From Pleurotus ostreatus/Saccharomyces cerevisiae fusant (Eukaryota > Opisthokonta): a DNA stretch of 64,000 bases. Shown in pieces: positions 1 to 64,000 of the stretch. Where the stretch lies: the NCBI GenBank assembly GCA_024196135.1, contig JAMQCK010000002.1, positions 434,001-498,000 of the forward strand, written 5' to 3'. The translations under genes were made by a program, and so were the position numbers. The notes under the pieces are model-generated. The model worked only from the letters and a program-made list of their open reading frames with translations, ran no database searches and was not told where the DNA came from. The number at the start of each line of letters is the position of its first letter. The stretch's first letter is position 1.

Positions 1-760
1 TCGGAGAGAGCGCCTTGCGAGGTATCGTTCAGCGCGTATCTTGGTACGCGCTCGTCAATGCATCATCCACTTCAGGTACATCGCGACGCGAACGTACTTC
101 GTCCCCCTCCTCGTCGGCCTCCCAGAAATCATCTTGAAGCCCGGCGGGAAGGCCTTCAGACCCGACCCGCCATTCCTGACGTCCTCGTCGCCCCGGTTCT
201 GGTAGTAGATGAGGAGGCCGCCGTTCGAGACTTCTTCAAATTTGCCGTCCTTTGGGTCTTTGAAGTAGAGCTTGGGGAACCCTGTTGGATGGGATCAGCG
301 CATGTGGAGGGAAGGGATATGGAGTGCGCACAGTAGTTGGTCTTGTCCTGAACGACCTTGCAGGACGTACAGTTCGAGTGGACGAGCGAGTCGTACGTCG
401 AGTTGGCGGCAAAGTCTGGGAGAGCGACCGTCAGCCACACAGACAGGCGAAGGGGAGGGCATGACCAACGTACTTGAACCGCCGTGAATAGTCTTCAGAT
501 AAGAAGTGGATGAGGGCAGTTGCAAAGAACGAAGAGAAAGGACGCCTACATGAACATGATTGGCCGGAATTACACCAGGGTTGATGATAGGATCGACGCG
601 CTCTACGAAGGGTGTCAGCTTCGAGTGTCGCGTAGATAGAGAGATGCATGAGCCACATACCAGACACCAGAGGAGACGTGCAAGCAACGCGGAACCACGC
701 CTGGACACCGCCAACCCCCGAATGAACGACCGTGACCAGGAGTAGGATGGGGGAAAACAT
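1..760 (-). CDS. DUF1996 secreted protein, copy 1 (3' part cut by window edge)
   Basis: This is the N-terminal part of a DUF1996 protein, a fungal secreted family of unknown biochemical function. The start ATG at 758-760 opens a hydrophobic signal peptide, followed by AWFRVACTSPLVSG. Later exons give ERVDPIINPGVIPANHVH, the family's conserved start with a His-containing motif, then DFAANSTYDSLVHSNCTSC, a block ending in AFPPGFKMISGRP, and finally RYALNDTSQGALS, where the window ends. Several introns of about 50 bases separate these blocks. Every visible exon has a counterpart in the complete copy at 1281-2946, so the two are tandem paralogues. The conserved cysteines suggest an extracellular, disulphide-bonded protein. 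Family assignment is confident; function is not known. Confidence 0.82.
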
Positions 761-797
761 GGGGATGGGGGTGATGGCTCAGAGGACATAAGTGTCT

Positions 798-805
798 CTT
801 TATAC
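798..805 (-). promoter_or_regulatory. TATA box of DUF1996 copy 1
   Basis: On the minus strand this reads GTATAAAG. It lies about 38 bases upstream of the start codon at 760, a usual distance for a fungal promoter with a short leader. Confidence 0.5.
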
Positions 806-1280
806 TTCCTGGGGGAGGTTGGCCGTGAAGAGCGGCCCCGGTAATCGGAATAAGGGCAAGGGCCGCCGTGATGAGCGGGACGTGCTGGTGCGCAGATCGG
901 GCATCCATTGCGATTCGGGAAAGGATAATGCGCTACCGCAAAGCTCGACAAGAAGAAAAGTACTCGGATGACCCTCGTGGTCGAGATGGGTGTTGCCCAA
1001 AAAGACAAGCTCCGTTCAGCTTGATCAGAAGACTGTCAGTTGCACGTCAACGCCGCAGACTAACGCCCACTTGTCCCTCGACGACAAGATGTCCTGTCTT
1101 CCAGCAAAAGTGCCGCTTGACAGGGAAGGGTAAGGCCTGGACTGGTCGTGGTCGATGGACGTGCGCAGTTAAGCGGGAGATAGCACATAATACGGCTCGC
1201 CATTGTTCGAAGGAAGGGTATAAATGACAGGTTGGGGATCACAAGGGCGGAAGGAATACATCGCAAGGCCCGCACGGCTC
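806..1280. other. Intergenic, between the two DUF1996 copies
   Basis: This holds the upstream region of copy 1 and the 3' flank of copy 2. I see no exon-like block with family resemblance in either strand. Confidence 0.5.
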
Positions 1281-2946
1281 TTACTCCGGGCAGTTGTCGT
1301 CCATGTACATGGTGGCGTCGTTCGGACCTTCCTGGATCGGGTTGCACCTGTTCGTCGCACCGTTAGACGATTCCAACCTGATACGACGGTCTACTCACCC
1401 AGGCAACTTGTCCAACTTGACACCCGATCCGCCGATGACCTCGTCAACGACAGGCTGGATCTTGCACTGGTCGGCCGTGGAGGCTTCCTGGACGGTGAGC
1501 CACTTGCACGCTTCCGTGGATCCGTTGCCGGTCTCGTCGTTGGGGTTGTCGCAATCGTCGATGGCGCTCTGCAGGGCGTCGGCGTCCCAGCCATTCTGGA
1601 AGTCCCCGTGCCAGGAAAGTCCAGTGGCATCACTAGATAGGATTGGTTAGGCGTGCTCGTAGAGATCGAGTAAAGGCGTACCCCGTGGCGTGGACGAACG
1701 GCCAACCGTCTTCCTCCTTCCAGCGACCCGCGAACGCGTGAACATCCCAGGTGACCTGAAACATATAAGCGTTGACTCGATGCTTCATGAGATGGGCATA
1801 CCTCATAGAGGAGCTTCAGCAGCCCGACGGGGTGCGTGTCCGGGCAAGCGCCGTTATCAAGACCCGAAAGGAACGCGACGTGCGACTGGTCCTCCGACTC
1901 GACGTTCTACAAGATCACTGTCAGCATGTTCCTTGCCTCGTGTACGGCTCCGGCTCGCCTTGCCATCCCAACAAGCAGGGAAGTGGATGCGAACATTGAG
2001 CCCAGACTCGCAATCGGTGGTGGGGAAGCCGTACCCTGCAACATCAGTCACTGGCAGTTAGCTAAGTCATAGCGAGAATCTGGGCGACGACTTACCATCG
2101 TAGCCTTCCGCAGTCCCATAGCGAAGGCACGAGAAGAACTGCGCGCGCTCATTGAGGGCTTCCTGCGAGGGATCATCCAACGAGTACCTGGTAGAGTCGA
2201 GGTCAAAATCTCCCTGCGTTGTGAACGCAGCAAACGTACTTGGTCCCCCTTCTCATCGGCCTGCCCGAAATCATCTTGAAGCCCGGAGGGAACGCCTTCA
2301 GACCAGGACCACCGTTCTTCTTGTCCTCGTCGCCACGGTTCTGGTAATAAATAAGCAGGCCGCCATTCGCGACCTCTTCGAATTTGCCGTCGGCGGGGTC
2401 CTTGAAGTAGAGCTTGGGGAACCCTAGGAGAGAATATGAGGGGACGCGTGACCGGGCAGCGGTGTGCATACGAACAGTAGTTGGTCTTGTCCTGCGATGG
2501 TGTCAGGATGCGTGTCCAAACTGCATTGAATTACTGCGCGTACCTCGAGGACCTTGCAAGAAGTGCAGTCCGAGGCAAGCAGATCATCGTACGTCGCGTT
2601 GGCAGCGAAATCTAGCAGTGGACACGGTTATTTGTGGGAGTACAGCCAACTCAAAGGTGCTGCTCACTGGAGCCGCCATGAATAGTCTACGGGATTGTCA
2701 GCATCTTTCACTCGCCAATCTATAAGAATGAGACCTACATGGACATGGTTGGAAGGAACAACACCGGGGTTGATGATAGGATCTACGCGCTCTGTCGACG
2801 AAGTCAGATCAACATGCTCAACGACGATGCTAAGCAAGTAGCCTACCTGACACCAGAGGCGACGTGCAAGCAACACGGAACCACGCATTCACACCCGTGA
2901 ACCCAGAAGAAACGAGCGCAGTGGCAAGAAAGATGGAAGAGAACAT
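1281..2946 (-). CDS. DUF1996 secreted protein, copy 2 (complete)
   Basis: The start ATG at 2944-2946 opens a signal peptide (MFSSIFLATALVSS) that leads into AWFRVACTSPLVSG. Further exons carry ERVDPIINPGVVPSNHVH, DFAANATYDDLLASDCTSC, PKLYFKDPADGKFEEV, YYQNRGDEDKKNGGPGL, AFPPGFKMISGRP, GFPTTDCESGLNVRIHFP followed by ACWDGK, QVTWDVHAFAGRW, and a C-terminal exon ending CNPIQEGPNDATMYMDDNC-PE then stop (1281-1283). The order matches the DUF1996 family, whose members are exported fungal proteins, some with an extra WSC domain that is absent here. At least six short introns are needed. The gene lies head-to-tail with copy 1. The start is fixed by the signal peptide and by agreement with copy 1. Function is unknown; secretion and disulphide bonding are inferred. 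Confidence 0.87.
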
Positions 2947-2992
2947 GGCGACGACGATACTGTGACCTGCCGTCCCTCACACTCGTTGCCCT

Positions 2993-3000
2993 CTTATATA
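2993..3000 (-). promoter_or_regulatory. TATA box of DUF1996 copy 2
   Basis: On the minus strand this reads TATATAAG, about 47 bases upstream of the start codon at 2946. The placement parallels the TATA box of copy 1, as expected for a tandem duplicate that kept its promoter. Confidence 0.5.
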
Positions 3001-3797
3001 CGTTGCTCGCTCATATGCCGCACAACCTTACCCCGCGTGCCGCGCCCCGTCGCGCACTTGAACGACCACTCACCAAGATCTGCGCCGCGATGGTGACAAG
3101 AATCTCTATAATCAACAGGCGCAACAGAGGCGGGCGCACCGGCCGCACGACCCTCGAAGTCGCCCATCATGGCGGTCAATATGCAGGACTATGCAGGACG
3201 GAGATGCCCCTGGCAATAGATAAGAAGAACAGCGTTTCGGGCATAGAGTTGGTCCTGTTGCTGCATAGATCCATGGGAAACTGGACACAGATCAGACCAG
3301 GTGTTAGGAGAAAAGGTCAGCCAAAGTGCCTCTCGAGGGAGGGTGCGGGCTTGGTGGCCGTTGTCGAAGGTGTGCGGCAATCCAGACGGAGGAGATCCGC
3401 GAGAGATCGCCCTCGACGAAGGAAGGACGGGGGACCTGCAAGTGAATGAAGGCCCTTGATGAAGGACGTGCGGTACATCGACCTGTGATTCTAGATGCGC
3501 CTGAGGTTATTCAGCAGTGGCGGATAATATTCCTTCGTATCGCAACTATCGCAGTGTCAGCACTTCGCCTTGGGAGTTCAGGCGCGGCTGCTCAATAACC
3601 CGCATGGTCTAGGGCAGCGAGCTGGTCGGTACGATATAGGTTTCGCGCGACGGTACCTCGAGGCGGACCTCTTCGTTCTGGATTCTGGGAGCAGTTTGAC
3701 AGGAACATCAACAACACTGCTGGTCTTAGCCCATCAGCAATGTGCATACAGCAAAGGATACATTACAAGCGAGGTCAACTGATCCCCTCCCAAGCCC
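3001..3797. other. Intergenic, no supported gene
   Basis: About 800 bases between the promoter of DUF1996 copy 2 and the stop codon of the PRP28 gene. The open frames here are arginine-rich, lack splice-linked neighbours and resemble no family I know. Confidence 0.5.
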
Positions 3798-6443
3798 TTA
3801 GCCAATATCATCCGGATCCCTCTTCCTCTTCATATCGCGCGTGACTTTGTGTTGTGCAGCTTCGTGCTTGGCTAGCTCGACGGGCACTTTGCTAACGGGG
3901 CTCTTCGAGATTTCTGCGGAAGCTGGTCAGACATAGGCTGCGCGGGTAGCTAAGCTCGACATACCTTGCTTGAGGTCATACATAACCTCATCGTCCTCAT
4001 TCGTAAGGAAGGTGATAGCTGTACCCAGCTTGCCCGCACGACCCGTACGACCTGCACACAAAATCCATCAGCATCTTCCTCCATCACCGAGCCCGTCAAC
4101 GTACCAATACGATGCACATATGCCTCAATAGTCCCCGCCATCTGGAAGTTGACGACCAAGCTGACGTCCTGCACATCGATACCACGGCCAGCAAGGTCGG
4201 TCGCGACGAGGATGTCGGCCTCGCCAGAGCGCAATGAAGCGAGAGCGGCCTCGCGCTGCTCCTGGTTCTTGCCGGAGTGCAGGGTGGACGCGGACCACCC
4301 GGCGCGGCCGAGGTCCTTGGCGACCATGTCCGCCATCTTCTTCTGGTTGACGAAGACGATGATGGGCGAGGGGTATTGCCCGCTGTTGAGGATCTCGAGC
4401 AGGCGGTGTCTGGGGAGTTGGTCAGTATGGTAAACCGAGCGTAGGAAAGGAGAAACACTCACTTCTTCTTCTCGTCCCCGTTGACGAACTCGACGCGCTG
4501 CTCGACGGTATCGACCGCACGACCCGCCTCACCGATCGTGATAATCGCCGGCCGACGCAAATACTTCCTTGCCAGCCGCTCAACCGCAGGCGGCATCGTC
4601 GCACTGAACAGCGTCGTCACGCGCGTGCGGCCCTTCTTCACCAGCTTCATCCGCTGCTCGCCGTCGATGTCCATTGCGTGGTCGTCGTGCCGGTGCTTCC
4701 GGCTGTCGTCCACGACCATCATGTCGCCGGATTCCTCGCCGGCCATAGTTTCGGCTGGCAGCTGGTCGAGGATGAAGTTCAGGTCGGGCTCGAAGCCGAG
4801 GTGGACCATTCGGTCGGCTTCGTCCATGACGACGTAGCGGCATTGACTGAGGACGAGGACGTGGCGTTCGAGGACATCCTTGAGACGACCGGGCGTTGCG
4901 ATGATGATTTCTGCACCTTCACGAAGGTTGAATTGTTGCTCTTCGACCGAGCGCTACAGAAGAAGTCAGCCAGGTCGAACAAATTAAGGATAGCGTGTAC
5001 TTACTCCACCAACGATTGACACGCAGGTGTAGCCTAGGCCACTGGCAAACTTGCGCGTCTCGACCTCAATCTGCTGTGCCAATTCACGCGTTGGTGCAAG
5101 AATGAGAGCGAAGGGACCCAGATGTCGGTTCTCGTCAGTGAGGGGAGCGACGGCTGAGATGAACGCGAGCAGAGGAATGACAAAGGCCGCCGTCTTTCCG
5201 GAACCTATGCAAGTTGAGCCTTCATATACCGGTCTGCAGGCTCGAGAATGTACATACCAGTCTCAGCAATGCCAATGATATCACGGTTTTGCAGACCGAT
5301 AGGAATAGCTTGTCGCTGAATGGGTGACGGCTCCTTGTACCCAATGGTCTCAATGACATCCAGGATTGATGACGGGATATCCGATTCCTGCCATGAGCGT
5401 AGAGGATGTGGGATCTGTCCACCACGCGCAGCAATGCTGAAGTCCTCGCGGAAGATTCGCCAATCTCGTTCCTTCATCTCATGGAGAGGCTTCTCGGACC
5501 AGTGACGCTCGTCCATCCCGCTCTTTGCAGCACGTCTCCTCTCCATGGCATCCGCGTGGTTGTCTCCGCCCGACATGTCCATGCCAGCGACGTGCCCGCG
5601 CCCGAACATGAGGGAGCCGCCTGCTTGGCCGTCAGCAGCAGCGACAGGCGTAGCGTCCGCTGCGGTGTCGTCTTGCGCATCCCAGTCGAACACGAATTTG
5701 CGGTCGTTCATCTTGCGAATTTTGCGCTTTTTGCGGTCGACGCCAAGATACCGCGAGCGGATTGCAGATAGGTCGTCGTTGGTGAGCTGAGGCGTGTACG
5801 TCGCATTTGGGTCGGCTTCGGCTGAAGCAGAGGACGGAGCATTGTTTGCATTGGGAGGAGGGGGAGGGGGCATTGAGCCGCCTGGCTTGCCGCGGTCGGC
5901 GCGTGGGCCTGTCGGGACATTGTCGTAGTCCTGCCGCCTATTATCGCGAGTGTCGCGGTCTCTAGGAGCATCTCGGTCGCGATAGTCCCTGTCTCTGTCG
6001 CGATCACGACCTCTGTAGCCACCACGGTCCCTCCGAGAGCCGCCACGGTCGCGATCACGATCCTGGTCCCTGTAGTCTGGCCTTGACGAGTAGCGCTCAT
6101 CAACTGCATGGAGTATTAGCACTAAGCTTCTGGAGAGTACCGCACAACGCACATCTTCCCCCTCCAGTGGTCCGTCGTATCTCTTCTGCCTGACGCTCAA
6201 GATCCTCGCGTTCCTTTCTTGCGCGTTCTTCTTTCTCCTTCTGTTCACGTATTTCTGCTGCACGCTTAGCTATGGCAAGCTTCGCGCGCTCTTCTTTGGA
6301 GAGGAATTTGGGCTTCGAGGTCAGCCTGTGAGTTTGTTGAAAGTAGTATAAGATGAATTATTCACCTTGGATGCCGCTTCCTTCTCCGCGCGCTGCTTTT
6401 GCAGTAGCGACTCAATTGACAGAGGTTCTGCCTTGCTGGTCAT
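3798..6443 (-). CDS. PRP28: Pre-mRNA-splicing DEAD-box ATP-dependent RNA helicase PRP28 (DDX23 type)
   Basis: PRP28 is the spliceosomal helicase that helps exchange U1 for U6 snRNA at the 5' splice site; it acts in the nucleus. The start ATG (6441-6443) gives [20 protein letters not shown], followed by a charged region and a long RD/RDR-rich repeat typical of PRP28/DDX23. The signature [18 protein letters not shown], then [13 protein letters not shown], separates this family from other DEAD-box proteins. The helicase core follows: [16 protein letters not shown] (Q motif), IAETG (first half of the Walker A motif, which is split by an intron), MDEADRM (motif II), LFSATMP (motif III), [17 protein letters not shown] (motif V) and YVHRIG (motif VI, again at an exon end). 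The C terminus is [10 protein letters not shown], stop at 3798-3800. Several small introns are needed. No key residue appears to be missing. Confidence 0.93.
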
Positions 6444-6989
6444 ATTGACAGCAGCTGAGCGTTGATGTCCGGTGTTAATCCTTGTGCCGAAGTGGTTCGG
6501 GTCCAGCGAGACAGACGGCGAGATGCGAGCAGGAGCTGGTCAATCCACGTGCTATCACCTGCCCAAACGGGCAATGCGGACTGCCGAATGCGGCTTCAAT
6601 GGCAGACGCGGCTTGAGTCTCGAGTCCGACTCTCGATGTCTACAGGCAACCCACAGTTTCCTTGGCAGCCGTCCATCCCTCGTTGGAACTCGCGCTAGTA
6701 ACGCTCAGCCCCGCAACCTGTGTAGCATGGTTACTCGCTAGGATCATTCAATGCAGAGCTCGACTGCAACAGGACCTCGAGCTCAAATTGTATGTGCGAA
6801 GCCAGCTACGCCTCACGTTAGCGGCCAGCCTTCGTCAATACAATGAGTCAGAAGAAGGTAAGAATCTCCTCCTGTTACCAGCTTCTTTGCAGGTGCACCC
6901 CTCGCCACACTTCTTATCGGACCGTATAAATTGGAGATCAACGACGGCGACTCGCCACACACCCACCACCTTCGCATCATACGCTCAGC
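6444..6989. promoter_or_regulatory. Divergent intergenic region between PRP28 and the WW-like gene
   Basis: About 550 bases shared by two divergent promoters. A TATAAA element at 6925-6930 lies 60 bases upstream of the plus-strand start at 6990. No clear TATA element faces PRP28. No coding signal was recognised. Confidence 0.45.
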
Positions 6990-9409
6990 ATGTCAGAGTC
7001 CGCCTCCGTTCGCAAGGATATCTCCAGTCCAGAGAGCACCCCGCCGAGCAGTCCTGCTGACTCGGAATATGTCGTGCTGTCCCCCTTCTCATCGCCACTC
7101 ACTGACCCCGAGGACTTCGCCTCGTGCGCATCGGGCAAATCCCTGCATGAGCTGTCCCTCTATTCATTTTCTGAGCATCGGGTTGTGCCGATCTCCCCTT
7201 CCAACTTCATGCGCCGTCGCTGTAGACCCTTTGTCCCGTACGTTCCTGACCTCTCCTGCATCTGCGCATTGCTCATCTACCACAGACCGCCACCACCCGG
7301 TACCTTCCACATTCAACCAGGACGCATCCGGTACCCTCTGTACGTCGCATTTAACCTCTTTCATAAAACCGAAGTCCTCACGAGATTCCCTCAGCTACGA
7401 GCTTCAGAGCCGACTAGATAGTCGCTGGGAAGCAGTTGAGCACCCCGAAGGTGTTCTCTACTTTGTGTGGCGCGAGCGCGTACGTGTCGAGACTTCGCGC
7501 GCTCTACTCGTGCTAACTCCCCCCGTCTTCCAGCGCATCTACGTCGATACAAGTATGGGCCACCCCGAGGCCGCTCACTACATCTACCTCGCCATCGCCG
7601 CCATCGACGACTTCATCGCCACCCACAAGATCTCCTGGCCCGAAGGCAACGTCGACCTCGTCCTCGACCTCTACCCCGACCAGTACAGGTACGCGGACGG
7701 TGTCTGCGGCCACGTCAGCGGCGAGTGTGGTTATGCGAACGACCCGTGCAAGAGCATGGAGAAGTTTTTCCCAGGCGCTTGTGGTTACTACTTCGTCCAC
7801 CACGAGACGCGGACGGTGTTCTGGTTTGACAGCCCCCCGGCGTCGGCGATCCCGCAGTGTGGATGGGTTCCAGTGCAGACTGCAGCGCATCTGCGGCATG
7901 GGATCGAGTCGCAGTACTGGTTGGTGGCACTCTCTTTTAACAGTCCGCCGCTGACTCTGCTACGCCACGCAGGAGCCATTGCGCTTTCTTCCCGGACTGC
8001 CGTCCCTGCGACAAGGCGTTACTACACGAGCTGCATGGAACGATAGCCCACATATACGGCGATCGCATCGTGTACACCCGGTCGATTGCCGGTCCTTGGG
8101 GCCGTGAGCAACTAGATCACCTCATGACCCTTATGGGAACTCTGTCAGGTTTGTCGATCTCATAGCCTAATCCATCTCTGCTTTGCTCACGCCAACCGCA
8201 GAATACGGCGGCGCCAACCTTGGATGCGCTCGAATCGTGTTCGAACTTATGGCCGAGCACGGTACGGTCTTCATAATCAACTCACGCCCCTACTGACATC
8301 GCTTTCACCTCACCTTCCCAGCCGTCCAACGCCTCGTCCTCAACCACGGACAGCCGAATGTCCGCTTCCAAGCCAACAAGTCCCAATACTCACCCGAAGA
8401 ACTGCCCTCCTCCTGGACCTTCCGCATCGCGCGCGCGCTTTTGTTCTACGTGCCCGACGTCTACATCCGCGACCTCGATGACCTGGGCCGCGACTCGCCG
8501 CTGCAGAACCATGAGTGGATGACGTTCATGGAGAAGGCGATGACGGAGTGGCAGGAGATCACGCTTTATGTGAGTGGGATCGCCTGTCTCAATGCACTGC
8601 TGGCTGACATGTTCCTTCGCCTGCTAGAATACGGTGCTATTGAACGCCAACATTGCTCTACTGACTATCCAGACCGTCGATACGGACGGTGAAATCGTGC
8701 ACTCGGTCTTGCAGATGCTTAGCTACGCGTCTGTGATCGCAAGCATTTGCGGTTTGATTGTGGGCATCTTGCTACTTCGTCGCCACCGCACGAGGGCTGT
8801 GGCAGATGATGTAGAAGCGGTAAGCAACACGACAATGGTTCGCTAGTCTATTATCTGACATCGTTGCCCTGCAGTTGTCCTACCTCGCCGATCAATACGA
8901 CGAAGAAACCGGCTATGGCTTGCTCGCCATCTTCTACAGCCTGCCCTTCGCGTGCTTGATGTACAGGTACGTGTCACCCATTCCTCCTTTGCACCTCTCC
9001 CCCCTCTAAACATGCGACCCACCTCAGCACCATCGCCTTCCTTTCCGCCTTCCTCTTCATGGGCTTCCAGCGCTGCAACGCAGGCCAAATCGGCGGCCTC
9101 ACCACGCTCGTTCTCGTGGCGCTGTCCACCATCGTTTGGTTCATCTGGCGCACTTGGCGCGACCCGAGGCGGCGCAGTAATGTGACTGTGGTTGGGAAGG
9201 TCTTCTTCGTTTTGAGGAAGGCTGTCTTCCCTTTGAAGAAGGCTCTCGGAGGTTTGAAGAGCGTGATGTCGTTTTTGTTTGGCGTGGCGAGTTTCGTTGG
9301 GAGGGGTTTCTCCCAGGTCACCGGTCTTGCCAAGAGGCAGAACAAGCCTCCTGTGGAACAGCATCCGATGCAACGGGTTCATGTTGATGATGATGGGCAG
9401 GACGTTTGA
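6990..9409 (+). CDS. Uncharacterised multipass membrane protein with WW-like segments
   Basis: I do not recognise this as a named protein. The start ATG at 6990 gives MSESASVRKDISSPEST, a Ser/Pro-rich N terminus. Exon 2 holds SRWEAVEHPEGVLYFVWRE, continued after an intron by RIYVDTSM; this spacing (Trp, then EG-x-YF, then a late aromatic or Thr) resembles a WW domain. A second WW-like stretch is YYFVHHETRTVFWFD. The middle is soluble and includes ALLFYVPDVYIRDLDDLG. The C-terminal third has four hydrophobic helices: ASVIASICGLIVGILLL, GLLAIFYSLPFACLMY, TIAFLSAFLFMGF and TTLVLVALSTIVWFIW. A basic tail ends at GQDV (stop 9407-9409). About eight short introns are needed. A WW-like cytosolic head could bind proline-rich partners at a membrane, but this is inference. 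Confidence 0.72.
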
Positions 9410-9658
9410 ACGTGCAGCGACTTCGTTGAGTCGTGACATTCTGCGCAAATTTCTCTATCTTGTACATCTTTGCTTATTTGAGACCCGTCGTTGGTTGAAC
9501 CAGTCTTCCATGCCTCAGGAATGTAAATCACGAATGTATTACGATGCATGGTACGCAGTATAGAGTCAGAAATATTTCAAGCCGTATATGAAGAAACGCA
9601 TCAGATAGAGACATGTCGAGAACGAAGCGCCCCAAAGACGCGTAGAGACACGGCCATG

Positions 9659-10344
9659 TCAGTCCTCGGCTTCGTTGCCCACAGAAGTAGATGTAGCGGA
9701 CGCACTGGCCCAAGGGGGTTCCGGGATCATCTTCAGCTTGCGCGACGCCGATGCTATCTCGTCCTCCCAGTTCTCTGAGCTTGTCGCGGGAGCGGGTGGC
9801 GTCGCAGCGGGAGACTGCGAAGGAAGCCGACTGGGAGGCGAGCTAGTGGCGTAGTGACTCGGACCGTGCGCAGCGGGAGGCTTGGACTCGACCTCATCCT
9901 CCCTCGGGGGATAATGGATCTCGCGCAGGCCTGGGGTCTCCTCCTTGCGCTTCCTCTTGTTGGGCTGCCACTTCCAGCCAGGGAAGGCGAGCTTGTGCGA
10001 TTCCTGATTTTTCGCCGCGAGCTCCGACCACTCGGATTTCTCCTCTACATCGAGGCGCTGCCACACGGCCGCTGCACGGATGTTAGTGCTCAGCTCCAAT
10101 TTGCGTCCAAGTTGCGCGTACCGGCAGACTTGACCAGAATTGATCGATCTATGATTGGGTAGTCCCTTTTGCAATGCGCCGTGAAGACTTTGAGGAAGGA
10201 AAACCATGCATTGTCAGGTAGTCGGACGTCGCCGTTGGCCTTGGGGGCGGCCGGCGTGTAGTGATATTCAGACGTTTTCGGGACTCGGAACGACCTCTCC
10301 TCTTGTCCTTCTATGCTGATATTCCAGTAACGTGGCTCGGACAT
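9659..10344 (-). CDS. HMG-box DNA-binding protein
   Basis: A small two-exon gene. The start ATG (10342-10344) gives MSEPRYWNISIEGQEERSF. The HMG box starts around residue 40 with RLPDNAWFSFLKVFTAHCKR, runs through YPIIDRSILVKSA, crosses a short intron, and finishes with AAVWQRLDVEEKSEWSELAA and HKLAFPGWKWQPNKRKRK. The pattern (N-A-F/W-x-x-F, then W-x-x-L/M-x-x-x-E-K, then Y/F-P-x-[WY]-x-[WYF]-x-P) is that of sequence-specific MATA-type HMG boxes. The rest is Ser/Pro-rich and probably disordered, ending SVGNEAED. It probably acts in the nucleus as a transcription factor. There are no mating-type neighbours (pheromone, receptor or homeodomain genes) in the window, so a mating-type role is not supported. 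Confidence 0.8.
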
Positions 10345-11039
10345 CTAATCAAGATAAACCAGGTAAGCGTTTGAAGTTCAGGCGAGTGGCACGATGCCCA
10401 TGAGTCATCATTAGCCTCATTTCTGCGCTGCGGCAGGACCAAAAAAAGTATTGAGGGAGCTTATAATCACCTTGTACAGTGTATTATCTGAGTGGCAAAT
10501 TCACCCGCTTCTGCCACTGTCGAACTTGGGCAGTGGCCTCAAAGATAGCAAAGGTCCTTCCGCTTGGGCAGGAAAGCACTCAATGGCTTGTGAGGGGACG
10601 ACGAAGTGGCTTCGGCAGGGTGATAGACGCAGAGCGAGTGACTCGGGCGGCGGCGCGTTGTCCATGCGCGTTGACTGGGCGTCAGACGACAGCGGTGGCC
10701 GTTCAAAGCTGACTTTGATAAAATGACAAGCGTGGGCGGAAGCAAAACGGGAAGTCCCGGCTTTTTTCGCACGATATTACTTGCCTAATGCGGCTAGGGC
10801 GTTCATGGTGTCACTGCGACGCAAGTGACGGTCCAGCGCTTTGCTGCAGCTGGGACACGGCTGCCCATCGTTCTAGGCGTGGAATCGCTCCCTTCGACCG
10901 GGGACACGTCCCCCCTCCACCCTTGACCGAGAGGCCGACCTACCTGGACCAGTCTCTCATCAACGATCGCGTACATGATCTACTAGCCACGGACTGCAAG
11001 TTATAGGATCACTCAACGTTAGCCTGTTCATTTCAAGAC
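10345..11039. promoter_or_regulatory. Divergent intergenic region between HMG-box and OSTalpha-like genes
   Basis: About 700 bases between two divergent start codons. I see no gene. A TATAAT-like stretch occurs near 10461, but its distance from either start makes it doubtful. Confidence 0.4.
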
Positions 11040-14000
11040 ATGGCGGAGGAGCGATGCTACAAGGAGGTTGCGCCAGACGGGCCATCCCTCTTCCAGAATG
11101 GGAAGCTAGTCATCCAAAGTACGTCGCCGTTCGATCCTTCTTCAGGAAGAGAGACTGACTGATCCCCTTCCCCTAGCGCACCACGTTCGTCATCCCTTCA
11201 CCGTTCCCCCATTCCCCTCGAGTGTTGATGGCTCTATCAGGTTGGATGGCTTGTGTCTGGCGTCTTCACTCTCATCGCTTGCGGGGTGTCCTTCTGGCTC
11301 ATAGACAAGCACCTCCAGTGGTATCACAACGTGCGTGCCTTCATAGATGGCGATGTGCATATGCTAATACCCGTCACAACAGAAACATGAGCAGAGACGT
11401 ACGTCCTCCGGCACTCCTTCCCCTCCTCCTCCAATCCTGAAATACGCATGCAGACATCGTCCGCATCCTCTTCCTAGTCCCCATTTACGCTATAGTCAGC
11501 TTGGCGTCCTACTTCTTCTGGGTATGTTTCCCCTCGTCCCCCCTCATCCATCACTCACTCAACTTACCCAGAATCACTCTACGCCGATTATTCTGGTCCG
11601 AGACTGCTACGAGTCCACCGTCCTCACGTCCTTCTTTTACCTCCTCCTTCTTTATCTGTCCCCCGACTATCAGTCCCAGCAAATGATCTTCGCGAAGGAG
11701 GGCCTTTCCTACGAGCAAGAGAGGCAAGCGATACGAAGCGGCACCACGGTGAAGAAGTGGGTGCTTCCGTTGGGATGGGTGAAGTGGAAGCCAGCGGTAA
11801 GCGCGTATTCGGTGGGGGCGTGCAGTATCCTGACGTTCGTGAAGGATGGTCTATACTTTCTGCAACTGATGAAGTGGGGTGTGCTGCAGTACTGCGTCAT
11901 CCGACCCCTGTACGTTATTCATCTCGTCTACCTCTTCAAAGCTTGATGGACTACTTTAGTTGTACGCTTGCTGCGGTCATTCTGGACTACGCTGGGCTGT
12001 ACTGCGAGGCTTCATGGGGTTTCGGCTGGGGTCACATTTACGTGCGTCGACCAGGTGTTGACCATTGGCTTCTCGAACTAACCCTCCTGAAGCTGACTAT
12101 CATCATTTCCATCTCGGTCACCATCGCCATGTACTGCCTAATCCAGCTGTACGTCGCTGTCTCGGAGTACCTCGCACCACAGAAACCGCTTCTCAAGCTG
12201 TTCGCCATCAAGGCCGTTGGTAGGTTCGCGCCTTCGTGGAGAGAGGACGGCGCTGACGCCTCGCAGTCTTCCTTACCTTCTGGCAAGCCACATTCCTATC
12301 AGTCCTGACGATGTTTGGAGTGGTCAAAGATGTACGTAAGGTCTCCTGTTCACCGCACCGTCAAGCTGACTTGGCCCTCAGACCAAGTACATGACCGCAG
12401 AGGACGTCAACATAGGCATCGGTGCCCTACTCGAGACATTCGAAATGGCGTACGCTCATTATCCACCTCTCCCTCCTCACCTCCACTAACTCCACCCCAG
12501 CTGCTTCGCCCTCGTCCACGTCAAAGCTTTCACCTACAAGGTCTACATCCCCTACTACCTCCCCGACTCCACCGCCGCCCCCATCGAACGCACCCGCCGT
12601 CTGCGCTCCCTCGGCCACGCCTTCGACTTCCGCGAGACCGCGCGCGAGCTGTGGGTCGGCACGAAGTATATGTGGCAGAAGGCGAGGGGGAGAGAGCCTA
12701 AGCTGGATAGGCCGGCGACGCGGCAGACGTACTATGAAAGTGTGTTTGGGAGGCCAAGGATTGCGGATTTGCCTGCGCCGGTGGAGAAGGAGAAGAATAG
12801 GGATGCGGGCAAGGAGAAGAGTATGCGTGCTGGCCGGGAGAAGGACGCCGCGTATGTCGAGGAAGCCAAGGCGACGCTGCCGGATGTCACTCTCGAGGAA
12901 GCGCTTGACGAGGAGAGGCAATGGCTCGGTGCTGGGGATGCCTACAAGTACGACCTTCATGTTGGCTATCTGCAACGCGAACGCAGCGAGGGCCTCGAGA
13001 AGCAGTTCGAGAGGGAGTTGACCAGGCGAGGTTACATTGATCGTAAGTGCACCCCGTAACATCTATCATGCCGTGCTGACAATTTCTCAGCTTATGATTC
13101 AGACAACGTCGCCGATTCTTCAGGTGCCCCTTCCGGACATCGTCAGCAACGTTCATGGTGGCGCAACGTCTACAATCGTATATCTCAGACCGGATACGAC
13201 GCACCCGAGTCGTCTTTGCCTACGACTCCACGACACGCGCCACGACAGCCTTCCGGATCCAGACGGCACCGGCCGAGGGATAGCCAGGAAGCGGCGTTGC
13301 AACGAAGACTTCTGGATGAAGAGATCGACTATGACGAGCCGCCACCACCGAGCGTTCTATACTCTCCCACACGTACCCGCGGTCCCTCCCGTGATCGTTA
13401 TACTGCTGTGCATGATAGTGATTTGGACACGGAGGCCCCGCCATCCCTCTTCAGACCACCTCGTGCTTCGCCTCGCTCTCCACGCTCACAGCATCAGGAT
13501 GCTTCCTCGCCTCGCAACGATCCGCCCTACGCTGCGACCCGTCGTCCGCCTCTGGACCGTGCCGACAGCGTCATGGCACGTATCTTCCCCGCGAGTCAGA
13601 ATCCGTCGTCAACCGCTCTGCATCACCCAGCGGCGAGTGTTCAGTCCTTGCCCTCTGTATCCGCCGATGGGGTAGCGCCCTCTCGGGCGACGCCGCGCGC
13701 AAGGCTGATGACGGGGACGCCAATGCCGACGGGTCTTTCGGCGGTGAGCGAGAGACGATTTGAGGGAGGACTGACCGAAGTGAAGGAGGCGGGCTCGCAG
13801 GAAGCGCACGTCATGCATATGACTGCTGTGCCGGAATTCGCGCGCACATCGTCGGATGTTGGCCATCCTCCTCGCACTTCGCGGTCATCTCATTCTCCCC
13901 GGTCACCACGGCGGCCGGACGCTGGTGCGAAGCATTCTCGCAATCGTGCTGCAGATAATGGCTATCAACCCCCGGTACGCGAACCGGTCTACCATCCAGC

Positions 14001-14259
14001 CTCTCCCGCTACATTTCACTTCCGCGACGCTGCATATCGTCTTCCGACTCAGCAACCTATGCCCTCCTTGCCACCCGGTGCCGGCTACCCGAGACTATCC
14101 TCCTCCGACCAGCCTCGCTCGCCGAAGGGCCGCCCAGTGCCTCGGATACCTGCCCCGCTTGCTCAAAGCCCGCACAATGACCACCATATCACACCTCCCG
14201 AGTCGTCGTACGATCCCATGAACCTGGGTGGGGACATCTACTTCTCACGACCTTTATGA
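11040..14259 (+). CDS. OSTalpha/TMEM184-family (DUF300) multipass membrane protein
   Basis: Members of this family (Pfam Solute_trans_a) have seven membrane helices and sit in vacuolar, endosomal or plasma membranes; human relatives are OSTalpha and TMEM184. The start ATG at 11040 gives MAEERCYKEVAPDGPSLFQN. Helix 1 is GWLVSGVFTLIACGVSFWLI, followed by the family signature IVRILFLVPIYAIVSLASYF and RDCYESTVLTSFFYLLLLYL. Later exons give LQLMKWGVLQYCVIRPL, DYAGLYCEASWGFGWGHIY, TIIISISVTIAMYCLIQLY, FLTFWQATFLSVL and DVNIGIGALLETFEMA. After CFALVHVKAFTYKVYIP comes a long cytosolic tail of several hundred residues, charged then Ser/Pro/Arg-rich, ending GGDIYFSRPL (stop 14257-14259); it is much longer than in animal members. 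Two very short exons (8 and 16 bases) lie near the start. The transported substrate cannot be told. Confidence 0.86.
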
Positions 14260-14715
14260 CCTATACGACCTGACATTACGAACGAAGGGGAGGGCTACTA
14301 CCTCAGTCTACCTTCCCGCATGACCTGCATGATTCAGAACGACCTCGCTATCCCAGTCTGTATCTGTGCACTTGGATCTTTAGGAATTTATTACTAATCT
14401 AAATTGTTGTCCTCGCTATCTACGTGGCGATTGAGCCCTTCCCAGACGTTGGAAGGGGTCTGCTCCCAACATCAGCGCGCATTCGAACTCGGGTTCGGAG
14501 GAAAATAGAGTGGCGCACGTGGCGCAAAGGATCAATTCCGCGGACTCGGCAATTGACGTTCCGCATTTCTCCCCGAGCGCGTTGACGTTGTGGCACGCGT
14601 CGGCGCCTTTGATACCCCCACGGCTCCAAATACCCTTCTATCTTGCCTCAAACCGCCATCTTGCCGCATTCGCCACCAGATCAATCGCCCAGAGTAATCA
14701 AGCGCGCTCACGACA
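14260..14715. other. Intergenic, no supported gene
   Basis: 3' flank of the OSTalpha-like gene and upstream region of the F-box gene. No coding block was recognised. Confidence 0.45.
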
Positions 14716-16482
14716 ATGGCCAACATGATCTCCCGCCCGTCTTCGTCGCCCCCCGAATCATCATCGAGCGCTGGCCATGATTGCCACACTCCCGAGGTAC
14801 CACGGGACAAGCTCCCCCCAGTGGAGACAAGGATCTGCTACCACTGCGATCACACCCTCGTATGCGAGAACCGGGACCTCAGAAAGGCCATCCAGCCCGT
14901 ATACGCCGCACTACGGGGAGGGATATCCCGCATGCACGTCAACCCCGACGCCATTGTCCAACAGATCTCCATATACGAGTCAGATATCGGCCGCTACGAC
15001 GACGAAATCGTCGATCTCGAGAAGGTCATGCGCGAGCTGAAGAGGAAGCGCGGGGAACTACAGCGCGTAGCTGACGCCAACCGGTCCCTCATATCCCCCA
15101 TCCGCCGTCTCCCACTCGAAATCCTGACCACTATATTCCGCTACGTGCAGGAAATCCCGGATGTACGCCTGCCTCTGCAGCTGCGCAAGAACGTCTGCCA
15201 GAGGGTGTGCCATTCGTGGAGAACGATCATCCTCTCCAATCACGCCGAGTTCCTCCCTCACCTCATCGCGCGGGGTCAGACGCCAGAGCATATCGAGCGC
15301 CGGCGCCGAGCACTACACGAGCAGCTCGCCATCACAGCACCGAAACCCTTCTCGCTGGTTATCGAGGACTTCAGCAGCATCCTTATGCATGGCAGCGAAC
15401 GGGAGGACTACGGGCTTCCCCTCGAACAGCCAATCACCGAGGACCCTATCTTCGCCAATTCCGAGCGTTGGCGCTCGGCCAAGATATCACTCGGACCACG
15501 CACCCTCCGCAGTTTAGCTGGCTTCGAAGGCGCAGTCCCCCAGTTGACCACTCTATCACTGTCCTCTGACAGGCCATTCCCTGGCGAAGACTTCGAGTCC
15601 GTGTCGCAATTACGCATGTTCGCAGACGCGCCTCGCCTCAGAACAGTGATGTTGTGTCCGCCATTCTATCCGAATCGCACCGCGCTACCGTACGAGCAGC
15701 TCACGCATATCACGGTCATCGGCATGGATTGGTCTCACATCGCCTACCTCTTCGAACACTGCCGCAAACTCGTTCTTGCGCGCATATATGCTGGCAGAGG
15801 GCCTTCGCCAACAGACGCCATCGCGGAGACATGCGCCACCAAGCTCGACGTCGAGACAAACAACCACACGTTTTTGCCACAAACGCCAGCGCCAGTGACC
15901 CGTTCGCCCTTCACCGTCATCTCCGCGCCGCGACTGTCGAGGCTGGTCCTTCACAGTCTCCCAGATTGCGACGCCCTCGAGGAGATGATCCAGCGGTCAG
16001 GCTGCAGGATCACGAGTCTCATTCTGACCCTGCGGTTCTTGCGCGGCACGAACGTCAGCGCGCAGATCGTCAGGCGGATAGTCGAGATCATGCCCCACGT
16101 TCGCAACTTCGAGGTCACGCTCGACGTGCTGGAGGGCGCGGCGACGTTCATCCAGCTGCTCTTTGCGGAGATGAGCGCGATGACCTGCGAGGCGAAGCCG
16201 CGCGTGCTGCCCGTCCTGCGTCGCTTCTCCTTCACGCTCATCGGCCGCCGCCCGGTGTGCGACCAGGAGCTGGTGCAGCTCGTCGCGGCGCGGATGCAGT
16301 GCCCCGAGTTTATGTGCTTGGAGGTCAAGTGCCCGCTGCCGGGCGCGCGCATCGAGGAGCTGCGGGCGTTCTCGGAGCGCGGGCTCGAGGTGTACGGCCT
16401 AAACGACTGCGACTTGAAGTCCGTGGCCATCAATCGTGGAATGGCGAGTACCGCTCGTCTCTCGATGTACTTCGGGTTGTGA
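14716..16482 (+). CDS. F-box protein with N-terminal coiled coil, single exon
   Basis: One uninterrupted frame of 588 residues, unusual here because most neighbours are spliced. The start ATG at 14716 leads a Ser/Pro-rich N terminus, then a Cys cluster (CYHCDHTLVC, near residues 41-50), then a charged helix (DIGRYDDEIVDLEKVMRELK) likely to form a coiled coil. The F-box follows at about residues 130-175: ISPIRRLPLEILTTIFRYV and NVCQRVCHSWRTIILSN. The remaining 400 residues have spaced leucines (for example LRSLAGFEGAVPQLTTLSL and PRLSRLVLHSLPDCD), as in the degenerate leucine-rich repeats of the large Agaricomycete F-box family. Such proteins usually bind Skp1 in SCF ubiquitin ligases and choose substrates; the substrate here is unknown. 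Stop at 16480-16482. Confidence 0.86.
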   Translation: MANMISRPSSSPPESSSSAGHDCHTPEVPRDKLPPVETRICYHCDHTLVCENRDLRKAIQPVYAALRGGISRMHVNPDAIVQQISIYESDIGRYDDEIVDLEKVMRELKRKRGELQRVADANRSLISPIRRLPLEILTTIFRYVQEIPDVRLPLQLRKNVCQRVCHSWRTIILSNHAEFLPHLIARGQTPEHIERRRRALHEQLAITAPKPFSLVIEDFSSILMHGSEREDYGLPLEQPITEDPIFANSERWRSAKISLGPRTLRSLAGFEGAVPQLTTLSLSSDRPFPGEDFESVSQLRMFADAPRLRTVMLCPPFYPNRTALPYEQLTHITVIGMDWSHIAYLFEHCRKLVLARIYAGRGPSPTDAIAETCATKLDVETNNHTFLPQTPAPVTRSPFTVISAPRLSRLVLHSLPDCDALEEMIQRSGCRITSLILTLRFLRGTNVSAQIVRRIVEIMPHVRNFEVTLDVLEGAATFIQLLFAEMSAMTCEAKPRVLPVLRRFSFTLIGRRPVCDQELVQLVAARMQCPEFMCLEVKCPLPGARIEELRAFSERGLEVYGLNDCDLKSVAINRGMASTARLSMYFGL

Positions 16483-16711
16483 ACATTCATTTTGCAGTAT
16501 CTTGACCTTCACCTACACGGCCATTGATGTGACGACTCTCAGCTCGTTCTGTAGGATTTGCGCATGGATGTGTACTGGTATGTTCTCAGAGCCTCAGACT
16601 GCACTTATGGACGTTCGCTGTATACTTTCTGTACTTCTATGAACGCCCTCGTTCAACTTCTTGATTCATCGAGGCATCGCAAGGCAGTTTAGTAATGATT
16701 TCTGACAAGCG

Positions 16712-17530
16712 CTACGGCTGTGGTAGGCGCAATTTATACAGCTCAATTCCATCCCAGTCATCCTTTGCCCAATTGCATCCCCCTCTTTCCAGCGCCTTCA
16801 CTAGCTTGCGCTGCGGGACCTTCTCGATAACAAACTGCCATACATCCTTCGCGTCTCCAAGGAGCTTATCTGCGACAGCTGGATCGCGACGCTCGAGGCA
16901 GAGAAGCACTGTTGGCTTGCGCGCTTTCGACGCGTTGCAGATTGCGTGTAGAGTCCGCAGAAGTGGCGTCACTAGCTCTGGCGAGTATACTGTATCCCCC
17001 GTGCAGATCAAGTCGAAGGGAGGCGTAAGCGACGTCGTTTCCAGTGGTGGAGATGATGTACGCGTCGAGGAAGTAGCTATCGCGTGCGCGTCATCCCAAC
17101 GCCAGTCTCCCGGCGGGATAGTCCAGTCTAGCTCGGATACCTGTATCGGTTGACGCGTGCTGGTGGAATTTCGAACGATATTCGGGCGAAGTACTTTGTG
17201 CACGACTTCGTCGATGTCGGTCGCGAGAACTTGCCAACCTAGCGATGCCGCCGCAAGTCTAGACGCCAAGTTAGAGGCCCTCTAGTTCCAGCTGAGATAG
17301 GCATACGCAGTCAGCCCTATGCCGCTTCCCAGTTCGCATAGCTTGTTCTCGCAGCGAGGTTTTGGCCGAAAGTTGGCCGCTATGTAGTAGGACATAACCT
17401 GTCCGGAAAGCCAAAGCGCAGTCCCGTTTACAGCGCCATCGTCTAGCTGGGCGAGCTCAAAGGTATTTTCGAGGAATTGGCAGTGTAGGACTGCCTTGTC
17501 TTTGGTAAGATGAGCAGGGAGCATTGCCAT
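16712..17530 (-). CDS. Family-16-like (METTL21-type) protein methyltransferase
   Basis: A SAM-dependent methyltransferase of the lysine-modifying METTL21/Efm group. The start is taken as the ATG at 17528-17530 (MAMLPAHLTKDKAVLHC), because no upstream in-frame ATG is seen. Family marks are FLENTFELAQLDDG, GTALWLSGQVMSYY, motif I NKLCELGSGIGLTA (SAM-binding glycines) and, after a 48-base intron, ALAAASLGWQVLATDIDEVV, where TDID is the acidic post-I motif. Next come SELDWTIPPGDWRWDD and FDLICTGDTVYSPELVTPLL, matching the usual post-II region. The C terminus ends YKLRLPQP (stop 16712-16714). The substrate is probably a protein lysine, perhaps a translation factor, by family inference only. It diverges from the RhoGEF gene across 132 bases. 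Confidence 0.83.
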
Positions 17531-17662
17531 GATGGTGGTAGAAAGCAAGCCGAAACCGGCATCAAAAACATGAGGCAACGGGAAAGTTTGACACGGCGCG
17601 CACGAGGTTCGTTTCCCATCCCGTCGTCGTCGTCGCTGTCCCCGTCGCCGCGTCCCTCAGCG
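17531..17662. promoter_or_regulatory. Short bidirectional promoter
   Basis: Only 132 bases separate the start codons of the methyltransferase (minus) and the RhoGEF (plus), so the two must share promoter DNA and have short leaders. No obvious TATA box is seen. Confidence 0.45.
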
Positions 17663-20600
17663 ATGAAGGCCTTCTTCTCTCGACATTTTGGCAGCAAGGA
17701 CAGCAAGGACAAGGACCCGTCAGTTCAGAAGGAGAAGTTCCCCCCGCTGCGCCAATGGCCACCGCAGGAAGACTCGCCGCCGCGACGGAACGCGACGCCG
17801 ACGGGTTACACGACGTTCAAGCCGCTGCCAGAGGTCATCCCGGATGAGATCATTGGCCAGCTCGCACCTGGCTCTCGTCCTGCTCCCTCTCCTTCGCCGA
17901 CGCCAACCCCATCGCCTCCGGAAGCGAGCGAGGACACCGTCCCCGACCTCCCCGCGACCGCACCCCGTCACGAGCAAGAGTCCACGGGAAGGAGCTCCCG
18001 CAAGACTCTTAATGGCACCAGCAGCATCACTAGTAGCGAAGTCCATAAGAAGGTCGCCTTCATCTCCCCTCCCCCAACACCTGCTGGCGCTACCGCGCTC
18101 GACCGCGTCCCATCAGAGCCCACCGCGCTCACCCCCAGCCAAAGCCCAGCGCCGGCGCCGGCAAAGACAAGCGTCTCGCGATTTCAGGCTGCGCACGGCG
18201 AGAAACCGCGCGCGTCTACGGGTGCCTCGTCCTCCAGGACGGACGTCGCTTCCACCAAGGCGAGCGCGAAAGCGTCGGTCAGAACAGCATCACCGTCCAT
18301 GCAGGGTTCAGCACAGTCACTCCGCTCTGGAACTCCCTTCTCTACCATGTCCTCCGACAACAGCAGTCGCATCCTTTCCGCCACCTCCTGGTCAGAGGTC
18401 ACCGAGGACGATCTCGTCTCCAACCTCGGCTCAAGGGAGCGAACACGCCAAGAGGTCCTTTTCGAGATTATATCCAGCGAGGAGAGGTAAGTGTTGGACC
18501 TTTCTTCGCGTGCTTCCCTAACCGTTTGCAGATACGTCCAGGAATTAATAAAGATGAAGGAGACATTCATCGATCCTCTTCTCCATCCCTTCTCGGCAAC
18601 CTCTTCCTCCATAACATCCCCATTGTCATCAACACCGAATCTCGACTACGACTACTATCGTTCAGAATCCCCTGTAACAACATCTAATGACCACCTTCCG
18701 CCTATTGCCGCGCGCTTCATGTCGCCCACCCCGCCATCTGTCACTCCTCCGGTCGACGCTGTTGACACAGACGAGGAAGACGAGCAGGACGACAGACTCG
18801 GCAAGGGCTATCCATCATCCCGCCGGACGGGCGGTGCGATGAGCCAGGCAGCGCGTCTCAACCATCCTCGCTCACCCTACCGTGCCACCGTCACCAAGAA
18901 TGCGGGAGGCAAAGGCGGCACCGCCGTTCCCTTCCCATCGAGATCACATCAATCGCTTCCGCCGCCACCACGAGCCAACCCGAGCGCGTCGACACACTCG
19001 CTTGGTCGCCAATCCGTCATCATGGAGCGCGAGCGCAACTTCAGCCAGGGTGCATCGGAGCGCAAGGTCTCATCCCCAGCGCCGACACGGTCTGGGGGAG
19101 TCCTTCGCAAGCTCAAGAAGAGCCAGAGCGGGGCGGACAGCCAGGCGGCCAGCAGCGCAGCCCTCCTCGGCGACTCTATAGCGCCGCATCAGCTGCCAGA
19201 AGACTTGCGGATATGCCTGGAGGTTATCGACGGCGGTGTCCTCGACGGACATAAGCGGCTATCAGAGGCGCTTAAGAAGAGATATGACGACCAATACCCG
19301 CTGGTGCGGTCTCTTGCAGACGTCTTCGTGTCGAACGTGAGTGCTTATCCTGTTTATCCTTGTTTGCTCGTCTGATACGTGTATGTCAGTCGGACATCTT
19401 CCAAGGCTATGCAAGATACGTGTTGCACCTGGAGAGGGCGTTGGAGGAGGCAGACGACGCACTCTCCAACGTCAACACGAAGAAGCCGAAGAAGCAGGAC
19501 GCGCACGAATGGCAGAAGGTCTGCAAAGCGTTGCAGAAACTCGAGGAGATCGCTATGGAGAAGGGCGAGACAGGGCTTGCGATCACGCTATCGAAGCCTT
19601 TCCAGCGACTGCTGAAGTACCCGCTCCTCTTCCAGAACCTGCTCTTCCACACCGACCCAAGCACTTTCGAGTACGAGAGTACGTTGCAGATGGTCGCGGA
19701 GGTCGAGCAGATCGTGCGTAGCATCGAGGACGAGAAGATTCAGAAGGAGGAGCGCGACAAGACGCGCGATGTCTTCGCGCGTATCGAGGGTCTAGAGAAG
19801 GTGCGGCAGCTGGCTCAGCCGAAGCCTTCGCGGATACTCGTCGAGGAGCGACCATGCGTGCCAACGCTGGGATCGATTGGGCCGGGAGGGAATGGGTCGT
19901 CGCCGCCGCCAGCCATCGCCAACGGGAAGAATGTGCGGGGGAAGTCGTCGTTCAAGCGGCTGAGCGATGTGCTCAATCCCAGCCTCGGTGGTATCGGGGG
20001 GAAGAAGGACCTCTGGTTCGTTGTCTTCAACGACGTCGTGTTGCAGTGCCAACGTACCGGCACGACGTCTCTACCATTGGTCGCGCATACGAATTCCAGG
20101 ACGAACTCATTACCTGAGTTCCAAGGACGTGCGAAGTACGCGACGACTGGGCGGCGAAATTCGACGACGAAGCCGCGGAACCTGTACAAATTCCTGAAGG
20201 TACGTGGACTGCTGTTCTGAGGTGTTTTGTAACTCATCGCAGCCCAGATCGAGACATGGGATATTGGTGAAGTCATTCAACCTCGCGAGGGTGCAGTGTC
20301 GATGGACGAGTAAGCAATTTCTATGACGTGTTCTGCAGCATCTCATCTTCATGCAGTGTCTTGCGCGCCAAGGCCGCGAAACATAACTCCAACACACTGA
20401 GCCCAACACCTACCAGCAATCATGACGAGGATCCGGGCAACGAATCCGACGACTCAGATCGCAAGAGCAAGATGAGCTTCTCGTACTGGGGCGCGGACAA
20501 GATAACCGTGCAGAAACCTCTCAACATCAACAGAGGTGGGCGTATCACGGTCCCACGGCGCGGTGGCGTCCCTGGCGCGGTCTCCTACGGACGAGAGTCC

Positions 20601-20969
20601 TCCGCGAACGCCAAGTTCGGCACACGACTCGTGTCCGGCGACAGCACTCAACAACCTCTACGGCCAGGTAGCCGCAGGACAGCTGCGACCCCATCCTCAC
20701 GTCGCCCGCAGCAGTCGGAGGACGGACATGGATCGAAGTCCACCATTGCTGGCCGGCCTGCATGGAACAGCCCAACGTCGCCGCTATCATCGCCACCGAC
20801 CAACGCGCGTCGACCACGCAACATGTCGCAGACGAGCACGCCAGTCTCTGCAGCCGCGAAGCCCATCCAGGCAAAGGCGATGCAGTCGTCGCCAGCGCCG
20901 TCCGAGGACTCTGGGGTAGGCCTCTATCGCCAAATTGTCAGGAACGACCCGTCTCTAAAAAACGTTTGA
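17663..20969 (+). CDS. Rho guanine-nucleotide exchange factor (DH domain, probable PH domain)
   Basis: RhoGEFs load GTP onto Rho-type GTPases that control polarity, actin and cell-wall synthesis. The start ATG at 17663 gives MKAFFSRHFGSKDSKDKD. About 270 residues of disordered Pro/Ser-rich sequence follow. The DH domain opens with RQEVLFEIISSEER and, across an intron, YVQELIKMKETFIDPLL (conserved region 1). Then comes a 200-residue Ser/Pro-rich stretch before the fold resumes at LPEDLRICLEVIDGGVL and LVRSLADVFVSN. After an intron come SDIFQGYARYVLHLERAL and the clear CR3 motif GLAITLSKPFQRLLKYPLLF, which contacts the GTPase. GGKKDLWFVVFNDVVLQCQ is the start of a PH-like module. The tail is Ser/Arg-rich and ends NDPSLKNV (stop 20967-20969). 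It is probably cytosolic, at growth sites. Confidence 0.87.
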
Positions 20970-21714
20970 TGACACAGACTGCTTGATCTTCGCTGCCGCT
21001 GCTGGTCCGTCTCCCTTGCGTCTTCTACCTCATGATTGTCATTGCCCTGCACCCTCATACCTCTACCATGCTTTCCTTCTCCCCTCCATTCGCACCTACC
21101 GTATGACTTATATATTATTGAATGCATTGCCAGCATACATACCTCTTCCCTGGTGGTTCAAGACCATAATTCTCACGTCACCACGCCACCCTTTGTTATG
21201 ATACCACGTATGCTGCGCTCGCCCACGCACCAACGTCTCCTTTGCTCGTCCCCACATTCATTCAACGCCCTGCCTTGCGTCCAAAGGACGGCTCAATCAC
21301 TGCACGCTCATTTACCGGTAAAATAGCAGTATATCCCCCCATCTATTCGTTACCCGAGTAGTATATGTAGGTCAAGAGTTCCTGTATTATCATGCTACGT
21401 ACCCTTTCTTTATATCTTCTGCCTTCGCGGATTTGTTTGCAGTGCAACCCGTTCTCGGGCTTCATGGTGGTATATTGTGGGCGAAATTGGACAGTGGCTG
21501 CGCTTCGCCAGTTTGATACAGTTGACTTAGAGGATCGGAACGCCGACGTTGCAGAGAAAATTTGTCTTTGAAGGTAGAGAATCATCGTACAGCATTTGAA
21601 TGTGAAGAATGCTCAAGCAATAATGATAACGGCTGTAAATAAACGCCCGGACATGTGAAGGAGCGACGTAAGGTGATAAATACATGATAAATAAAGGCGT
21701 AGAGGGTTGATCAC
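20970..21714. other. Convergent 3' intergenic region
   Basis: About 745 bases between the stop codons of two convergent genes (RhoGEF and the Uds1-like gene). It is visibly more AT-rich and holds no supported ORF. It should contain both transcript ends. Confidence 0.45.
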
Positions 21715-24700
21715 TCATAAAGTTGACTGCTTCCCCTTCATCTCGCGCTTCAGCCTAAGGTTTTCCGCTTGTTGTCTACTCAAGCTGCTATGCAACTTGC
21801 GCAGCGCCAGGGAGAGAGCACTCGCGGAATGCGCGCTCCGTAACGTCGAAAGCTGCGAAATCTGCTCGTCGACGCTGTGCAGCTCTTCAGCGAGCGCATC
21901 CAACGCGAGCGATACTCCGCGAATCTCCTCCAATACCGTTTCCGCCTCCTCGCGCATGCGATCGCGGTCGTCGAACAGTCGACCGCGCTCCCGAGCGAGG
22001 AGGGTGTACTGGCCCTTAATGTCCCTTCGACGCTCCTCCAGGCGCGCCTGCTCCTCAGCGACTTCGTCCACTGCGTCCAAGGGAAGGATTCGGATGTTCT
22101 CCGTGCTGCCGGACGCGCGTATGGCATGCGAGACGATGGCTTGGAGCTCGGCGGAGGTGAGGGAGGATTGCACGTCGTCGTAGGTGTACGCACGCCAAGC
22201 GACTCCACTTGCCTCAAATTTAGGATCGTGCTCAGGCGCTACTGACCCATGTCGCCGAAGCGCAGCGGAACGCGAGCGAGCAAGAGCGTCGCGGCGGTGA
22301 GAGTGTTGACGCTGCACACCTGTGCGAATGACAGCGTTGCGGTTTGACTTCCCGTGAACGATGACTGGGCGCTGATGGCGCTTGCGCAGAGACGGCTTGC
22401 GAGATCCAAGGCCAAGAGGTTTCGCATCGGTCGCCTCGTCGTCGGCGTGCTCGAGGTCCTCGATCTCCTCGTCCATCAGCTCGCTCATGAGCTGCTGGAG
22501 AATCGGTGTCGACCCGTCGGACGCCTTGCCGATGTACGAGTTGGCGATCTGAACCCCGCCATCATCTGCGTCCTCCGGAACATCCTTTGCAGGCTCCTTC
22601 GGGGGTGATGAAGGACCCGCTTCTGGTGGCGTGGCCTCAGAGCTTAAAACTTGCCCCGTGACCGAGTCATCCTCCGCCGGCTTCTCTTCCTCCTCTTCGA
22701 CGATGGGGATGCTCAGTCGGATACTCTTAGCCCTGACGGAGTCGGTGTCGTTGGAGGAATGCGTGGAATCCAACGAAGGTCGCCTATCGCTGCCAGAATC
22801 GCAGGAGACAGTCTCGAAGCTCGAGTCTCCCGGAAGGGGTGGCAGAGGCGGCCGCTCCGCATTGGAGCCCTGCCGCAAGCGCCCACTCACAGAGACCAGC
22901 GAGCTCGCGCTCGACCGACGCGACAGAGGCTCGCGCGGACCCATGCGCTTGCCCCTCAACGACGACGTGGCCGCTGGTAGACGAGGACCACCCGGCCCTC
23001 TTGGGCGCGGCCCGCCTAGCTTGTCCGAGAGCGACAGTCGGTGCTGCAGGGCCTTGATCTCCGCGCTCCCGCTGCTCGTGTCGCGCCTGTGCCCGCTAGA
23101 TACGTCCTCATCTTCCTCGCTGATGTCGTGAAGGCTGCTGGGCGCCTCAGACGAGGTGTCGCCGGTGTAGAAAGAGGTACCGACGGGCGCGGTATGGGGT
23201 GGGGTAGAGAGGTGCGGGGCTTCAATTTCGCGAGAGCCGGAGTGATATGAGGTGGAGGAAGTGGAGGAGCCAGAGGAGGAGCGGTCGGTTTGAGGCGGGG
23301 TAGGTGGCAGGCGGATACCTCGCTCGGACCGCTGCCGCTGCAGCTCGTCGGGCTTGCTAGGCAGAGGCGGAGGAGGCGGGGTCCGGCTCTCCTCCCCAAT
23401 GTCCAACGGAACAGCCGTCACCGCAAAATCGGGCGGCGCGGTCTTCTGGGTCGGCGGCTTCGGTAGAGGTACCACAGTCCCCGACTTCGTCCTCGAATGC
23501 GACGGGCCGAAGGGCAGGGTATTAGCAGCCGTACGCGTCGGCGTGGCAGGCGCCAGCCGATTCTGCGACCACGGCGCCGCAGGTGGCATCGGCAGCGTCG
23601 CGCTCTCCGGCTTCGCAGTCATCGGCGAGTCCATGCTCGACAGATACTTCCCGCCCATAAACAACGGCGGCACCTTCGGGAACTCATTCAATATACGCGC
23701 GCGACCATCCGACGACGCTGTCACCGCCGACAGACTACCGGAGGCGTAGGTAGGATCCGTATCGTCTACCCTGATCTGTAGAGCCTCCGGCGGCGTCGGG
23801 AGCGCGGGGGGCTTCACGCCGGTCTCGGTGGACGTCGATGTGCGCGGGGCGGCCTCGTCGAGATTGCGCTCGAGCTGTGAGTCGGGCGTGCGGCCGTCGG
23901 TGGGGGTGTACCAGGGGGGCATGGGAGGGACGGGTGGCGCGGCGGGGTCGTCCTGAGCCCAGAAGGGCTTGCTGTTGGTGCTGACGGCGCTGTAGGCAGA
24001 GTCGGGCGACATCTCGCTAGCGCCGAAACTGTATATCGAGGGCGACAGCTGCGAGCCGTCGAGGACGCTGGACATGATGAGACGTGCCATGTGAGCATCC
24101 TCGCTGGAGAAGGTGCGGACGGTGCCATCTTCCAGCTAGAGAATGGTGAATACGGGGTCGCGTCGTTAGGAGGGAAGACGGCACTCACAACTATAGATTT
24201 CGGCCGGACATGAAGACTGCGCAGAGAAACAGTACGGCTAGCGGTCTTGCGTGATCTTGATTGTCTCCTGCTCGCTTTACCTGAGACTGCGTCTGTGGGC
24301 GTTCATTTAGGTAACGCCAAATCCACCGAGGTACGAAACAAACCTGATTCCGCCTCTTGCTGGGCACTCTTCTTGGGTAGGAGGTTTCCCAAGTCAAGGA
24401 TCTCATTCTCCTCCTCTTCGCCGGATTCCTCCTCGGCGATGGGCGAGAAGGACAGCCGTACGTCCGCGTTGACGCCCAGAAGCGACTGGCCATCCAAATA
24501 TTGCCGGACTTCGTCCTCCCACTTCCGCTGCTCCTCGTCATTCTTGGGCTTGAAGGACGTCTGAGTAGGCTTCGGTGTCGTCTTCTCGCGCAGGTCCAGC
24601 GGCTTAGTGGGTACGAGGTTCGGAATCTGGATGGGTGGGATGATGGGGCGTTTACGCGGCGGACGGGGCGGGGGAGTGGATGGTTCCTGCGGGACTGATA

Positions 24701-25190
24701 TCACTGGCTCCGGAGGGATGTCAACTGCCAGGCGCGGCCGCCCATCGTGGAGGTCATCCTACGCTGAGATTAGCCTTATCGTCCCCTGCACTATCCGGTG
24801 GCGCAACATACAGAAGGGCTGAGGATACTCCCATTGTCGCGTAGATACGCGATGGACGAGTCCTGGTGGCGCGTGAGCACCTGCGACGTTCCAGAGGGCG
24901 ATGCTACGCACATCTTCGTTGGACCCATCGAGCGAGGTGTGAGCGTCATGGCGCCAAGGAATGGGTCCCTTGACGCGTTCGCGGATGGAGGGGGATTGCC
25001 CGTGGTCGTCGGGAGTGATGTCGAATACGATTTCCGGAGGGGAAGGCAAAGGTGTGGGCAAGGACCCGTGCGCAGAGAAGCTGGAGGTCGCGCTGGGTGG
25101 CTGGGGCTCAGGCTCTGCCGCGACCCGGGCGCTCTTGCCCTTCGAGAAGAAAAGTTTCCTGTAAACGACGAACGAAGAAAGAGCCTGCAT
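21715..25190 (-). CDS. Proline-rich coiled-coil protein, Uds1 (up-regulated during septation)-like
   Basis: The start ATG (25188-25190) gives MQALSSFVVYRKLFFSKGKS. Exon 1 is followed by an exon with PPEPVISVPQEPSTPPPRPP and DLREKTTPKPTQTSFKP, then a long final exon of about 790 residues. Most of this is disordered and Pro/Ser-rich, with poly-Pro pieces such as PPVPPMPPWYTPTDGR that could bind SH3 domains. Near the end SAELQAIVSHAIRASGSTEN leads into a strong coiled coil (EEQARLEERRRDIKGQYTLL, RDRMREEAETVLEEIRG) ending KREMKGKQSTL (stop 21715-21717). The Leu-x-x-Ile-(x)3-Ala-Ile start and the coiled coil resemble the Uds1 domain of fungal septation proteins; I judge this likely but not certain. 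The join between exons 1 and 2 (about 24.77-24.86 kb) is my best guess. A cytoskeletal or septum role is inference. Confidence 0.68.
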
Positions 25191-26425
25191 GCTGGCTAAC
25201 GTCGAGCGCGTCGCGTCCGGGGAACGCGCCGTCGGTCTCGCGAAGAAGAAAAGTGGAGAAAGTGGAAAGAGGGAGAGATGAGAGCAATACCTGATCTTAT
25301 GCGGGCGCAGGGCGCGCGCTAGTTATGCAATGGCTTGACAACCCCCCGCCGCCGTATGCATCATGCAGTTTCATTTCAAAGAGCCACTGATGCGCGTTCG
25401 CGATTCCATGTATCAGGATAATACATTCGGTCAGTCAGAGGGAACGCGGGGAGGGCTCTGAGGCTGCGCTTCGGAGCACTGGAGCGCGAGAGATTATAGG
25501 CGAGGTCAGGGGGCTCTTCGCGACATGTTGAGGGGGCTGTGGGATGGGAGACAGGTGCGCAGACGGCGGGTGAGAGCATATTCCGTTCATGATGCGAGCG
25601 GAGTATCTGTGCTACATGGGAACCCGGGCGAAAAGAATGGCGACAGTGGTCGTCAGCAGCGCCGCCAGTGCGGATGTTTGAGCACACTTCCTCGTCCTCG
25701 GCCGGTCTTGACTGTTGGAGAGTTGGCGCGGAACACCGGCCCGTCATAAAGAAGTCCATTTTAGGCAATTCATCACTGCGGCCGCCAGCTGCCGGCGCCC
25801 AGCACCTTGTGCAAAGCGTCGTAAACATGGCCCCTCCGCAGCAAGGATCTGCAACGCGGACGCTCAAATAAATATACCGAGGCCACGGAGTTCTTCTTGG
25901 AGGACCGAGGGATGTACAGGGACTCCTCCTCCTCGCTCAAAGTCAAGCCTTTGAGCGACTGGGGCGAACTCAGAACGACCAAACACCAGCAAATCTTGCA
26001 CGAAACATGGGACGTCCCGCCCACAAGGAAAGGATACTGATCAGGAACAATAGCCCCGCGAAGCCGCAAGGCCAAGGTACGGTGCTCATAGAGTGCCGTC
26101 CCTACGGGTCACACACGCATCTGGGAAGAGAACAAGCCGAGCTTGCGAAGCTCAAAGGAAAGTGCGATATAACAGGGCCATCAGCACAGGATATATACGT
26201 CCAAGCCGACCATCTTGATATCAATACCCAGGCGAGGAAAGACAGCGAAGGTGAATAGAGAATACAGTACTGAGCAGTGCATGTATACGGGACCGATATC
26301 TATAATAGTAAGTATCATCGTGCATGGAGGTGAACGGAATGAAACCCAGCAGCGTCCATTAAGGTATCACAATAACCCAGTCAGAGAGGTATAACAACGT
26401 ACGTTTGGAGAGCAGTGGCTGAAGT
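25191..26425. other. Intergenic, about 1.2 kb, one weak small-gene candidate
   Basis: Most of this stretch has no recognisable coding signal. At about 25830-26040 on the plus strand an open frame reads like protein (EATEFFLEDRGMYRDSSSSL, then WGELRTTKHQQILHETWD, ending PPTRKGY). It has no convincing upstream start and overlaps an equally open minus-strand frame, so I do not call it a gene. Confidence 0.4.
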
Positions 26426-27317
26426 TCAGGCAGTTCTGTGGCCATCATCGAGGTTCTCTACGAACCGGCCGCGGTCGCCAGCAGGAGGGAGGGGCGGAGG
26501 CGGCTGCTTGCCCTTGTTCTTCTCCTTCTGGCTGCCACCACCGCCAAACCAGGCCCGAAAGCTCCGCTTGCTCTTCCCCGAGACATTCGTCTCCGTGCTC
26601 GTCGTAGCCCGCTGGGCCGGACGCGAAGGAGCACCAGCCCCAGGCTTAACCTGCTCCGCATCGGCCTTCGCCACGCCTGGCACGACCTGGCCCTTCCCCT
26701 TCTTGCCCTCCGGCGCAGTCGGCTTCGTCGCCTGGCTCACGCTCGCGCCGCCCTGCTGCAGCTTGATCAACTCCTCCCCGCGTATGCGCAGGAACTCCTC
26801 CAGCAGCGCCGCGTTCCGGCTGTTCGCCTTGAACGCCGCTAGCACGACGTCGCCGATTACGGGGACGAGGCCCACACCCGCGCTGACCGCGTTGTTCACG
26901 AGCATGCGCCGCACGAGCCAGCCGGGGAGCTCCGCCTGCTTCGCCTTGCGCAGGACGAGCGTGTAGTTGAGCGCCGCGTCCGTGATGTCGCCCGCCATAG
27001 GGATGATCCCGATGATGAACGTCCACCCAAAGCGCAGACCACATATCGAGAAGCCCTTGTCGAGGTAGTGCGCCCGGCGCTGCACCGACTTGAGGATCTT
27101 CGCATCGCGCTTGGACAGGCCGGGGGGTATCGCGCGCTGTGGGGTGCCAAGAGCTCAGCTGACGGCGATGTGTGAGATCAGTGTATAGACGCACCCTTCT
27201 CCTCTTCTTCCTGCCCTTGGCATCCACATATTCCTCGTACATTGGGTCTGCCGGTGCGTAGCTCTCCAGGTGGCGCTCAAAGAGCACCTTGCCCGCCTTT
27301 CCCATGAGGCCGCTCAT
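26426..27317 (-). CDS. DUF4112 family protein
   Basis: The start ATG (27315-27317) gives MSGLMGKAGKVLFERHLESY, then the charged exon end KGRKKRRRV. After one intron come KRDAKILKSVQRRAHYLDKG and two hydrophobic hairpins, FGWTFIIGIIPMAGDITDAA and NAVSAGVGLVPVIGDVVLAA. The repeated Gly-Ile/Leu-x-Pro-x-x-Gly-Asp pattern is diagnostic of DUF4112. The C-terminal tail is basic and Pro-rich and ends GHRTA (stop 26426-26428). The family has no settled biochemical role; fungal members look like small peripheral or hairpin membrane proteins. Downstream (3') the next gene is the Uds1-like gene on the same strand, more than 1 kb away. Confidence 0.82.
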
Positions 27318-27684
27318 ACTGGCTGCTGCAGCAAAGGGGAGAAACGAGGAGGAGTCGAGGATGCAGGTGGGAGAGGTAGAGGGCAAGAATAAGCGAGTGG
27401 AGTCTAGGCTGGACGCTGGAGGTGAACGTAACGATTGACGGGAGTATACCACGAGTCAATGATGTCATCCCACGCGAAAGGGGATCGACCGTGGCGGTGC
27501 TGTCCACGCGATAACTGGACCCACAACTCAACATCCCTTCACAAACGCCGACCATGGCAGCTGTTATGGCATCCCTAATAGCATGTTTTGTGTGCTCTAC
27601 TAGCTCATACAACAGTGGTGATACACAGCTAGTTCACAGGTAAAGTACAGGTTCCTCTATAGCATGTGTAGTACACCCTGCTCT
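27318..27684. other. Intergenic between DUF4112 gene and asparagine synthetase
   Basis: About 370 bases: the upstream region of the DUF4112 gene and the 3' flank of the asparagine synthetase gene. No gene was seen. Confidence 0.45.
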
Positions 27685-29778
27685 TCATGCCTCACCCTCG
27701 TACGCTGCGTTGTGGATGGCCACAGCGCGACCACTGGGGTCGGGGGCGCAACCCCAGTCACCGCGCGGTATCCACCGGACGGCCGTGCTTGCAGCCGCCT
27801 CTGTCGGGAACAGACCGTCGAAGATCTCGCGAATGTAGTACGCCTCCTTCGTGTCCGGAACGTCAGTTGTCCAGCGCTCGGAGCGCTTGGCGAAGGCCTC
27901 GTCGGAGACGACGTCGGCGGCGTGGTCTTTGATGCTGGAAAGAGAATCAGCATCGCGAGTACAAGTTTGGAGAATGGTTTGACGTACCCGTCAATCCACG
28001 AGTAACCGACACCATCGGAGAACTGCTCCTTTTGGCGCCAGAGGATAGACTTGGGCAAATACGGCTTGCCATCGGGCGCACAGTCAAAGGCTTTCCGGAT
28101 AATGTACTGGAAGGCGTTGTCAGAAACCCTTTCTCACAGATATGGCGGAAATCAAGCTTACCTTCTCCATCTTCGGGCAGCCATCCTCGTCAACCTGCTG
28201 TTGCGAGCCCTTGCTAAACATCTTCTCCTTCGGGTCGACGTTCATCGCGATGTCGAGGAAGGACTTGTCAAGGAAGGGGACGCGTGCTTCCAATCCCCAA
28301 GCCATTGTTGACCTAAGATCTTGGTCAGTAAGGTGGAAAATATAGGAGCAACCAAACTCACTTGTTGGCGCGCAAGCAATCCGAGGTGTGCAAGTTCTTG
28401 ACACGGCGCACGCTCTCCTGGTGGAAAGCAACATCGTCCGGCGCAGCGTGGAAGTAAAGATATCCGCCAAACACCTCATCACTCCCCTCCCCACTGAGCA
28501 CCATCTTGACACCCATCGCCTTGATTTTCCGGCTCAAGAGGTACATGGGTGTGCTGGCGCGGACCGTGGTGACATCGTAAGTCTCGAGGTGGTAGATGAC
28601 ATCCGGGATCGCGTCGAGGCCCTCCTGAACGGTGAAGACGTATTCGTGGTGCACCGTGCCGAGGTAGGCGGCGACTTTTCTTGCGGCGAGCAGATCGGGG
28701 GAATTCTCGAGACCAATAGAGAAGGAGTGCAATCTCGGCCAGGCAGCCAAGGAAGCTGAGCATTAAATCAGCAAAGCGCGAGGTGGTAACGGCTAGGGCA
28801 GCCTACCTTCTTCGGCGAGCATCTTCGTTGTTGGTGTTGACGGGCCGCTCGCGATCTCCTGCAACCTACGCTGGCGAAGCTCGTACTGTGCTTGCGCAAC
28901 CTTCTCCGTCTCACGCGCAGCAATCGCCGCGATAAGACTGCTGTCCAGGCCACCGCTGAGAAGGACACCGTAGGGCACCTCGGACATCAAGCGCTTGCGA
29001 ACAGCGGCCTCGAGACCTTCCCGAAGCGCGGTCAGGTCGACGGGGTTGCGAGGGATGCGGCCGCCCTCGAGGTCGCCATCCCACCAGGATGGGTTGAAGT
29101 AGCGGACGGTGGTGTTGTCGCGGGAGTCGAAGACGTGACCGGGAGGGAAGGAGATGATCTTGTCGCAGTCCTCGACGAGGGCCTTGAGCTCGGACGAGAA
29201 CCAGGTCGCGCCGGGCTGTTTTGAGCTCCAGCCCTGGTACAGGGTGGTGATGCCGATAGGGTCGCGCGCGGCGATGACGCGGGAGGGGGTGACGGACTCG
29301 TCGAGGAGGATGAAGGAGAACATGCCGTCGAGCATGTTGCAGAGGTCCTTGTCGTGCTTCTTGTACTGCGCGACTGTCAGCACTTGACAAGCGCATATGT
29401 CAGGGAGGAAGACATACCAAGGGAAGGATGACCTCGCAGTCAGAATGTGTCTTGAACTTCGCGTCCGGGAGGTCCTTCTTCAAGGCGAGATGGTTGTAGA
29501 TCTCACCGTTGACGGCAAGGATAAGCTTCCCGTCGTCGCTGACGAGGGGCTGCGCGCCAGTGTCTGCAAGCAATCAGACCGAGTCATCCCCCAGTTAATA
29601 CGCGACACGTACCAACACCGACGATCGCCAGACGCTCGTGCACGAGCACGGTCTCCTTCCCCACATAGCAGCCAGACCAATCAGGTCCACGATGGCGCAA
29701 CTTCTTGGAGAGCGCGATCATACGCGCTCTGCATCCCGCGGGATGTTGGATACCGTGAAGGCCCAAGATAGCACACAT
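27685..29778 (-). CDS. ASN1: Glutamine-hydrolysing asparagine synthetase
   Basis: This enzyme makes asparagine from aspartate, glutamine and ATP in the cytosol. The start ATG (29776-29778) gives [15 protein letters not shown]. Cys2 is the glutaminase nucleophile of class II amidotransferases; the usual MCGI reads MCAI here. The glutaminase domain continues with [12 protein letters not shown] and [10 protein letters not shown], then [10 protein letters not shown] and [18 protein letters not shown]. The synthetase domain carries the ATP-binding P-loop [20 protein letters not shown], then [38 protein letters not shown] and [17 protein letters not shown]. The C terminus [37 protein letters not shown], ending EGEA, matches fungal ASN1 and stops at 27685-27687. 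Five or more introns are needed. All catalytic motifs are present. Confidence 0.94.
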
Positions 29779-30173
29779 GACGGGAGGAGGCAAGGGAGGG
29801 AACTGGGAGTCACGGTCGGATTGACTCGAGCTGATCTTCAGTCAAAGCGGGATAAAGATGTTCGCTGTAACCCCTTTCGGAACGATAATGAGCTCGGCAG
29901 CGATCGGCCGACGCGGCAAGGACAATGGTCGGCTAGGCAGTTGGAAAGGGTCCGATGCGTCCTTGAATCCTACCACCATGGCAAGAGAACGGCGCCTTCA
30001 ATATATCGCTGGACAAGACTAGAAAGGGTGGAAATGGAGGCTGAACGTCGGAAGTAAACGCCAGAGAAGACTGGCGGAAACGCCAGCATTCAGTCCAGTC
30101 CACTGCGGCCGGGTCCCTTGGATCCTGTTGAGCGTCAAGCCCATTCAAACATCAACATCAAGATTCTCGTACC
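29779..30173. promoter_or_regulatory. Upstream region of asparagine synthetase
   Basis: About 395 bases between the ASN1 start codon and the left target-site duplication of the transposon. The transposon therefore sits close enough to be inside, or at the edge of, the ASN1 promoter. No clear TATA box was picked out. Confidence 0.4.
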
Positions 30174-30181
30174 TCGCTGAC
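30174..30181. repeat. Left target-site duplication, TCGCTGAC
   Basis: This 8-base word directly precedes the left inverted repeat and recurs, identical and in the same orientation, at 32208-32215 directly after the right inverted repeat. Confidence 0.85.
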
Positions 30182-30213
30182 AGGACCCCGGAATATACGC
30201 ATGGAGGCCGTCC
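30182..30213 (+). repeat. Left terminal inverted repeat, 32 bp
   Basis: Pairs with 32176-32207 in inverted orientation, 29 of 32 bases identical. It begins AGGACCCCGG and ends GGCCGTCC. Confidence 0.87.
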
Positions 30214-30236
30214 TGGGAAATCCGGCTTTGGCGCAC

Positions 30237-30320
30237 ATTTATCCACTTTTTTCTTGGGCCTTCGGCCCCCAAATTCATCCATTTTCTGGAACGGCCTCTT
30301 GGGACCCCCAGGATTTATCC
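30237..30320 (+). repeat. Left subterminal repeat array (ATTTATCC units)
   Basis: ATTTATCC at 30237-30244, ATTCATCC at 30273-30280 and ATTTATCC at 30313-30320, spaced 36 and 40 bases apart. Each is followed by a T-rich or C-rich stretch and a GGCC-containing block. Such spaced subterminal motifs are often transposase-binding sites. Confidence 0.6.
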
Positions 30321-31919
30321 ACTTTCCTGTGACGGCCTCCAAAAATGGCAATAAAATCGGCAAAAATCCCATTTTTTCCTCCTCGGGTCCGCACAGGCGG
30401 TGCGTAAAGCGCCTGCGATGGAAAGAAGTTGTTAGATGCAAGCCCAAAGAATAAACGCTCTCAAGGCCCAGGCAAACAGCTACCGCGCGCACCGCTATTC
30501 CTCGGAAGATCAAGTCTGACAGTGGGAGAAAGTGCCAATGAGCGTGGGGAGCTATGAGTCTTCCTACCGTCTTCCTGCACTTGCTCATAGAATGGCTCAA
30601 TGGTCTGGCGCGCGTCCCAACTGGAGGGCGGCCGGTGGTTCTCAGGCGGATTCCGGTGACCCGGCCCCCCAGGTCGCTCCGATCGGGGCGCTCGGCAACT
30701 CGGCGCGGCATCAAACACGTGCCGCGTCAGCGCCCTCCTCCCGCCACCGCGCGCTCGGCCGCGGCGTTTGCTCCCGCCGGCCCCCTCCCGGCCTCGCTCG
30801 GGTCTCCGACCTCTCGCAGGGCGGGTCTCCGAGAAAAAGTCCCGCCGCCCCCATCGAGCGCCGTCGATCACGACCGATCGGCCTTCGTCCGCCGCGGCGG
30901 AGCGCGACGCGACGCGCGCGTCGACGCGTCTCCTACGCGCAAAACCACCCCTTCGCGCCCTGCTAGACGCCCCCTTCCCTTTCCCCTCCTCTATGCGTGT
31001 ACTGCACAGCATGCAGACGCGCTCCCGTCCTCTAGTGCGCCCGCGCCGTCTCCTCGACCTTATAAATCATGCTAATCAGCGTCCTAGCCGCTCAACCGGC
31101 CGCTGCGGGGGCGGCCGCTGGAAGTTCGCCCGTCAAGCGATACGGTATGCTCTACTGCTACTCCCATGTACGAACTGCAGAAGAGTGGAGGCAGGAAGGG
31201 CAAGGGAACAGGCAGGATAAGAGCAGGAAGGACGACAGGAAAACACGGGCCATATAGAATTGTAGCTAATCCGCGTACCCTGTTTCTACTTTCACTCCTC
31301 CCTCTATACCTTTCCTACGTTTCCTATCTAGTTTGAAGATTATAAGTCCCACTAGACGTTCAGAAGTTGGCAAATGGTCCAAGATTCCTGATCCCTCCAA
31401 AATATCGAAATTCAATATAAAGCGGCTGCTAGGCGCCAGTATTGAATACATTATCAGTACATTACTACTTTGCGAGCTCTTGGAGTCTCTCCTCTGAGTC
31501 TGTACCGCTGTAGAGCGCCCACGGCGGGCAGTTCAACTCATTTCCGGCAGATCCCGTGAATTTCCCACGCCACCGCTCGGGCGCGGCGTGAGCTTTTGGC
31601 CCATCCTGCGTAGACGGCGCGGGCTGAGGCAGTCACACACTACAGAATATGCTGTTATGTACTATATAGACCAATACTGTATACTCACTTCGCGCTACTC
31701 CACCTTTGCCAGCTATACAAAAGCCCAGCATCATCACCAGCCCGAGAAATGGCTGTTTCCATCACCATAGCCTACTTTGGGGGTCTATTCGTAAGATATA
31801 CAGTGCAAGGGGCAGTATTTACAGTCTATGGTGAAGTTAGAAGGTGTCGCCCGCCCCGCAGGCGTCCAAATAGGGCGAGGGAGATCCCTTCCTTATTGGG
31901 AAGGAGGCCGCCCGGACGC

Positions 31920-31981
31920 GGTCACCGGCGTCGGTGACCCACCGGCCTGCCCAAAGCGGCAGGTCACCGACCTCGGTGACC
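31920..31981. repeat. Two matching hairpins with arms GGTCACCG/CGGTGACC
   Basis: Two 20-base palindromes, at 31920-31939 and 31962-31981, share identical 8-base arms with 4-base loops GCGT and ACCT. They lie 22 bases apart, about 230-290 bases inside the right end of the transposon. Confidence 0.75.
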
Positions 31982-32032
31982 CGGGGGCCAGGGAGTCCTG
32001 CTGGGGTCTCCACGTTCGAACCGGGCTTCAGG

Positions 32033-32167
32033 TATCCGTTTTTTCCGGACGGCTTCACCGCATACCCCGTACATATCCGCGTTTTTGGGCCGGCCTCCGC
32101 GCCCTCAAGCCCCCAATTTATCCGTTTTTTGGACCGGCCTACCGGCCGGGACCCCCAAGATTTATCC
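32033..32167 (+). repeat. Right subterminal repeat array (about 41-45 bp units)
   Basis: TATCCG occurs at 32033, 32074, 32119 and 32163, i.e. spaced 41, 45 and 44 bases apart. It is typically followed by a T run and GG(A/C)CGGCCT. The array runs in the same direction as the left-hand array, although the outer repeats are inverted. Confidence 0.6.
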
Positions 32168-32175
32168 GCACCGCT

Positions 32176-32207
32176 GGACGGCCTTTGTGCGTATATTCCG
32201 GGGTCCT
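32176..32207 (-). repeat. Right terminal inverted repeat, 32 bp
   Basis: Inverted partner of 30182-30213, followed at once by the right copy of the duplication TCGCTGAC (32208-32215). Confidence 0.87.
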
Positions 32208-32215
32208 TCGCTGAC
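32208..32215. repeat. Right target-site duplication, TCGCTGAC
   Basis: Identical to 30174-30181 and placed exactly at the outer edge of the right inverted repeat. Confidence 0.85.
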
Positions 32216-33220
32216 CCGCTACGGACGCCGCCTGTATAGCGGATAGCACGGGGAACTTTTCGACAGCAACGACGCTCGCTCTGGAATTGCATGGCGTCCA
32301 TGAGAATGCGCCCATCCTGCAGGGAATCCCGCCCGGCAGCCGACTTGACGAGGTACCGTCCCGCTACGGAAGGTCGCTCCCAGTCCCTCGACGCTCGAAC
32401 AATCGGTAGCGGCGCGGGGCGCCCGGTCCCCGACTCTCATTGATTGTGACAGGATGATTGGAGTCGAAGGCCAGCAGCATATGATACAATTACAAGTAAG
32501 TACTTATTTGGTTATTGAGACGTGTCGACTACCATCTGACATGCTATCATTCACGACGAAGGATGGTGTGACTGAGAAGAGGATGTGGGTATTTGTGTAC
32601 GCTGGCATGCAACAATGTCGTAGAACTCACCATTCACTGCGAAGAGGATAGGGAGTTTTGTAGAGCCAGTAGCCTATTAAGCCAGCTGTTGGACTCGGTA
32701 ACTTCGTGTCGGAGAATGTTGTACATTGTGGTTAAGTATTGGATGGTATGTTGTAGGTCATCGGGGATATCCGTACGCCCGCTGCGGATGGTGTGTTGCA
32801 CGTTAACGAGCTAGGCTAGTAAGTATACATCGAAGGAGGCAGAGGATAGTTACAACGGACCGTTCCTCGAAGAAGCGCGTGTGCGAGTTTGATAGAGGAA
32901 GCGCTATCCAGGACACCAGTCGCCGCCGCATCAAGAAGGTCTGCTGCCATATTTTCGATGAGCTGCGAGTGGGCAGCGGAAGTATTGTGAATATTGTTCG
33001 GATTGCTCATGAGGGGCGTCGCGGGGAGTGCTACACAGGAATCGAGAGCACGCCAATGCTGCGCAACAGGTACATTTATACGTGAACTACTAGTGGTACA
33101 AACAAGTCATCAACAGATACAATTACATTACTTATACGTACGTGACGACTGACCAAACGATAGAGGACCGATGAGCTATAAGTACATCTGTCAATCGTCG
33201 CGTCTAGCGATTCTGGCTAA
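32216..33220. other. Gene-free, AT-richer stretch, possible relic
   Basis: About 1 kb. From about 32.45 kb the sequence is visibly more AT-rich than the neighbouring genes and closer in composition to the Helitron at 45-52 kb. Short frames on both strands (for example SASSIKLAHALLRGTVRCNY on the minus strand near 32.9 kb) look protein-like, but I can assign none. A decayed transposon is possible. Confidence 0.35.
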
Positions 33221-34843
33221 CTACTTGTCAATAACCATGCGGTCACCATCGTGCTCATCTTTCTCGTCTGCCTCCTCGTGGTGCACCTTCGAGCGCGACC
33301 CCTTCTTCTTCTTCGGGGACGAAGGGGCCGAAGCGGGCGTGGAGTCGACGTCGACCTTGCGCTTGGAGGGTGAACCACTCGGAGGTGGCGGAGGTACCTG
33401 GTGTTCTGTCGAGGGGCCCGCAACGTTCTCCATGGGTGTATGGCGAGGCGACGACGGGTCAGCAAGCGTGGCGGATGGCGAAGGTGCGGCAGTAATTGCA
33501 GGAAGCGCGTGCATATACTCTTCGTCAGGGCGAAGGACGGAGATGTCGTCCGCGAGCAGGTGCCACGAGCGGCTAGAACCTTTGGTATTGCTGATGATCC
33601 ACCTAAGAATTCATATGAGGAAAAAGGTATAGGAAGAGATGAACACGCCGTACACCTCCATCTGACCACTGATGACAAGCGGTAGGCCGACGTCGAGCTT
33701 CTCAGCGTAGTCGCGTGGAAGGATGCGGTGGCCCCTAGCGTCGCGGTAGTTGGGGTACGTCGCGAAGATGGATTCCGGCGCCTTCAGATGCTCGACGGAG
33801 TTCCTAAAGTAGCCAAGGGGATCGTAGGCATTCTCGATAAAGAGGGGCGTATCTATAGCACTGTGAGGTGCGATCATATGAAGGGAAGTAAGCGGTACGT
33901 ACCGATATGGGCGGCGTCCGTGAGTAGCTTGACATGCGCACGCCTGCGCTGAGCTACCGCAATGTCAGAATGGGCTATGAGTCCGCTCACTCAAGACGTA
34001 CCTGGAGTCATCATGATGTCATCGTCGCCGCTGTTCATCTTGCTTGTCGACCCGACGACGGCCTTGGTGTTGTAGAGCTGCTGGGTGAGGAAGACAGCCA
34101 GCCACTCGTCCGGGTTCGATGGGCTCGGAATAGCAAACGTGCCGTTGATCTTGTCTGGCGCTGGCCCAGCTACGTGGGGAGTCAGACAGAGTTACGCAGT
34201 CGAGGATCAAGTACGCACCAGCGGAGAGTTGAGCGTTATACTTATGGTAGATGCGCTCAATGCTTCCGATGGCGTACCTCGACGCCTGTACGACGTCGGC
34301 AGAGATGGGAGTGCCGCCAGGGTACGTGTCCGTGTCGCGGAGAGCACGGACAGGAATGGCGCTGCGAAGCCTGCCGAGTTGGAGGCCATCAAACATGTCC
34401 TGCAAGACTCGAATGTCAAAATGCGTTGAAGAAGATGGAAGAAGCGTACTCACGTTCTGGGGAGCACCGGAGCGCGGGAGAGCATTGCCGTACGCAGTGA
34501 GAAGCGCCGGGCGTTCACCACCGTTGAATTCAGGGTACGCGATGAGCTTGAACTGCGCAGGGTGGCCGTTGCCGAGAACGACGCGGTGCGGACCATTAAA
34601 TTCCGTACTGAGTTTGCGGGGGTTGTTGGTGGGCGCGAGTCTGTCCCGAAATGCTTTGTTCAGGAAGGAAGGATCGGCGACGACTTTGTCGGCAGTTGCG
34701 ATGAACGCGTCATCGGGTACGAGTGAGAGGTAAGCGTCGAGGGTCTGCGCAGAGAGGTGAGTGACAGAATTGGTACGGAATGGATGGACGGGACTTACAC
34801 CATTGGCAGCATCGCTCCCGCCTTCGGTGCTGATGTTGGACAT
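33221..34843 (-). CDS. Hypothetical basidiomycete protein
   Basis: I do not recognise this protein. The start ATG (34841-34843) gives MSNISTEGGSDAANG; a GTAAGT donor follows directly. Exon 2 reads TLDAYLSLVPDDAFIATADK, then FLNKAFRDRLAPTNNPRKL, HRVVLGNGHPAQFKLIAYPE and FDIRVLQDMFDGLQLGRL. Later exons give NPDEWLAVFLTQQLYNTKAV, DTPLFIENAYDPLGYFRNSV and WIISNTKGSSRSWHLLADD. The C terminus is Pro/Ser-rich with a likely nuclear-localisation run (SPKKKKGSRSK) and ends DRMVIDK (stop 33221-33223). Four or more introns with good splice sites, and no stop inside exons, argue for a working gene. It lies between the transposon region and the gene mosaic. A nuclear location is inferred from the basic run alone. 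Confidence 0.7.
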
Positions 34844-35638
34844 AATGACTGATGGCAGGGGGAAAAGCAAGAGAGATGCTCTAGAAACGAGGATTGAGCG
34901 ACAGGGAAAAATATATCGACGCTCGGGGGTACGCGTCTCGCGCTGATTAGGCATATACGGTAATAGACGTACGTTAGTGAGAATGTTGACGCAGATGTGA
35001 CTGCATATTTGCGTGTGCAAGGGATAAGATCGACAGGTTCAGGGAGAGATCGGATAGCAGTTGCTGCTGCAGACACCAGCTGATCATCCTGGACGTTCGG
35101 GCGTAGGGAGGGGGTGACGGGGCGTAAATAGCGCGCTACGGGTTTGGGTGCATGGTGTGCTTGTGACCGATGCGGTGCACCTGCAGGCGTCCGATAGTGT
35201 AGCGTATGCGGGCAATGCACAGTCGAATCCTTGTCTGCAGCTGGCATTGGCAGGAGGATGATGGAGAGATGACGATAGATTAGGAGCTTCAGGCTTCATC
35301 ATAACGGTGAGGATTCAATGGCAAAGACCGCGTGCTGCAGCAGAGACGAGGAAGAAAAGAAGACATTGAAAGCCGCTGTCGTGTTTTGACACGATTGACA
35401 GCCCACGTGCGTGGGACCCACATGGACCGTCATTAGCGCGCGCGTCGAAAGATGTGTGTTACACAGGCAGGCTCGCGTTCGAGGTCTTGGTGCTTGCGAG
35501 CGTGTATAGCAATCACAACATATGGATATTTTCATCAGAAACATGCGCTCATAGTACAGGAGCGCATTACACTACGATAACTATCACGACATTGACATCG
35601 CGTCGTCGTTGTTGTTCCTTCCGTCCTTGCTGCACTTG
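34844..35638. other. Intergenic, upstream of the hypothetical gene
   Basis: About 800 bases. A TATATTT element near 34909-34916 (minus strand) lies about 70 bases upstream of the start at 34843. The rest, up to the SidA 3' fragment, holds no recognised gene. Confidence 0.4.
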
Positions 35639-36280
35639 TTATCTGCTCGTCGCCTGCACATCGTTCGGACGGGCGGCAATCGCGTCGTCCAACTGTTGAT
35701 TATAGACCGCATCGTAGACCTGTACACCAGTGTCAGGAATGGCAGGTTGCCTGTGAACGCTGCGGAAGGTTACCGAATCGAGGGTGCGCGGGTTGACGCC
35801 AGTGTAGTTCGTGCATTTGTACTCTTGCAGGCGAGGCTTGCGAATGGCGGGATTTAAAATCTCGTACCATGCACCCGTGGCTGTTGGACACGTCAGAAAG
35901 CCTTACAGATGCAGTGAACGGGTTGACTGACATTCAGGTTCGAAGATCTCATTCGTGAAGGGGCTATCGTCACTGGGACGCAGGGCGGCGCGGCGCATAA
36001 CCATCTTGACCTGATGATGAATAGAACCAGACGGAAATGGAGCTCAGGCGATTGCAAAGGTTCAGCAGGATCTCCACGGCTGCCTGGCCCGCGCCAATGA
36101 CACCGATGGCTGGCCGAGGATGTTATTGATGTCCGCCATGCACGACGAGCTGTGGATGATGTTCGGGTGGTCGAAGACGGGCTTGACGCAGTGGCGGAGA
36201 CGCGGCGAGCCACCTGGGGAGATCACCACATCCGTTGCACCGTTGGTGAAGCTCTCGCACGCGTTGTCCAAGGCCGAGAT
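35639..36280 (-). pseudogene. 3' fragment of an L-ornithine N5-monooxygenase (SidA-type) gene
   Basis: SidA hydroxylates ornithine at the start of hydroxamate siderophore synthesis. Visible pieces in SidA order are ATDVVISPGGSPRL, FDHPNIIHSSSCMADINN, then in a shifted frame AIGVIGAGQAAVEILLNL (the second, NADPH-binding Gly-rich motif). After an intron come VKMVMRRAALRPSDDSPFTN and EIFEPE, and after another ATGAWYEILNPAIRKPRLQE, YKCTNYTGVNPRTLDS and VYDAVYNQQLDDAIAARP, stop at 35639-35641. The frameshift before the NADPH motif lies near 36115. The C-terminal part normal for the family is missing. Upstream it runs directly into glucan-synthase sequence near 36.28 kb. The matching 5' part of SidA is 7 kb away at 43.3-43.7 kb, with the region between the two pieces absent. 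Confidence 0.75.
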
Positions 36281-36284
36281 GCCA

Positions 36285-39200
36285 TGCGGCAAGCCGGCGA
36301 GGAAGAATGCGATGCCGAAGATGATCGAAGGGACCGATAGGATGTACACGGAGGGCTTCAGACGGAACATCGGGTACCGCACCGCCGACGCAGCGAGGAA
36401 GACACCACCGATGATATGGAAGTGAGTGTCGTTCCGCCTGTTCGTGCCGCTGAGCAACTTGAAGCCGATCTGGAAACTGGTTGTGCTAAGCATGTGAAGA
36501 TTGGTTAGTGACGGTGCTCATAGATAGACGGAACAACGCTTACGTGAGCGAGGCCATTGAGATGGTATGCGTCAAGCTCTCTCGACGTGAAGATCTGGGT
36601 GCAGTTCATGGATACGATGTCAGCCAGTGCTGTGTCGTCTGCCGATGAGGAGTGTCTTGATATCGCAACACCATCCGCTGATTCACTGTAGTCAGCATGT
36701 AAGTGGGTGCGAAGCAAAGGCGACTCGCCACTTACTCTCAGAAGCTGTGTAAACCGAAGAGGGGCGATAGTGCATTGTCGAAGCGCCGGCGTGCTTATGC
36801 GAGCGAAGACTGGCCGCAGTGCTCAGCTTGTCCTTGCGAACCTTCTCGAAGAAGGCCTCCTCGCTCTTCATGAGGTACTTCTCGATGGGCAGTTCATGCT
36901 CCGAGTTCTTGGGGTTGACGTCGCGCAGTTTCTGAACGAACTCCGCCGCGACCGCACCGTCCGCATCCGTGAACTGAGCGCACGGTCAGGAGGTCGAAGA
37001 ACACAATGCGAACGCAAAGCAGACTTACCGAAGCAATGGCCTTGTTGAGAGGAGAGTCGGCGTTCTTGTCGACGATGGAGGCAATAGACTCTGCAGAGGA
37101 CACCCGGGAGTACATCGTGAAGGGCCGGGCAGGCGCAGCTCCGTCGAGGAATGGATCCGGAGCGCCGCGCTGGTTGTGTGCGATGGCTTTGTTGGCACGA
37201 GACAGGAAGTTTTGGAAGTCGCTAGAGCCGGGTTCGTACAGTCTGCCGTCCTCAGAAACAGAGTCGCGGTTGTTGGGCTCCACGATCTGGGGACGCGCAG
37301 ACAGGTAGTCGTTGCCAACACCGCTATCACCGTCCGACGACAGAGCGGTCTGCGGAGTGCCAGGAGTGACAGGGCTCATGTAGCTGTTGCCACCAATGCT
37401 CGACATGCTATTCCTGCCCCAGTTCGGTTGCTGCGGCGGTGCAAGAGCTTCTGGGTTCCAGTCCTCGTTCTCCGGAATGGCGCCGAAGGTGGTGTGCTCG
37501 CCGCCGTCGCTCGGACGCCATGCGTCGCTCTCGGCCAATGTCCTGCTAGTCGTGATACTGCGCTTGTGGAAGTCCTCCATGCGTTGACGCCATTCGACGA
37601 CCGGGAAACGCTGGACAGCGGACCGCGCACGAAGGATAGCACGCTCCTCTTCAGTCGACTTCAGGGCCATCTCGATCGTCTTCGTGAACTGCGAGATCAT
37701 GTGCGCCGTCGAGCTGGATTCTACAGGGAACCACTGAAGGATATTCAATATCTCAATGAGTGCAAAAGCACGAAAGGGCTTACCCAACCACGCATGAGAC
37801 CAAGACCACCGAGACGACTACCGACACCGAGAGCACCCTTACGGCCGAACTCGACGGCGACGAGACCGAATGGCTCATCACGAGACGGTATGAGGGCAAA
37901 GTCGGCACCGCTGAACAAGTAAGGCGGCAGAGCAGTGAACTCCGGCTTTGAGTACACTCTGTCGGGGTAGAGCTCCATCAATTGCGCAAGCTTTTCCGCA
38001 GCGAAGCGACCGTAAAGATCGATGATGGGACCGACACAGATAAGCTGGATAGACGGTTGCTTCTCGAGTCTGACAGAAGCGTAAGTATTAGGACAAGATC
38101 GTAAGGCAGGAACACTCACAGGCCAGTCATGACATCCGCGATGAGATCGACACCCTTCTGCTTGGACCAACGACCGACGAAGACGAACAAGTTCGCGTGC
38201 GGGTCCTGCTTGATGCCAGCCCATTCCTGCGCCTGCCTCTTGTTCTCTGGGCGCTTCGCCTCAGCCTCCTGGTCGATTTGGATCTTGCGAACCTCCGTCG
38301 GGTTCTCGTCGAGGGCGTCGATATCCGTAGGATCCGGGTTCGGGAGCGAGTCTACGTGCTTGAGTGCCCAGAGCGCAGGGTAACGCGCCCACGAACGCTT
38401 GCCGTACTTGTCAGAGACACCCGCGACACCGACGGAGTTTTGGTGGACACTAATGAAGGAGGCGGCGGCGTGCAGCAAGTTGAACGTGTTACCAAACTGG
38501 ACGTATCTAGTGCAGTGTGCCTTGCTGATATTGAACGCCGAGCAAACTTCCTTCATCTCCTCCTTGGTGCGCAGAGGCCACAAGCCTTGGAACTCGGCGT
38601 TGTGGAGCGACAAGCAGACGGGGATGACCTTCGGGAGCAGGTAAATGGGAGCGAGGGCACCGTGATAGTCGTTGATATGGTAGATGTCGATGTCAGGGTA
38701 GCGCCGGATGGTCGCCGCGATGGCCTGATTCCAAGTCGAGTAGAAGATGGCGGAGCTCAAGTCGTCCATGCGCTGCGGGTACGGGTCGGCCTTGCTCTGC
38801 GCGCGGAAGACGGGGCTGTCGACGATCACGTAGGTGATGTTGTCCACGACGTGCGTCTCGACCTCGACCTGGTATGCCTGCCCGAAGATGATAACCTCAA
38901 TGGGCTCGGCGGGATCGCCAGGAGGGTAGTCGAGGTCCTTGACCTTCGCGACAATCCAGACAAGGTCGACGTCGGACATAGCCTTGCCCATAAGACTGGC
39001 CATGACACCGAGACCACCAATCTTGATTTTGAGCTTCCAATCGATGATCTCGTACTCCAGGGTGGCGATGAGGACCTTGCGGCGCTTGTTCTTGTCCTCG
39101 GGCCAGCCTATGATGTCGCCGTGGTACTTCTTATGGCCACCGAAGAGCCCGCCAGCACCCTCGGGGTCGTGCAGGTCGCTCTTGGACTTGCCGAAGAGGT

Positions 39201-39700
39201 CCATGATGGGGAAGTACTTGCCCTTGTTCGACGGCTGCACACCGTAGCTGTTGTGCTTGATGCCGTAGAACGAGCGCATGAAGATCAGGACGGAGGCGAG
39301 GGCCGTGATGAAGGGGATCGAGAGGAGCAGCGCGTACGTGATGATGCCGACGGACGCCTGCCCACGGGGCTCGAGGTACCAGCGCATAGTGCTGTCGTCG
39401 ACGGTGATACGGAAGGACAGATGCTTGCCAGGCGGGGCGGAGATGTTCAGCTGACTGGGGGCGGCGGTGTTCGGCGGCAGACGGTCGAGGATACCGTCGT
39501 TGTTGACGTCTCCGTACCAGTAATCGTTGTAGTCGAAGACGTTAAGCTGAATCCAGGTCGGCCAGACAGCCGACAAGTCGAGCTGCCATAGACCCTCGTC
39601 GTTCAGCTTGAACTCGGACTCTACGGCCTTGTCAAACCCGAAGTTGTTGAACTTGCCACGCGCAAGGAAGCGCGGAACGCGACGCGCGCGTGGCGAGTTC
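36285..39700 (-). pseudogene. Alpha-1,3-glucan synthase fragment 2 (GT5 domain and start of the membrane region)
   Basis: AGS makes cell-wall alpha-1,3-glucan at the plasma membrane. The piece starts at RRVPRFLARGKFNNFGFD, continues with LSAVWPTWIQLNVFDYNDYW, a membrane helix (IITYALLLSIPFITALASVL), and the starch-synthase-like GT5 domain: KIGGLGVMASLMGKAM (UDP-glucose binding), [50 protein letters not shown] and [17 protein letters not shown] (retaining-GT acidic motif). A Ser-rich linker follows (SSIGGNSYMSPVTPGTPQTA), then DDTALADIVSMNCTQIFTSR, STTSFQIGFKLLSGTN and the first C-terminal membrane helices (YPMFRLKPSVYILSVPSIIF). There the AGS match stops near 36.29 kb and SidA sequence begins. 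The remaining C-terminal membrane region is missing. Exons and splice sites inside this piece look intact. Confidence 0.85.
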
Positions 39701-39708
39701 AACAACTT
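39641..39708. repeat. Fold-back inverted repeat at the AGS/coiled-coil joint
   Basis: The 23 bases at 39641-39663 (AGS codons for ARGKFNNF) reappear inverted at 39686-39708 with one mismatch, around a 22-base spacer. The outer arm is not part of a normal AGS reading frame. Confidence 0.8.
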
Positions 39709-39739
39709 TTCATCTACTTCTTCGCATCTACTCACCTCC

Positions 39740-42177
39740 TCAACGTATGTTGGATTGGACGAGTTGGACGTTTACTCGTCCTCCCCCGTCCCGCTCATGC
39801 CAGCCGACCATACGGTCGACCCGCTCCCCGCGCTCCTGCGACCACGGCGGCTCCCCGGACTCCGTCCGTCTTTGGATCTCGGTGAAGCCGCTGCTGCCGC
39901 CCTTCGCGAGCTCCGCGCTCAGCTGGCGTTCCCTCGCATCGAGGGCCGCCAACGAGTTCTGCGCCTCGACGTGCTCAAGCGCCTCCTGCGTCAGCCCCGG
40001 GGTCTCCGCGCCATTTCCCAACCCCCGGCGAAGACAACGCCGAGTGCGTGTCATTAGGATTGGGAGACCTCGGCCCGAAGAGCGACCACCGACGCGCCGC
40101 GGAGGCCGTAGGCGTCGCAGACGACGTCGAGTGCGAGCGTTGCACGCCCGCGGGGTTGGACGTGATCACAGGCAACGGCGCAGGCGCGGGCTCATAGCCC
40201 ATAAGCTTCATCGTCGCCTGCAGCCGCTCGCGCTCCTTCCTATCCTCCTCATCCTCCTCCGTGTCCAGCTTCCGCGCGTTCACCGCCTGCCCGGGCTTGA
40301 GCTGCAGCGGGCGCAGCGTCGGCGCCTCGGGCTTCTTCTCCCCGCCGAACGGGTTGAGCGAGCGCCAGTCGAAGGACATCGAGCGCCGGCTCGCGCGCGC
40401 GGAGGGCGAGGGGTTCGACGGGCCATCGAGCTTCGGGCCGAGGAAGCTGTTGCCGGAGCCCTTGGCGTCGGGCGTGGGGTTCGTGGACGACCGGCCGACG
40501 AAGGCGGATTGCGGGCGCGGCTTCGTGGGCATCTTGAAGGTGTCGAAGGTGGTGGGGGCGGGGGTCTTCGGCGTCGTCGGCTGCTTGTCGTAGTCGACGG
40601 CGGGGACGTGCTCGAAGCCCTCCTAAGCGAGGATGCGGTCGACGATCTTGGACGCGTACAAGGACAGCGCCTTGTTGGCATCCTTGAGTGCCTTGACCTC
40701 GTTCCGCAGGGAGTCGATGTCGTTGAGCGATCCGCTAGGCTCCAGGGTGCTGGCATTCTGCGCGCGCGTATCTGAGCCCTTCTTGCCGCGCTTCTTGTTG
40801 CCGTTGACGACAGACTGGTCGTTGTCGAGGTTGGTGCTACCGTCGAGGAAGTCCTTGTTCTCGGCGCGACCGCGAGGTCGAGACCGGGGCCAGTAATGGG
40901 CAGATCGGCCAGGGTCTCGCCGCGAGGAGCAGGAGATTGCGATGTGGACTGACCGCGCCTGCGGCCCTTGCGACCACCGCGGGACGCAGGAGAGTCAGAG
41001 CGGTTGGCAGCAAGGCTGCGCTCGAGCTGCTGGTCGAGGGTCTCGGGAACATGATCTTCCTCCTCGACCTTCTCCAATGTGCTGCGACCTGCGCTACGAA
41101 GGCTACCACGGTCGCCGCCGCTGTTTGACTCTTCCTCCTCGCTTTCCGAGTCAACGCTTGAGGAAGCCACACCCATCGAGTTCATGACATTGAATTGGCC
41201 GTTGAGAATGCGCTCGCGGAGCAAGATCATGTAGCTCTCGTTCTCCTCCTGGAGCTCGTTGTTGACGCGCTTGAGGTCGTTAAGCTGGCCTTGAAGGAGG
41301 ACAAGCGTGCTCTGCATGGACGAGTAGGAGGTGGACAGCGTGGAGAGCTCCAGGCGGAGGGAGGTCATCTCCGCGGGCTCTTCCTCGACCTCGATGGTCT
41401 CCTGCTTCGGCGTCGGCGGGCGGACAGATATCTTGGAGACCGTATCCGGCTCCTCATCAACGTCCGTCTCGGGCTCGTCCGCGGGCGCCGACTCGCGATC
41501 CGCCTTCTTGGCCTGGCTGAGCGTCTGTATCCGGGACTTGAGGTGCTGCTCGTTATCGTAGAACGCCTGCCGTTCAGCCTCGAACGTCGCCGTCTGCTCG
41601 CGGTCAGCGCGCGGCGCAGGGAGGTCGCAGCTGGCCATACCTGCTCATTGTACCTCCGCTGGAGGTCCCGCTTCTCCTTTTCGAGCTCGCGCACCTGCGT
41701 GCGGTGCTTCTCTGCGACCTCGATGCGCTGGGCGAGCTCCCTTTCGGACCTCTCCTGGTCAGCGTAGAGCTCATTCAGCCGCGTCTCGGCGGCGTGTAGG
41801 GACGACGTGAGCTTGTCATTGTCGGAAACGAGGGTAGAGATGGTCTGTTCCTTGTCCTGTACTTGAACCAAGAGCTGGGATATGTTAGTCGATGTACAAT
41901 ACGATGGAAGCTGGCAACACACATGCTCCTTCTGCTCTACTTCTTGCTTCAACGCCGTCGCGAGTGATTCTTTGGTCTCCTGTCCTGCGGTCGGTGGTGT
42001 GGGTGCTCTGAGGGAATTGCGTCGGGCTGCACCGTTCCCGAGAGCCGAGGAGACACGCGGAGAGGCGGCGGCGCGTGCCGTTGCTCCCCGGGCTATGGAC
42101 GCGCTTGTCGGGGAGCTGAGCGTGTTCCTGCGCCCACTGGGCGGCGTCGGACGTGGTACTGGGGCAGACATGGCCAT
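39740..42177 (-). pseudogene. Coiled-coil protein gene, nearly whole but disrupted, inside AGS
   Basis: The start ATG at 42175-42177 gives MAMSAPVPRPTPPSGRRNTL. A Ser/Ala-rich head and an intron lead to LLVQVQDKEQTISTLVSDND, then long heptad-rich sequence: SERELAQRIEVAEKHRTQVR, ELEKEKRDLQRRYNEQ, FYDNEQHLKSRIQTLSQAKK, and LVLLQGQLNDLKRVNNELQE followed by ENESYMILLRERIL. Later DIDSLRNEVKALKDANKALS and SLYASKIVDRILA are followed by an in-frame TAG (40623-40625), after which EGFEHVPAVDYDK continues in frame. A shift of two bases near 40.87 kb and one near 40.02 kb are also needed to stay open. The family is an unnamed basidiomycete coiled-coil protein, perhaps cytoskeletal. Both ends lie inside AGS sequence on the same strand. 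Confidence 0.68.
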
Positions 42178-42214
42178 TTCGTGTGCGGATGGTGGTGGTT
42201 TCGAATTCGGAGCG

Positions 42215-43312
42215 GTGGTCGTCGTAGTTGTAGTCCGCGTGCGTGACGTGCGACGTCGACATCGTGAGCTCGCTCCAGTCTGCATAGAGCGTGAGCAATC
42301 GGCGATAAAGAATGCAAAAGAGCAAGAACTTACACTGCACCATAATGTGGTAGCCATCCCAGAAGTTGTCCTCGTCGTCGAACAGGGTCGTGTTCACCTT
42401 CGTCTGTTGCTCGAAGTCCGTCCAATCCGTCCAGTTCTGACCGAAGTTCCTCGAGTAGCAGAACTTGTCGGCACCCCACGCGCGGTGGTTGAAGACGAGA
42501 TCGTCGCCAGACTTCACGAACGCCGAGTTGTTGTAGTCGTTGTACGGGAACACCATGACGTTGTCCTCAGTGCCCTTGCGCAGCAGAAAGTAGTCGGTCG
42601 CCTGCATAGCGTCAGAAAGTGAATAGAGAAAGAAATTGAACGCAACGCACGTTGGTACCGTCGCCGCCGTTGGACGAGGGGTCCTTGACCTCGATCCGGA
42701 GGACACCGTCGGGCATACCGCTGAGGGTCGCAGACCATGCTCACGCACTCGTATCGTCGCCGGGGATGATGACCGGGTCCGGGTTGTCCATGCCGCCGCA
42801 GTTGACGTTCGAGATCGACGGCGCGTCTCCGCCGCCCGACGAAGACATCGTGAGGGTGATAGAGTCCGTGACGCTGTCGCAGTCCATCTCCGTGTTGAAC
42901 TCGATGGAGATGTCGACGTCGTCTTTGCCGCCCTGGCTCGTGATGCGATGGTCGTGGCCTGGCGTGAACTTGGCCATCGCCGGCAGCGGCGCCACCCCCT
43001 GGTCATCAGGGACGAGGGCCTTAAAGCCGTAGCGCTCGAAGGTGATAGACCGGAGGCAGCCAAAGTACGGGTCTTTGCCGTCGTAGTAGTATGGCTCGGT
43101 GAGGTCGTATGTCTTGTACGGCGCAAACGAGTTGCGTACCTTGACGTTGCTCTGGAACGGCGACAGGATCTGCTTCTTGCTGTCGCACTTGAAGTCGTAC
43201 GTCTGCATCGTGTTCTTGTTTGTATAGAAGAGCCAGACGGGATCGTTGTAGCGGCCATCGACAGTGTTGTGGTGCTCAATATTGTCGCGCTTGACGGCCC
43301 AGAGACCCTTCG
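42215..43312 (-). pseudogene. Alpha-1,3-glucan synthase fragment 1 (end of amylase-like domain)
   Basis: The match starts at GLWAVKRDNIEHHNTVDGRY, in the last part of the N-terminal alpha-amylase-like domain. It continues DPVWLFYTNKNTMQTYDFKC, FGCLRSITFERYGFKALVPD and PAMAKFTPGHDHRI. After GDDTSA an in-frame TGA occurs at 42741-42743; the frame continues as AWSATLSGMPDGVLRIEVKD, where related proteins would have a sense codon. After an intron come ATDYFLLRKGTEDNVMVFPY, AWGADKFCYSRNFGQNWTDW and FWDGYHIMVQ, and after another WSELTMSTSHVTHADYNYDD. AGS similarity then stops near 42.2 kb and the coiled-coil gene begins. Its natural continuation is fragment 2. The catalytic part of the amylase-like domain, several hundred residues, is missing. 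Confidence 0.82.
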
Positions 43313-43713
43313 GAGTTCAGCAGACGGCCATGGGCATGCAGATGAGAAAGGAAGGAGATGGCCGAGGACGGGTTTTGGAGCCTGGCCAGGTGTTTGAGGT
43401 CGCTAGAATACGCGGGTCATCAGATGACGAACGTGAATTCTGTATGAATGGGAACACACCTGAAGTGCATGCGCGCATCGGGCTGCAGCATGCCAGGATG
43501 CCACTGGAACTTGTTGTGCTTCTCGACAAAGAGAACATGTTGATCGAGCTGGGCTGGGGAGTCGTCTGGCAAAGTGGAGATAAGTCGGTGGTGGGGGACA
43601 ACGAACGGCGGGCACGGCACCTTGTCCTTCTCCCATCGCTCAACGAGCGTGCCGCCAATGGCGACGTTGGCAGGGTCGTAGCCGACTCCGATGACATCAT
43701 AGACTTCCGACAT
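43313..43713 (-). pseudogene. 5' fragment of an L-ornithine N5-monooxygenase (SidA-type) gene
   Basis: The start ATG (43711-43713) gives MSEVYDVIGVGYDPANVAIG, the FAD-binding start of SidA-type enzymes. Members usually read G-x-G-x-G-P; here the third Gly position is Asp. After a probable 71-base intron come LDQHVLFVEKHNKFQWHPGM and LQPDARM, the family's best-known block. After a further intron DLKHLARLQNPSSAISFLSH and LHAHGRLLN follow. Within a few codons the sequence becomes AGS in another frame, and the SidA frame ends at a TGA about 45 bases later. The rest of SidA is missing here; a 3' piece lies at 35639-36280. Confidence 0.8.
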
Positions 43714-44828
43714 GGGCGAGCAGAGAAGAAGGAAGGGAGGATAGGCGGTGATGTGCTTGGCGGGAAGTGGGGACCAGATGGGGGATTGAGATGAGAGAGA
43801 GCAGGCGGGTTAGGGGCAGACAGTGCTGCGCGGACCTCAGGATGAGCAAATGCATGCTCGTGAGCGGCAGCAATGCTAGCGCCAGCAGCACGGACAGCTT
43901 GTGGTGCACGATTTCGTTCGTCTGCAGCGCGTTCGAGCCGTCGTCGAAGGTCGCGCGTGGGAAGTCCTTTGTGGAGGGAGTCCATATGCTCGCGGATTGC
44001 ATGACACTGGTTCGTTGTCCGTCAACACGCGCGAAGTGGAATGCCGCGGTGAAGATGGCGGCGTCCAGAGGATGGATGCCGAGCAAGAGCAGAGAGGCGT
44101 CCACAGATGCGCATCAGCCTTGTACGCAAACGTCTGCGCGGAGCCCACTCGGTCTCTGTCATTGGCTAGGCAATGTCGAGGTCGATGCTTGTACCGCTGG
44201 CACGGTAGGTACGGAGATACACCTTGATTTGCGCGTTGCCGATATCGTAGGTGTGCTGCAGGTGCGAGCCAGGAAACAGGTCCGGTATGATGGAGGCGAA
44301 ACTGTCGAAGGGGATAGGAAGGCGGAGGAGTATCACAATGCTCGGGACGAGGTTGATCTGTGCAACGCGGCGGTGCTGCTCGTGCGTGCTACGGAGGTTG
44401 CACATTCAAGCAGGCGGGAAGGCGGCTCCCCAAAGCCAGCGACCGGCATGCTTTGCAAGTGTACGTAAGGCGCTGCAGACATCTGGACCATGTCGCCACT
44501 GCTATCGTCGCCTGTGCGGTTCATGTGCTGGTACCTGCGAACAAGAACGAGCGTGTCGTCGACGACTGCATCAATGAAAGGCGTGAGCATGGCCATCATG
44601 CACTTGGGCCTGCCGCGCATACGGGACTGGTCGGTGTTGACGCGTTGCCCGACATGGTCAACAATATGGCCGAAGAAGAAACTGGGCTGGGCGGGAGCAG
44701 CGAGGGTGGGAAACAGGTGGCGGTCGGAGTTGGAGTGATCGCGTCCGGAGTTCGGGTGATTGTGTTCGGTTACTACTGCCATTACTGTCTTGCTTGCTTG
44801 TATCGTTGCAGTGTATAGTACTGGCATG
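43714..44828. other. Unassigned segment between SidA fragment and Helitron ORF
   Basis: About 1.1 kb of GC-rich, gene-like composition. Minus-strand frames include PAQPSFFFGHIVDHVGQRV, QINLVPSIVILLRLPIPFDS, AAIFTAAFHFARVDGQRTS and VHHKLSVLLALALLPLTSMH. Some look like spliced exons, but I cannot link them into one protein or name a family. It could be a further captured gene fragment, the Helitron 3' flank, or both. Confidence 0.4.
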
Positions 44829-47800
44829 TCAAGATAAGGGGTACTGCGAACGTGCAGAGTAAATAAATATATGGGCAGGTCGGCCATCAAGGGAAGTCAA
44901 CGAGGGAAAGAGCGAATCTTGTAGTAAGCAACCGTTTGCGACCTGACCATCGTACTTCCACCAAGTTGAAGTCACAACATCGAAGTACCTGCACGTAAAG
45001 TGGCCACCACCAACATAGATAATACCACATAGATAATAATGTAGGTCAGCATAGTGGTGTGATGGTGTGTATATCTGGTCAGAAATGAAGGTATCTGTCA
45101 GTTGCAAGCCTTGCACCTCAAAGAAAAGGAGTGAGCATGGCAGAAAAGAAGCAGATGCAGGAAATACATCACCACTCAAGTAGTTGCTTGTACGACATGA
45201 AGAGCAGAAAGATGATGTTGAATTTGGAGTGAGCGTATGTATGAACCATTCTCCAATAGATGATGCATATAGTGGATCGAGAAGCAAAGGATGGATCAGG
45301 GTTGGGCAACGATTGCGATGGACTACAGTTCCAATTGAATGACATGCAGAGCATTCATACTGTTCTATGAAAGAAACATTATCAGAACAGATGATGTGCT
45401 CTAGCATTCGTGACACAGACACCATGACTTGTCCATGTAAGGGAAAATTAGAAGGATCTGTTTGGTATAGCCACTGTCGTAAAGAAACACGAACAGCCTC
45501 GAAAGCGGAAGGATCATACCGTATATTCAGGTCAGGCACAAGTAGACTGCTGAATAAGGGAACCAGGTCACATACAGGAGGTGTACACCATTCAGTCCAA
45601 ATACCAGCTCCCTCGTGACATGTGTTCTTGTACGCACCAAGCAGAATGACAAGAACAGAATCGTATGCACATGACCAGTTCTCGGAATCCCAACGACAAC
45701 CAGTAAAGGGAGTATCAGAGGAGATTGAGAACGTAGACATAGAATGAGTGCTAATCGTATCCTGATCATTGACACGCACACGCTTTGAAGGTACAGATGT
45801 ACTGCAATTGTCGGGTGTTGAGGGCTTCTTACGCTTGCTTGCTTGTTCAACAAATACAAGAACAGGATTCTGAGGGTGCAAATTGGTCTCACTCTCGGGA
45901 TCAGGAACTGTAACTGTATCTGTGCTGCCAAATATGCCAGTATACCCATGATGTATCATAGTATTGTGTTCAAGAGCCTGAAGTCGTGCTATCTCAGATG
46001 TAAGCTCCCGTGGCAGAGGTTTGTTAAGTTGTTGCAGCGTCACAGGCTCCGTAAGATACAGGTTGTTCAAAGAACGGGCACGCGATGCAGCAACATAAGC
46101 ACTGAAACCTCCTTCTGCAAGATTCACTAAAACACTTGGCAGAGTCTTGCCCTGAGCAGACTGACCTGTAACAGCAAAGGCAGGTTGGATAGGAAGTTGG
46201 TGTCGAGTAATCTGCATCTGCTGGCCAGAACGTAGTAGTGTTGAAAAACGCCATGGAATTGGGTAGATTGGAAAGCATGCACGTGGAAGTCCTGATAATT
46301 GAACAGAACTTAGAGGAAAGTACACAATAACACACGGACAGTACGTGTATCCCCGAGCACAAGAGGTAGTGTACAGTTTGACAACAGTGCCTTGTGATCC
46401 GTTGCTGACTCCAAGTTCCGTACATAAGTTACGGGATCGTAAAATGACAGGCATACCAGTATATAGTGGAATGATAGAAGGAAGGGAAGTGCTCCGTGCA
46501 GGCAGAATCATCTCCAGTAGTTCTTTGCGGACATCGTCATCTACGAGTACAGTGCCAGATTTGTCTACAGCATATGAGTATACAATAGATTCAGGAGTAT
46601 CCGGATGTGGACGTATGGCCTTTGCGCGCTGCAGATTGATTTCCTGCCGTAAGTCATTAGTACGTACAATGGCAGTTGCATGGTAATTAGCCTCAAGTCC
46701 CATATCAATACCGTGTGGCCGGTTGGCAGTCCGTATAACACGAGAATTGAATAGATCCACATCATCCAGTGTACATTCACGTGTCCGTAAACGGTTGACA
46801 GCATCACCATAGGTTGGATCATTTGCCATACGTTTCTGCTCTTTCAGTGTAATAACAGTGTTAACTGTCTTCCATGCCAGTCGACCAAGCCGTTTCGTTG
46901 TTTCAGAATTGGTCTGCTCTGCATATGGAAGAATTGGCCTATATAGAGGTGTACCACCAACAGGGGGATATTGATAGAAATCACCAGCAAAAATCATATC
47001 AATTCCTCCGAACCACAGTGATGGACGTTCCTTTGCATAACGCAAGGCTGCATCAGTATCTGCTATAAGTTGTACACTAAACATACTGATCTCATCGGCA
47101 GCAACTATCTGAACGTGGCGGTACTCTTCTCTGATATCGTTCCGCTGTTTGACACTGACAAGAACACTATAGTCTTCCGATGCAGATCCAAGGTCTCTAT
47201 TACCTTTTCCTTTGGAATTTGAGTGCACCGTAAGACCAAGACTCTTATGTACTGTCATGCCATCGATAAGACCTGCAGCAGAACCAGTTGGTGCAAGCAG
47301 TCGAAGTGTATGACCCATGCTAAAGAACGACAATAGATCTTTAAACGCATTAATAACATGTGACTTTCCAGTACCACCAGGGCCAGTCATAAGCATGCGA
47401 AGGGGAGTACTTGATGGCAAAGGCATAGTGCTGTGCGTACTAGTGCTCTGCGAAGGTAGAATATGGCTGCGGATGAAATGAGAGGCAATAATGTTATATG
47501 CAATAGCCTGTTCCTTGTTCAAACAAAACCTGCGCGATATAGAAGATACGACCTGTTGAACTGCAGATGCAAGGGTCATCGGATGTTGTGGAGGTACATC
47601 AGTATCTAACACATGCAAATCAGTGCCATTAGTCTGTAACTGGACAGCATCAAAAAGCGTAGTTGGTAGTATAGATGTAGTTGAAGATTGGGTAAAAGAA
47701 ATGTTTGCAGACAAATCACGCTGTGGTACAGAAGTACGGCGCATATCTTGTTTTGCTTTCTCTTGTGCACTAATCTCGTCCTTCCACTTGCGCATGATTG

Positions 47801-50800
47801 CGGAAGATAACTCGCAACTTGAAAGAGAAGAGTAATCAAAAGCCATAGGAGATATGTTCTGTAATCCATCGATGTGCTGTAACCAATTCGACTGTCGCAA
47901 GGCGAGTATAGATTGTGATACAGCAAGGTTTGTACCTGCTGATAACTGTGACACAATGATGTCTTCAGCAGAGCAACCACTATCCTGTTCACCGTCTGTG
48001 GTAGTTGGCTTCGATGAAGATGAGGCTGCTGCACGCTTCTTGAGTCGCTCAGAATCACGCTCATCTTGACACTCATATACAGCCTCCCAGTTTTCCATGA
48101 TATTACGTGCACTATCAGAGAAATTAAACGACTGAAAGACTGCGTCAGGTACCATTGACGGTGGGATCAACGGATCTTCATCACTGAATGGCTTGAAATG
48201 AGCAAGAGCAAATAGAGAGAATGTTGGATGTGCAGGACGTGGAATAGAGCAACCAACAACACGTGGTATCAGACGCCGATCACCAAACACAAGCGGATTT
48301 GAATGCAAAAGAAGGTCATGTGTATCATGTAAGGGATGGTTGGATTTTAGGCTGTACCGAGGCAAAGTTCCTACTCTACTGTCTTTGCTACTCTTGTTTT
48401 TTCTCTTGCTTTTCAGCTCCTTTGATACACAACGGCAGAAGTCAAAGAATGAAAGGTAGTGAAGAGCACTATCACGGTAGTAGTAGTCCAGAAACTGATT
48501 GTTAACTACAACATTGCTATCTCTGTCAGTGACAATGCGGATACGATCACCCTCGACAACATCGTCAACATTGTCATCCGGTTCATCCACATTAATCGTA
48601 TTTTCTGAAACATGTTTTGCATCGGATGGAAGCAATGAACGTAGAGATGCCATCAAAATAGATGACTGCATAGGAACAGTGTTGTGTGAGGAAATACCGT
48701 CTCCAAACCCACGTAGGTACCGTACAGCCTGCTGTGCATGGATCTGTTGCTGACGTTGAAACTGGGCAACACATTTATGTAATAACGCTTTCGAGCGGGC
48801 AAGCGGACTTGTTCCATCACCAGGATCCAGAGCAGCAACAGCACGAGAGATAAGACTGAGCATCTCATAGGTCTTCAGATCCATCTTCGTAATATAGTCT
48901 GTGATATAGAATGAAGCCGCCTTCGCTGCTTTTCCAGAAAGAATACACTTCAAGTCATGATTGTGACGGCAGAATACAAGAATAAAAGGATTGTAATAGT
49001 TCACGGTGGGGTCCAAACATACAATAAATATAGAATTAGTAGCTGGATCAAAGAACGAGTGTGTAACAATATCATGCGGAAATTGAAAGCGACAATTGTC
49101 TGTATTACCGTACTTGTGACATACAGCTCGGCAAGTATGTCGTTGCAACTTCTCACCACACATCTTGACTTCTGACAGAAACGTCTCCACCCAAAGCTTG
49201 TATGCATTATTGCCCATGCCATCATCTGGATTATCAAGACTGAAAAGCTCAGGCGGGATAGGTGGTGGCATTTCCACACGTGGTTCCCGATTGAGATCAG
49301 AAAATTCAATGTCTGGAAGGTCATGCTTGATAATATCCTCCGTGTAGGCAAAGAATCGATCTTGAAACCCAGCATCATCTTTTAAACGCTTATGTAGGGC
49401 AGTGGGATTTGGAGCACCTTCTAACCAGATGAGAAAATGTCCATGTAGAGAGCCTCTTTCTGTATATTCCGATGTTCCATAGAAAGCCTTTATATGCCCT
49501 AAAATTCCACCATCAGACGTAGAATGCTTACGCTTGAAGTCCCACCCAAAGAGATGTGTAAACAGACATTCAAAAGAGAATTGGAAAAAATCTGCAGCAA
49601 TAACAGGCTCTTCTGCTAAACGACGTGCCCGCTCAGGTCCTGCTGGCAACAATGGAAATCTGTTTGTTAAGTCGACTGTATTATCTCCATACATAACTTG
49701 GAACACAGGGCTGTGTACAGGACTAGGGTTAAACGTAAAGTAAAGGAATGGCATTCCAAAGTATGCGAAATAATTACGAATCTCATTGCGTATGCATAAT
49801 TTAGACGCCTGTGAGCCAGGAACCTTTGCGGATATTGCACGGACCTTGCTAAGTAATTTCATGACGCGCTGACCCATAATGTCTGAATGGTCAATGTGTC
49901 CTTCGCTTTCAAAGATATTAGCAACACGCGCAATGTGCTCAACCGGAAGAGATGCCAGGTCATTTGCGATAGCTTGAAAACCTGAACGCGAAACAGTAAA
50001 GTGTGTGTGCAAGTGACTCTGACGGCGTTGCAAAATATTAAGAGCAACGAACATATACGCGTGGTGACGAGCAAAGCAACGGTCGTCAAGATCCAAGAAA
50101 TATTCAGCCTGCTTGTCAAATGCAATTGCAGTCGGACGCTTCGGATCTTCAAAACCACCAAAACCTTGAGGAAACAGGGTTGGAAACATACCAGGAAATA
50201 GATCAGGATTCTTGTACTCTGGTGTTGCAATTGATGAGCGGTGCACAACGAGATCAGGACGGCTTGATTGATCTGGCAATAGACTACGCAGAGCAGATGC
50301 GGTGAATGTTCGACCGGTCAGATGCACACTCTCTGGATCAGATACACCCATCTTTTCCAATAAAGTGTCACCTGCAGTACGGCTTTCAGCATTCATGACG
50401 TCGCTTGGATGTTCAGAAAGTCCTGCTGTCTCTTCTTGTCTGACGTAGTCAGGATTTAGAGAATTGTCCAATACAATGCGCTCATCAAGTCCCGGAAATG
50501 TATCGTCTTCAGGGTACATGTCAAAAATGCTGTAGTCCATAGGGATGTTATGGTAAAGACGGTTGCTGCTATGCAAATATTTCAAGAATGCGATAGCTTT
50601 TGATTTACGGAAGCGGAACATATTCTGGCAGCCTAGCATAGACATACGAAACTTTCCAGGCCCAACAAAGATAACAGAAAGCATATCGTTCACATCATCA
50701 GGAGCACGTGGCAAGACTGAGGCAGTCGACACAATATTCATATCATGCGCACAAGAATTTCCCGTAAAAACACGAGGGGAACGTTCATCTGCTGATCGAA

Positions 50801-52202
50801 AAAGACGGGTGACATGGGCAGTTGTACGATACAGCGAACAGACCATCTCTTCAACCCATGTTATATCCTGTAGTTCAGGAGGCAGGACACCACGGTAGAG
50901 ATTATTGGCAAGAGCGTAGCGGGGCATCTTGTTGCGGAGAAGGCTGCCTCTGCATTCACTACAAAGCTGCAATGCAGGTGCTGTGCGAGATGGGGCTCGT
51001 GGGTGAGGGTAATCCAAAAGCACACCATGTTTGTCAAGCAAGAGACCATCAAGTCCAGAAATACCAAATATGAACTCAGTTCGGTCATAGAAGTGCAAGA
51101 GCTCTGTATCTGTTGGTCTCAACAACTCCAAATTCTCGCTAACTTCATCCTCTGGCCAGCGGTACACTGCAACATCAGCATCCATACGGCGGCGACTGCA
51201 ACAAGCACATAATAATGGCTGAGTCCAACGCATTGCATCAATGTACGCAGCCGCACAAGACAGTTTGACATGATCGGGGACAACCTGAGGCCAGTCAGCC
51301 TGAATATCTGCAATTTTGTTGGCCTGCATAGATATAGCCTCTGCCTTGCGGTCAGCTCTCCGTACTGAATCTTTCTTTCTGTGTCTCATCTGCCGTTCGC
51401 TCTCCAACACATTGATATCAGCAGAAGATGCAGCTGCAGGTTTATACAAAGCCAAGAGCACGTCCTTGTTGTATTCGGTTGACAATAACATCTTTAGCAT
51501 TACAGTAGTCTCTGGTATGTCAAGAAACATAGGGAATCTTGATAAGAAAACTTCGAAAAGATCAGAGCAATCCAACTGCAGCAGATACTGCACACGACCA
51601 ATAACGTGACGGACTATAGCCTGCATACAATTGTGAGCAGATCTTCGTCTATATTCTGGACGTGTGGAAACCGGAAGTGCACGAAGACATGATGTAAGCG
51701 TGTCCAGAGAGAGGTCACTAAGCTTATCGACTGTTGTATCAAAAGGGCAATTCAGCCACTCAATGTCTGTGATAGGCATGTCCATGGCAGTACAAGAATT
51801 GACACCGTTGTGGTGAATTGTACTCATACGTATGGTATCTGCTACATCAGCACCGAATACAACTGACAAACATGCTGCTATTAGACAGTGACAAGACATG
51901 CTTTGATCAGAAGTTAATGATGCAAGGCACCCTAAAGACGATGCAAAACCTTGCAAGGACTGCATAGACTCAAGATAGTGCTCTACCATACAGTCACGCA
52001 TAGACATGAAGGATTGCATCAAGACTTCAATGATATCGGGCTTCGTCTTGGGAACATGGTTGGGATCGATGGCAAACGGCGACAACTGCACATGGTGCAA
52101 AGACTGCCGAAGGGCAGGCACGAATACATGTTGCAAGGCATCTCGTATCGTACATATGTCATTAAACAGATACGTGGGCAAGACAAAAACAAAGTTAGAC
52201 AT
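44829..52202 (-). CDS. Helitron Rep/PIF1-type helicase with ubiquitin-specific-protease-like C terminus
   Basis: One uninterrupted frame of about 2457 residues. The first in-frame ATG is at 52200-52202 (MSNFVFVLPTYLFNDICTIR). Residues around 450-550 match the DUF6570-type region that precedes fungal Helitron proteins (RNKMPRYALANNLYRG). The replication-initiator domain has PFLYFTFNPSPVHSPV, the HUH-like motif RGSLHGHFLIWLEG and the catalytic-tyrosine segment FYITDYITKMD. The PIF1-like helicase has LMTGPGGTGKSHVINAF (Walker A), VAADEISMFS (Walker B), MIFAGDFYQYPPVGG and TGQSAQGKTLPSVLVNLAEG, then SAYVAASRA. The last 250 residues carry WSCAYDSVLVILLGAY (Cys box), a Cys pair cluster (CSACHS; CSSCRT) and YVGGGHFTCRYFDVVTSTWW (His box), as in C19 ubiquitin proteases. 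No stop or frameshift is present, so it is probably functional. It is markedly more AT-rich than neighbouring genes. Confidence 0.9.
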   Translation of the reverse strand: MSNFVFVLPTYLFNDICTIRDALQHVFVPALRQSLHHVQLSPFAIDPNHVPKTKPDIIEVLMQSFMSMRDCMVEHYLESMQSLQGFASSLGCLASLTSDQSMSCHCLIAACLSVVFGADVADTIRMSTIHHNGVNSCTAMDMPITDIEWLNCPFDTTVDKLSDLSLDTLTSCLRALPVSTRPEYRRRSAHNCMQAIVRHVIGRVQYLLQLDCSDLFEVFLSRFPMFLDIPETTVMLKMLLSTEYNKDVLLALYKPAAASSADINVLESERQMRHRKKDSVRRADRKAEAISMQANKIADIQADWPQVVPDHVKLSCAAAYIDAMRWTQPLLCACCSRRRMDADVAVYRWPEDEVSENLELLRPTDTELLHFYDRTEFIFGISGLDGLLLDKHGVLLDYPHPRAPSRTAPALQLCSECRGSLLRNKMPRYALANNLYRGVLPPELQDITWVEEMVCSLYRTTAHVTRLFRSADERSPRVFTGNSCAHDMNIVSTASVLPRAPDDVNDMLSVIFVGPGKFRMSMLGCQNMFRFRKSKAIAFLKYLHSSNRLYHNIPMDYSIFDMYPEDDTFPGLDERIVLDNSLNPDYVRQEETAGLSEHPSDVMNAESRTAGDTLLEKMGVSDPESVHLTGRTFTASALRSLLPDQSSRPDLVVHRSSIATPEYKNPDLFPGMFPTLFPQGFGGFEDPKRPTAIAFDKQAEYFLDLDDRCFARHHAYMFVALNILQRRQSHLHTHFTVSRSGFQAIANDLASLPVEHIARVANIFESEGHIDHSDIMGQRVMKLLSKVRAISAKVPGSQASKLCIRNEIRNYFAYFGMPFLYFTFNPSPVHSPVFQVMYGDNTVDLTNRFPLLPAGPERARRLAEEPVIAADFFQFSFECLFTHLFGWDFKRKHSTSDGGILGHIKAFYGTSEYTERGSLHGHFLIWLEGAPNPTALHKRLKDDAGFQDRFFAYTEDIIKHDLPDIEFSDLNREPRVEMPPPIPPELFSLDNPDDGMGNNAYKLWVETFLSEVKMCGEKLQRHTCRAVCHKYGNTDNCRFQFPHDIVTHSFFDPATNSIFIVCLDPTVNYYNPFILVFCRHNHDLKCILSGKAAKAASFYITDYITKMDLKTYEMLSLISRAVAALDPGDGTSPLARSKALLHKCVAQFQRQQQIHAQQAVRYLRGFGDGISSHNTVPMQSSILMASLRSLLPSDAKHVSENTINVDEPDDNVDDVVEGDRIRIVTDRDSNVVVNNQFLDYYYRDSALHYLSFFDFCRCVSKELKSKRKNKSSKDSRVGTLPRYSLKSNHPLHDTHDLLLHSNPLVFGDRRLIPRVVGCSIPRPAHPTFSLFALAHFKPFSDEDPLIPPSMVPDAVFQSFNFSDSARNIMENWEAVYECQDERDSERLKKRAAASSSSKPTTTDGEQDSGCSAEDIIVSQLSAGTNLAVSQSILALRQSNWLQHIDGLQNISPMAFDYSSLSSCELSSAIMRKWKDEISAQEKAKQDMRRTSVPQRDLSANISFTQSSTTSILPTTLFDAVQLQTNGTDLHVLDTDVPPQHPMTLASAVQQVVSSISRRFCLNKEQAIAYNIIASHFIRSHILPSQSTSTHSTMPLPSSTPLRMLMTGPGGTGKSHVINAFKDLLSFFSMGHTLRLLAPTGSAAGLIDGMTVHKSLGLTVHSNSKGKGNRDLGSASEDYSVLVSVKQRNDIREEYRHVQIVAADEISMFSVQLIADTDAALRYAKERPSLWFGGIDMIFAGDFYQYPPVGGTPLYRPILPYAEQTNSETTKRLGRLAWKTVNTVITLKEQKRMANDPTYGDAVNRLRTRECTLDDVDLFNSRVIRTANRPHGIDMGLEANYHATAIVRTNDLRQEINLQRAKAIRPHPDTPESIVYSYAVDKSGTVLVDDDVRKELLEMILPARSTSLPSIIPLYTGMPVILRSRNLCTELGVSNGSQGTVVKLYTTSCARGYTYCPCVIVYFPLSSVQLSGLPRACFPIYPIPWRFSTLLRSGQQMQITRHQLPIQPAFAVTGQSAQGKTLPSVLVNLAEGGFSAYVAASRARSLNNLYLTEPVTLQQLNKPLPRELTSEIARLQALEHNTMIHHGYTGIFGSTDTVTVPDPESETNLHPQNPVLVFVEQASKRKKPSTPDNCSTSVPSKRVRVNDQDTISTHSMSTFSISSDTPFTGCRWDSENWSCAYDSVLVILLGAYKNTCHEGAGIWTEWCTPPVCDLVPLFSSLLVPDLNIRYDPSAFEAVRVSLRQWLYQTDPSNFPLHGQVMVSVSRMLEHIICSDNVSFIEQYECSACHSIGTVVHRNRCPTLIHPLLLDPLYASSIGEWFIHTLTPNSTSSFCSSCRTSNYLSGDVFPASASFLPCSLLFFEVQGLQLTDTFISDQIYTPSHHYADLHYYLCGIIYVGGGHFTCRYFDVVTSTWWKYDGQVANGCLLQDSLFPSLTSLDGRPAHIFIYSARSQYPLS

Positions 52203-53400
52203 TGTATGTAATGCACAAGCTATGGCAAAGGACGTGCTCGATATTGAACTGATGTAGGACAGGTAGGAGGGGATCAGATAAACAGGATGCAATGTAAAGA
52301 CACAAGAGGGAAGGAACGAAGTGGACAGAAAAGGGTGGAGACGAAGAGGGGAGACGGAAAAAGAAGATGGGACGAAAAAGATAAGATACAACGATCAGGG
52401 AAGCGAGGCGACGTGGACAGAAAGGGACGGGGCGAGGTTCGGGCGAACAAGGGAAAGGAACACGCGGAGGAGGGAAGTGGGGAGGGAGAGGATAAACGGA
52501 CCGAAGGGAGTACACAGACGGCGAGGCCGCGCAAGAGGGGAGGGCGCAAAGCGAACCCAACAGGGGAGTGAGGAGGGTACGAGGGTGGGGGGGAGCGGAA
52601 GGGTGGAACGGAAGGGGAGTGGGATCAACGCGAAGGGAGGATAGGAGTGAGACACAGTCCGGTACGACGAAGAACGACGACGGACAGCTGCGAAGGTGAT
52701 CAGCATCAGACATATGGATGACGACCAACATACTCACCGATGCAGATGTCCGCGGGAGGAGACGGTGCCGTTCTACACAGATATCGTAAGAAGTTACACG
52801 TATCGCAGGAGAACGACAGCACGTACCGAGGACGCCGAAGATGTCGTTGATGACTGATACGGCAGACGTGGAGGCCAGAACAGGTATGGAACTGTTGCGG
52901 CGAGTAGACATAGATGGGGAGGGGGTGGAAGCGAGACGCGACACGTATGGCAGACGATGGAGGACCACGAACATGTAAAGAGAATCGTCAGCGTGCGATC
53001 ATTCGAATGGCAGAACATACGCACCAGTGCGGGACGGCGGCCGTAGGTGACGGAGGTGATCGTGCTGTTAAGCAACGGTATGATGAACACTAGCACATAA
53101 CACAGAACGATAAGAAGACGCACCGAGGCAGGCGCGAGCTTGCGAAAACGACAAGGACGACGACGGCGTGCGCGCGAGAACACCGCGCGAGATCCACGTA
53201 TATGACGTGCCAAAGAGCAGACGGTCCTGTAGCGATAAGACAGTTCAGCGTGAGCGGCGACGATTGACGACGGCGAGAAGCGGAATCGAGAGGGAGGGGC
53301 GGGAGAGGAAGAAAGACAGAAGAGCAATCGAAAAGGGTCGGAAGCCGAGTCGGAAGATGCAGGTAAACAACGATCAACAACGCAACGAATCACCAATGGT
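44829..53400 (-). mobile_element. Helitron (autonomous type), ends not defined
   Basis: The intact Rep/helicase ORF implies a rolling-circle transposon. Its 5' end should lie to the right of 52.2 kb and its 3' end to the left of 44.83 kb, because the ORF is on the minus strand. I could not identify the expected TC start, the CTRR end with a preceding hairpin, or an A/T target junction by eye. The right limit given is only a guess from where AT-rich and purine-biased sequence gives way to ordinary DNA. The gene mosaic to the left may or may not be part of the element. Confidence 0.6.
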
Positions 53401-53759
53401 CATCACTGACGGTACGTAGGGGTGCTATGCTGCTCATCGCGTCAAAAACGGCAGAAATATGGCTTCTAGCAGCCCATCAAAAAGCCAGTGCCTGGCTCGA
53501 TCGCGACTGGACAAACCCTCCTCTCTCGTAAACTCGAGAGTCGGGGAAGCAGGACTTGGGAAGTATAGGCCACGAGGCGCACTAGCCATGTGGTATCAAT
53601 CAAGATCTCGTGCTGTGGGGCTTTCCCAACTTGGTGCGCCTTGTTCTCTGCGCCCATATATACGGCTCGGCCCTTTTGCCATGTTCTCCCACCCCCTTCC
53701 TTCCCCACCCCTCGGGGCTTCGTCTTGTACTTTCTCTTCCCACACTCATTTGTTTCGGC
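52203..53759. other. Upstream region of Helitron ORF, with polypurine tract and possible spliced leader
   Basis: At about 52290-52660 the plus strand is almost continuously purine-rich, i.e. the transcribed strand has a CT-rich leader of some 370 bases. From about 52.7 to 53.3 kb the minus strand shows a run of good GT...AG pairs (donors GTGCGTC, GTACGTG and GTGAGTA; acceptors TTAACAG, TGTGTAG and TTCGCAG) around short exon-sized pieces. This could be a spliced leader of the Helitron transcript or the remains of another gene. A TATA-like CATATATAC at 53655-53663 lies about 100 bases before the next plus-strand start. Confidence 0.4.
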
Positions 53760-55336
53760 ATGGGCACCAGCACTGGCCCTCAGGCTCAGGTCGAGGACGC
53801 TACCGTGCACTCTCCTTTGCCGAGCGTTCGCGACGGCGATGAGCGGGAAGGCAGCGGCGTCGCGGACAATCTCGACGACGTCGCTCCCGACCCGAGGTAC
53901 CGCCACCCAAATGCGTTCCTTTTGTTTCGTCAGAGCTTTTTGAAGGGATCACAGCCTACGTGGGTCGAGCCGCAGGGCAAGGACATTCACAAGGTCATCG
54001 GTGAGTACGACTACATAATACTCGTGAAAGCTTGCTAAACGCCTAACAGCACAACACTGGAAGGCACTGCCTGAGGAGGAGCGACAGCGCTTTCGCACCC
54101 AGGCTGCCGAGAACAAGCAGAACGCTCAGCCGCCGAATCCCGAGAAGCGGCGACGTCGAAAGCGGCAGCAATTGTCTGCTGTGGTTGCTACGAAGCCCCG
54201 GCAGGAAGCTGCTTGGTCCTCTATGGTTCTCCCTTCTGTCCCTGTGATCCCAACGCCTCCACCCATGGACCTTCTACCTGTCCCCAAGCCCGTCAGCTCA
54301 TTTCGCAAGACTAGCTACCCGAAATCACGTTCTCTTGGTATGTGTTACTGAATCGGTTGTTCCAGCAAGGACACGCCTCTGACAGCCCGCAGGTACCCAC
54401 GCTCCTTACGCACCACCCACGATCATTCATTCGCCGCCCACCGTGCAGATACCCGCATATGAGGATAATCCCTACCGCTACAGCTTTCCCCAAAAGCCGC
54501 GTCCGTCCAGGCCGCGCGAGATGGCACAGGTTGGACGCGCGAGGACAGCTGAAGCGAGCCCTCCTCCCCACCATGATGCCTTCTCTCCCGCGAGAGCCAT
54601 CTACAGTTTCTCCGTTCCGCTGCGCGCGCCATCAGCCGAACCTTCGATGACCGCGTCGCCTGACGCATGGCCCTCGCAACCCGCTGGCGACGCCGTGTTC
54701 CTGCAAGACTTCCCTCGCCGACGATCGTTGAGCAGCCCGGAAACCCTTCGCCCTGTCTCCTCGGGACGCTCTTACGACATGTCCAACTATGCGACCGTAC
54801 CTAGCAATGCGCCGTACGTCGGTATGATGAACCAGACATACTATCCCGCGGACATGTCATCCGAGGTGGCACCCTCTCCGTCATCCTGGTCGCCCACACG
54901 CTCTGACTTTGTCATTGGCGCTCATCGTCGTGGAATACGTTCCTGGGACGTGCCCTGGTCGTCGCAACCGGTTGACCAGACGCTCCACGCACCCATGGCA
55001 CACGACCCATCTCTCGCGCCCGGTCCTTCCGCGTACCAATACGAAGCCTACGACACGTCCCAGTACGCGCAAGCGCCTGCTTTCCATGATTATTCGCAGT
55101 GGGACGCTGCCCCTGCGCCGTACCATGGGGTGGATAGCGCGCCGATTCCCCAGCAGAGCTTCATTCAGTGGCCTCAGCAGGAGCCGACTGTTGATTACCC
55201 CGCCTCTGTGAATGGCGCTACCGCTCAGCCGATCGCTGACTTCGCTCAGTACGCCCAGTACCCGATGCAACAGCAAGGGTCCTACGACGACTCTTACTAT
55301 ATTCCGTACGCGTATAATGCGACGGAGTATAGCTGA
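53760..55336 (+). CDS. HMG-box transcription factor
   Basis: The start ATG at 53760 gives MGTSTGPQAQVEDATVHSPL. The HMG box starts near residue 50 with RYRHPNAFLLFRQSFLKGSQ, ending exon 1 at DIHKVI. After an intron it ends with AQHWKALPEEERQRFRTQAA and ENKQNAQPPNPEKRRRRKRQ; the basic run is a likely nuclear-localisation signal. A third exon starts with PPTIIHSPPTVQIPAYED and holds a long Ser/Pro/Tyr/Gln-rich tail (AYDTSQYAQAPAFHDYSQWD, PIADFAQYAQYPMQQQGSY) typical of an activation domain, ending YNATEYS (stop 55334-55336). The box has the Asn-Ala-Phe and Trp-x-x-Leu-x-x-Glu-Glu features of sequence-specific HMG boxes. It probably regulates transcription; targets are unknown. A second, different HMG-box gene lies at 9659-10344. 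Confidence 0.85.
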
Positions 55337-55819
55337 ACGAACGCCATCAGCTGCCTTCGCCCGACACCAATGTCGACGTTCCGTTTCCCCTCCCTTATTT
55401 CCCTTTCACTCCAACATACCTTATAAGCACCCGTCTCACCTCCTACTCCTGGTGCCCTAATTCTCGCCTCCCTCTCATTCCTCAGCATTGCCATACTACA
55501 TCTAACTAATTACCGCGAAGGACTACACACTGTATCTCCAGCGCATCTGTCTCCCTTCCCCACTCTCACTGTTTCGTTAGCCGGCAGGGCGGGCTCTCGC
55601 CGTCATGTGTAGCATACTCACATCCTACGGACCTCTTGCCTTGGTAGAGCTACTCTACTCACCTCGTCAATACCAGCATCCGCTTCTGAAATCCCGAGAT
55701 TGCCTGACACACGCTGTCGCCGCAAAGTCCAACATGCAAAACGCGTTACGTCACGCGACCGTGACACCACTTGTTCCCGGCCCTCATCTGGATCAGACGC
55801 GTCGCGAGGCCGAGCAAAC
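55337..55819. other. Intergenic between HMG-box gene and PRI2
   Basis: About 480 bases: the CT-rich 3' flank of the HMG-box gene, then the upstream region of PRI2. The in-frame sequence just before the PRI2 start contains only late start options. No further gene was seen. Confidence 0.4.
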
Positions 55820-57620
55820 ATGTTCCGCGCAGATCGAAAGCATTTCGACGACAAGACCAACATCCTTGAGGTCGACAACAAAGGACTGGTGAACTACCCC
55901 TACCGTCTGAGCTTGTACGTGGTGCCCTACCTACGCACCCTCACTCTAACACCCACGTTTTCCCCAGCTACGACAAGCCCCCACTATTCGACGTCACCCT
56001 TGAGGAGTTCGAGATATGCGCTTTGGATAGGCTGAGAATACTCGCCGAGATTGAAGCCTGCGCGGCGCGGAATCGTAGTTGGGAGGAGACGAAGACCGTG
56101 ATCGACAACCAGTGCCGCAAGTATATGGATTTGGACAGCAATACGGTGTCGATCGATAAACGGGACGCGCAGAGGAGGAGGGATCAGTTGGGGCATTTTG
56201 TGCTGAGGTTGGCATTTTGTAGAACGTAAGTGGTCTGGTCGGGGCGTGGCGGCTAGTGCTGATCCGTAGTTTGCCAGAGAGGAGCTGAGGAAGCGCTTCG
56301 TGAAAGCGGAGACGACGCTCTTCAGAGTCCGATATGACACTGACAAGAGCGACGAACGGAGACGATTCTTGAACTCGAGAGACTTCAATTGGATCGAGGT
56401 CAGCGATACCGGGAAGAAACAATTCCGAGATGAATTGTACGCCTCTTTCCACCCACCACCAAAACCAAATGTCAAGTTGTCCGAGCAAGAGAGAAAGGCC
56501 GAGTTCGAGAAGGAGAAGTACTACAAGGTGCGTTCTCATTCCGTCAATTGCTTGGGCCAGCTGTCTGACGGCGCTCCAGGTCAGATGGACGCGCGTGCCA
56601 GATCTTGTCGAAAGGCGGAAGGTCTTCCTCAAGAAGGGATGGGCTTATGTCCCTGCCATCGAGCAGTCAAGTATCGTCTTCCAAGCTTTTGAATCTCATC
56701 TAATGAAGGACCTCGAGGTGCGTTCTTGACCTATCCTGTCTATGAGCAGCCTTGACGTCCATCCAGATGACCGCGAAATGCCTACCTAACATGAACGAGG
56801 ACACGCGCATAGTACCCTTGCTGGACAAGCTCTCGCAGGGCTTCCTCGCCGGCGTCTCCTCAGAATGGAGCAACCAGACGGAGGGCACAACAGAGGGCTT
56901 GACCGCGGACATGATCGACGAGATTGCGCGCAAGCACTACCCTGCGTGCATGCGCAATATGCATATGAATCTGCGGCAGGATCATCACTTGAAGCACTTT
57001 GCTCGGTTGACGTATGGGTTGTTCCTCAAGGTATGTTTTCTTTCGCTCTTGCCAGACGCCTAGCTCATAAATGTGCTCCGTGCAGGTGCTCGGCCTCTCA
57101 TTGGAGGAAGCTATCGTGTTCTGGCGTAAATCCTTCGACCGCATAACGGACGACAAGTTCAACAAGGAGTATAGGTATAACATTCGCCACTCCTACGGTC
57201 AAGAGGGCAAGCGCGCGAACTACCCTGCGAAGAGGTTCGTCGTCCAAGTTATTCATATCGTCCACTCCTAAACTTAACCCGCCCTGCAGCTGCTCGCAGA
57301 TTCTCACCAATGACCTCGACTCTGCGCACGGCTGTCCCTACCGAATGTTCGCCCCGGACAACCTCCAATCGACCCTGCTGACAATGTACTCCGGCCAAGG
57401 CCTCGCATCGCACCATTTGCCAGAGATCATGGAGCTGGTCAAGAAGCACAGCTACCACGTCGCGTGTACGCGTGTCTTCGAGATCACGCATGGGATGAAG
57501 AAGGGGGATGGGATAGGGGAGGGTGAGTCGGTGACGCATCCTAACCAGTATGCTGCACGTAGCATGGAGTTGGAGAAGGCAAAGAAGGGTGAGGATTCGG
57601 ATGCGATGGCTATAGGCTGA
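55820..57620 (+). CDS. PRI2: DNA primase large subunit
   Basis: PRI2 is the iron-sulphur subunit of the DNA polymerase alpha-primase complex and makes RNA primers in the nucleus. The start ATG at 55820 gives [20 protein letters not shown], fitting the usual position just before YPYRLSLY. Exons in order: [67 protein letters not shown] and [18 protein letters not shown]. The C-terminal 4Fe-4S domain follows, with [20 protein letters not shown] (first Cys and basic RNA-binding residues), [40 protein letters not shown] and KSCSQI, GCPYR and [13 protein letters not shown], which give the further cysteines of the cluster. It ends DSDAMAIG (stop 57618-57620). About seven short introns. All cluster cysteines appear present. 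Confidence 0.93.
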
Positions 57621-57872
57621 TTGGCTTATTATCTGTATCGTCGTATGTGTTCGTGTCTGTATCTATATCCCTGTACTATACGTGTATTTGAGAGGATCTG
57701 AGCGGGCTAGCGCGTACGCAGCGAGAAAATGCCGAATATTTCGGAGGCAGTGTGAGGACGCTCATGGATGACGTCGTTTGCTCATGTTTTCCAGGCGACT
57801 GCTGCTCGCGTGCAGCGCGCCACCTCTTGACTGCATCCCTCGTCTTCCCCTTCCATCACACCCTTTGCCACG

Positions 57873-58709
57873 ATGAGCCAACGAAAAGTCACGACTCCCT
57901 CAAAAGATGCGCAGATGAAGGAGGCGAAGGAGCATTCCCTGCAGCAATACGTGGACACGAATGGCCATTTCTCGCTCGTCCGGTAAGTGCACTCGCGCGT
58001 CGAGCTTAGCGCCCGCATGCTGATCATCCGCGCCCTCGCAGGAACTTCCGGCTAGCCGACTTGGTCACTATCATGAACGGGGTCTGCGGATCGCTCTCCG
58101 TGTTCTCCTCCGCGCGTTATTTGCTGTCCAATGACCCCGACTACCTGTGGGCCGCGCTCGGGCTTCCCCTCGCGGGGCTGATCTTCGACTTCATGGACGG
58201 CAAGGTCGCGCGCTGGAGGCAGGAGAGCAGCATGCTCGGGCAGGAGCTAGACAGTCTGGCTGATCTGGTGCGCCCCCACCGCTCTATGTGCACGGCTGCG
58301 CAGCTGACGCACCGTGGTTTAGATTTCTTTCGGCGTCGCCCCCGCGCTCGTGGCCTTCACCGTCGGCCTGCGCACCTACCTTGACACGGTCGTTCTGACG
58401 GCATTTATTTGCTGTGGTCTTGCCCGCCTCGCCCGCTTCAATGCGACCGTCGCGCTGATCCCAAAGGACACGAAGGGCAAATCCAAGTACTTTGAAGGCC
58501 TCCCCATCCCGTCGTCTCTCGGCCTCGTCGCTGTTCTCGCATACTGGACCAAGCAGGGATGGATCGAGGGACAGGAGGGCCTACCCTGGGGCACCATCAC
58601 GCTCTGGGGCGCAGAAGGCGGCCGTGGCGAAATCCATCTCGTCTCCGTCGTCTTCGGCCTGTGGGCTGCCGCCTTCGTCAGCAAGACGCTGCACGTCCCT
58701 AAGCCTTAA
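57873..58709 (+). CDS. CHO1: CDP-diacylglycerol-serine O-phosphatidyltransferase (phosphatidylserine synthase)
   Basis: This enzyme makes phosphatidylserine from CDP-diacylglycerol and serine in the ER membrane. The start ATG at 57873 gives MSQRKVTTPSKDAQMKEAKE. After the first intron RNFRLADLVTIMNGVCGSLS is followed by the CDP-alcohol phosphotransferase motif in DFMDGKVARWRQESSMLGQE and LDSLADL, matching D-G-(x)2-A-R-(x)8-G-(x)3-D-(x)3-D with every key residue present. Hydrophobic helices include AALGLPLAGLIFDFM, VAPALVAFTVGL and TVVLTAFICCGLARLARFNA, then YFEGLPIPSSLGLVAVLAYW, a block typical of yeast Cho1. A last helix precedes SKTLHVPKP (stop 58707-58709). Two introns are seen. It lies between PRI2 and NSE1, all on the plus strand. 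Confidence 0.93.
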
Positions 58710-59076
58710 ACGAGGGACAGCTTCAGCGCCGAAAGGGAGCATACATCATACGCACGACGGGTAATTTACGTTGGGACCGGCGTGTTGGCAGGGGAAGTAG
58801 GCCAGCGCGACACGATAACAGAGACGATCTGACGACAATGCTTCTAGTAAAATACTGTACCCGAGGTTCAACATCCTATAGTACCGTTATATACCGCTAT
58901 TTCGTGTCTATCTCGAGGGCTGGGACCGCCTGCAATAGGACAATGGACTTCGAGTTGAACTTGGCCGTGCGAGCGGTCTTTTTCTCAAAAAGGGCAAGAA
59001 CAAAGTCACGAACGCGTGATGTCACGCGTCTGGTCGCGTTCGCGTTCTTTGCTCCGACCACGATCAGGCTGCGAAC
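58710..59076. other. Intergenic between CHO1 and NSE1
   Basis: About 370 bases: 3' flank of CHO1 and promoter of NSE1. The short open frame here has no recognisable relative. Confidence 0.4.
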
Positions 59077-60437
59077 ATGATCACGTCCGGCGATGCGCAG
59101 CGCTTGTTTCTGCAGGCCGTCCTGTCGAGGGGAATTATGTCTGAACCTCTAGCTCGTACCCTGTACTCCAAATGCGTAGAGACAGTCAAGTGTGAGCATT
59201 GTCAATAGGAACGTCCGGGGCAGGGCCATTGATATTATTCCCCCTTCCAGCCGTAGACGAGAACGTGAACGTGTCGTATAAGAACACGCGGGAGGAATGG
59301 GAAGATGTCATCAGGAATGTCAACAATGCCTTGAACGCACTCGACCTGCAGTTCGTCCGCCAGGTCGAGCAGGAGAAGGGCATCCCAATGTGGGCTTTGG
59401 TCAGTGGATCGTCTACCATCAAATTCACTCTGCGCTCACATGTATTGTCTACTAGATTAACCTGAAGGGGGACGAAGTAGCACAGGTAGCGACCGACTAC
59501 AGCCCCGTCGAGATTGCATACTTCAAAGCCCTCGTCAGTGTTCATTGCGCCTTCATTCTCAGGCAGCTCTAACTTGGCGGATATAGGTCGAGCAGATCGT
59601 CATGGCCCCTCGCAACTCGTTCTCAATTTCTTCCTTCCTTGCGCTTCGCGAGATCAATGAGCTCAAGCCCAAAGCCAACATGACCAAAAGTCAAGGCGAA
59701 GAAACCTTGTCCAGCTTCGTCAACCGCGGATGGCTGGTGAAGAGCAGGTAATCTAGTTTCTCTTCTCATGGGTAGGGCTCACGTATGTCGTAGGAGAGGT
59801 CGCTACTCGCTATCGACGCGCACACTCCTGGAACTGAAAGGCTACGTCAAGTCCGAATACCCTGACCAGATCCCCACTTGCATGCTCTGCGACGACGTGA
59901 GTGTCCCCTCACTTTCCATCCAAACACTCCCTCACATCCACTCCCCAGTTCACCACCGTCGGTATCACCTGCAAATGCGGACGCGCAATCCACAAGCACT
60001 GCTTCACCCAATGGCGCAACCGGAGATCCCAGTGCAAGGAATGTCGTACAGAATGGTCCGACAAAGTCGATGGCGAGATGTTCACGCCCATCGGCGAGGA
60101 TGCCGTGGGCGAGAACGACGCGGGGCGCCGGTACGCGAGGCACGAAGACAGCGACGAGGATGGCGAGGGCGAGGAGGACGAGCCGAGTCAGTCGCAGGGT
60201 AGTCAACGTCCGGCGAAGACTGCAAAGACTGCAAAGAAGACAAAGGGCAAGAGCCGCGCGAAGAAGGGCAAGGGGAAGGGCGGCGATATGATCTTGGACG
60301 ATGACGAGGAGGTTGAAGCCGAGATCGAGGATGACGAGGAGGAAGAGGAGGCCGACTATGAAGAGAAGGACAATGATCGAGCGTCGAGTCCGCCCGTGAA
60401 GAAAGAGCCTCGACGCCGTAGCACTCGCGGTGGTTAG
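59077..60437 (+). CDS. NSE1: SMC5/6 complex subunit Nse1 (RING-like)
   Basis: Nse1 belongs to the Nse1-Nse3-Nse4 part of the SMC5/6 complex, needed for recombinational DNA repair, and has a variant RING linked to ubiquitin ligation. The start ATG at 59077 gives ITSGDAQRLFLQAVLSRGIM, the usual winged-helix opening. Exon 1 ends VETVKS with a GTGAGC donor. Next come VDENVNVSYKNTREEWEDVI, IPMWALV then INLKGDEVAQVATDYSPVEI, FFKAL-like AYFKALVEQIV, and GRYSLSTRTLLELKGYVKS. The RING-like domain spans TCMLCDDFTTVGITCKCGRA and IHKHCFTQWRNRRSQCKECR, giving the C4HC3 pattern of Nse1. A long acidic and lysine-rich tail (DDDEEVEAEIEDDEEEEEAD), unusual compared with yeast, ends RRSTRGG (stop 60435-60437). 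Confidence 0.9.
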
Positions 60438-60661
60438 TTGTATCTTCAGTCTCAGTTCCTTCAACCTTGCCTGCCATTGCGACTTGCTCGATCTCGACTG
60501 CCTGCCCCACACAACCCCTCGAAGACCCAACTAAACGCCATTTCGTTGTTTCTCTTGGTCGATATTTTGTCGTCAGTGGTCGTATAGGATATGTACAGTG
60601 TTACTAGAGCGCGGACAGCGATTGTGTAGTCTATAACGAGTCCCATGCACATGTAGTTGGA

Positions 60662-60702
60662 TGGAAGGTGGTAGGTGGCAGGCGGTAGGTGGCAGATGGT
60701 AG
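60662..60702. repeat. Short GGTAGGTGGCAG-type minisatellite
   Basis: Imperfect copies of a 12- to 14-base unit (GGTAGGTGGCAG and variants) lie in the short region between the convergent NSE1 and AAA ATPase genes. Confidence 0.5.
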
Positions 60703-60708
60703 ATCGTC

Positions 60709-63700
60709 TCATCGCCTCCTCGCCTCTGGCTGCGACTGCGATGCTGGCGTCACCTCCGGCGTCGCCACGCGCCCAGCCTCCCCGTCCCTCACGACGTTCG
60801 TGAAGCCAAAGCTGCCCTTGCCCCACACCTGCTTGCGCCGCTTGTCCTTCCGGCCCTCGCCGAACTCGTCGTTCCACTTGCGCAGCTCGGCGAGGCTGCC
60901 GAGCGCCTCGGACGAGGAGGGCGTGATTTCCTTCATCGCCTTCTCGAAGTGGCGGAGGTTGAGGACGCGCGGTGGGGTGGTGGGCTTGGTTTCCGGGGTG
61001 GAAGCGTCAGACTTCTTGGCCTCGGCGGGAGCGTCGGCCTTGGCCTCTACGTTGGGCGCAGCAGTCTCCGAGGCCGCCGACTCCGTCGCCTCTGGCGCTG
61101 GAGCGACGTCCGGAGTCGCAAGCGGCTCCTGCGTAGCCTCAACGCCTTGCCAGGTGTTCTCAGCCTGTGCTTCGGCTGCAGCCGCAGGTGCGGACTCCGC
61201 CCATGTCGCCGGCTCATATGGTGACGCGACTTCAGCCTCAGAGACAGCAGGCGCCGCTGGCTTCGTAGTGCTGGCCCAGGGGACGGTCACCAGCTCCTTG
61301 ACCGCATCCAAAGCAGCAGACACACAAAGATCTGCGAGGACCATCAGCATACGTATCAAATACAGTCTGAACAAACTTACGCTTGAGGTCAGACCCAGAG
61401 AAGCTCTCCGTGCGCTTCGCCAACGCCTTGACATCGACATCATCTCCAAGGGTCTCGTCGCGAAGCAAGATCTTCAGAATCTCCTCGCGCTCCTTCTCCC
61501 CGGGCAGGTCAACTAGCAAGCGACGCGGTAGACGACGCAGAACGGCATCGTCGAGGTCGAACGGTCTGTTCGTCGCACCGATGACGATGACGCTGTCCTC
61601 ATTCGACGAGGTTAGGCCGTCCATCTCCTGCATGAACTCGGTGATGACGCCGCGGTGGGCGAAGGCGCCGCCGCTCTCGCGAGCGGACATGCGCGCGCCG
61701 AAGAGCGCGTCAATCTCGTCGAGGAAGACGACGCAGGGAGCAAGGCGGCGCGCGAGGGAGAAGACGGCGCGAACGAGCTTCTCGCCTTCGCCGACGTACT
61801 GAGAAGGTCGTTAGCAAGCATTGATCCAGCGAAGAAAGTCGGCGTACCATGTCCATGACATCGGATGGGGAGATGGTCATCATGCGCACGCCAGCCTCCT
61901 TCGCAAGAGCACGGACGACGAGCGTCTTTCCAGTTCCTGTGGTCAAGATAAATTTCGGGAAGAGATGCTATCCTGGGCGGTTCCTACCTGGAGGACCAAA
62001 GAGCAAGCAGCCAGTCATGCCATGCTCCTTGAGTATGCCACTTTGGAAGGCGGAAGGGTGAAGGAGAGGTAGAGACACGATCGTCCGTACGGAGTCGATG
62101 GTGTGCGTTGGCAAGTGCACCTGGTCGAAGGATGTTGGCATCGACGCTGCAGAATGACCAGTCAGCATTATGTTGCAGTCAGTAATAGGCAAGAACCCTA
62201 CCAGACGAGACAATCGTAGGCAACAACCGCTGCTCATGTGGGTCCAAGTCCGGATCCGACTTGACACGCTCGATAATCTCATCCCCATTCTCCTCCGTAT
62301 CCTCCGCCTCATCGTCCTCCTCGTCCTGCTCGCGCGCTGCCTTCGTATTCGAGCACGCCTTCGCCCACGCCTTGCGCAGCGTCTGCGTATTCCGCGCCGC
62401 CTGCCACGCATTGACCACCGCGCTCCATGGCACGGGCGTCGGCTCCAGCGTGGACCGGCGGCGGGGCACGCCCGGCGTCGCTGCGAGCACGCTGCCCACC
62501 GCGCGGTCCGCGACGTGCCGCACCTCCGACCAGAGCTCGAGCTTGTTCCCCCATTCGGCACGCATCTTGTCGAAGGCCTCTTGTGGGAAGTCGGGTGGGG
62601 TGACTAGTTGAGCCTCTTCTTGGGGCGGCGGTACTTGGGCAGGCTCTGGTGAAGCTTCGTCTATAGGCGCCTCAGGAGCCGCGTTCGCAGCCTCGACTGG
62701 CGTCTCCGGCTCTGCTGTTTCCGGAGTGGAGCTTTCGCTCTCGGCAGGCTGCTCAGCGGCGGCTTCAGTAGCAGGTGCAGCTTCGGAGCCATTTGGTGCA
62801 TCGACAGCGACTTTGGGTTGCGGTAGCTTGTCAAGTACGCCGTGGCTCGCGCCCACGCCCATGCGCATCGTCAGCTCGTTGATCTCCTGCCGACGCGCAA
62901 TACGACATTTGCGCTCATCCACAGTCGACCGCACGCTCGGTACAACAGTCGAAGTCCGGTAAAAGGGGACCGTGTCCTGCCCCGTCATGCGGGCAAGAGG
63001 CGGAACACCAGGAGCGCCGCTCATCCCGCCATTGGACATCAGGCCGTTGAGAATCGACGAGATACCCGGGTTCTGGCCAAACGTCTGTTCCGGTCCGAGC
63101 ATGACGACTTCGACCTTCTGCTGGGGCACCTCATCGCCGTCGATGCTGGCAGACAGCTTGGGGATGTCGTGGTGGAACGCAGCATCGTTGCGCTCCCAAA
63201 GCTGAAGACGTCGACGCAGTCGCTTCTCGCGCGCCTTCTCCGCCTGCTCGTCCTCGCCGAATGAGGGGGTCTTCTCTCGAGAAGAGGAAGGACGTGCGTT
63301 AGTACGACTCAGCAAGGCAGCAAAGTTGCTCGGTCCGGGAGTCGGTACTGATACGCTTGACGGTGTCAATGGAGGACTTATTCCGAAGACGATGGTGATT
63401 GGCGCCTGGACGGGCAGTTGCGACTTGATGAAACCCCACCGCCGGCGGTCACGAACGGCGTTCAGCAGCGGTGCATACCAGGTCGATGACGTCGCAGCCA
63501 GAGTGGGAAAGTCGCGCACGTAGATTAGTCGAGGCCGGACCTTCTCAGTCTTTGAGGCAGCAGCAGCGGCCTCTGCAGTGTTGCGGAAGGGCGCGTTGAC
63601 TAGGGTGTCAAAGAACGTGCGGATGCGGACGGCGGGATGACTTGGGGAGGTGAGGGCGGCGGCACGCTTGTGGACGCGCGAGCTAGCCATGCGGGGCATG

Positions 63701-64000
63701 ACCATGAAGGAGACTGGGGTATTCGGGGTAGCCTGCTGAATCATGGGCTCCACGTCGTCCTCGTCCGCGTCTTCCTCTTGCTCATCGTTGCGAACGACCT
63801 GGGGGGCGGTTTGGTGTAGAGGATTGCGGGGAAGCTGTAGGGTAGCAGCGGCTGAGGAGCGTAAGCGAGGATTGAGTCAGTAAAACGTAGACATACCTTT
63901 GCCGAAGTGACCATGCTCTCCTGCTGCAAGCTGCACGGCGTCCAGCACTATAACTTCCGATCCTGTCCTTCGCGCGAGCTCCCATACTGTTGCGTCCACC
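60709..64000 (-). CDS. MSP1/ATAD1-like AAA ATPase (5' end outside window)
   Basis: A single-AAA-domain ATPase of the meiotic clade. The window edge cuts the N terminus; the first visible residues are DATVWELARRTGSEVIVLDA. Next comes a long region including HTIDSVRTIVSLPLLHPSAF just before the AAA core. Walker A is CLLFGPPG plus TGKTLVVRALAKEAG, split by an intron. Then MTISPSDVMDMYVGEGEKLV, Walker B with VVFLDEIDALFGARM, VIVIGATNRPFDLDDAVLRR (sensor 1) and LPRRLLVDLPGEKEREEILK (arginine fingers). RTESFSGSDLK continues across an intron to DLCVSAALDAVKELV. The RLPRR-LVDLPG block and the overall motifs are closest to Msp1/ATAD1, which extract membrane proteins. The large N-terminal part and the Ala/Pro/Glu-rich C-terminal extension ending PEARRR (stop 60709-60711) are not in Msp1, so location and substrate are uncertain. 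Confidence 0.85.

Follow-up and report, generated by a model that had tools for sequence, protein, structure and literature searches.

Host-gene pieces nested in one another inside a large fungal Helitron2-type element, probably by successive filler-DNA captures

In the window, i.e. the whole stretch of 64 kb that was analysed, a mosaic of host-gene pieces lies as cargo within a 21.1-kb Helitron (32402-53546, minus strand; Table 1). The element begins with CCCCGACTCTC at 53546 and finishes with CTACCGAT at 32402, and its end motifs occur 11 times each for the 5' and the 3' end in the assembly, both of them on 8 contigs, with 0 matches for the reversed-pattern control. The base that flanks the 5' end is T in all five copies that were read (out of 11 5' ends in all), and the base following the 3' GAT differs among the 11 element copies. 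The ends have the features of the Helitron2 type, namely an 11-nt asymmetric terminal inverted repeat together with a 5' hairpin and a 3' GC palindrome. A canonical Helitron1, with 5' TC, 3' CTRR and insertion between A and T, was considered and rejected on account of the 3' end and the T flank on the 5' side, and no endonuclease family, the mark of a Helentron, is among the Pfam matches of the RepHel protein at 1e-3.

The RepHel frame contains no stop codon and combines Helitron_like_N (PF14214, 1.8e-25) with a PIF1 helicase (PF05970, 2.4e-14), including HGH and YxxxY motifs (HGH at 984, FYITDY at 1162, Walker A at 1673), and thus the HUH Rep domain with two Tyr and the PIF1-type helicase of the Helitron superfamily are both present. 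The window element shares its helicase half, and also a second gene, with another large copy (C946, 16.9 kb). Between the two copies, RepHel has a dN/dS of 0.10 over 2457 codons at a dS of 0.585, and the second gene a dN/dS of 0.17 over 399 codons at a dS of 0.85; these and all following dS and dN values were taken in checked reading frames. The second gene matches the S. commune protein P0121 at 171/172, 74/75 and 197/197 residues, introns apart. We regard the element as a rolling-circle transposon of the Helitron2 type that belongs to the split-gill mushroom Schizophyllum commune and is probably autonomous.

Table 1. Features of the element and of its cargo (positions in the window)
Feature	Positions	Strand	Remarks
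Whole Helitron2-type element, 21.1 kb	32402..53546	-	C946 and C329 have the same ends, beyond which similarity is lost
5' asymmetric terminal inverted repeat, then short hairpin	53536..53546	-	sequence read directly
RepHel frame, 2521 aa between stops, ATG probably at 52202	44829..52394	-	Pfam and motifs
GPI ethanolamine-phosphate-transferase-like piece (presumed name)	44042..44722 (approximate)	-	69% to C67:50092-50718; tblastx; Pfam
SidA 5' piece, starts ~110 bp before ATG	43314..43827	-	88% to C614 (blastn); Pfam Lys_Orn_oxgnase
AGS piece 1	42226..43313	-	67% to C1013; one in-frame stop
Whole coiled-coil gene, ~40 bp before ATG to past stop	39709..42225	-	95% to C674:16599-19118
Foldback scar, 22-nt loop, 22/23 paired	39641..39708	-	arms 39686-39708 and 39641-39663
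AGS piece 2, with the starch-synthase domain and some of the membrane region	36234..39685	-	78% to C1013, first 2 kb; Pfam Glyco_transf_5
SidA 3' piece, ends inside gene at 35645	35645..36233	-	85% to C614 (blastn)
507 bp at end of cargo slot	35138..35644	.	no other match in assembly
Second element gene, several exons, ~441 aa	33221..34843	-	also in C946
3' copy of inverted repeat, then GC palindrome	32428..32438	-	26 nt before 3' end

A preliminary description, made from the sequence alone, had recognised five pieces on the minus strand in the order SidA, alpha-1,3-glucan synthase (AGS), coiled-coil, AGS and SidA, and this order is borne out by matches in the same genome, where SidA, AGS and the coiled-coil gene each have a different place. 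With E values from 0 to 1.9e-27 these matches are more than chance. The mosaic is larger than the limits first given (35639..43713), as in the slot a further piece (about 44722-44042) precedes SidA, which we take from its motifs to be GPI ethanolamine phosphate transferase-like and whose resident relative gives the Pfam match Phosphodiest. The Helitron had been regarded as a neighbour; the connection is supported, but the element encloses the whole mosaic. The DNA matches to the resident genes run through the introns, which are thus kept, so that retrocopies are ruled out and the pieces are DNA-level copies, as had been proposed. The coiled-coil gene, described as nearly complete, is in fact whole (residues 1-771 of P0124), although decayed by frameshifting indels and one in-frame stop at 40625. 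Parents in the same genome exist for part of the mosaic only: C674 encodes the whole coiled-coil protein and C614:16617-17998 is a relative of SidA, but the AGS donor is absent, the only resident relative (C1013:50902-54839) being 67-78% identical, and a donor of the GPI-like piece was likewise not found in the assembly. The captured pieces are probably decaying passengers that have no function as proteins.

The sister copy holds other cargo at the same place. Between RepHel and the second gene, C946 has pieces of carbamoyl-phosphate synthase, myosin II (dS 0.141) and phospholipid methyltransferase, and in the two elements all seven identified cargo genes are oriented in the element's sense. 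What is shown of the element comprises its two ends, an uninterrupted RepHel reading frame, the conserved second gene and, between these genes, a slot whose host-gene copies differ between the two large copies. A tentative view is that the gap separating RepHel from the second gene may act as a break-prone slot, which in each lineage of the element would have been repeatedly broken and refilled, always in the element's sense, with any host gene that the repair machinery happened to copy, with later captures inside earlier ones and old cargo being lost. If this should be true, the layers would be a readable stratigraphy of captures, formed during the existence of a single hyperpolymorphic species. 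As a side observation, L019:8371-8682 gave weak Pfam matches that were left out of account.

The joints could be refined to 43314/43313 (SidA 5' to AGS), about 42226/42225 (AGS to coiled-coil), about 39708-39686 with a foldback (coiled-coil to AGS) and about 36234/36233 (AGS to SidA 3'), and by eye they share about 0-4 nt. It had been claimed that each host gene lost parts, and this holds for SidA, of which about 255 bp are missing where AGS entered, whereas AGS is hardly eroded at the inner insertion. In related AGS fragments the spacing from H(A/S)D to RRVP is 6 residues in 23 of 30 and 7 residues in the remaining 7, and the left half in the window still holds at least 5 of these residues, i.e. 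at most a codon or two were lost. No duplicated target is found at the ends of the coiled-coil gene, and entry by means of a target-duplicating transposon was rejected for this reason. The 23-nt foldback duplication is the sole inverted repeat of its class in the 64 kb, with none in 20 resampled sequences, and in yeast, broken DNA can be repaired so as to leave a scar of this kind, through foldback at inverted microhomology, the other joint showing 0-5 bp (PMC11724301).

The divergence of the layers has to be read against the polymorphism of the species, for which one source gives a pi of 0.13-0.20 and a dS of about 0.34 between populations, with 34 + 21 haploid strains sequenced (PMC9187340). 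Set against the resident gene, the coiled-coil copy has a dS of 0.166 and a dN of 0.005, thus differing almost only synonymously, as an allele would, and SidA, the outermost dated layer, has a dS of 0.255 and a dN of 0.088; both dS values come close to the variation seen among S. commune alleles. As change after capture is expected at all codon positions alike, it is dN that sets the bound, and by that measure the innermost layer would be the youngest and the coiled-coil gene a recent capture, but SidA may be the faster protein, which would weaken the order. AGS (dS 0.64-0.74 to C1013) is more diverged than the SidA around it, and therefore C1013 is not the donor and AGS is undatable; the GPI-like piece is similarly far from its resident relative (0.60). 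In a tree of 122 AGS fragments, made by a quick method and from fragments as full-length AGS proteins were beyond the search length limits, the window piece stands on a long branch (0.86) apart from C1013, with unsure placement. The source of AGS may have been either a foreign donor or a lost paralogue.

It is thus likely, with a probability of roughly 0.78, that the mosaic arose by successive filler-DNA captures in a Helitron2-type element, the later ones within earlier cargo. Such a serial capture with filler-DNA repair had been proposed before, and it is supported by the element's ends and family, the other cargo in the C946 slot, the nested order with collinear halves, the dN values, the resident copies elsewhere, the short joints and the foldback scar; the decay of the copies is seen as indels and stops. 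Internal copied host segments, a donor that was kept and short homology at the joints, which mark filler-DNA capture, are present here for those donors that the assembly contains. We infer the following break-and-filler steps. A double-strand break within the element would have been closed with a copied segment from a host gene, leaving loose short joints, and later breaks within this cargo would have been healed alike, so that AGS was copied into SidA at the cost of 255 bp of the latter, and then the coiled-coil gene into AGS with almost nothing lost. In the final step, an AGS end left by the break may have folded back on itself, copied about 15-19 nt and then joined the coiled-coil copy, and throughout, the donors would have remained in place. 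In the same genome, neither an intermediate element nor an empty site was found, and a search there for an empty site or an allele of the flanks matched only the window itself and repeats.

A single complex event, in which one copying strand hopped by template switching from SidA to AGS, coiled-coil, AGS and SidA, is unlikely, even though the joints are short, foldback scars arise in microhomology-primed repair, and the dating of layers carries little weight given how polymorphic the species is. One strand would have had to return twice, to AGS within a codon or two and to SidA within 255 bp, and the contrast between the coiled-coil gene and SidA is far greater in dN (0.005 against 0.088) than in dS (0.166 against 0.255). 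A composite of Helitrons that inserted into each other, each with one gene piece and with internal ends lost, is very improbable: self-insertion is described for Fusarium and maize Helitrons (PMC5148889, PMC3288121), but the joints run from donor to donor, and the end motifs of this family (at most 2 mismatches) are found at the two element ends, plus one weak match at 41486, which falls within the coiled-coil piece, away from the joints. End bypass, in which the transposase passed the 3' end of the element and took flanking genes, has been experimentally confirmed for canonical Helitrons according to the same Fusarium source (PMC5148889), but is very improbable here, as the cargo lies internal to the common second gene and 3' end, and relatives of the pieces sit on four other contigs. 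For the inner layers it is rejected, as read-through does not set one gene inside another, and 3'-end remnants with this family's motifs were not seen between the pieces. An assembly artefact is very improbable despite the 1277 contigs, because each piece differs by 4-33% from the other copies found, so that reads of other loci could not build the mosaic, the window has no N and lies on a 592-kb contig, and the same architecture, with different cargo, recurs on a second contig.

The way in which Helitrons acquire host genes is still disputed, with end bypass and filler DNA as the two positions. As the nested cargo is not a read-through product and the foldback scar points to break repair, the locus bears on this debate and shows how large mobile elements can pick up genes. 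The process of filler-DNA capture is known, and the fungal case is unusually legible.

Among the known systems, the Helitron2 elements FoHeli1-5 of Fusarium oxysporum are alike in the asymmetric terminal inverted repeat, the 5' hairpin, a RepHel without endonuclease domain, and an inner repeat copy that precedes the 3' end by 20-40 bp (26 nt here), but they have about 5-11 kb, in contrast to the 17-21 kb of the elements described here with their host-gene cargo and second conserved gene, and the T flank on the 5' side sets the present family apart (PMC5148889). HELPO1 of Pleurotus ostreatus is likewise from a basidiomycete and has extra genes downstream of RepHel, and filler DNA has been proposed for one copy, as here, but, by its authors' account of the intact elements, it differs from the present elements with their at least seven host genes that have relatives in the same genome (PMC4289320). 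Maize Helitrons (PMC3288121) and the insect Hel1 with its filler DNA (PMC6544945) also contain several fragments, taken up stepwise and internally, but there the steps were deduced by setting related elements side by side, whereas here the pieces themselves are nested and a foldback scar is kept at one joint. That scar resembles the foldback inverted insertions of yeast, which have a short inverted copy beside the break, primed by inverted microhomology, and 0-5 bp at the other joint, but which followed a laboratory-induced break outside any transposon (PMC11724301).

The preliminary description had read window positions 35639-43713, on the minus strand, as pieces of SidA, AGS (alpha-1,3-glucan synthase), a coiled-coil gene, AGS again and SidA again, and these pieces are borne out, each having a separate relative in the same assembly (G000, 40.05 Mb in 1277 contigs), of which the window is C391:434001-498000. 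As to parent genes in this genome, relatives of SidA, AGS and the coiled-coil gene are present, but the AGS donor itself is absent from the assembly, where the protein search gave contig C1013 (76%) besides the window. Local alignment of the window pieces against the resident relatives was used to place the joints: 255 bp of the resident SidA (C614:17128-17382) are missing from the copy at the point where AGS sits, and the AGS loss at the coiled-coil insertion amounts to one or two codons at most. In the left AGS half, HAD is still followed by YNYDD, while the start of the other half lies just ahead of RRVP; the spacing from H(A/S)D to RRVP is 6 residues in 23 and 7 residues in 7 of the 30 fetched AGS fragments showing both motifs.

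The mosaic is cargo of a 21.1-kb Helitron (window 32402-53546, minus strand). A second large copy, of 16.9 kb on contig C946, aligns with window positions 53547 to 44839 at 86.6% and 35137 to 32402 at 73%, the two being unrelated between these blocks, and both element ends are also present in a 1-kb element on C329. The 5' end is CCCCGACTCTC, an inverted copy of which, GAGAGTCGGGG, lies 26 nt ahead of the 3' end, where a GC palindrome is followed by the closing CTACCGAT. When up to 3 mismatches are allowed, the 3' and the 5' motif are each found at 11 places in the assembly, and the reversed pattern, as a control, at 0 in both searches. In 8 contigs both motifs lie on one strand, delimiting 21.1, 16.9, 3.6, 2.5, 1.5, 1.0, 0.67 and 0.23 kb, and a T precedes the 5' end in all 5 distinct copies with a readable flank. 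In RepHel, the Rep and helicase protein of the element, Helitron_like_N and PIF1 domains are accompanied by HUH and double-tyrosine motifs, and the frame runs for 2521 codons without a stop. No endonuclease domain was found in RepHel, and therefore, by the features compiled in PMC5148889, the element is of the Helitron2 type and not a Helentron.

The G+C content of the RepHel region (45001-52000) is 43-47%, versus 51-67% in the rest of the window (1-kb steps). The last 343 residues of RepHel (window 44832-45860) are 79% identical in C946; Pfam gave nothing for them at E 10, and PDB two matches, at E 0.87. Within this part, NWSCAYDS and GGHFTCRYF resemble a cysteine protease. The 3.6-kb copy on C350 showed no similarity to RepHel over the portion inspected; its stretch C350:3805-4472 (locus L048 1-668), with identities of 94% to C473:1861-2519 and of 76% to C350:13756-14433, is perhaps a third cargo. 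Compared with the copy on C1057, that at locus L044 (C1041) has ~640 bp more at one point and a 7-bp overlap there, in the manner of an inserted element. At window 30181-32207, a ~650-bp repeat that has inverted ends and matches on ~20 contigs is interrupted by 1.38 kb of inserted sequence (~30638-32017), of which C206 has a 91% copy; the two parts of the repeat have a 4-bp overlap resembling a target duplication.

RepHel and a second gene downstream of it (window 33221-34843) are conserved between the window element and C946 (RepHel: dS 0.585, dN/dS 0.10, 2457 codons; second gene: dS 0.85, dN/dS 0.17, 399 codons). The second gene has a lysine-rich stretch near its end, and no Pfam family was found for it. 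Its query gave three proteins, all named S. commune, among 2124 candidates from a database of 5.8 billion; the window version agrees with one of them in 171/172, 74/75 and 197/197 residues, and the C946 version matches another nearly as well. As, in addition, the resident coiled-coil protein is identical to the S. commune protein P0124 in 610/614 and 163/163 residues, the genome is placed in S. commune.

The slot between these two genes holds different cargo in the two elements. In the window it contains, in order, a GPI ethanolamine-phosphate-transferase-like piece, SidA, AGS, the whole coiled-coil gene, AGS, SidA and 507 unassigned bp, and in C946 three pieces joined end to end. All 7 identified cargo genes have the sense of RepHel, for which chance gives <1% (0.5^7 by simple arithmetic; the pieces may not be independent). 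The stretches 35138-35644 and 43829-44040 at the cargo edges have no other match listed in the assembly. At C946:240896 the captured myosin has 97 bp extra, looking like a local duplication of the coiled-coil region of this myosin piece. A second carbamoyl-phosphate synthase relative lies at nearly equal offset in C950 (17.4 kb) and C936 (17.6 kb), perhaps two haplotypes of one place.

Captured pieces, their relatives found by assembly search, and divergence of copy from resident relative in checked reading frames
Piece	Element	Resident relative	Identity	dS / dN	Codons
GPI-like (44042-44722)	window			0.60 / 0.27	205
SidA	window	C614	85% and 88%	0.255 / 0.088	270
AGS	window	C1013	67-78%	0.64-0.74 / 0.12-0.22	167 and 487
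Coiled-coil	window	C674:16599-19118	95%	0.166 / 0.005	764
Carbamoyl-phosphate synthase	C946	C913	93%	0.161 / 0.019	423
Myosin II	C946	C338	88-93%	0.141 / 0.032	255
Phospholipid methyltransferase	C946	C828	74%	0.63 / 0.16	98

Since pi in S. commune is 0.13-0.20 and dS between populations ~0.34 (PMC9187340), the dS of four of the seven copies lies within allele- or population-level divergence from the resident gene, and by dS the same four are younger than the separation of the two elements. Third positions account for 82 of the 94 differences in the coiled-coil copy; these are divergence of working alleles before capture, and little can have been added afterwards. By dN, which bounds the post-capture change, the innermost layer, the coiled-coil gene, is the youngest. 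Relative to the resident gene this copy has a 10-bp deletion and +1 and +4 insertions, and it also has one in-frame stop; AGS piece 1 likewise has one in-frame stop, the SidA copy has indels, and AGS piece 2 keeps an open frame across 524 codons. A protein function of the cargo appears unlikely.

The copies have kept their introns, the resident genes are still in place, the joints share ~0-4 nt (judged by eye), and each layer continues collinearly on either side of the one inside it. Intron-keeping, nested, collinear layers with short joints are not what read-through past the 3' end yields. The coiled-coil/AGS joint carries AAGTTGTTGAACTCGCCACGCGC, an inverted copy (22/23) of a stretch of AGS that lies 22 nt beyond it, and this foldback is the sole inverted repeat of its class (arms of at least 20, at most 1 mismatch, gap 3-60) in the 64 kb, with none in 20 resampled sequences. 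The arm within AGS is the template, since it codes for the conserved residues ARG(K)FN, and the other arm is the product. A break inside earlier cargo, followed by filler-DNA repair, would fit both scar and joint. In yeast, according to PMC11724301, breaks are healed by foldback at inverted microhomology, which leaves inverted duplications of mostly 5-34 bp and 0-5 shared bp at the other joint; here that other joint shares ~3 nt (AAG).

Among the papers listed on Helitron capture, fungal Helitrons, break repair and S. commune, no title describes Helitron cargo in S. commune. Stepwise capture is already known in maize (PMC3288121) and in insects (PMC6544945), and what is new here is the nesting, the scar, and the presence of host genes as cargo in large Helitron2 elements of fungi.
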